Shown here piece after piece: positions 1 to 32,645 of a stretch of DNA of 32,645 nucleotides. Source of the stretch: an uncultured Blautia sp. Lineage in GTDB: Bacteria; Bacillota; Clostridia; Lachnospirales; Lachnospiraceae. The stretch's first letter is position 1. Every line of letters starts with the position of its first letter. Made by a program: the position numbers and the translations under genes. The stretch lies in the NCBI GenBank assembly GCA_948436455.1, contig CAOJIB010000015.1:1-32645 (forward strand), read 5' to 3'. The notes beneath the pieces were generated by a model. The model saw only the letters and a program-made list of their open reading frames with translations. It did not search any database and was not told where the DNA came from.

Positions 1-1
1 G

Positions 2-481
2 ATCGATAATATTGCGCTTGCCTCTATCATGCACGACGTGGGGAAAATCACGATTCCGGACGCTATATTGACAAAGCCCGGGCGCTTTACCCCGGAAGAA
101 TACGAGATCATGAAGACCCATACTACAAAGGGCGTGGTGATTCTGGAGAGTATTCCGCAGCTTCGTGACAGCGAAATTTATGATTATGCCTGCGATATTG
201 CGCTGCATCATCATGAGCGGTGGGATGGCAGGGGCTATCCCGACGGCCTGATTGGAGATGAGATTTCTCCATGGGCGCAGGTAGTATCTCTGGCGGATGT
301 ATACGATGCTCTAAGTTGTAAGCGGGTTTATAAGGACGCTTTTTCTCGAGAGACAGTTGTGGAGATGATACTGACCGGTCAGTGCGGTATCTTCAATCCA
401 AAGCTTTTGGACAGCTTTTTTGAGGTGGAAGAGCAGCTTTCCCAGATGTACCGGAGCCTTCCGGAGGCGCAGGGATTTTAA
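2..481 (+). CDS. HD-GYP domain phosphodiesterase, C-terminal part (5' truncated)
   Basis: The reading frame is open from base 2, so the gene starts before the window. The visible ~159 residues carry the metal-binding HD of the motif HDVGK, a downstream HHE, and the signature HHERWDGRGYPDGL that gives the HD-GYP family its name. Members of this family hydrolyse cyclic di-GMP, or sometimes other cyclic dinucleotides, and usually follow a sensor or receiver domain; any such N-terminal domain lies outside the window. The stop is TAA, followed 20 bases later by a strong terminator, so this gene is transcriptionally separate from what follows. Family assignment is firm; the exact substrate and the input domain are unknown. 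Confidence 0.93.
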   Translation: MDNIALASIMHDVGKITIPDAILTKPGRFTPEEYEIMKTHTTKGVVILESIPQLRDSEIYDYACDIALHHHERWDGRGYPDGLIGDEISPWAQVVSLADVYDALSCKRVYKDAFSRETVVEMILTGQCGIFNPKLLDSFFEVEEQLSQMYRSLPEAQGF

Positions 482-501
482 AAACAGAATGATTTTCTAT
501 G

Positions 502-547
502 AAACGTTCTATACACGGTTGTGAATGGTGTATAGAGCGTTTTTTTA
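502..547 (+). terminator. Intrinsic terminator after the HD-GYP gene
   Basis: A 15-bp stem (502-516 with 528-542, one G-U pair) with an 11-base loop runs into seven T residues (540-546). This is a textbook rho-independent terminator and closes the first transcription unit. Confidence 0.93.
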
Positions 548-820
548 TGCCGCGAAATATAAAAAATTGTCGGCGGCAGATTTTTTTGTATGTCTTTTTG
601 AGGGAAAGGATGGCTGCGTGTTTCCTTTAGCGCTCTATAATTATAGAAGAAATATTGTTTGATAATAATTTCACAAAACGAATATTGCGCGAATCTTCTA
701 CATTTAATAAAATATTCAGAATATATTTTTGTAAAAAAGCTGTCGACCCGCTGGTTAGACACAATTTACATATTTCTGCCCTTGTTGTGAATTTATATTG
801 TCATTTTTTGCAATAATATC
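548..820. other. AT-rich intergenic stretch without a gene
   Basis: This stretch is clearly richer in A and T than the genes around it and holds no open frame with a ribosome site or recognisable protein. Several TATAAT-like and TTGT-like words occur, but none forms a promoter I would defend before the MerR-type element at 821. Confidence 0.5.
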
Positions 821-851
821 TTGACTCTAAAGTTACTTAAGGTATTAAGAT
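821..851 (+). promoter_or_regulatory. MerR-type promoter/operator A (importer leader)
   Basis: A perfect TTGACT -35 box (821-826) is followed after exactly 19 bases by TAAGAT (846-851), a 4/6 match to the -10 consensus. The stretched 19-bp spacer filled with an imperfect dyad (CTAAAGTTACTTAAG) is the hallmark of promoters activated by MerR-family regulators, which untwist the spacer. It matches promoter C (26711) at 24 of 31 positions and promoter B (16041) at 20 of 31. Expected transcription start is near 858, giving a leader of about 440 bases before the ABC ATPase gene. No MerR-type gene lies in the window. Confidence 0.75.
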
Positions 852-1033
852 GAATGGTACAAAGTACTAAACGGTCAGGAATAGCCGGATGTGAAGCAAA
901 GACGTTGATTTGATATATCTGGCGGCAGGGAAATGATAAAAGGCAACAGAATTCCTGCTTCTCCTGGTCCCCGCAGATAGTTTCTGCGCTGTCGACAGAG
1001 TTTATTTCTTTTAAATCCCAACACATATCGCCT

Positions 1034-1162
1034 ATGAGGGATTTAGAAAGGAAACAGTTAGCGCCTGTTTTCTTTTGGAATGTATTGCAGCTTATGTTGC
1101 AGGGGTACGAAAGGAGGCGGTTCGTTCAGAAATTGATTGACCTATATAGCGTACAGGAATGA
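1034..1162 (+). CDS. Possible 42-codon leader ORF (doubtful)
   Basis: A short open frame in the leader of the importer operon would encode 42 residues with a mixed charged/hydrophobic composition (middle part ...QGYERRRFVQKLIDLY...). I do not recognise it. No convincing ribosome site precedes the ATG. A different frame just downstream (to 1223) continues with similarly protein-like sequence (ERLLKKFRSLGPEEV), so this may be a leader peptide or a decayed, frameshifted small gene. It could equally be chance. Confidence 0.22.
   Translation: MRDLERKQLAPVFFWNVLQLMLQGYERRRFVQKLIDLYSVQE
1047..1076 (+). other. Leader hairpin 1 (possible attenuator)
   Basis: An 11-bp stem (1047-1057 with 1065-1075, one G-U pair) with a 7-base loop lies in the leader downstream of promoter A. 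Its 3' arm is T-rich (CTGTTTTCTTTT), so it could act as a weak terminator or attenuator. It also overlaps the possible short ORF. Confidence 0.45.
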
Positions 1163-1189
1163 ACGGCTGCTTAAGAAGTTCCGTTCATT
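1158..1189 (+). other. Leader hairpin 2
   Basis: A perfect 9-bp stem (AATGAACGG at 1158-1166 with CCGTTCATT at 1181-1189) with a 14-base loop. No T-run follows, so it is more likely an RNA structure than a terminator. I could not match the leader to a riboswitch class I know. Confidence 0.45.
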
Positions 1190-1297
1190 AGGGCCAGAAG
1201 AAGTTTGCAATATACATATTTGAAACTTCCGATGAGTATATGATTTCGCAGACGGGCATGCTTGTTTGCGAGGATTAGGGAAGGAAAAATAAGAAGT

Positions 1298-2830
1298 ATG
1301 GGAAATGATTACATGGTAGAGATGCAGCATATTACCAAATCCTTCGGGAAGCTTATTGCCAATAATGACGTCTCCCTGAAAATTAAAAAAGGTGAAATTC
1401 ACGCTCTGCTGGGTGAAAACGGCGCGGGTAAATCCACGCTGATGAATGTGCTGTATGGTTTCTACGGGAAAGATAAGGGGAAGATCCTCTGGGATGGGAA
1501 GGAAGTTTCCATTAAAGACCCGGACGATGCGATCAAGCTGGGAATAGGCATGATCCATCAGCATTTTATGCTGGTGAAGAAATTTACCGTACTGGAAAAT
1601 GTAACCCTGGGTATGAAAGAAGGAAAGTGGATCGAGATTCCTACCGAGGAGATCCGCAAGAGAATTATGGAATTGTCCGATTTATATGGACTAAACATTA
1701 AGCCGGACGCCCGGATCGAGGACCTGACGGTAGGGGAGCAGCAGAGGGTAGAAATCGTGAAGGCTCTTTACAGACATTCCAAGCTGTTGATTATGGACGA
1801 GCCGACGGCGGTGCTGACGCCCCAGGAAGTAACAAAGCTCTTTGAAGTGCTGCATAAGCTGCGTGCGGAAGGGAAATCCGTTCTCTTTATCAGCCATAAG
1901 CTGCCGGAGGTTTTGGAGATCAGCAATTCCATTTCCATTATGCGGGACGGCTGTATGGTAGAGAACATGGAGAACCGGCCGGATCTGGATGAGCGTCAGC
2001 TGGCCAATGCCATGGTTGGCCGGGAGATTCTTCTGGATATAGAGAAAAGCGAATGTAAACCCGGAGACGTGGTTCTGAAGCTGGACGGCGCTTGTTGCGA
2101 TGGCGTGAATACCTCTTGCGGCGTGACGGATTTTTCACTGGAGGTTCGCAGAGGGGAGATCGTCGGACTGGCCGGCGTAGATGGAAATGGACAAACCGAC
2201 CTTTCAGAACTGATTATGGGGTTGCGTAAGCAGACGAAAGGGAAAATTGAATTCCTGGGACAGGATATCACCCATTTGACCACAAAGCAAAGACGAGAGC
2301 TTTCCCTGGGGTATATCCCAGCGGACCGCCTGAATTCCGCCATGGTTGGAGAATTTACGCTACGGATGAACATGGCGATCAATAAGCCGGACAAAGCGCC
2401 CTTTGGCACGAAATGGGCTTTCAATAAGAAATCGGCCGGGGCATATACCCGGGAAAAGATGAAAGAATTTAACGTGATTGCCCAAAGCGACGAGGTGCCT
2501 GCGAAAAACTTAAGCGGCGGCAACCAGCAAAAAGTGGTGCTGGCCCGTGAAGTAGGGGAAAAAGTGGATCTGATCATCGCCGTCTATCCAACTAGAGGTT
2601 TGGATATCGACGCGACCCGCTTCGTTTTTGACACTATGCTAAAGGCGCGGGACAAAGGAACCGCAGTGCTGTATATCTCCAATGAGCTGGAAGAAATCCT
2701 GCAGCTGAGCGACCGGATCGGCGTTCTCTATGAAGGAACTTTAAATGGAATCATCCCCAGAGAGAAGGCGGATGTAACAACGATCGGACTTATGATGGCG
2801 GGCCGGGAAGCTGAGGTGATAGACAAATGA
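1298..2830 (+). CDS. BMP-type ABC importer, duplicated ATP-binding protein
   Basis: A 510-residue protein with two fused nucleotide-binding domains, as in importers of nucleosides, purines and sugars (YufO/RbsA type). The first domain has Walker A GENGAGKST (about 39-47), signature LTVGEQQRVEIV and Walker B LLIMDEPT. The second has a degenerate P-loop GVDGNGQTD and signature LSGGNQQKVVLA, which is normal for this family. The start at 1298 is chosen over the in-frame ATG at 1262 because GGGAAGGAAAA precedes it and the family normally begins close to this point. It energises uptake through the next two permeases, with which it forms an operon; its TGA overlaps the permease ATG by four bases (ATGA). 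The transported compound is not decided by the sequence; the neighbouring ring-opening enzymes suggest a nitrogen heterocycle or related small molecule. Confidence 0.95.
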   Translation: MGNDYMVEMQHITKSFGKLIANNDVSLKIKKGEIHALLGENGAGKSTLMNVLYGFYGKDKGKILWDGKEVSIKDPDDAIKLGIGMIHQHFMLVKKFTVLENVTLGMKEGKWIEIPTEEIRKRIMELSDLYGLNIKPDARIEDLTVGEQQRVEIVKALYRHSKLLIMDEPTAVLTPQEVTKLFEVLHKLRAEGKSVLFISHKLPEVLEISNSISIMRDGCMVENMENRPDLDERQLANAMVGREILLDIEKSECKPGDVVLKLDGACCDGVNTSCGVTDFSLEVRRGEIVGLAGVDGNGQTDLSELIMGLRKQTKGKIEFLGQDITHLTTKQRRELSLGYIPADRLNSAMVGEFTLRMNMAINKPDKAPFGTKWAFNKKSAGAYTREKMKEFNVIAQSDEVPAKNLSGGNQQKVVLAREVGEKVDLIIAVYPTRGLDIDATRFVFDTMLKARDKGTAVLYISNELEEILQLSDRIGVLYEGTLNGIIPREKADVTTIGLMMAGREAEVIDK

Positions 2831-3909
2831 ACGATACAAAAAAGTTAAATAGTGCAACTGTCATACAGACGATTTTCCGCTTAAGCTCTGTGATTGGCGC
2901 GATTATTGGCTTGCTTATAGCGGCGCTGTTCCTGACGCTGTTGGGGATCAATACGATAGAGTTTTTTGTCGAACTGGTAAAGGGCGCTTTGGGAAGTCCC
3001 AAAGCAATCGGAAATACGTTGAACCGTGCGGCGCCTTACATGATCGTCGGCGCGGCTACGGCGATTGCCTACGAATGTGGTTCCATGAATATGGGCCAGG
3101 AAGGGCAGGTATTTATGGGCGGCCTTGGCGCGGCGCTTGTAGCGCTGGCGTGTCCGGGACTGCCGAAGCCACTGGCAATTCCTCTGGCATTGCTAGGCGG
3201 CATGCTGCTTGCGGCTTTATACATAGCGATTCCTGTAATCTTTAGATTATATAAGGGAATCAACGAAGTGTTGACTACATTGATTATGAATTATGTGGCG
3301 ACTTTGATTGTAAGCGCGATGGTTATTGGACCAATTGCCTGTACGACAAGCTCCAGCTATCCTCGTACCGATGAATTTGGGGCAGCATATATGCTGACGA
3401 ATTGGCGGGATATCGGCCATCTGCATACGGGAATCTTCATCGCGGTAGCGGTAGTAATTCTGGCCATTTACTTTTTCTATGTGCATCCTGCGGGATTAAA
3501 GGCGCGTGCAGTCGGTTTTTCACCGATGGCTAGCCGTACCGCAGGCATTAGCCCGACTAAGGTTTTTGCCCTCGGTATGCTGATGAACGGCGCGTTTTGC
3601 GGCTTGGCTGGCGGTGTGGAGCTGCTGGGTAGATATAACAATCTCCGTGGCTCTTATGCGGATGGAATCGGCTGGGACTCTCTGATTGTGGCGCTGCTTT
3701 CCGGCTTGGATCCCAAGGGCGTGCTGCCTGCAGCCCTGTTCTTTGGCGGCTTATATACTGGTATCAGTACGCTGCAGCGTACTCTGGGCGTGCCAAGCGC
3801 ATTGCTCTCCCTGATTAAGGGCTGTATTGTGATCTTTGTTATGACTGGTACGGCGATCCAGAAGTACCACCAGGCAAAACTGAAGAAGCCCGCAAAAAAA
3901 GAAGCGTAA
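2827..3909 (+). CDS. BMP-type ABC importer, permease 1 (YufP-like)
   Basis: A 360-residue integral membrane protein of the BPD_transp_2 family with many hydrophobic segments. The cytoplasmic coupling loop is visible as GLKARAVGFSPMASRTAGI, the place where such permeases contact the ATPase. Family relatives (YufP/NupP) form the larger half of the channel for nucleosides or similar solutes. Translation is coupled to the ATPase gene by an ATGA overlap. A basic tail (KLKKPAKK) ends the protein. Substrate unknown. Confidence 0.93.
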   Translation: MNDTKKLNSATVIQTIFRLSSVIGAIIGLLIAALFLTLLGINTIEFFVELVKGALGSPKAIGNTLNRAAPYMIVGAATAIAYECGSMNMGQEGQVFMGGLGAALVALACPGLPKPLAIPLALLGGMLLAALYIAIPVIFRLYKGINEVLTTLIMNYVATLIVSAMVIGPIACTTSSSYPRTDEFGAAYMLTNWRDIGHLHTGIFIAVAVVILAIYFFYVHPAGLKARAVGFSPMASRTAGISPTKVFALGMLMNGAFCGLAGGVELLGRYNNLRGSYADGIGWDSLIVALLSGLDPKGVLPAALFFGGLYTGISTLQRTLGVPSALLSLIKGCIVIFVMTGTAIQKYHQAKLKKPAKKEA

Positions 3910-3924
3910 GGGAGGACACAGATT

Positions 3925-4842
3925 ATGACTTCTATAGTACTATATTTTAATTCTGCCATAACTCTGGCGGTTCCGATTCTTCTGGTGGCGATCGGCGTTT
4001 GCTATTCAGAGAAATCCGGCGTCTATGCCATGAATTCGGATTCCAGTATGCTGGGTTCTTGCTTTATCAGCGTGGCGATTATGCTGGGTACAGGCAATGC
4101 GGTGCTGGCGATTCTTGGAGGCGTGCTGGCCGGTGGAATCATCGCGGCTCTGTTTTCAATTTTCGCTGTGCGGATCGGCGCCAACCAATGTCTGATCGGC
4201 CTGGCATTCAATTTTACGGTTATGGGTCTTACCAGCTCTCTTCTGCGGCTGTTCTGGAATACCGGCGGTATTCCCCAGTTTGCGCAGCCGGGACGCGTGG
4301 CGATTCCTCTATTGAGCCAGATCCCAGTGATCGGCGCGATCCTATTTAACCAGCCGGTCATGATTTATCTGGTATATATCATGGTTCCGGTGAGCTGGTG
4401 GGTATTATTTAAGAGCACCTGGGGACTGCAGATCCGTGCGGTGGGTGAAAATCCGAGTTGTGCGGACAGCGTGGGTATCCGGGTCATCCGGACGAGAACC
4501 ATCGCCGTAATCGTGGGCGGTTTGTTCTCCGGCTGTGGCGGCGCGATTCTGGCCGTTCAGCAGGTAGGGACTTTCACAGAGGAAATGACAGGCGCAAGAG
4601 CCTGGATGGGTATTATCTCCGCGTATTTCGGCGGCTGGAGCCCCATTGGCTCTGCTGGCGCGGCCTTGGTATTCGGTTTGGCGGAATCCTTGGAAAAGAG
4701 AATCCAGTTGCTGCCTTTTATCAATCTGTCTTCCTATGTCGTACAGATGTTCCCGTATATTGCCGCTTTGATCGTTATTGTTCTGACTGGCCGGAACCGC
4801 AGACATCCGGCAGCCATGGCAAAATATTATCAGAAACAGTAA
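3925..4842 (+). CDS. BMP-type ABC importer, permease 2 (YufQ-like)
   Basis: A 305-residue membrane protein, shorter than its partner as is usual for this pair. It has the sequence GLQIRAVGENPSCADSVGI (the ATPase-contact loop) and numerous hydrophobic stretches. It begins 15 bases after permease 1 behind a GGAGG site (about 3911-3915). Together with permease 1 it should form the heterodimeric channel. A GC-rich hairpin follows at 4887-4920, before the binding-protein gene. Confidence 0.93.
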   Translation: MTSIVLYFNSAITLAVPILLVAIGVCYSEKSGVYAMNSDSSMLGSCFISVAIMLGTGNAVLAILGGVLAGGIIAALFSIFAVRIGANQCLIGLAFNFTVMGLTSSLLRLFWNTGGIPQFAQPGRVAIPLLSQIPVIGAILFNQPVMIYLVYIMVPVSWWVLFKSTWGLQIRAVGENPSCADSVGIRVIRTRTIAVIVGGLFSGCGGAILAVQQVGTFTEEMTGARAWMGIISAYFGGWSPIGSAGAALVFGLAESLEKRIQLLPFINLSSYVVQMFPYIAALIVIVLTGRNRRHPAAMAKYYQKQ

Positions 4843-4886
4843 TGCAAAAAAGCATTTATAAAGCGTATTCCTTTTTCATAAGTTTG

Positions 4887-4920
4887 GCGCCGGAAGCGGC
4901 GAATCTATAGCCGCCGGCGC
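4887..4920 (+). other. GC-rich hairpin between permease and binding-protein genes
   Basis: A 7-bp outer stem (4887-4893 with 4914-4920) continues into 4 more GC pairs past a 3-base bulge, with a 9-base loop. The following bases (AAGTTTTACTTTT) are only moderately T-rich. It may be a partial terminator or a 3'-end stabiliser that lets the binding protein be made at a different level from the membrane parts. Confidence 0.55.
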
Positions 4921-5026
4921 ACCCCTTCAAGTTTTACTTTTGCAGGGGATCTGGCAAATTTTCTGCAATGTAAAAATCTCCGCGGATAAGCGGATCCATA
5001 AAAAATAAAAGAAAGGAAGAAAAAGA

Positions 5027-6208
5027 ATGAAAAGAAAGGCATTAAGTATTCTCATGGGTGTGGCACTTGTTGGTAGTCTTATGCTCAGTGGATGCGGGGG
5101 CGGCAGCGCAGATAGTGGTTCTGAAGCAGAAAGCACAGAAGAAGCCGCCGAGGACTCTTCTGCTGAAGAAACAGAGGATACCACGGAAGATGCGGCCGCC
5201 GAAGATGAGGCGGAAGATTCCAAGGCAGATAGTGCCGCGAGCAGCGCATCGGCAGATGTGGATTATTCCCAGGCAAAAGTCGCTTTTGTTCTTCCCGGCA
5301 GCGCCAATGACGGCAGCTTCAATACGAAGGGTTACAACGCGATGCTGCATCTTGAAGAGCTTGGCTGCGACTGCGCGTATTCAGACAACGTATCTACAGA
5401 CAAGCAGTTGGAAGCTATCTACGACTATGCGGAGCTTGGCTATAATGTGATCATCGGCTGGGGTTCTCAGTATGACGACGATATGAAGACGGCCGCTGAG
5501 GAGTATCCAGAAATTCAGTTCTGTATCGCCAGCGGTACCTCTGCAAATGATACGAACCTGACCTCCGTATACGTATCCGGCGCACATTTGGGCTATGGTT
5601 ACGGTTATCTGTCCGCGCTGGTATCCAAGGAAAATAAGGTGGCCTTCATTGGTGCGAACCAGGGCAACCAGGCATACACCGACGAAGTTTGTGGCTTCAT
5701 CGAAGGCGCAAAGGCTTGCAATCCAGACGTAGAAGTAACGATCCTGTACGTATCTGACTACTCCGACGTAGCCGAGGCTGGCGAAACTGCAAAGCTCTGC
5801 GTAGAGAACGGCTGCGACGTAATGTTTGCCGATATCTCAGAAGGCTATTACGGTATGCTGGATGTGGCTATGGCGAATAACATCATTACCTTCGGAAGAA
5901 ACGCGGACAATATCGCCACCTATCCGGATGGCTGTATCGCTTATATTGAGAACAACTGGGGCACCAAGATGGAAGACGTAGTGAATTATTACCTCTCCAC
6001 CGGCCTGCTCTCTGGCGTTACCGAGGTTGGTTTTGGTACCGTTGTACGCGGTTGGGATTACGTTTACGATGAGTCTCATGAATTCAATCCGGATCTAATC
6101 ACCGACGATCTGCTGGCGGATTTCCAGAAGAACGTGATTGATAAGATTACAGAGGAAGGCTTCGAACATGCTTACGTTGCTGAGGATGCGAACCCTGGCG
6201 TATATTGA
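5027..6208 (+). CDS. BMP-family substrate-binding lipoprotein
   Basis: A 393-residue precursor: a short basic start, a hydrophobic core, then the lipobox LSGC with the modified cysteine at residue 23, so it is anchored to the outer face of the membrane. Residues about 24-80 form a low-complexity linker of Ser, Ala, Glu and Asp. From about 84 (KVAFVLPGSANDGSFNTKGY) the fold matches the BMP/PnrA periplasmic-binding family, whose characterised members bind nucleosides. The start has AAAGGAAG about 8 bases upstream. It is the capture component of the importer encoded just upstream. Ligand unknown; ring-opening enzymes downstream are the best clue. Confidence 0.93.
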   Translation: MKRKALSILMGVALVGSLMLSGCGGGSADSGSEAESTEEAAEDSSAEETEDTTEDAAAEDEAEDSKADSAASSASADVDYSQAKVAFVLPGSANDGSFNTKGYNAMLHLEELGCDCAYSDNVSTDKQLEAIYDYAELGYNVIIGWGSQYDDDMKTAAEEYPEIQFCIASGTSANDTNLTSVYVSGAHLGYGYGYLSALVSKENKVAFIGANQGNQAYTDEVCGFIEGAKACNPDVEVTILYVSDYSDVAEAGETAKLCVENGCDVMFADISEGYYGMLDVAMANNIITFGRNADNIATYPDGCIAYIENNWGTKMEDVVNYYLSTGLLSGVTEVGFGTVVRGWDYVYDESHEFNPDLITDDLLADFQKNVIDKITEEGFEHAYVAEDANPGVY

Positions 6209-6237
6209 TCTTGAAAAAAGCAGATAGTTTAGCAATT

Positions 6238-6268
6238 GGTACGAGCCGGCCAACGGGCCGGCAGTACC
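6238..6268 (+). terminator. Strong hairpin after the binding-protein gene
   Basis: A perfect 7-bp GC stem (GCCGGCC 6245-6251 with GGCCGGC 6256-6262) capped by AACG, extended outside an internal loop by GGTAC/GTACC. No T-run follows, so transcription may read on; a 3' stabiliser or processing point is as likely as a terminator. Confidence 0.45.
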
Positions 6269-6308
6269 GTAAGAAACATACTGCAGAAATAGGAATTCTG
6301 TCAGATGA

Positions 6309-6379
6309 GTAAAAGGCAGGGCAGGTGCACGACCAAGAGGGGGATGCTCGTAAGTCTATCGCCATCCTGCACCTTTTAC
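6309..6379 (+). other. Structured leader of the amidohydrolase gene
   Basis: GTAAAAGG (6309-6316) and TGCA (6326-6329) pair perfectly with TGCACCTTTTAC (6368-6379), leaving a 9-base bulge. Inside, GGATG (6341-6346 region) can pair with CATCC (6363-6367). The structure ends 18 bases before the amidohydrolase ATG and its 3' arm contains CCTTTTAC. It could be a regulatory RNA element; I cannot assign it to a known riboswitch. Confidence 0.4.
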
Positions 6380-6397
6380 AAAAAATAATGAGGAAAT

Positions 6398-7933
6398 ATG
6401 GGAAAAATCATTTTGGCGCCCGCATATCTGTGGGACGGTGTTTCGAAACAACCTGTACAGGAAATTTGCCTGGGGATAGAGGACGGGAAAATTATACAAA
6501 AGGATACTCTGCAGCGATGCCGCGCGCAGATGCCGGATGCAGAGATCATAGAAGGGGATTATTTTGTGCTTCCTGGCTTTATAGATGCTCACGACCATGG
6601 AAGAGCTATCTCTCCCACAGGCTTTGGCGTGCCGGATGCGCCGTTGGAAATGTGGCTGCAGGATTTGTGGAAGCTTCCGGCCCTGGATCATGAGACAGCT
6701 ACCTATTATGACGGCTTGCAGCTGGCTTCTTCCGGAGTGACCACTGTCCTGCACAGCCATAATCCCAATGATTTTGGCCGGCTGGAAGAAGAGCTGTCCA
6801 AAGCGGCAAAGGGTTATCGGGACGCAGGCGTGCGCTGCATCTTGTGTCCGCCTTATTTAGATCAGAATAAAGGGATTTACGCGCAAAGAGATGACTTTAT
6901 CCGTTCGTTGCCAAAGGATATGGGAAAAGCTTTCGCAGGCGGCATCCATGACAGGATCCATACGATGGATACCTATCTGGCGCTTTTGGATACTCTGACG
7001 GGAAAATATCAAAAGGAGATCGCCGGGGGCTTACTGGAATTTCAGCTGCATCCCAACGGCGGGCAGTGGTGTTCCGATGAGGCGCTGCTGCAAATGAAGG
7101 AATATGCGCTGGCACATCATATGAATATTCATATGCATTTGCTGGAAACGAAGTATCAAGCGATTTATGCACAGAAGACGTGGGGCTGCAGTTTTATAGA
7201 GCATTATGAAAAAATTGGTTTTCTAGGACCTTGGCTGAGTTGTGCTCACATGATTTGGCTAAGCGATAGAGATCAGGAGTTATTAAAACAATACGAGGTT
7301 CTTCCGGTAAATAATCCGTCCTCCAATATCCGGCTTCGAAGCGGCATGTTTCCGCTGCGGCGTCTGGTGAAAAAAGAGGTTCCCGTGGGGCTGGGCCTGG
7401 ATGGCTGTGCCTTTGACGACGATCAGGATTATCTCCGGGAAATGCGCGCCGCTTTTTATAATATGGAGCGCGTAGGCGCGGAAAGTATAATTGAGAATAT
7501 AATTCCCTTGCAGATGGCTACCGCATGGGGCAGCAAGATTGCCGGCGGCCGGCTTTCTCCGGGCAAATTGGAAAAAGGGCTGGATGCGGATTTTGTATGT
7601 ATCTCCATGGAGGAGCTGCGACGGCCGTATGCCGACGGCTTTGCCGATGTGATCGATCTTTTACTGCATAGGGGCCGGCGGGAGGCTGTTGCCATGACCT
7701 GGGTCAAGGGAAAGAAGATATATGATAGGGAAAGAGACCAGAAGAAGCTTTGGGAAGCGCAAAGGCGGATAGCCGATGAAATCCGAGAGCTTCGGGAAGC
7801 AAATCCCTGGAAGGAAATCCCCTGGAAGCGGGAATTGATTTCCAGAATTGAAGATTTTTACAAAGGATGGGAAACAGACTATGAAGATTACAGTCATTGC
7901 ACCAATTGCACTGAAAAGAAAATCTACCTATGA
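6398..7933 (+). CDS. Amidohydrolase (SsnA/AtzA/guanine-deaminase superfamily)
   Basis: A 511-residue metal-dependent hydrolase. The TIM-barrel metal site is visible: HxH in IDAHDHG (H65, H67), a strand-5 histidine in NIHMHLLET, a strand-6 histidine in LSCAHMIWL and the strand-8 aspartate in GLGLDGC. The last C-terminal segment (...GLDADFVCIS...VKGKKIYD) forms the small beta-sandwich typical of the family. Relatives deaminate or dechlorinate nitrogen heterocycles (guanine, 8-oxoguanine, triazines) or hydrolyse formimino groups. It precedes a racemase-like and a hydantoinase-like gene, so a deamination that prepares a ring for opening is reasonable. The start at 6398 follows GAGGAAAT. Its 3' end overlaps the next gene by 53 bases. 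The precise reaction is not decided. Confidence 0.85.
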   Translation: MGKIILAPAYLWDGVSKQPVQEICLGIEDGKIIQKDTLQRCRAQMPDAEIIEGDYFVLPGFIDAHDHGRAISPTGFGVPDAPLEMWLQDLWKLPALDHETATYYDGLQLASSGVTTVLHSHNPNDFGRLEEELSKAAKGYRDAGVRCILCPPYLDQNKGIYAQRDDFIRSLPKDMGKAFAGGIHDRIHTMDTYLALLDTLTGKYQKEIAGGLLEFQLHPNGGQWCSDEALLQMKEYALAHHMNIHMHLLETKYQAIYAQKTWGCSFIEHYEKIGFLGPWLSCAHMIWLSDRDQELLKQYEVLPVNNPSSNIRLRSGMFPLRRLVKKEVPVGLGLDGCAFDDDQDYLREMRAAFYNMERVGAESIIENIIPLQMATAWGSKIAGGRLSPGKLEKGLDADFVCISMEELRRPYADGFADVIDLLLHRGRREAVAMTWVKGKKIYDRERDQKKLWEAQRRIADEIRELREANPWKEIPWKRELISRIEDFYKGWETDYEDYSHCTNCTEKKIYL

Positions 7934-8621
7934 ATCAAAACCCTGCTGCGAGGCGCTGCCGTGTGATTTTGAATTTGTTTTTATCGACGAAGGCCCGATG
8001 CTGGTTTTGAACGCTTACGATCAGGCATATGCGACTTTTGGCGTAGTAAAGAAGGCCCAGGAGGCCCAGAAGAGCGGCTCCGACGCAATTATTATTAACT
8101 GTACCGCGGACACGGCGCTTCGCGCTTGTCGGGAGGCGGTTTCCATTCCGGTGATTGGCGTAGCGGAAAGCACGTTTCTGTACACGGCGCAGTTTACAGA
8201 CCAGATTACGGTGCTGACCTTTTCAGACCGGATTAACGGCCGCTTTTACGACGTGGCCAGAAGTCTGGGCATGAGCCACCGCCTGACCTGTTCTCGTACG
8301 GTGGTTCTTCCTGAGGGGAGCAATAAGGGCAAGGAAGATGTGGTGAACGCGTTGTATGAGGCTATTCGGGATGTTTATGAACATACCCGCTGCGACAGCT
8401 TTATGCTGGGATGCAGCGATTTCGAAGGAATGGGCCATATGCTGGGTTGTCCAGGCGTCGCGGGCATCGACGAGGGCTTGCAGGAAAAGCTTTCCGAGAA
8501 TCATTTGGAGGTGCATTTGTATAAGCCCTTCGACGTAGCGGTGCACCAGGCGTACAGCGCGGTGCTGATGCATACGAAAAATAGCCGGAAAACCTATCCG
8601 GCGCCGCATACAAGATATTAA
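7881..8621 (+). CDS. Asp/Glu/hydantoin racemase family protein
   Basis: A 246-residue protein of the Asp/Glu racemase superfamily, closest in pattern to hydantoin and allantoin racemases. The two catalytic cysteines are seen as INCTADT (C74) and LGCSDFEG (C178), at nearly the usual positions for hydantoin racemase. Family enzymes abstract a proton at the chiral carbon without a cofactor. The start at 7881 is preferred to 7848 because MKITVIAPI begins the first beta-strand; GGATGGG lies about 10 bases upstream. It overlaps the amidohydrolase and precedes a hydantoinase-like gene, the classic partner that uses only one stereoisomer. Maleate isomerase and arylmalonate decarboxylase are alternative activities in this fold. 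Confidence 0.82.
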   Translation: MKITVIAPIALKRKSTYESKPCCEALPCDFEFVFIDEGPMLVLNAYDQAYATFGVVKKAQEAQKSGSDAIIINCTADTALRACREAVSIPVIGVAESTFLYTAQFTDQITVLTFSDRINGRFYDVARSLGMSHRLTCSRTVVLPEGSNKGKEDVVNALYEAIRDVYEHTRCDSFMLGCSDFEGMGHMLGCPGVAGIDEGLQEKLSENHLEVHLYKPFDVAVHQAYSAVLMHTKNSRKTYPAPHTRY

Positions 8622-8677
8622 TGCAGAGCGTTTCTGGCATTCGCCGGAAGGCTCAATAACAATAAGGAGGAAAATTC

Positions 8678-10063
8678 ATGAGTGAAAAGGTGTTTGATCT
8701 TTTGATCACCAACGGTTCTATCGTAAGTCCCGAGGGCGTTTGCCAGGGGTACTTGGCTGTGAAGGATGGAAAGATCGCAGAGGAAGGAATCAATCCCGAA
8801 GGTATAAAGGCCGACCGGATCATCGACGCAAAGGGAAAATATATACTTCCCGGCGGGATTGACGACCATGTGCATTTCCGTGATCCTGGAGATGATTTGA
8901 CTTACAAAGAAGATACGACGACAGGTTCCATGGCTGCGGCCGCAGGCGGCATTACGACGATTTTCGATATGCCCAACGTGCATCCTTCCTGCCTGAATGT
9001 AAAGAATTTCCTTTTGAAAAAATCCATCTATGAGGAAAAGTGCCTGGTCAACTACGGCCTGTACGCATTCCTTGTGGAGGATCCTGAGCTGGTAGAGCCT
9101 TTGATGGACGCAGGCGCAGCAGGCTTTAAGTGGGATATGGGTACGCCGGATAATGTGCTGCCGGATAATCATAGAATGCCGACAAACGCGGAAGCGGCGG
9201 AAAGCTTCCAGAAGATCGCCGCTAGGGATTACTGCATTACCGTCCATGCGGAAGATATGGATCTGGTGAAATATTATACAGAAAAGATGAAAAAATCCGG
9301 CAGAGACGCCAAGGATTTCCTGACCCATGAGCAGGCTCGTCCGGATATCGTAGAGCTTTCCGCAATCGCCCGCACACTGATTCTTTCCGAGCTGTCCGGC
9401 TGTCGGGTAAATATTACGCATCTTTCTTCCAAAAAAGGTCTGGAGATGATTAAGACCGCTAAGGAAAAAGGCGCAAAAGTGACTTGCGAGATCGGGCCGT
9501 CCTGGTATACGTTCAGCACAGAGGATTATGAGAAATACGGCGGCGGCATCCGTGTGGTTCCGGCGATCCGTTATCCCGAAGATCGGGACGCTCTCTGGGA
9601 AGGCCTGGTAAACGGGGATGTGGATATGGTCGGCACAGACCACGCGCAGCACTCCTACGAAGAAAAATTCGAAAAATCCTGGTGGGATACTCTTCCCGGC
9701 ACCATCGGCGTACAGACCAGTCTGCCGTTGATCTTGGATCGTGCCAATAAGGGCGAAATCTCCCTGGAAAGAGTCGTAGAGGTTATGTCCGAAAAGCCGG
9801 CCAAGGTTTGGGGGCTGTATCCGAGAAAGGGTTGCCTGCAGGTAGGCGCGGACGCGGATATCACCATCGTAGATATGGATCTGGAGTGGACCGTAACCCA
9901 CGAGGAAATGTATTCCAAGACAAAATATACGCCGTTTAACGGCTTCAAGCTGAAAGGCAAACCAGTCATGACCATCGTCATGGGACAGGTAGCCATGGAA
10001 GACGGCAAGATCGTCGGCAAACCGGGCGTTGCGAAAATGGTCAATCCGAAGCAGGATTGGTAA
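8678..10063 (+). CDS. Hydantoinase/allantoinase/dihydropyrimidinase-family cyclic amidohydrolase
   Basis: A full-length 461-residue cyclic amidohydrolase. Binuclear metal ligands are all present: HVH (H64, H66), the lysine that becomes carboxylated in AGFKWDMG (K151), H190 in TVHAEDMD, H248 in NITHLSS and D321 in GTDHAQH. These enzymes open five- or six-membered cyclic amides such as hydantoins, allantoin, dihydropyrimidines and dihydroorotate. GTDHAxH resembles the allantoinase/dihydroorotase side of the family. A clear AAGGAGG precedes the ATG. Pairing with the racemase upstream and the ureidoglycine-type cupins downstream favours allantoin or a substituted hydantoin over dihydroorotate. 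The subgroup is not certain. Confidence 0.88.
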   Translation: MSEKVFDLLITNGSIVSPEGVCQGYLAVKDGKIAEEGINPEGIKADRIIDAKGKYILPGGIDDHVHFRDPGDDLTYKEDTTTGSMAAAAGGITTIFDMPNVHPSCLNVKNFLLKKSIYEEKCLVNYGLYAFLVEDPELVEPLMDAGAAGFKWDMGTPDNVLPDNHRMPTNAEAAESFQKIAARDYCITVHAEDMDLVKYYTEKMKKSGRDAKDFLTHEQARPDIVELSAIARTLILSELSGCRVNITHLSSKKGLEMIKTAKEKGAKVTCEIGPSWYTFSTEDYEKYGGGIRVVPAIRYPEDRDALWEGLVNGDVDMVGTDHAQHSYEEKFEKSWWDTLPGTIGVQTSLPLILDRANKGEISLERVVEVMSEKPAKVWGLYPRKGCLQVGADADITIVDMDLEWTVTHEEMYSKTKYTPFNGFKLKGKPVMTIVMGQVAMEDGKIVGKPGVAKMVNPKQDW

Positions 10064-10081
10064 AGATATAGGAGGAAATTT

Positions 10082-10834
10082 ATGAAGATCATTGATAATC
10101 ACAACCATCTTTGGGAAGGCAAGAAGGTAGACGGCTTTACAGATGCCAAGATGGGGATTAAAAGGCTTTTAGAGGATATGGACGAAGCTGGCGTGGATAT
10201 GGCCGGTGTCTGCACCATCGCCCAGTCTATGAATAACGAATATGTGATCGAGTGCGTCAAGGCGCATCCGGACCGTTTGTTCGGCTTTGCCTTTGTAGAC
10301 GCGACGGATCCCAATGCCGTAGAGCAGCTAAAGAGGTATCTGGATCAGGGCTTTGTGGGCTTAAAGCTGCATCCTAGGCTCCACGGATATCTCCTTGGTA
10401 ACCACGATTTGGTAGATCCGCTGATGGAGGTTTGCCAGGAATACAAGGTACCGATGTTTGCTCACGGCGGCTCTGAGGAAATGAACCATCCCTTCTATTT
10501 TGAAGAGATCGCGAAGGCGTTTCCGGATGTCACAATCATTATGGGCCATATGTGCACGCCCAATTACTGCACAGACGCCAAGATGATCGCCGCCCGCAAT
10601 CCGAATATCTATCTGGATAATTCCGCAGCGGAATATTTAAGCTGCAAAACCGGCGTGATGATGGACGGCGTAGGGCCGGAAAAGATTTTGATGGGTTCCG
10701 ATTGGCCGGGCAGCCATTTCGCCCTTTCCGTACAAAAGACAAAGCTTTCCGCCAAATATGCCAAAGATCCGGACAAGGCGTTCGAGATGATGGCCGGCGG
10801 CAATATTGCGAAGATTCTAAATCTGAAAATATAA
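10082..10834 (+). CDS. Amidohydrolase-2 family (TIM-barrel) hydrolase or decarboxylase
   Basis: A 250-residue protein with HxH near the N terminus (NHNHLWE, H7 and H9), a histidine in IIMGHMCTPN and an aspartate in MGSDWPG, the metal-site pattern of amidohydrolase family 2. Members include lactonases, non-oxidative decarboxylases (ACMSD-like) and small-ring hydrolases. It starts 18 bases after the hydantoinase gene behind AGGAGG, so it is co-translated with it and probably acts on a neighbouring intermediate. The reaction cannot be named from sequence. Confidence 0.85.
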   Translation: MKIIDNHNHLWEGKKVDGFTDAKMGIKRLLEDMDEAGVDMAGVCTIAQSMNNEYVIECVKAHPDRLFGFAFVDATDPNAVEQLKRYLDQGFVGLKLHPRLHGYLLGNHDLVDPLMEVCQEYKVPMFAHGGSEEMNHPFYFEEIAKAFPDVTIIMGHMCTPNYCTDAKMIAARNPNIYLDNSAAEYLSCKTGVMMDGVGPEKILMGSDWPGSHFALSVQKTKLSAKYAKDPDKAFEMMAGGNIAKILNLKI

Positions 10835-10858
10835 TTTGGAATAGTACCGGGTTTTTCC

Positions 10859-10920
10859 TTACCGGGTCGGCGGCGCAAGCGGGGACGCTCCTTATAGATT
10901 TCCGGCGCGCCGTCCGGTAA
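10859..10920 (+). other. Long intercistronic stem-loop
   Basis: TTACCGG (10859-10865) pairs with CCGGTAA (10914-10920), and GC-rich sequence inside (GTCGGCGGCGC / GCGCGCC) extends the structure. It occupies part of the 249-base gap before the aminotransferase gene. No T-run follows. The rest of the gap holds a smaller inverted repeat (CGAAAT/ATTTCG near 10990-11007) and no convincing promoter. Confidence 0.4.
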
Positions 10921-11083
10921 AGAGCCTGGATATTATTATAAAACCCGTAACTTAAGCGAAACTTGTAGAAGTCAGGAAAGATGGCGCCGAAATGACAGAT
11001 TTCGTGTGTATCGGCTTCCCAGGAAACCGGCAACTGTGAGGCGTAGCAGTTACATCATTAATCAAAAGAAAGGAAGAAACATT

Positions 11084-12388
11084 ATGAACCAAAAACTATC
11101 TGTTGATGAAGTCTTAAAGATGAACCAGGAGTATCAGTTTTTTACCTGGACACCACAGAAGAGTTCCCTGGAGCGTATTGCAGTAGCAGGTGGCAAGGGA
11201 TGTTATTTCTGGGATTTTGATGGCAACAAGTATCTGGATGCAGGTTCACAGCTTGTAAATCTGAATATCGGATTCCAGGATGAAAGAGTTGTAAAGGCAA
11301 TCAAGGATCAGGCGGACGACCTCTGCTACATCGCTCCTTCCTATGCAACTGAAATCCGCGGCCGTCTGGCAAAGAAGATCATTACCGATCTGGCTCCCGG
11401 CATGGGCAAAGTGCTCTTTACCTTGGGCGGCGCAGATGCGAATGAATATGCGCTGCGTATCGCAAACGGTTATACCAAACGTTATAAAGTATTTTCCCAG
11501 TATATGGGATATCATGGTTCTACCTACGGCGCTTCCAGCTTAAACGGTCAGGTAGCCCGTGGAAATATCGATCCTGGCATTGCAGGCTTCGTACATTTCT
11601 TAGGGCCGTGGTGGCGTGATCATGGTCTGAAATTCGACAGCGAAGAAGAATATACCGCATTCCTTCTGCGTATGCTGGAGCGTCAGATCATCCAGGAAGG
11701 CCCGGAAAAGATCTCCTGTCTGGTTACAGAAAGTATGCAGGGCGGCGGCGGCGTAATCGAAATGCCCAAGGGCTACATGAAGGGCATCCGCGAGCTGTGT
11801 ACAAAATACGGCATCCTGATGGTTTGCGACGAGGTTATGGTTGGCTTTGGACGTACAGGCAAGTGGTTTACCTGCCAGCATTATGATGTACAGCCGGATA
11901 TCATCACCTTTGCAAAGGGCAGCACCTGCGGCTACACACCTCTTGGCGGCGTAATCGTTTCCAAAGAGATCGCAAAATATTACGACGACGTGGCGCTTCC
12001 CGCAGGTCTTACCTACAATTCTCATCCGATTTGCTGCGCGGCATCTCTGGCGACAATCGGCGTTTACGAGGAAGACAAACTGCTGCAGAACAGCCAGGAA
12101 CGCGGCAAAGAGCTCCTGGCCGGCCTGATCGAGCTGGATAAGAAGCATAAGAGCGTAGCGAACCCCAGAGGTCTTGGTCTGCACACCGCGTTAGATCTGG
12201 TAGGCGGCGCGGCGACTGGCCCCGCTCATGAGAAGCTGAAAAATATGTATATCGATAAGGGAGTGATTCCTTACATTCTTCCGCCGAGAATCGTTCTTTC
12301 TCCGCCGTTGATCATCACGAAGGAAGAAGTACAGAAGGTTCTTGAAGTTACGGATGAAGTTCTGACATTCGCAGATACGCTTGTATAA
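11084..12388 (+). CDS. Class III (omega) aminotransferase, PLP-dependent
   Basis: A 434-residue fold-type I aminotransferase of the acetylornithine/GABA/taurine-pyruvate group. PLP contacts are visible: VCDEVMVGFGRTGKW (the Asp that holds the pyridine nitrogen) and the Schiff-base lysine K278 in TFAKGSTCGYTPLGG. The start at 11084 is chosen over 11006 because AAAGGAAG lies directly upstream. Such enzymes move amino groups from amines or beta/gamma-amino acids to pyruvate, glyoxylate or 2-oxoglutarate. In this cluster it could handle glyoxylate or an aldehyde such as a semialdehyde. The motif after the lysine is reminiscent of taurine-pyruvate aminotransferases, but substrate calls within this family are unreliable. 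Confidence 0.9.
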   Translation: MNQKLSVDEVLKMNQEYQFFTWTPQKSSLERIAVAGGKGCYFWDFDGNKYLDAGSQLVNLNIGFQDERVVKAIKDQADDLCYIAPSYATEIRGRLAKKIITDLAPGMGKVLFTLGGADANEYALRIANGYTKRYKVFSQYMGYHGSTYGASSLNGQVARGNIDPGIAGFVHFLGPWWRDHGLKFDSEEEYTAFLLRMLERQIIQEGPEKISCLVTESMQGGGGVIEMPKGYMKGIRELCTKYGILMVCDEVMVGFGRTGKWFTCQHYDVQPDIITFAKGSTCGYTPLGGVIVSKEIAKYYDDVALPAGLTYNSHPICCAASLATIGVYEEDKLLQNSQERGKELLAGLIELDKKHKSVANPRGLGLHTALDLVGGAATGPAHEKLKNMYIDKGVIPYILPPRIVLSPPLIITKEEVQKVLEVTDEVLTFADTLV

Positions 12389-12423
12389 GGTGTATGGGCG
12401 CCGTCCGTAAAGTTTGATTTGCC

Positions 12424-12455
12424 GGTTGCCGTCCGCAAGGGAGCGGGCGGCGACC
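12424..12455 (+). other. Intercistronic hairpin, first of a tandem pair
   Basis: A 13-bp stem (12424-12436 with 12443-12455, two G-U pairs) and a 6-base loop, directly followed by a second hairpin. Probably part of a composite terminator or RNA-stability element. Confidence 0.6.
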
Positions 12456-12461
12456 CTGGCC

Positions 12462-12493
12462 GGGCCAGCGTCTTGGGAGGCTGGCCCATTTTA
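12462..12493 (+). terminator. Probable terminator after the class III aminotransferase
   Basis: A perfect 8-bp GC stem (GGGCCAGC 12462-12469 with GCTGGCCC 12480-12487) followed by ATTTTAT. The T-run is short, so some read-through into the GH43-like gene is likely. Confidence 0.6.
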
Positions 12494-12592
12494 TGCCTTT
12501 GTATGCAAAATGGATGCCGGCGGTGGGTGTTTTGCATACCAATTGGGACAAATGGACGGTTGAAAAGATAGATACACGAAGGAGACTGTTTT

Positions 12593-13531
12593 ATGGAAGA
12601 AAAAGCGTATTTGCTGGTGCACTATAAAAGCCCGGATAAGCAGATGGACGAACAGGTGCATTTTGCTCTTAGCCGCGATGGCTATGTATGGGAGGCCGTC
12701 AACGGCGGCGCGCCGGTATTCGTAGCGGATAAAGGCGAGCGGGGCGTGCGGGACATTTCTATTCTTCGTACCAAGGACGGCCAGTTCGTTATCTTGGGAA
12801 CCGACCTTTGCATGTCGGAAAATTTCGAAAAGAAGTATCAGCGGCAATGGCCGAATATGGGCCGTTACGGCAGCCAGAAGATCAGTTTGTGGAGGTCTAA
12901 GGATCTGGTGCATTGGTCTGCGCAGCAGCTGATAGAGCCAGGCGATGGGAATTTCGGATGCTGCTGGGGTCCGAACGCTATGTACGATCCAGCTTCGCAG
13001 AAATACGTGCTTTATTGGGCTTCCTCCCATTCCTCCAATGATTACGGGGCAAAATCTATTTATTATGCCGAAACGGAGGACTTTGAGAATTTTGGAGAAG
13101 CAAAATTCTTATGCGCGAAGGAGGACGCAAGCGTAGTGGATCCCTGCATTCGCGTGGTGGACGGCGTCTATTGGCGTTTTCTAAAAAGCAGAAGCAACCC
13201 CTTTGCGGTGATCCTGGAAAAGGGAGATTCCCTGACCGGGACGTACAAGCGGGTGGAAGCGTTTGATGCGTGGATGAGTCAGTTAAAAGCGAACGAATAT
13301 GAGGCGCCGCTTTTCTATCGGCTATCCGATGGAAAATGGTGCTTGCTTTTAGATTATTTTGGCGAGGACCGCGACTATAAGGGATACGTACCATTTATAA
13401 CGGAGGATCTGGCGTCGGGGATTTTCAAAGAGGCGAAAGAAGGGTTTTCCTTCCCCTACGGCATGAAGCACGGGGATGTGCTGGAGATTTCCCTGGAGGA
13501 ATACCAGCGGATCCAGGACTATTGGAAGTAA
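12593..13531 (+). CDS. Glycosyl hydrolase family 43-like five-bladed propeller protein
   Basis: A 312-residue protein without a signal peptide, hence cytoplasmic. The repeating pattern of D/W-rich strands and turns (SKDLVHW, DPASQKYVLYWAS, KYVLYW) fits a GH43/62-type beta-propeller. Possible catalytic acids are D54 (VRDISI), D183 (VVDPC) and E237 (YEAPLFYR), the last resembling the GH43 general acid. GH43 enzymes cleave arabinosides, xylosides and related sugars. An intracellular glycosidase among nitrogen-ring enzymes hints that the imported substrate may be glycosylated, and an FGGY kinase gene downstream fits sugar release. It has its own GAAGGAGA site. The exact bond it cuts is unknown. 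Confidence 0.72.
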   Translation: MEEKAYLLVHYKSPDKQMDEQVHFALSRDGYVWEAVNGGAPVFVADKGERGVRDISILRTKDGQFVILGTDLCMSENFEKKYQRQWPNMGRYGSQKISLWRSKDLVHWSAQQLIEPGDGNFGCCWGPNAMYDPASQKYVLYWASSHSSNDYGAKSIYYAETEDFENFGEAKFLCAKEDASVVDPCIRVVDGVYWRFLKSRSNPFAVILEKGDSLTGTYKRVEAFDAWMSQLKANEYEAPLFYRLSDGKWCLLLDYFGEDRDYKGYVPFITEDLASGIFKEAKEGFSFPYGMKHGDVLEISLEEYQRIQDYWK

Positions 13532-13574
13532 GCGTCCGTTTGTATGAAACGGGCAGGGACTAGGAGGTCATATG

Positions 13575-14351
13575 ATGAAACATGATTTTACCGGGAAAAC
13601 AGTGGCGATTACCGGAGGAGGCTCTGGTATAGGAAAATTGTCCTGTCAGCGTTTTGCCGAGGCCGGCGCGAAAGTAGCGGTGATCGATATCAATGGGACA
13701 ACCGCAAAGCAGACCGCCGAGGAGATTACAAAGGCAGGCTTTACCGCCAGTGCGTTCCAGGCGGATATTACCGATGAAAACGCAGTAATAGAAACGTTTA
13801 AAGCCATTCATGACTGCTTCGGCAGCATCGACGTTTTATTTAACCAGGCGGGCATCAGCCCGATGGGCACGCTGGAAACGACCTCCTATGAGGATCTAAA
13901 AAAGGTGTTCGCGATCGATACCTTCAGCGTATTTTTGACCTGTAAATACGTGCTTCCCTATATGAAGCAGCAGGGCGGCGGCACGATCATCAATACGATC
14001 GGCACCTATGCGTTCCGCTATGTGCAAAATAAGCTGGGCTATTGCAGCTCCAAGGCGGCGGCTCTTAGCATTACCAAGTCTGTGGCCGTAGATTACGCCA
14101 GAGATCATATCCGCTGCAACGCAATTTGTCCGGGGTATGTGGACACTCCGCTGAATAAGGACGTGCCGGCTGACCGGCGCGATCGGTATCTGGATCGGAT
14201 CCAGCCGATGGACTATCTGATTAAGGCCGAGGATATCGCGCAGACCGCTTTATACTTGGCCAGCGACGCTTCCTACGCAATCACCGGCCAGGCGATCGTT
14301 GTGGACGGCGGAACAGAAGCTACTTTAATCTACACAAGTCCAAACCAATAA
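13575..14351 (+). CDS. Short-chain dehydrogenase/reductase (SDR)
   Basis: A 258-residue classical SDR. The nucleotide motif TGGGSGIG (13-20) and D38 after the second strand suggest NAD(H) preference. The active-site YCSSK (Y156, K160) is present and followed by the usual ADHIRCNAICPGYVDTP-like region. At the place of the usual catalytic serine I read TIGT (141-144), so a threonine may stand in or the chemistry may differ. The start at 13575 lies 7 bases after AGGAGG; the ATG at 13572 is possible. Position between GH43-like and cupin genes suggests oxidation or reduction of a hydroxyl group on a pathway intermediate. Confidence 0.88.
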   Translation: MKHDFTGKTVAITGGGSGIGKLSCQRFAEAGAKVAVIDINGTTAKQTAEEITKAGFTASAFQADITDENAVIETFKAIHDCFGSIDVLFNQAGISPMGTLETTSYEDLKKVFAIDTFSVFLTCKYVLPYMKQQGGGTIINTIGTYAFRYVQNKLGYCSSKAAALSITKSVAVDYARDHIRCNAICPGYVDTPLNKDVPADRRDRYLDRIQPMDYLIKAEDIAQTALYLASDASYAITGQAIVVDGGTEATLIYTSPNQ

Positions 14352-14414
14352 CCGGCGATTGTCTGATGAGAAAATTTCATCGCCATACGGGCGATGCAGT
14401 GCAAGGAGGAAACG

Positions 14415-15209
14415 ATGGATATATCTTGCTGCAATCCGGGAATGGAATTAAACGAACAGAACCACTTAAGCGTCAGCAGGACCAGAAAAGAACCGGGGGT
14501 TGTTTGTCAGATGCCCAGGCGATTTATCTTTTTTGACAATCTGCCCGGCTGGGAACATACCGAAATATGGAATTATACAACACCGCGGATGGATGATTCC
14601 AGCTTTATCATGGGACAGCTCAAAATGGCGAAGGGCGCCCGGACGATGGCCTCTGTGGATAATGGATATGAGAACTTTTTCTATGTGTGCGCTGGCGCCG
14701 TGACGATTCGCTTTTTGGAAAAGACGCATCGGCTTAAGAAGGAGGGCTACTGCTACCTTCCGCCAAAGGTGGCCTTTGAGATGATCCAGGAGGGAGAAGA
14801 CGCGGCGGAAATCCTGTGGATAAAAAAAGTATACGAACCCTTAGCCGATACGGCGGCTCCCGCCGCTTTTATAGGCGACGCCGCTCAGTTACCCCAAAAA
14901 GGGACAACCGCAGAATGGACGAAGGAATGTCTGCCAGATGGGACGGATTTTGGATTTGACATGAGCGTCAATATACTGACATATTATCCCGGCGTAACGT
15001 CCGAGCGTACCGAAGTACACATGAGCGCTCACGGAGCGTACGTATTAGACGGCAGAGGAGAAATGGTCGTGAACGGCAGGCATTACGAGACGCATGCAAA
15101 CGATTATTTCCATATCGCGCCCTGTGCTTCCCACTATACGGCGGCGTATGCACCAAAGCCGCTGCGCATCCTTTTCTTTGAAGAAGTAAACAGGGATTAT
15201 CATTTGTAA
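14415..15209 (+). CDS. Bicupin, (S)-ureidoglycine aminohydrolase (AllE/YlbA)-like, copy 1
   Basis: A 264-residue protein with two cupin domains, the length and layout of (S)-ureidoglycine aminohydrolase. The C-terminal cupin holds the probable metal ligands E200, H202, H206 (TEVHMSAHG) and H240 (CASHYTA), and the protein ends EVNRDYHL like family members. The N-terminal cupin has lost most ligands. The known enzyme is Mn-dependent and releases ammonia from ureidoglycine to give ureidoglycolate. AAGGAGGAAAC precedes the ATG; an upstream in-frame ATG at 14394 is less likely. A paralogue with the same ligand numbering follows 16 bases later. Substrate may differ from ureidoglycine. Confidence 0.82.
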   Translation: MDISCCNPGMELNEQNHLSVSRTRKEPGVVCQMPRRFIFFDNLPGWEHTEIWNYTTPRMDDSSFIMGQLKMAKGARTMASVDNGYENFFYVCAGAVTIRFLEKTHRLKKEGYCYLPPKVAFEMIQEGEDAAEILWIKKVYEPLADTAAPAAFIGDAAQLPQKGTTAEWTKECLPDGTDFGFDMSVNILTYYPGVTSERTEVHMSAHGAYVLDGRGEMVVNGRHYETHANDYFHIAPCASHYTAAYAPKPLRILFFEEVNRDYHL

Positions 15210-15225
15210 AAGTGGAGGGAATGCT

Positions 15226-16020
15226 ATGGATGTTTCCAAGCTCAATTTAAATAACCGGCAGATGGAAGAGGAGCATCATCTTGCGAACGCCAGAGCTTTT
15301 CTACAGCCGGGACAGGCCTGCTTGATGCCTTATGCGGTGCGGGTGGGAAAGAGGATCCCTGGCTGGAGGGATACGTTGGTTTCGCATTTGGCGACACCGA
15401 AGCTGGGAGCGGATTTTCTGGAATGCGAGCTTTGCATAGCGCCGGGCGGCGGCGCCTGTGAGCGTATAGAGAATCCCTACGAAAATTATATGTATGTGGT
15501 GGAAGGACAGATCGAGGTCATTATTTCCGGAAAAAAATACACACTGGAGAAAGAAGGCTATTTCTGGAGTCCGCCGGGCGTGGATTTTGAAGCGACGAAT
15601 AAAAGCGATCAAAGAGCCCGGGTACTCTGGGTGCGGAAGCGCTATATCGAATCGCCTTTCCACAGTGTGCCTGCCCCGATCGTGGGCAACGTGCTGGATA
15701 TTGAGGGAGAACAGTTCCCGGCGGATTATGAGCAGCATTGTCTGCCTATCGACGACGACTATGGCTTTGATATGGCTATGAATATGTGCACCTATTATCC
15801 AGGCGTGACGATGCCGCGTACGGAAACGCACATCTGCGAGCACGGCAATTACTTTGTAAGCGGCAGAGGATTGATCTGTATCAATGGGGTATTTCATGAA
15901 GTGTTTCCGGGAGATTTCTGCTATGTGGCGCCCTACACGCCCCATACGGCCACCGGCTTAGCCCCTACAGCGCTGCGCTATTTATTATGCAAAAACATTA
16001 ATCGGGAGTTTATGTTCTGA
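15226..16020 (+). CDS. Bicupin, (S)-ureidoglycine aminohydrolase-like, copy 2
   Basis: A 264-residue paralogue of the preceding protein. The metal-ligand pattern falls at identical positions (E200, H202, H206 in TETHICEHG and H240 in YTPHTAT). The tail KNINREFMF keeps the family ending. Sequence outside the motifs has diverged, so this is an old duplication and both copies are probably functional, perhaps as a heteromer or on successive substrates. It is translated from GGAGG 16 bases after copy 1 and is the last gene before MerR-type promoter B. No ureidoglycolate lyase or allantoate amidohydrolase accompanies the pair. Confidence 0.82.
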   Translation: MDVSKLNLNNRQMEEEHHLANARAFLQPGQACLMPYAVRVGKRIPGWRDTLVSHLATPKLGADFLECELCIAPGGGACERIENPYENYMYVVEGQIEVIISGKKYTLEKEGYFWSPPGVDFEATNKSDQRARVLWVRKRYIESPFHSVPAPIVGNVLDIEGEQFPADYEQHCLPIDDDYGFDMAMNMCTYYPGVTMPRTETHICEHGNYFVSGRGLICINGVFHEVFPGDFCYVAPYTPHTATGLAPTALRYLLCKNINREFMF

Positions 16021-16040
16021 CAACTTTTGCCGCCAGGGCA

Positions 16041-16071
16041 TTGACTCTCCAGTTACATGAGAGGGTATTCT
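16041..16071 (+). promoter_or_regulatory. MerR-type promoter/operator B (catabolic genes)
   Basis: TTGACT (16041-16046), a 19-bp spacer and TATTCT (16066-16071). The spacer contains the best dyad of the three sites: CTCTCCAGT (16045-16053) faces ACATGAGAG (16055-16063) with 7 of 9 positions symmetric. It lies 21 bases after the second bicupin and should drive the alcohol-dehydrogenase to hydroxyacid-dehydrogenase genes, with a leader of about 115 bases. It matches promoter A at 20 of 31 positions. Confidence 0.75.
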
Positions 16072-16082
16072 AAAGATACGGA

Positions 16083-16155
16083 TACCCAGGAGGGTAAAAC
16101 GTAAGGAGCGTTACCCGGCAACAAAAAACAGAGCCGCTTTCGCCAAAGAGGCGGC
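16083..16155 (+). other. Leader with alternative base-pairing
   Basis: TACCC (16083-16087) can pair with GGGTA (16092-16096), but GGGTAA (16092-16097) can instead pair with TTACCC (16111-16116), the latter extended by CG/CG. The two hairpins exclude each other. A third GC hairpin (GCCGC 16133-16137 with GCGGC 16151-16155) lies before the ribosome site of the dehydrogenase gene. This may be an RNA switch or a stabiliser. Confidence 0.35.
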
Positions 16156-16193
16156 GCAAAAATTGTATAAGACAAATGAAGGAGGGTTTTACC

Positions 16194-17372
16194 ATGCAGG
16201 ATTTTAGTTTTTCCGTTCCGACAAAAGCATTTTTCGGTAAGGGCGTGGCTGAGAAGGCCGGCGAGCTGGCGCGTCAGTTCGGCACGAAGGCCTTACTTGT
16301 TTACGGCAAGAGTTCCGTAAAGAAAATCGGCTTATATGATACAGTAGTAAAAAGTCTGAAGGACAATGGTGTGGAATATGTGGAGTTGACCGATATCCAG
16401 CCCAATCCGAGAATAACGAAAGTAGATGAAGGCGTTGCCCTTTGCAGAAAAGAAAACGTACAGGTGATCATCCCCTTAGGCGGCGGCAGCTGCATCGATA
16501 CGGCAAAGGCCATCGGCTCCTGCGTACATTACGACGGACCTGCTTGGGATGTTGTACTGGATTCTTCTCTGGCAAAGGATAATCTGCCGGTGATCGCTAT
16601 CCCCACACTGGCGGCTACAGGCTCTGATATGGACAGCGACGCGATGATCTGCAACGAAGCGACGAACGACAAGATGTCTTTGAATATTCCGGCACAGTTC
16701 CCGGCATACGCGCTTTTGGATCCCAGCTATACCTGCTCTGTATCCCGCAGACAGACGGCGGCCGGTACCGCCGACATTATGTCTCACATTATGGAAGTAT
16801 ACTTCTCTAAGACTCCCGGCGCATTCTTACCGGATCGACTTATGGAAGCGATGCTCAAGACCTGCGTAAAATACGGCACGATCGCCTGTGAGGATCCCAA
16901 TAATTATGAAGCGCGGGCAAATCTTTTGTGGACCGCTTCCTGGGGCTGCAACGGCTTCGTTGACTGCGGCAAGATTGGCAGACGTTGGTCCGTACATCCC
17001 ATAGAGCACCAGCTCGGCGCCTATTACGACGAGACACACGGCATCGGTATCGCGCTTATCACAATCCAGTGGATGCGTTACATCTTAAACGACGATACAA
17101 AGGATATGTTCGCTACCTTCGGCCAGAATGTACTGGGTCTTTCCGCAGAGGGCGACACGATGATTACGGCGAAGAAAGCTATCGATACTTTGGAAGAGCT
17201 CTTCCAAAGCTGGGGCATTCCCAAGAACCTCAGAGAAAGCGGGATCAATATTACGGACAAATCCAAATTCGATATTATGGCTGAAAAGGCCCTTGGACCC
17301 GCCGGCAGGATCAACGGTTTTGTGCCGCTGGATAAGCAGGACGTGATCAACATTTATGACGCGGCTTTTTAA
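16194..17372 (+). CDS. Iron-containing (group III) alcohol dehydrogenase
   Basis: A 392-residue enzyme of the butanol-dehydrogenase branch (BdhA/YqhD-like). Cofactor motif GGGSCIDTAKAIG and the metal-ligand region HPIEHQLGAYYDETHGIG are intact. The start at 16194 is set by GAAGGAGGG; the frame opens slightly earlier at 16176. These enzymes interconvert aldehydes and alcohols with NAD(P)H, usually disposing of reducing power. First gene after promoter B; likely reduces an aldehyde made by the pathway. A stable hairpin follows before the kinase gene. Confidence 0.92.
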   Translation: MQDFSFSVPTKAFFGKGVAEKAGELARQFGTKALLVYGKSSVKKIGLYDTVVKSLKDNGVEYVELTDIQPNPRITKVDEGVALCRKENVQVIIPLGGGSCIDTAKAIGSCVHYDGPAWDVVLDSSLAKDNLPVIAIPTLAATGSDMDSDAMICNEATNDKMSLNIPAQFPAYALLDPSYTCSVSRRQTAAGTADIMSHIMEVYFSKTPGAFLPDRLMEAMLKTCVKYGTIACEDPNNYEARANLLWTASWGCNGFVDCGKIGRRWSVHPIEHQLGAYYDETHGIGIALITIQWMRYILNDDTKDMFATFGQNVLGLSAEGDTMITAKKAIDTLEELFQSWGIPKNLRESGINITDKSKFDIMAEKALGPAGRINGFVPLDKQDVINIYDAAF

Positions 17373-17394
17373 TATAGAGCTGTATATGGAATCC

Positions 17395-17423
17395 GGCGTC
17401 CGTCTTTGGAAAGATCGGACGCC
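17395..17423 (+). other. Stable intercistronic hairpin
   Basis: GGCGTCCG (17395-17402) pairs with CGGACGCC (17416-17423), and TCTTT pairs with AAAGA inside, 13 bp in all with one bulge and a GG turn. It ends 6 bases before the AAAGGA ribosome site of the kinase gene. No T-run, so a processing or stability element is more likely than a terminator. Confidence 0.55.
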
Positions 17424-17444
17424 GCTTTGAAAGGAATGTTTTTT

Positions 17445-18977
17445 ATGAAACGTCAGTATTGTATCGGAATAGACAGTGGAACGCAGAGTACCCGCGTGAT
17501 GATGTTCGACTTAAGCGGGAATTTTGTCTGCGGATCGACCGTAAAGCACAAGCCGCTGATCCACGGGCAGGACGGCGGTATCTACATGGACGAGGAAAAC
17601 TTATGGACTTCTTTGTGCGCGGCGGCCCGGGATATGATGGCGCAGTTCGACGGCGATCCTGCGGATATACTGGGCGTCGGCCTTTCCCCTCATAATGGGA
17701 CGGTATGCTTTATGAGGAACGACGGCACGCACTTACTGCATCCCATCTGTTACCAGGATTACCGGACGGCGGACGTGGAGCCTATGCCGGCGGATTGTCC
17801 CGCTTGGGAGGCATGGCAGCGCAGGAATTCCCGGGCAAACCTGTTAAAGAGCGTATCTCCAACGCTTTATGATCAGGTGGAAAAATATGCCTCCGTGGGC
17901 GGATACCTGGGGTTCATGCTGACGGGCAGCTTTGTGGATACGATAAGCAATACGATTGGAAGTATGCCTCTGGATCGGGAGCGTTTTTGCTATGAGGAAC
18001 GCGCATGGGTATACGACTGTGTGGGAATGCGAAAAGATCAGCTCTGCGAGGCATTTTTGCCGGGGCAGGCGATGGGAAAGATCTCCGAAAAGGCCGCCGA
18101 GGAAACCGGGCTTCCTGCGGGAATTCCTCTGGTGGCGGGCGCCAGCGATAAGCAGACCGAAGCGTTTGGTGCCGGCGCTGTCCATGACGGAGACGCCTTT
18201 ATAAGCTATGGCACGGAAGCGAATCTCACCTTTGTATCCAATCAATTTTATACGATGACCAGGGAGAATTTTTTCTACAGCCTGCTAAGCGCCGTGCCCT
18301 ACCAGTGGAACTACACGGTTCCCATGGCGAGAGGCTACTGGCTGGTGACCTGGTTTAAGGAGCAGTTTGCCGAGGATCTGACCGAGAAGGCGATGCAGGA
18401 GGGCTTAGGACGCTACGGCGCGGAGGACTACCTGACGAAGCAGGCCCTACATATACCGGCGGGCAGCGAGGGCCTGCTGGTTATGCCGGATTTTTTGGCC
18501 CCCAGAGAGAGGCCGCACAGCAGCGGTACTGTGATCGGCCTAAAGCCCATCCATACCCGGGCGCATCTGTTCCGCGCCCTGATTGAAGGCATTGCCATGA
18601 CTCTTCGGCTGAATTCCGAATCCCTGAAAAAGAGTATGCCAAATCTGGCGCCGGTGAAGTCCCTGTACGTGGGCGGCGGCGGCTCCAGAAGCGACTTGAG
18701 CATGCAGATTACAGCAGATATATTCGGCGTTCCTGCCACAAGGGCCTCCTATCACGAAACAGGTTCCTTAGGCGCGGCTATGTGTGCGGCCATTGGCGCC
18801 GGAGCCTTTGCCAATCAGGAGGAGGCGGTGCAGATGCTCCAGGGAAATACCCAGACCTTTGTGCCAAATGCCAAGAATCAGGCGTTGTACGAAGAGCTTT
18901 ACCAGAAGGTATTTCGGAAGCTGTATCCCGTATTGCTGCCGACTTTTGAAACGATGGAACAGCTTTACCAAAAATAA
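17445..18977 (+). CDS. FGGY-family carbohydrate kinase
   Basis: A 510-residue sugar kinase. The N-terminal phosphate motif CIGIDSGTQSTRVMMFD and the C-terminal adenosine motif VGGGGSRSDLSMQITADIFG are both clear. Family members phosphorylate xylulose, ribulose, glycerol, erythritol or autoinducer-2; the subgroup is not recognisable. The start at 17445 lies 9 bases after AAAGGA. Together with the GH43-like protein and the oxidoreductases this suggests that a sugar or polyol released in the pathway is phosphorylated before cleavage, possibly by the TIM-barrel protein two genes on. Confidence 0.92.
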   Translation: MKRQYCIGIDSGTQSTRVMMFDLSGNFVCGSTVKHKPLIHGQDGGIYMDEENLWTSLCAAARDMMAQFDGDPADILGVGLSPHNGTVCFMRNDGTHLLHPICYQDYRTADVEPMPADCPAWEAWQRRNSRANLLKSVSPTLYDQVEKYASVGGYLGFMLTGSFVDTISNTIGSMPLDRERFCYEERAWVYDCVGMRKDQLCEAFLPGQAMGKISEKAAEETGLPAGIPLVAGASDKQTEAFGAGAVHDGDAFISYGTEANLTFVSNQFYTMTRENFFYSLLSAVPYQWNYTVPMARGYWLVTWFKEQFAEDLTEKAMQEGLGRYGAEDYLTKQALHIPAGSEGLLVMPDFLAPRERPHSSGTVIGLKPIHTRAHLFRALIEGIAMTLRLNSESLKKSMPNLAPVKSLYVGGGGSRSDLSMQITADIFGVPATRASYHETGSLGAAMCAAIGAGAFANQEEAVQMLQGNTQTFVPNAKNQALYEELYQKVFRKLYPVLLPTFETMEQLYQK

Positions 18978-19025
18978 ATACCCCGCAGCACGCTGTGGGA
19001 CGTCACATTTGTTACATATGGGCAA

Positions 19026-19064
19026 TCCCAAAGGCTTTTTTGGAAACGAAAGAAGCTTTTGGGA
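19026..19064 (+). other. Hairpin between kinase and aminotransferase genes
   Basis: A 12-bp stem (TCCCAAAGGCTT 19026-19037 with AAGCTTTTGGGA 19053-19064, one G-U pair) and a 15-base loop. Just upstream, CCCGCAG/CTGTGGG (about 18981-18999) forms a smaller stem. Neither is followed by a T-run. The remaining sequence up to 19150 shows only the GGGAGG ribosome site. Confidence 0.5.
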
Positions 19065-19150
19065 GCGCTTCCGTTTCAGTGCCTTGGAAAATTCACCGTA
19101 TGCGGAGGGATTTCCCAGGGACCGATCGTACATAAAGGGAGGTATTCTAT

Positions 19151-20218
19151 ATGAAATTATCGAAATATCTGACAAGTATGCCGGCCTACAGCCCGGCCCC
19201 TAATACTTGTAAGGTTCGGCTTAATACAAACGAAAGCCCCTACGATCTGCCGGATTATCTGAAAGAAGAAGTGATTCAGAAAATTCGGGAGATGCCCTTT
19301 AACCGTTATCCCAATCCCCGGGCCGTGCAGCTTCGGGACGTGGCGGCGGAATTTTTCGGCGTGGAGCCTTCAATGATTATGCCGGGCAACGGTTCCGGCG
19401 AATGGATCAAGATGCTGGTATCCGATTTGATGGAAAAGGGCAGCAAGCTGCTGTTTTTGGACCCGGATTTCTTTATTTACCGCAGACAGGCCGGCTTTGC
19501 CGCTATGGATATGCATCTTGTATCAAAAGACCCGGACGGTTTTTTGACTCTGGAGCGGCTTTTGGAAATTTTAAAAGAAGAGAAGCCGGACTTTTTCATG
19601 TTTTCCAACCCCTGTAATCCCACCGGCCAGGGCTATACCCGCGAGGAAGTAAAGCAGATTATCGCGGCCTGCGGCGACGGCGTCGTGATTGTGGACGAGG
19701 CCTATAACGATTTCTTTGGCGAAAGTATTATTGATTATGCGGTTACAACAGAAAACGTGATTGTTCTGCGTACCTGCTCCAAGGCCATCGGCCTTGCTTG
19801 CGCAAGGATCGGCTTCGCTATTGCGAATCCCCAGATGATCGATCTGATCAACCATATCCGTTCTCCATACAGCGTCAGTCAGACGGCGCAGATTATCGGC
19901 GAGGTGGTATTAAAGGATAAAAAATATCTTAAAGAGATTACAGAGAAGGTCATTGAAGAAAGAGAGATCACCTATAAGAAATTAGAGGAGCTGGCTGCGA
20001 AATATCCGGAAGCTATGATCCTAAAGCCCTCCGTCAGCAATTTCTTCTTCGTGCGCTTCGCAGATTCTGAAAAGATCTGCAATGGCTTAAAGGAACGCAG
20101 CGTCGCTGTTCGGGATTTCCCCCGCGCGCCCATTCCTCACACCAGAATTACCGTAGGCACGCCGGAAGAAAATCGTGCGCTGATCGAAGGACTTACAGAA
20201 ATCTTAGCAGGAAAATAA
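19151..20218 (+). CDS. HisC-like class I/II aminotransferase
   Basis: A 355-residue PLP enzyme resembling histidinol-phosphate aminotransferase. Features: NTNESPYDLP near the start, FSNPCNPTGQ (substrate and PLP loop, about 151-160), VDEAYNDF (about 181-188), the Schiff-base lysine K211 in RTCSKAIG and the arginine in ACARIGFA. No his genes surround it, so it is unlikely to serve histidine synthesis. HisC-like proteins also act on threonine-phosphate, aromatic or phosphonate amino acids. It sits between a kinase and a phosphate-binding TIM-barrel protein, which suggests a phosphorylated amino or keto compound. Confidence 0.88.
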   Translation: MKLSKYLTSMPAYSPAPNTCKVRLNTNESPYDLPDYLKEEVIQKIREMPFNRYPNPRAVQLRDVAAEFFGVEPSMIMPGNGSGEWIKMLVSDLMEKGSKLLFLDPDFFIYRRQAGFAAMDMHLVSKDPDGFLTLERLLEILKEEKPDFFMFSNPCNPTGQGYTREEVKQIIAACGDGVVIVDEAYNDFFGESIIDYAVTTENVIVLRTCSKAIGLACARIGFAIANPQMIDLINHIRSPYSVSQTAQIIGEVVLKDKKYLKEITEKVIEEREITYKKLEELAAKYPEAMILKPSVSNFFFVRFADSEKICNGLKERSVAVRDFPRAPIPHTRITVGTPEENRALIEGLTEILAGK

Positions 20219-20230
20219 AGGAGAAAAAAT

Positions 20231-20926
20231 ATGGCAGGAAAAGAAATGATCACAGGTACCCAGGAAGTTATCATGCTCACGGACAACGATCTGACCGTGG
20301 ATAATGCGGCGGAATTTTTTACCTCCGCAAAGGACGAAGCGACGATTAACTGGGGTTTTAAGAGCGTAGGACAGCCACACGACGTGATGTATGCGCTGGC
20401 GGAGGTTATAAAGGCCGCTGGGAAAAATCTGTTTTTAGAGTCTATTACGTATACCCAGGAGGAATACAAATTCCTGGCGGAATTTTCCAAAAAGGCAGGC
20501 GTAAACTGCGTGCTGGGTACGATCTACGATAAGGGGCTCCATGAAGCGCTCAATGAGATCGGCGTTTTATATTGCCCGTTTATCGCGAAAACTCCCGGTC
20601 TTCCGGGCAGGATCATTAAAAGCAAGGATGAGATCATGGCCGATCTGCAGCAGGCGCTGGACGCAGGCGTCGGCGGCGTTTCGATTCCGGCATATATGCA
20701 TGATGAGATGAGCGGCAAGGAAATTCTTAGCATGATCCGCAAGGAAGCACCGGAATTGCCAATTCTGGTGGCCGGCCGCGTAAAGACCTACGAGCGTATT
20801 GATGAGATGTTCGAATTGAATACCAGCTTTACCATCGGTGGCGCGCTCTTTAGGGCAGAGCTTGGCGAGGGCTCTTTTGCCGACAATGTACGCATACTGA
20901 GCGATTACATGAAAAAAGCCCGCTAA
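20231..20926 (+). CDS. Unassigned TIM-barrel protein, possible phosphate-binding aldolase or isomerase
   Basis: A 231-residue protein whose alternating strands (VIMLTD, INWGFKSV, KNLFLES, NCVLGTIYD, VLYCPFIAK, GVSIPAY, ILVAGR, FTIGGALF) fit an eight-stranded TIM barrel. The last two strands carry VAG (180-182) and TIGGALF (201-207), resembling the phosphate-binding ends of HisA/TrpF/RPE-like barrels. I do not recognise a named family. K86-region and the conserved-looking E in FLES are candidate active-site residues. It begins 13 bases after the HisC-like gene behind AAAGGAG, so it belongs to the same pathway. Aldolase, epimerase and isomerase are all possible. Confidence 0.6.
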   Translation: MAGKEMITGTQEVIMLTDNDLTVDNAAEFFTSAKDEATINWGFKSVGQPHDVMYALAEVIKAAGKNLFLESITYTQEEYKFLAEFSKKAGVNCVLGTIYDKGLHEALNEIGVLYCPFIAKTPGLPGRIIKSKDEIMADLQQALDAGVGGVSIPAYMHDEMSGKEILSMIRKEAPELPILVAGRVKTYERIDEMFELNTSFTIGGALFRAELGEGSFADNVRILSDYMKKAR

Positions 20927-20959
20927 GGCGCAAAAGGAAGCGCTCCATGGGAGGAAACG

Positions 20960-21742
20960 ATGAAGAAATACGCCCGTATTAAATATGAAGGAGAGGTATC
21001 CTTTGCTCTTTTGGGCGAGGAGGGGAAGTGGCAGCTTTTAAACGGCACGAACCCGGACAACTTTTCCGAGACTGGGATCTGGTTGGAAAATCCGGATATC
21101 CAGTTGATTCCCTGTACGCCTACGAAGATCGTCGGCGTGGGTTTAAATTATATGGATATGGAATTAAAGCCGGGGGAAAGCTTTCCCAGAAGGCCGAAGA
21201 TGTATATCAAGCCTTTATCGGCCATGATTGGGGACGGGGAGGACATCATCCTTTCCCCCATGGTGCACGACCCCTGCAGCGAGGTGGAGCTGGCCGTGGT
21301 CATGGGCCGCTATTGCTCGCATGTCAGCCAGGCGGACGCAGAAAACTATATCTGGGGCTATATGCTGGCCAACGATATGACGGCCAGCGATCTCCAGGCG
21401 GAGGACGTCGTATGGGGCCGGGCCAAGACCTTCGATACGTTTTGCCCGGTGTCTCAGTATATTATTGCGGATGTGGATGTATCCGACCTGCAGATATCTT
21501 CCAGGATTAATGGAAAGCTGGGACAGCACGGTTCCACGAAAGACATGCTCAAGAAAATCCCCTGGCTGATTTCGTATATTTCTTATATTTACGCGCTGCA
21601 GCCCGGCGATCTGTTGTTGACCGGCACGCCTACCGGCTACGGTGACAAGGTCAAGGCGGGGGATCTGCTGGAGATGGAAATCGAAAATATCGGCACGCTG
21701 CATAACAGGCTAAAGGCCGCCGAGTATACCTGCGAATTCTAA
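20960..21742 (+). CDS. Fumarylacetoacetate hydrolase (FAH) family protein
   Basis: A 260-residue FAH-fold protein. Visible features are PTKIVGVGLNY, KPLSAMIGDGEDI, the metal-ligand strand EVELAVVMG, the loop ANDMTASDLQ and the C-terminal TGTPTGYGDKVKAGD. Members hydrolyse or hydrate C-C bonds in beta-diketo acids, decarboxylate oxaloacetate or cleave acylpyruvates. The small FAH group often has acylpyruvase or oxaloacetate decarboxylase activity, which would fit neighbours handling C4 acids (CitE-like lyase, malic enzyme). AGGAGG-like GGGAGGAAAC precedes the ATG. Confidence 0.88.
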   Translation: MKKYARIKYEGEVSFALLGEEGKWQLLNGTNPDNFSETGIWLENPDIQLIPCTPTKIVGVGLNYMDMELKPGESFPRRPKMYIKPLSAMIGDGEDIILSPMVHDPCSEVELAVVMGRYCSHVSQADAENYIWGYMLANDMTASDLQAEDVVWGRAKTFDTFCPVSQYIIADVDVSDLQISSRINGKLGQHGSTKDMLKKIPWLISYISYIYALQPGDLLLTGTPTGYGDKVKAGDLLEMEIENIGTLHNRLKAAEYTCEF

Positions 21743-21802
21743 AGAGGACTGCGGCAAAAGCTTTTTGTAACAGGAAACCAGAAGATATAAGGAGGCAGAA
21801 AA

Positions 21803-22696
21803 ATGGCAGTTAGAAGAACGGATCTTTATTTACCGGCAAATAATGAACATATGATAGAAAAAGCGCCCACCCGCGGGGCGGATGTGATTACCCTGGATCT
21901 GGAGGATGCGGTTCCTCTCTCAGAGAAAGCTGCCGCCAGGGAAATCGCAAAGAAATGGATTCCCAAGATGAGCCAGAACGGCGCGGAGTCCTGGGTGCGG
22001 ATTAACGCCTGGGATACAGATCTGACGATGGAGGATCTGGACGCAGTCGTAATGGAAGGCCTGGACGGTATTACATTGCCCAAGTGCTCCGGCCCCGACG
22101 ACGTAAAGCGGCTGGACTTTATGATGACGGATCTGGAAAAGAAACGCGGCCTGCCTGTGGGCGGTATCAAGATGGCCATCCTTATTGAGACTGCCATCGG
22201 CGTGATGAACGTAGATCAGGCGGTATGGTGCTCCGATCGTCTGGTAGCCGTCATCTTTGGTGCGGTGGATTATACCCGCGATATGCGCGTGACCAGGACT
22301 GACAAGGCGGACGAACAGATTTATGCCCGGGCAAAGATCGGTGTTGCCGCACGGGCGGCCGGCCTGGTGGCTGAGGATGCTCCGTTCCCCAATTATGCGG
22401 ACGACGCGGCTTTTGAGGCGAATACCTTAAGCGGCGCGCAGCTTGGTTTCGAGGGGCGTCAGATCATTCATCCCCGTCAGATTCCCATTGCTCATAAAGT
22501 ATATTCTCCCGCTCCCGAGCGTATCGAATGGGCCAAGAAAATTACGAAAGCTTTTGAGGAGGAAGGTCTTGCCAAGGGCTCCGCTTCTGTGGGTGTAGAC
22601 GGCCAGATGATTGATATTCCTGTATATAGAGACGGTTTGAATATTCTTGCCAGAGTAAAAGAGATCGAGGAAAAGGAAGCTACAAAGAAGCACTAA
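21803..22696 (+). CDS. CitE-like beta-hydroxyacyl-CoA lyase (HpcH/HpaI aldolase superfamily)
   Basis: A 297-residue TIM-barrel lyase. The N-terminal RTDLYLPANNEHMIEKAP (CoA and phosphate contact), LDLEDAVP (metal aspartate/glutamate), ILIETAIGV and FGAVDYTRDM match the CitE/malyl-CoA lyase/CLYBL family. Such enzymes cleave citryl-, malyl- or citramalyl-CoA to acetyl-CoA plus oxaloacetate, glyoxylate or pyruvate. True citrate lyase needs the acyl carrier CitD, which is missing here, so a free CoA thioester is the likelier substrate. AAGGAGG precedes the ATG. Malic enzyme and a CitF-like CoA transferase follow. Confidence 0.88.
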   Translation: MAVRRTDLYLPANNEHMIEKAPTRGADVITLDLEDAVPLSEKAAAREIAKKWIPKMSQNGAESWVRINAWDTDLTMEDLDAVVMEGLDGITLPKCSGPDDVKRLDFMMTDLEKKRGLPVGGIKMAILIETAIGVMNVDQAVWCSDRLVAVIFGAVDYTRDMRVTRTDKADEQIYARAKIGVAARAAGLVAEDAPFPNYADDAAFEANTLSGAQLGFEGRQIIHPRQIPIAHKVYSPAPERIEWAKKITKAFEEEGLAKGSASVGVDGQMIDIPVYRDGLNILARVKEIEEKEATKKH

Positions 22697-22705
22697 GGAG
22701 TATAG

Positions 22706-22744
22706 AAGCGTTCCCTTTGCGATAATTTGCGGAGGGAAACGCTT
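22706..22744 (+). other. Hairpin between lyase and malic enzyme genes
   Basis: AAGCGTT (22706-22712) pairs with AACGCTT (22738-22744), and CCCT with AGGG inside, one bulged A, 11 bp. It is followed by TTCACTGTTATTAT, too weak for a terminator. Confidence 0.5.
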
Positions 22745-22781
22745 TCACTGTTATTATGCAGAAAGGGACGGGAAGCGAAGG

Positions 22782-23954
22782 ATGGATTATGCAAAAGAAT
22801 CTCTGAAAATGCATTATGAGCTGCGGGGGAAGATCGAAGTGACGCCCCGGGCCGAGGTAAATACAAAGGACGCGCTTTCCTTGGCGTATACGCCAGGCGT
22901 TGCGCAGCCTTGCCTGGAGATTAAAAAAGATATCAACAAAAGCTATGACTTGACCCGCCGGTGGAATACAGTGGCGGTCGTAACGGACGGAACGGCGGTG
23001 CTGGGCCTTGGAGATATTGGGCCGGAGGCGGGGATGCCTGTCATGGAAGGAAAATGCGTGCTCTTTAAGGCCTTTGGCGACGTGGACGCCGTGCCTCTTT
23101 GTATTCGCAGCAAGACTGTGGAGGAGATCGTGCAGACGGTTTCGTTGCTGGCAGGCTCCTTTGGCGGCGTAAATCTGGAAGATATTTCCGCGCCTCGTTG
23201 CTTTGAGATTGAAAAGCAGCTGATCGAACGTTGCGATATTCCGATTTTCCATGACGACCAGCACGGGACGGCGGTGATTACTTTGGCCGGCCTAATCAAC
23301 GCCTTAAAAGTTGTGGGCAAAAAGATCGAGGATGTGAAGATCGTCACCAGCGGAGCGGGCGCCGCCGGCATCGCCATTATCAAACTTTTGATCAGCTACG
23401 GTCTGAAAAATGTGATTATGACCGATCGAAAAGGTGCAATCTACGAAGGCCGCGAGGGCTTGAACCCGGTCAAGGAGGAAATGGCCAAGATTACAAATCC
23501 CCAGCGTCTTTCCGGTACGTTAGCCGAGGTCATTTGCGGGGCGGACGTATTTATCGGTGTTTCCGCTCCCGGCACACTGACAGGAGATATGATCCGTACG
23601 ATGGAAAAAGATCCAATTATCTTCGCCTGCGCCAATCCAACGCCGGAGATTTTCCCGGACGAAGCTCTGGCTGCAGGGGCGAAGGTCGTATCCACAGGCC
23701 GCAGCGATTATCCAAACCAGATCAATAATGTGCTTTGCTTCCCGGGACTTTTCAGAGGCGCGCTGGACGTACGAGCCAGTCGTATCACCGAGCGTATGAA
23801 ATTCGCCGCGGCGCAGGCATTGGCGAATCTGGTGGGTGAAGAGGAGCTGTGCGCCGAGTATATCATTCCCAAGGCGTTCGATCCCCGTGTGAAGGACGCG
23901 GTGGCGCAGGCGGTGGCCGAGGCCGCGAGGGAAGATCAGGTGGCTAGGATCTAA
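22782..23954 (+). CDS. Malic enzyme (malate to pyruvate), short bacterial form
   Basis: A 390-residue malic enzyme of the compact bacterial type without the phosphotransacetylase domain. Signature segments: SLAYTPGVAQPC, GLGDIGPEAGMPVMEGK, the metal-binding FHDDQHGTAV and the Rossmann motif SGAGAAGIAI. It oxidatively decarboxylates malate to pyruvate with NAD(P). The last bases before the ATG form only a weak ribosome site (GGGACGGG). Lying between CitE-like and CitF-like genes, it would drain malate produced from malyl-CoA, or a close analogue such as a substituted malate. Confidence 0.94.
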   Translation: MDYAKESLKMHYELRGKIEVTPRAEVNTKDALSLAYTPGVAQPCLEIKKDINKSYDLTRRWNTVAVVTDGTAVLGLGDIGPEAGMPVMEGKCVLFKAFGDVDAVPLCIRSKTVEEIVQTVSLLAGSFGGVNLEDISAPRCFEIEKQLIERCDIPIFHDDQHGTAVITLAGLINALKVVGKKIEDVKIVTSGAGAAGIAIIKLLISYGLKNVIMTDRKGAIYEGREGLNPVKEEMAKITNPQRLSGTLAEVICGADVFIGVSAPGTLTGDMIRTMEKDPIIFACANPTPEIFPDEALAAGAKVVSTGRSDYPNQINNVLCFPGLFRGALDVRASRITERMKFAAAQALANLVGEEELCAEYIIPKAFDPRVKDAVAQAVAEAAREDQVARI

Positions 23955-24021
23955 AGAATGAAAAAGGGAGCCCATATCTGTAAAAAACGAAACAGTGACG
24001 AGTTTTCCAAAGGAGAGTCGA

Positions 24022-25575
24022 ATGAAAAATATACTTGGACGTGAAGTTCCGGATTATATTGAAGATTACGGTACAGTCCGGCATTACGCAGGCGCCTTCG
24101 CCTTAGCCGGCCAGCCCTCGAAGCGTGCTGAGGCCCGGATCGAGAAAGGCGCTGTGATCGGGCAGAGTAAGCTTTGTAAAGACCTGGAGGAAGCGCTGGA
24201 CAAATTGCCTTTGCGGGACGGTATGACCGTGTCGTTTCACCACCATCTGCGGAATGGAGATTTCGTGACCAATCAGGTCATGGAAGCCATTGCCAGACGG
24301 GGCTACAAGGATATTCATGTGGCGGCCTCCGGTCTTTTTGCCTGCCATGCGCCTCTGGTTCCGTTGATCGAGGATGGGACGATTACTAAGATTTCGGTCA
24401 GTACCTTCGGTGCCGGGCCGGTGGCCCAGGCGATTTCTGCCGGCAAGCTGCAAAAGCCCGCAGTCCTTATGAGCCACGGCGGCCGCGCCCGAGCGGTGGA
24501 AAACGGCGAGCTGCACATTGATATTGCTTTCTGCGCGTCGCCAAGCTGTGACGCCATGGGAAATATCAACGGGAGTCACGGCAAGAGCGCCTGCGGCTGT
24601 CTGTCCTATATGTATGCGGACGCGGCTTTTGCGGATTATGTTGTAGCGGTAACGGATACGCTGACGCCGTATCCCAATACGCCGATCGAAATTTCGGAAC
24701 ATCTGGTAGATTTGGTGGTGCAGGTAGACGCCATCGGCGATCCGGCGGGGATTGCCAGCGGTGCGACGAAGGTGACAGAGGATCCGGCCCGGCTGGCAGT
24801 GGCGGAAATGGCCGCGGAGCTTTTGGATCAGGCCGGCTATGTGCAGCAGGGCATGAGCTTTCAGACAGGAGCCGGCGGCATTAGTCTGGCAGTGGCGGCC
24901 CGCCTTCGGGAGCGGATGCTAAAGCGGGGAATTACTGGAAGCTTCGGCTCTGGCGGTATTCACGGTTATTTTACACGGATGCTGGATGAAGGACTCTTTC
25001 GGGCGCTTTGGAACGTGCAGTGCTTTGATATTGAATCCATCGAGCATCTGGCCCGGCATGATCCCCGCCATCTGATTATGAGCGGCAGTCTCTATGGCAA
25101 TCCAGAAAATAAGGGATGTGTGGTCAACAATCTGGATATTATGATCTTGGGAGGTTTTGAAGTAGATACAGATTTCCACTTGAACGTGATTACTGGTTCC
25201 AACGGCGTGATCATGAGCGCTTCGGGCGGCAACGAGGACTGCGCCGCGGGCAGCAAGATCTCGCTGGTCGTCAGCAATCTGATGAAAAAGGGCAATCGCT
25301 GCATGATCCGGGAGAAGGTGACGACGATCACAACGCCGGGGGATACGGTGGACGGCATTGTAACCGACAAGGGAATTGCGATCAATCCCCGTCGGACGGA
25401 TCTTATGGAAAAACTAAAAGGCAGTGGCCTTCCCATTGTAGACATTCAGGAGCTGTACCAGATGGGCCAAAAGCTGGGAGCGGTGGAAGATCATCCGAAG
25501 ATCGGTGATCGGATTGTAGGCGTTGTGGAATACCGGGACGGTACGGTGATTGACGTGGTACGTCAGGTGCTTTAA
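24022..25575 (+). CDS. Citrate lyase alpha subunit (CitF)-like CoA transferase
   Basis: A 517-residue protein of full CitF length, with the family start (LGREVPDYIEDYGTVRHYAGAF), SFHHHLRNGD, the FCASPSCDAMGNINGSHG block and the glycine-rich NVITGSNGVIMSASGGNEDCAAGSK near the active site. In citrate lyase this subunit swaps the acyl group between CitD-bound acetyl and citrate. No citD, citC, citX or citG occurs in the window, so it may act directly on CoA esters, for example malate or citramalate against acetyl-CoA. AAAGGAG sets the start at 24022; the frame opens at 23995. Spacing to malic enzyme is about 67 bases. Confidence 0.87.
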   Translation: MKNILGREVPDYIEDYGTVRHYAGAFALAGQPSKRAEARIEKGAVIGQSKLCKDLEEALDKLPLRDGMTVSFHHHLRNGDFVTNQVMEAIARRGYKDIHVAASGLFACHAPLVPLIEDGTITKISVSTFGAGPVAQAISAGKLQKPAVLMSHGGRARAVENGELHIDIAFCASPSCDAMGNINGSHGKSACGCLSYMYADAAFADYVVAVTDTLTPYPNTPIEISEHLVDLVVQVDAIGDPAGIASGATKVTEDPARLAVAEMAAELLDQAGYVQQGMSFQTGAGGISLAVAARLRERMLKRGITGSFGSGGIHGYFTRMLDEGLFRALWNVQCFDIESIEHLARHDPRHLIMSGSLYGNPENKGCVVNNLDIMILGGFEVDTDFHLNVITGSNGVIMSASGGNEDCAAGSKISLVVSNLMKKGNRCMIREKVTTITTPGDTVDGIVTDKGIAINPRRTDLMEKLKGSGLPIVDIQELYQMGQKLGAVEDHPKIGDRIVGVVEYRDGTVIDVVRQVL

Positions 25576-25616
25576 CAAAGAAATGAAAGTTTTGACAAAT
25601 AGAAAGGAGCGTATGT

Positions 25617-26561
25617 ATGAAGGTAGCATTTTTAGAGCCGCTGGGAATTCCCCAGGAGGCTTTGAAGAGTTTGGTAGAGGAATCCTTGGGCGGCCTTGTG
25701 GAGGCCACATATTACGACACTCGCGTAGAAGACGCTGCGACGCTTATAGAGCGCAGCAAGGGCGCGGACTGCGTCGTATTATCGAATATCAAATATGGAG
25801 AAGACATCATCAGCCAGTTGCCGGAGCTGAAAATGATCTGTGTGGCGTTTACCGGCGTAGATCTGGTGGATGTGGAGTATTGTAAGTCAAAAGGCATTAT
25901 GGTATGCAATTGCGCCGGTTATTCTACCGTAGCGGTGGCTGACCTGGTTTTCGGTTTTGCCATCGACCTTTCCAGGAATATCGTGGCCTGCAACGAGGCC
26001 GTTCGTGCGGGCGGAACAAAGGCCGGTCTGGTGGGCTGGGAGCTGGAAGGAAAGAAATTCGGCGTGATCGGCGCCGGGGCCATCGGTACCCGCGTGCTGC
26101 AGATCGCCCAGGCCTTCGGCTGCAAGACATACGCGTACAGTCGGACAAAGAAGGAAATTCCCGGCGTGGAATTCGTTTCCATGGACGAGCTTCTTCGCAC
26201 TTGCGATATCGTTTCCGTGCATGTGCCCCAAAATCCCCAGACCATCGGCATGATCGGGAAGGATCAGTTTGCGCTGATGAAAAAAGACGCGCTGTTTATC
26301 AATTGCGCCCGCGGGCCGATCGTGGACAGCCAGGCGCTGGCGGACGCTTTAAATGAAGGCAGGATCGCCGGCGCGGCGGTGGACGTTTTTGAAATGGAAC
26401 CGCCGGTGCCAGGGGAGCACGTGCTTTTGCAGGCGAAGAATCTGCTGGCTACGCCCCATGTGGCTTTCGCCTCTGCCCAGGCCTTTGAAAAGAGAGCGGT
26501 GATCGTCTGCGACAACATTAAAGGCTGGATTGAGAAAAAACCGATCAATGTGATCTGCTAG
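25617..26561 (+). CDS. D-2-hydroxyacid dehydrogenase (SerA/glyoxylate reductase family)
   Basis: A 314-residue NAD(P)-dependent enzyme. The Rossmann motif GAGAIG (G152, G154, G157) and the catalytic triad are intact: R232 in NCARGP, E261 in EMEPPVP and H281 in TPHVAF. Relatives reduce glyoxylate, hydroxypyruvate or other 2-keto acids or oxidise 3-phosphoglycerate; it lacks a C-terminal ACT domain, so it is not a regulated serine-synthesis enzyme. It is the only gene in the window that ends in TAG. If this amber were read as pyrrolysine, 30 residues would be added before TAA at 26652-26654; the protein is already full length, so it is probably a true stop. Last gene of the catabolic run. Confidence 0.92.
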   Translation: MKVAFLEPLGIPQEALKSLVEESLGGLVEATYYDTRVEDAATLIERSKGADCVVLSNIKYGEDIISQLPELKMICVAFTGVDLVDVEYCKSKGIMVCNCAGYSTVAVADLVFGFAIDLSRNIVACNEAVRAGGTKAGLVGWELEGKKFGVIGAGAIGTRVLQIAQAFGCKTYAYSRTKKEIPGVEFVSMDELLRTCDIVSVHVPQNPQTIGMIGKDQFALMKKDALFINCARGPIVDSQALADALNEGRIAGAAVDVFEMEPPVPGEHVLLQAKNLLATPHVAFASAQAFEKRAVIVCDNIKGWIEKKPINVIC

Positions 26562-26710
26562 ACCCTGCTTGGCGTCTGGCAGAATCCCTTGTTTTTCTAT
26601 TTGCTGCGCCGGCCTTTGCCGGTGCAGTGCAGGCAAAAAGAAGAGGGTTTCTAAAAGGCGGCAGAATGAAATATTTTTGGCAGGACTTATACATATTTCT
26701 ATATTTTTAC

Positions 26711-26741
26711 TTGACTCTAAATCTACTGTAGGTATTATACT
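26711..26741 (+). promoter_or_regulatory. MerR-type promoter/operator C (mttB)
   Basis: TTGACT (26711-26716), a 19-bp spacer and TATACT (26736-26741, 5/6 match to consensus). The whole 31-base element matches promoter A at 24 positions. Transcription should start near 26748, about 30 bases before the methyltransferase ATG, so this site serves mttB closely. An AAGGAGGTGGAT ribosome site follows. Confidence 0.8.
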
Positions 26742-26777
26742 TACTGTAAAATAAAAATAAGGAGGTGGATTCTCTTC

Positions 26778-28259
26778 ATGAAAAGAAATCTATCGGCCGG
26801 CTTACATGACGTGACAGGCCTGGGACTTGATCTGTACAGCGAAGACAGCTTGAAGCAGCTGCACTTAGCGACGTTAGAGGTCCTGTCGGAGGTAGGTATA
26901 GAAGTCGGCAGCAAGGACGCCCTGGAATGTTTTGAAAAGGGCGGCTGTGATGTGGATTACGACAAAAAAGTTGTCAAGATCCCGCCCTATGTAGTGGAAG
27001 AAGCGATCCAGTCATCTCCTTCGACTTTCACTTTATATGGGAAAAGCGAGGAGTTAAATATTAATTTGCAAGATGGCCGGGTATATCATTCTCCCTTCGG
27101 CTGCGCGCCGCAGATCGAAGACCTGGAAACAGGGGAGATCCGTCCGGCAGTAAAGGCGGATTTGATCGACACCGCCACGCTGGTTGACCAGCTTCCGGAA
27201 TACGACTTCTGCTTTTCTACACTGACGGCCAGCGATGTAAAGCAGGGCTTTACGAATATTCATAGCTTCGAAATGCATTATACCCATTGCCGCAAGCCGA
27301 TCCTGTCTTCCTCCAGCAGAAAGTGGACGGTGGAATACGATATCCAGATGGCAAGCGTAGAACGCGGTAGCTTAAAAGCATTACAGGAAAAACCGACGAT
27401 TATGTTCGGCGAGTGTACGATCAGCCCGCTGTTTATTCCAGAAGAGGCATGTGAGGTGCTGATGACAGCGGCGGAATACGATATTCCTGTGGCGAATATG
27501 ACGATGTCCATGGCAGGCGGTATGGCGCCGGTAACCTTGGCTGGTTCAGCCATTATCGCAAACGCTGAAAACCTTGCCACATTGGTTTTGTCACAGCTCG
27601 TACGTAAGGGTGCCAGATTCGTATGCGGCGGTTCCCCGGGAATCTCCGATATGCGTCACGGCGCTTCCGCGCTGGTGGGCTGTCCCGAGGCAGGACTTCT
27701 TAGCGCCACGATGGCCGCTCTTGGAAGAATGTACGGAATTCCCACGCTGATCGGCGGGACATAGACAGAGTCCAAGTTTTGTGACTTCCAGGCAGGTCAT
27801 GAAAAAACAATGACGGGAATACTTCCGGTGCTCGCAGGAGCGAATATTATCTATGGCGGCGGTATATTGGACAGCGGTATTGTCATGAGCTTAGGACAGC
27901 TCGTAGCCGATGCCGACATTCTCCATATGTACCGTAAAGCACAGGAAGGAATACCGGTGAACGAAATTACCATGGCGATGGATGTAATCCGCGAGGTAGG
28001 TATCCGCGGAAATTTCCTGGAGGAGGAGCACACTCTGGAATATTATCCGGAGCAGACGAATCCAAGGATCTTCCAGCGCGGCGTGGCGACAGCCGACGCA
28101 AAGGAATTAAAGAAGCTGGCTGATGAACGGGCCCGCAAGATCTTAGCAGAACACAGAGATAAGCTGGCGGTTTCCAAGGAGGTTGCCGACAAGATTCATC
28201 AGATGGTTCTGGAAGCGGAAGAAAAGCAGCTGAATCTGAAATACGGTAAGGTGGATTAA
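26778..28259 (+). CDS. mttB: Trimethylamine methyltransferase family protein (MttB) with pyrrolysine at residue 329
   Basis: Read through the single in-frame TAG at 27762-27764, this is a 493-residue MttB-family corrinoid methyltransferase. Its start (NLSAGL...HLATLEVLSEVGIEV) and its length fit the family; the Methanosarcina enzyme is about 495 residues with pyrrolysine near position 334, and here it is residue 329. The sequence before the codon (GIPTLIGGT) and after it (TESKFCDFQAGHEKTMTG, then LAGANIIYGGGILDSG) forms one continuous barrel with no shift of frame. Pyrrolysine forms the adduct that presents the methylamine to the Co(I) corrinoid. Trimethylamine is the substrate known for pyrrolysine-type MttB; non-amine or other quaternary-amine substrates are known for pyrrolysine-free relatives. 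The corrinoid protein MttC and the second methyltransferase are not in the window. Driven by promoter C. Confidence 0.94.
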
Positions 28260-28276
28260 TATTTCCATACCGGATA

Positions 28277-28308
28277 GGGCGCTGGAAAAATTCCGGCGCC
28301 CTTCCTTT
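28277..28308 (+). terminator. Terminator after mttB
   Basis: An 11-bp stem (28277-28287 with 28291-28301, one G-U pair) with a 3-base loop followed by TTCCTTTAT. It separates mttB from the permease. A second, smaller hairpin (28332-28338 with 28352-28358) followed by GGTTTTTATATG lies in the remaining gap and may add to it; TATAGT near 28375 could be a -10 box for the permease, with no clear -35. Confidence 0.75.
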
Positions 28309-28427
28309 ATACCTTGGTATGAAAAACGGTTGCCGCGCCAAAGGATATTTTGTGCGGCGATAGGTTTTTATATGTATAGTGATTCCAACAGATGGAAAAG
28401 AACCGATAAGACGGGAGAGTGATAGGG

Positions 28428-29732
28428 ATGGAGCTGCTTAGCCTGCTGGGCATTCTTATAGGAATTACATTTTTTATCGTATGCTGTTTTAAGGGTGTGC
28501 AGATCTTCCTGTCCGCCTGGCTGGCTTCGGTAATCATCATCCTTTTTTCGGGTATGCCACTTCTGGATACTTTAACTGGCGCGTGGGCCGGTTCGGCCGG
28601 CGATTTTATCGCTAGTTATATTCTCGTGTTGGCCGGCGGTTGCCTGTACGGCCAGACGCTGGTGGACGGCCGGGGTTCCCGGAGTATGGCGGTGGCCTTT
28701 GCCAATGCGATCCGCAAGAGCAAGCGGAATCAGAAGTTTATCTGCGTACTGTTTGTGCCGGCTATGTATATGTTGCTGACTTTTGTGGGCGTGAATAGCT
28801 TCGTGATCGTTTTTACGGTTCTTTATACGGCCAGAGACCTGTACCAGGAAATCGACGTCCCCTGGCGGTTTTACTGCTACGGAGGGGCCTGCAGTACGGC
28901 TACCTGCTATCTGGGCGGTTCGCTGCAGCTTGTGAACGTACAGCTTTCAGAAATGTACGGTACGCCTCTGACGGCGGGGATGGGGTTATCCTTCGTGGGT
29001 TTCGGCGTGTTTTGTCTGGTTTTTGTGCTTCTGGCAAAGCTGGACATGAAGAAGGCGGAAAAGAACGGGGAAACCTTTCTAACCACCGGCGCCGCTTTTG
29101 CCAGTCAGGCCGTAAAGGAAGAAAGCGGTAAAGAGCAGGAGCTGCCAAAAGCGAGGTATACGCTGTTTTCCATGGCGGCCGTAGTACTTTGCGCCGTAGC
29201 TTTTGACGTTTTGATTGGTCTTTTTGTTGGAATTTTATGTAATCTTTTATTTTTTCGAAAATATATCACTGATTTGAAAAGTACGGTTGCTACCGGAATG
29301 ACCACCAGTTATAGCCCCGCGTTAAATGCGGCGGCTACCGTAGCCCTTTCTACGCTGATGGCCGAAGCGCCTGGATTTCGGATCGTGGCGGATGCACTAT
29401 CCCAGTTATCTCCTCTGTATTTTGGTCCTGCAGTGATTTCTTTAGTCACGTTCCTTACGTCGGCGCCTCCGGGAGCGATCAGCGCTTTCGGTCCGCAGAT
29501 CTTAGAGTCTATGACAGCGGCCGGGTATTCCGCAGCGGTTACGCACCGCATTTTAAGCGGTGCGGTGTTCCCCTGCGTCGGTCCCCACTCTGTAGGCGTT
29601 GTCAATACGACCACACTGGCAAAGCTTCCTTATAAAAAGGCGGTGCCCGTGTATTTAAGGATCAGCTTGATTCCTGGTTTTCTCGGGCTACTGGCGATGA
29701 TCCTTTGCGTACAATTTGGTGTGTTTGTATAA
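28428..29732 (+). CDS. GntP-like (gluconate/organic acid:H+ symporter type) permease
   Basis: A 434-residue, very hydrophobic protein with about 11-12 membrane segments. The block AGYSAAVTHRILSGAVFPCVGPHSVGVVNTT and the twofold-repeated organisation suit the GntP/ion-transporter superfamily of gluconate, hydroxy-acid and citrate carriers. The start at 28428 follows GGGAGAG by 8 bases; a GTG at 28419 in the same frame is possible. It sits after the mttB terminator and before a strong terminator, so it is probably its own unit. A hydroxy-acid exporter or importer would fit the C4/hydroxy-acid enzymes upstream, but nothing fixes the substrate. Confidence 0.78.
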   Translation: MELLSLLGILIGITFFIVCCFKGVQIFLSAWLASVIIILFSGMPLLDTLTGAWAGSAGDFIASYILVLAGGCLYGQTLVDGRGSRSMAVAFANAIRKSKRNQKFICVLFVPAMYMLLTFVGVNSFVIVFTVLYTARDLYQEIDVPWRFYCYGGACSTATCYLGGSLQLVNVQLSEMYGTPLTAGMGLSFVGFGVFCLVFVLLAKLDMKKAEKNGETFLTTGAAFASQAVKEESGKEQELPKARYTLFSMAAVVLCAVAFDVLIGLFVGILCNLLFFRKYITDLKSTVATGMTTSYSPALNAAATVALSTLMAEAPGFRIVADALSQLSPLYFGPAVISLVTFLTSAPPGAISAFGPQILESMTAAGYSAAVTHRILSGAVFPCVGPHSVGVVNTTTLAKLPYKKAVPVYLRISLIPGFLGLLAMILCVQFGVFV

Positions 29733-29773
29733 AAAGAACGGTAACTATTTAGCCTCCGGCTTCATAGTTATAG

Positions 29774-29820
29774 AAAACGCTCTTTGCTGATGAGACGGTT
29801 GTCAGTGAAGGGCGTTTTAT
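29774..29820 (+). terminator. Terminator after the permease gene
   Basis: An 11-bp stem (AAAACGCTCTT 29774-29784 with AAGGGCGTTTT 29808-29818, one G-U pair) with an inner CTGA/TCAG stem; the 3' arm ends in TTTTAT. Just upstream TAACTAT/ATAGTTA (29742-29748, 29764-29770) forms another stem. It can serve both strands. Confidence 0.75.
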
Positions 29821-29990
29821 AATGCATGGGAATTTTTCAGCAGGTTTTAGCGGCCACCGTTTCCAATGGCTTGGCGAAAACTTGGGCGTAGAAAGGATTG
29901 AAATCCAGGAAATACCATGCTACAATAAGATCATTCTTTTTGTATGAGGCAAAGGCGGAGATAGAAGACTGGGAAGACGAGGTGACGGCG

Positions 29991-30395
29991 ATGAGCTGGA
30001 AAGAAAGAGTGGCGCGTTTTTTGCAGGGGCGCTACGGAGTGGATCAGTTTTCGAAGTTTCTGGTAGGTGCGGCGATGGTCTGCATCCTTTTGTCGGGGCT
30101 TTTGCGAAATCGATTCTTTCATCTGCTGGGATGGGTATGCCTGGCGTATATCTATGTGCGAATGCTTTCGAGGAATTTTGAAAGGCGGTATGCGGAAAAC
30201 CAGGCATATCTTCGGGTACAGGGAAAAGTACTGGATTTCTTCCGCAGGCAAAAGAGCGTCGGCACGGCCGCGGATCGGGAGCATAAGATTTATAAATGTC
30301 CCGCCTGCGGGCAAAAGACGAGGGTACCGAGGGGCCGGGGCAAAATCGAGATTGACTGTCCCAGATGCCATCATAAGTTCATAAAAAGGACCTGA
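29991..30395 (+). CDS. Small membrane protein with C-terminal zinc ribbon
   Basis: A 134-residue protein: a basic start, two hydrophobic segments (about 24-60) and a C-terminal CxxC...CxxC zinc ribbon (YKCPACGQ and IDCPRCHHK). The start at 29991 is chosen because the upstream part of the frame (from 29898) is unlike a protein; the ribosome site is weak (GAGGTG). The next two genes follow at once, and the three-gene set with DUF5685 and a J-domain protein recurs in Lachnospiraceae as I recall. Function unknown; the ribbon may bind nucleic acid or protein. Confidence 0.75.
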   Translation: MSWKERVARFLQGRYGVDQFSKFLVGAAMVCILLSGLLRNRFFHLLGWVCLAYIYVRMLSRNFERRYAENQAYLRVQGKVLDFFRRQKSVGTAADREHKIYKCPACGQKTRVPRGRGKIEIDCPRCHHKFIKRT

Positions 30396-30397
30396 GA

Positions 30398-31261
30398 ATG
30401 TTCGGATATATTACCATCAATAAAGCAGAAATGAAATTCCGGGAGTTTGCGGTGTATCAGTCCTACTACTGCGGGCTTTGCCGGGTTTTAAAGGAGCGGC
30501 ACGGCTTGCTCGGACAGCTCACCCTTACGTACGATATGACTTTTTTGCTGTTGCTTTTGACCGGGCTTTATGAGCCAGGGGGAGAGAAGGGGCAATACCG
30601 GTGCGTCGTGCACCCTTTTGTAAAACATACGGCGCGCGTCAATGCGTATACAGAATATGCGGCGGATATGAATCTTCTTCTGTCCTATTATAAATGTCAG
30701 GACGACTGGAGTGATGAAAAGAAAGTATCTGCCGCTGCGCTGTCAAGGCTTCTGAGGAAAGGAAGCCGCCGGGTAAAGGCGCGGTATCCTCAGAAAGCTG
30801 CTTTTATCAGCCAGAGGCTGCGGGCCTTGTATGCCAATGAAAAGAAAGGCGACAAAACGCTGGATGAAATGGCCGGGCTTTTCGGGGATATTATGGGAGA
30901 GCTGTTTGTCTACAGGGAAGACGAGTGGGCGCCGCATCTGCGCCGGATGGGCTTTTATCTGGGGAAATTTATTTATCTGCTGGACGCCTATGAAGACGTG
31001 GAGGAGGATTGCAGAGCAGGCAATTATAATCCATTAAAAGAGCTTTCGGACGCGCCGGACTTTTCCGGAACCTGCAAAGGACTTTTAGACATGATGATGG
31101 CGGAATGCTGTCGGGAATTCGAATTGCTTCCGATTATAAAATACGCAGAAATTTTACGAAATATATTGTATGCGGGCGTATGGCGCCGGTTTGCCCAGGT
31201 GACTGCTCGCAGAAAACAGGAACAAGAGGGACAGGAGAAGAAGAATGCTGGATCCTTATAA
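30398..31261 (+). CDS. DUF5685 family protein
   Basis: A 287-residue protein with the start [28 protein letters not shown] and a CxxC that fits DUF5685. It is mainly alpha-helical, with a stretch rich in leucine (LLLLLTGL) that could be amphipathic rather than a membrane segment. It starts 2 bases after the zinc-ribbon gene and overlaps the J-domain gene by 17 bases, so the three proteins are made together. Function unknown. Confidence 0.8.
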
Positions 31262-31859
31262 GGTGTTGGGCGTGGAAAGAGGCGCTACGGACGAAGAAGT
31301 AAAAAAAGCTTACAGAAAACTAAGCCGCAAATACCATCCCGACGCGAATATCAATAATCCCAACAAAGAAAAAGCAGAGGAAATGTTTAAAACGGTGCAG
31401 CAGGCCTATGAGCAGGTGATGAGGGAACGGGAATACGGAAGCTCGGGGGGAGGCTTTGGAGGCTTTGCCGGGGAGACGGCTGCGAATGACGACGATACGC
31501 GGTACTTCCAGGTTGTGGCAAATTATCTGCAGACCGGTTCTTATCGGGAGGCATGGAACGTACTGCAGAATATACGGGAAAGAAACGGGCGCTGGTACTA
31601 TTTTGGCGCGGTGGCCCAGGCAGGGCTGGGAAATAATGTGCAGGCGCTGGAATATGCCCAGGAAGCCTGTCAAAGGGAGCCGGGGAATCTGGAATACCAG
31701 TTTTTGCTCTCCAGGCTTTCAGGCGGGGGCGGCTGGTATCAGACACGGCAGCAGAGCTACGGGCCTGTGATGCCTGTGGGAAACGATTTGTGCTGTCGGC
31801 TGTGTTTGGCAAATATGCTGTGCAGTACCTGCTGCGGCGGAAGGATTTGTTGTATCTAA
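31245..31859 (+). CDS. J-domain (DnaJ-like) protein with cysteine-rich tail
   Basis: A 204-residue protein. Residues 3 to about 65 form a J-domain with HPD at 31-33 (RKYHPDAN), which stimulates the ATPase of a DnaK partner. A Gly-rich linker follows, then a helical region with TPR-like character (about 80-160), and a tail with [17 protein letters not shown]. It lacks the zinc-finger and client domains of full DnaJ, so it is a specialised co-chaperone, presumably for the DUF5685 and zinc-ribbon proteins upstream. Confidence 0.9.
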
Positions 31860-31875
31860 AAAAGAGGAGGAAATT

Positions 31876-32645
31876 ATGGGAATAAAGATTGGCATTTACG
31901 GATATGGGAATCTGGGCCGGGGTGTGGAATGCGCCGTCCGGCAGAATCCGGATATGGAGCTGGCGGCAGTATTTACAAGAAGAGATCCGCAGACGGTGAA
32001 GATTCTCACAGAGGGCGTGCAGGTTTGCCCGGCGGATACGTTGGAGGAGAAAAAGGATGAAATCGACGTATTGATCTTGTGCGGCGGAAGCGCCACAGAC
32101 CTGCCGATACAGACGCCGAAGTGCGCCCGATATTTCAATGTGGTGGACAGCTTCGATACCCATGCCAGGATTCCGGAGCATTTTGCCAATGTGGATGCGG
32201 CTGCGAGGGAAGGAGAGAAAACCGCTATTATTTCAGTAGGCTGGGATCCGGGGATGTTTTCTTTGAATCGACTGTATGCCGGCGCTATTTTGCCAAAGGG
32301 ACAGGATTATACTTTTTGGGGAAAAGGCGTCAGCCAGGGGCATTCGGACGCTGTGCGCCGGATCGACGGCGTAAAGGATGCGAAGCAGTATACGATTCCG
32401 GTGGAGACGGCCCTTGAAGCGGTGCGCAAGGGAGAAGCGCCCGTATTATCCGCCCGTCAGAAGCACACCCGGGAATGCTTTGTCGTGGCCAAGGAAGGGG
32501 CGGATCTGGCCCGGATCGAGCAGGAAATTAAAACGATGCCTAATTATTTCGACGAATATGATACGACGGTGCATTTTATTAGTGAGGAGGAAATGCGGCG
32601 TGATCACAGTGGTATTCCTCACGGCGGCTTTGTCATCCGCAGCGG
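31876..32645 (+). CDS. ddh: meso-Diaminopimelate dehydrogenase (3' truncated by the window)
   Basis: The first 256 residues of an enzyme normally about 325 residues long. The N-terminal Rossmann motif GIYGYGNLGRGVE, then TRRDPQ, CGGSATDLP, NVVDSFDTHARIPEHF and SVGWDPGMFSLNRLY are typical of diaminopimelate dehydrogenase, which aminates tetrahydrodipicolinate in one NADPH-dependent step for lysine and cell-wall synthesis. GAGGAGG lies 6 bases before the ATG. The frame is open to the last base. It is unrelated to the catabolic cluster. Confidence 0.94.
   Translation, partial: MGIKIGIYGYGNLGRGVECAVRQNPDMELAAVFTRRDPQTVKILTEGVQVCPADTLEEKKDEIDVLILCGGSATDLPIQTPKCARYFNVVDSFDTHARIPEHFANVDAAAREGEKTAIISVGWDPGMFSLNRLYAGAILPKGQDYTFWGKGVSQGHSDAVRRIDGVKDAKQYTIPVETALEAVRKGEAPVLSARQKHTRECFVVAKEGADLARIEQEIKTMPNYFDEYDTTVHFISEEEMRRDHSGIPHGGFVIRS

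Follow-up and report, generated by a model that had tools for sequence, protein, structure and literature searches.

An mttB gene of an uncultured Blautia sp. carries an in-frame amber codon that probably encodes pyrrolysine

The window, that is, the whole stretch of DNA that was analysed (contig C15 of an uncultured Blautia sp., 32,645 bp), contains an mttB gene with a single in-frame TAG. With high confidence we read this codon as encoding pyrrolysine (Pyl) at residue 329 of a working enzyme, and trimethylamine is the probable substrate. The initial annotation had taken the amber codon most likely for pyrrolysine, and this interpretation was supported by the column in which the codon falls and by a partial set of pyl genes in the same genome. 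The features of the mttB region are as follows.

26711..26738, + strand: promoter-like site TTGACT-16-TATTAT 5' of mttB (consensus match only)
26760..26768, + strand: ribosome-binding site AGGAGGTGG, read from the sequence
26778..28259, + strand: mttB, trimethylamine-type corrinoid methyltransferase, 493 residues with the TAG counted as a residue
27762..27764, + strand: TAG in frame at codon 329, proposed to encode pyrrolysine; equivalent to Pyl334 in the solved MttB
27762..27861, + strand: Rfam PYLIS_3 match, mttB sequence directly 3' of the amber codon
28276..28302, + strand: terminator-like 12-pair stem directly 3' of mttB (consensus match only)

The start codon ATG (26778-26780) lies 9 nt 3' of AGGAGGTGG. 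When the sequence was re-read, the single frame with one TAG at 27762-27764 that stays open to 28259 was confirmed as first described; 164 sense codons follow the TAG before a TAA at 28257-28259, and no second stop or frameshift was found in the 493 codons. When the bases 3' of the TAG were shuffled 20,000 times, only one shuffle was stop-free in frame, and the frame is thus open by more than chance; the other two forward frames of this part contain 11 and 7 stops. Third-position GC was similar before (0.585) and after (0.567) the TAG. Automatic annotation had been expected to split the gene into pieces of 328 and 149 residues, and a table-11 ORF listing did give a 328-aa and a 149-aa ORF. That the two parts form one MttB-family protein, as had also been proposed, was borne out by the TIGR02369 profile, which the halves matched in register (profile positions 2-312 and 315-469).

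The PYLIS_3 match scored 72.3 bits against a gathering score of 38, and all seven TAG genes in the same comparison scored 65.1-83.7. Since 3 of 14 TAG-less paralogue genes also passed the gathering score (39.6-45.7 bits), the match partly reflects protein homology and was rejected as proof of recoding. The promoter-like site and the terminator-like stem suggest that mttB may be transcribed as a single gene; the numbers of such elements in the mttB region were not beyond chance (three promoter-like sites vs 2.4 expected, three terminator-like stems vs 2.1 expected).

The amber codon had been predicted to lie at the pyrrolysine column of the family, and it does. In a phmmer alignment to the Methanosarcina barkeri structure 7xcl, residue 329 aligned with the X that stands for the modelled Pyl334, and it fell in the TAG column of 83/83 aligned TAG homologues, which comprised the best 80 of 192 named relatives, the gene of genome G054 (the same as L127 among those 80) and two tandem neighbours. 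The 12 TAG-less paralogues in the alignment all carried L, V, M, Q or W at this column. The presence of TAG in 80/80 of the named relatives (best 80 of 192) is partly ascertainment, because the search for them used two short patterns, derived from conserved parts of a pair of TAG proteins, and one pattern sits near the Pyl site.

According to the available part of PMC9842639, Tyr364 and the Gly110 carbonyl of the solved M. barkeri MttB (7xcl, 7xcm, 7xcn) hold a water on the Pyl imine, Met249 shifts to let trimethylamine in, and Thr111 and Gly372 contact the corrinoid. The catalytic neighbours of Pyl by which membership of the family was judged (Tyr364, Met249, Gly110 and Gly372) were all present in mttB, as Tyr359, Met243, Gly108 and Gly367, respectively. 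The Met, Tyr and Gly372 columns were invariant in 83/83 TAG homologues (80 of them the best 80 of 192), whereas in the 12 TAG-less paralogues Met was found in 1/12, Tyr in 0/12 and, at the Gly372 column, G in none of the 10 residues printed. Gly110 is said in the same partial text to be fully conserved in Pyl MttBs; its column was S in 59 and G in 24 of the 83 TAG homologues, so it is no marker here. Two further positions have changed in mttB, Cys109 at the Thr111 site (Thr in 2/83 and Cys in 6/83 TAG homologues) and Ala110 at the Gly112 site (Ala in 3/83), and these changes mean little because the columns are variable. The M. barkeri enzyme aligned over window residues 2-461 with the Pyl column in common. 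It differs from mttB in having Glu225 where mttB has Phe219, neither Thr111 nor Glu225 being conserved in the 83 bacterial TAG homologues; mttB, moreover, has a bacterial host and does not adjoin mttC or pyl genes on its contig.

The joined protein, with K in place of Pyl, scored 513.2 bits against TIGR02369 (510.8 bits in the genome-wide profile search). Judged by its TAG column, its catalytic residues and the tree, mttB is a Pyl-MttB; it is not a formal TIGR02369 equivalog, because the score is just under the curated cut-off of 525 bits. The nearest relatives found among the best 80 of 192 were the TAG-MttBs of 'Candidatus Formimonas warabiya' (49% identity), followed by those of Sporomusa sp. 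KB1 and S. acidovorans (48%), compared with 24-33% identity to the 12 TAG-less paralogues. The TAG-less MttB superfamily (glycine betaine methyltransferase, 9yce, 2qne) still matched at 182 bits and is one protein family with mttB. A wide tree built by a quick method, with long branches, set the 84 TAG rows (window included) apart from the 12 TAG-less rows with SH-aLRT 99. In a tree of 49 of the 84 TAG rows, from which 35 named rows had been thinned out and the 12 TAG-less rows left out, mttB grouped with the TAG MttBs of Formimonas and Sporomusa with an ultrafast bootstrap of 100. Both Formimonas and Sporomusa sp. KB1 carry two tandem TAG-mttBs, and mttB clustered with the second of them; for S. 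acidovorans one mttB was listed in the stretch examined (L056). Scans with the mttB protein alone found no relatives in genome contigs, and a scan of viral contigs found no mttB relatives.

The sequence of mttB is unusually diverged. Its end branch was the longest of the 49 TAG rows (1.68, followed by L133 with 1.64), and it deviated at 23 of the 100 columns that were at least 95% conserved in TAG members, compared with 5 in L055, 5 in L106, 6 in L057, 6 in L126 and 13 in L133. Because of this long branch and the changed near-invariant columns, activity or substrate may differ from those of other TAG MttBs, and the kinship with the second tandem MttB suggests a subfamily with a task of its own. 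A variant of the main reading is accordingly worth weighing, in which pyrrolysine is inserted and the substrate of this divergent subfamily is another amine. The clustering with the second tandem copy and the branch length speak for it. However, the pocket residues around Pyl are kept, the Cys109 and Ala110 changes are uninformative, and the available parts of PMC9842639 and PMC10653893 assign Pyl-MttB to trimethylamine; we regard another substrate as possible but unlikely.

Pyrrolysine genes had been looked for in the same genome (2.51 Mb in 187 contigs, 86.95% complete, 2.98% contaminated), and this search succeeded in part: pylT, pylB, pylC and the likely start of pylD were located on contig C142, and pylS was not found. 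The order on this 5,082-bp contig is the 3' part of rpoC, a terminator-like stem, pylT, pylB, pylC, the likely pylD start and the contig end. Both pylB and pylC are full-length, and their products scored above the curated cut-offs (PylB 454 bits vs 348, PylC 337 bits vs 248). The likely pylD start consists of 35 codons resembling the PylD starts of relatives, followed by an in-frame TGA 6 nt before the contig end; against six PylD sequences it gave raw scores of 32 to 65, with neither E-values nor a control, and a whole-gene PylD search of the genome gave no match.

The pylT gene (C142:2439-2510, L168) scored 75.5 bits with a covariance model of bacterial tRNA-Pyl built from 15 pylTs and was the only strong hit in 64 genomes of the genus; under the strict filters used, with 77 candidates scored per genome, weak pylTs elsewhere may escape. 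As a check, the model recovered 6 known pylTs among 10 sources and nothing else, although this check is non-independent, the left-out pylTs (L067, L105, L106) being identical to included ones. Two other genomes of the genus gave weak hits of 30.1 and 23.6 bits, which were rejected by eye as an ordinary tRNA and a non-tRNA. In the predicted structure of the C142 pylT the anticodon stem has 6 bp, the anticodon is CUA, and the variable and D loops measure 3 and 5 nt, respectively, as in a known pylT. The sequence is distinct from all 19 listed pylTs and has A-U at the first D-stem pair, where the 19 have G-C. The folding energy was not exceptional (32/200 shuffles were as good, compared with 31/200 for the Formimonas pylT). 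ARAGORN, which called tRNA-Pyl at 19 other places in 20 rows, two of which (L003 and L049) are one gene, made no call at L168:2439-2510; standard tRNA finders may under-report tRNA-Pyl of this type. A sequence-pattern search for pylT that was negative in 64 genomes is void, as the pattern matched 0/19 known pylTs, and a first-pass reading of mttB as an orphan TAG gene in a genome devoid of pyl genes was overturned when the covariance model found pylT.

A PylSc search of the 86.95% complete assembly did not find pylS: the cut-off is 178 bits, and background synthetases scored 23.8 and 20.9; in the 61 genomes searched, PylSc was above cut-off in one (G054). PylSc lies between pylT and pylB in S. 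acidovorans (L056), Sporomusa sp. KB1 (L106) and L085, and there is no pylS between these genes on C142. A pylS past the edge of C142 is nevertheless plausible by analogy, because four loci (L058, L059, L067 and L071) have the order pylT-B-C-D and in L076 PylSc comes after PylD.

These results bear on the possibility that the system is a decaying relic, with pylS recently lost, the TAG terminating translation and mttB a pseudogene. The missing pylS, which is not between pylT and pylB either, the long branch with its 23 changed near-invariant columns and the TGA into which the likely pylD start runs would fit decay. A relic, on the other hand, would not be expected to keep 493 mttB codons free of a second stop or frameshift, full-length pylB and pylC above their cut-offs, Met243, Tyr359 and Gly367 in mttB, and a tRNA fold in which the first D-stem pair has changed on both sides from G-C to A-U. 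As the likely pylD is cut by the contig edge in an 87% complete assembly, the absence of pylS is not established, and we consider decay quite improbable.

Both contigs appear to belong to the genus. Part of window positions 23995-32645, mostly the right end, matched 62/64 genus genomes (own included), and the rpoC of C142 matched 58/64 (own included), the best other at 81%. Contamination of the bin was thought unlikely because both contigs match the genus in this way and the genome holds one rpoC match. In 15 of 19 same-genus rpoC loci (the best 19 of 57 other matching genomes), rpoC is followed by a gene that by eye resembles a protein kinase, and the pyl cassette after rpoC therefore looks like an insertion peculiar to this species. 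The assumption that rpsL follows rpoC was not upheld, the genes preceding rpsL on contig C42 being others. As a tentative proposal, rated somewhat below even, this Lachnospirales species would have gained the cassette between rpoC and its usual neighbour and would employ it for a fast-evolving, solitary Pyl-MttB of the second-tandem subfamily, with a changed substrate or corrinoid partner.

A TIGR02369 match with TAG was found in 1/64 genomes of the genus, in 1/397 genomes of the family (334 genera; 24 genomes had any match, with at most three candidates scored in each) and in 2/392 genomes of the order (11 with any match), the second being G054. Besides the own genome, TIGR02369 matches occurred in 23/397 family genomes, none with TAG among the matches listed. 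Among the sampled genomes, pyrrolysine decoding thus looks rare in the host family and order. In the titles and abstract openings of the papers listed, no case was found of pyrrolysine together with trimethylamine in Lachnospiraceae, or of pyrrolysine in Lachnospirales. The greater frequency of TAG-less paralogues in the family would favour one of two other readings: the TAG is decoded by an ordinary suppressor tRNA for amber, or a sequencing error has created it in a quaternary-amine demethylase of the TAG-less MttB type. Both are highly improbable, since the TAG falls precisely in the Pyl column, mttB has the Met243, Tyr359 and Gly367 that characterise TAG homologues, tRNA-Pyl, pylB and pylC are in the same genome, and the closest relatives found are TAG members (48-49% identity, vs 24-33% for the 12 TAG-less).

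If pyrrolysine is decoded as proposed, PylB, PylC and PylD would make it from lysine, PylS would charge it to the CUA-anticodon tRNA-Pyl, and it would be inserted at UAG codon 329 of mttB. In the TIM barrel, trimethylamine would form an adduct with the Pyl imine, assisted by Tyr359, and one of its methyl groups would then be transferred to the cobalt of an MttC-like corrinoid protein. Candidates for the later steps are on contig C1. Two MttC/MtgC-like corrinoid proteins are encoded there, which scored 164 and 190 bits with TIGR02370 and so stayed under its cut-off of 215. The contig also encodes a methyl-THF:corrinoid methyltransferase (322 bits vs a cut-off of 259) that would move the methyl group to tetrahydrofolate, a RACo-domain activase that would keep the corrinoid reduced, and a DUF2284 protein. 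The activase exceeded the cut-offs of its Pfam domains and fell short of those of the NCBIfam models AcsV and RamA. We infer that pylD and pylS continue beyond the contig edge, that mttB is expressed and acts on trimethylamine, and that the C1 corrinoid proteins are its partners. On contig C15, mttB has neither a corrinoid protein gene nor a pyl gene linked to it. The genome has two MTTB-family matches, the window mttB and a TAG-less fragment at the end of contig C22, so that no mttB lies beside the C1 genes. By eye, C22 (L050) carries histidine-use and methylaspartate-type glutamate fermentation genes in addition to this TAG-less MttB-family gene, which is truncated by the contig end.

Several known systems resemble the one described here. 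'Candidatus Formimonas warabiya' DCMF (L055), Sporomusa acidovorans (L056) and Sporomusa sp. KB1 (L106) have the TAG at the same codon as mttB. In L055 and L106 the closest TAG-mttB is the second of a tandem pair, whereas the window mttB stands alone, and unlike it the TAG-mttBs of all three loci have pylT, further pyl genes and a gene for a corrinoid protein no more than a few kb away. The available text of PMC6778437 reports pyl genes, including a pylBCD set, in Formimonas; near its mttB pair, the pylC-like frame after pylB (L055:9829-10302) is only 157 aa. A Pyl-MttB of gut bacteria is known in Bilophila from the part of PMC7593587 available, where mttB is likewise not adjacent to pyl genes and is cut at the TAG in public databases, as in the split ORFs here. 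The accessible part of PMC10653893 describes Pyl-MttB in Emergencia, an Anaerovoracaceae genus and further genera; 'Lachnospir' is absent from its main text. The Bilophila and Emergencia genes are from other families and were likened to mttB by their descriptions. The 12 TAG-less Lachnospirales paralogues differ from mttB at the Pyl and Tyr columns and, for the most part, at the Met column as well.

The window mttB would extend pyrrolysine decoding to a lineage in which it looks rare. As standard annotation splits an amber-interrupted mttB, trimethylamine consumers can be overlooked (PMC7593587, available in part). The present case also gives reason for caution, since a faulty tRNA pattern together with negative PylS and PylD gene searches mimicked absence of the machinery although pylT, pylB and pylC were present.

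Several minor observations were made in the genome. TAG ends 10/73 ORFs of at least 150 aa in the examined stretches (mttB amber included) and 9/64 ORFs in the same-genus loci used for comparison, and TAG is therefore not clearly avoided. The pylB gene on C142 ends in TAG (L168:1277-1279), with the next TAA or TGA 20 codons further. Directly 3' of mttB (window 28419-29732) is a 437-aa hydrophobic ORF that by eye resembles a membrane transporter; it matched no NCBIfam model, and no Pfam match was significant. At window positions 1262-16020, ABC-transporter-like genes precede amidohydrolase, hydantoinase-like and cupin-like genes; judged by eye, the region would serve catabolism of the purine or allantoin type. 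Just 5' of mttB, a 2-hydroxyacid dehydrogenase gene (25617-26561) ends in TAG and could gain 30 codons if tRNA-Pyl reads this codon through.
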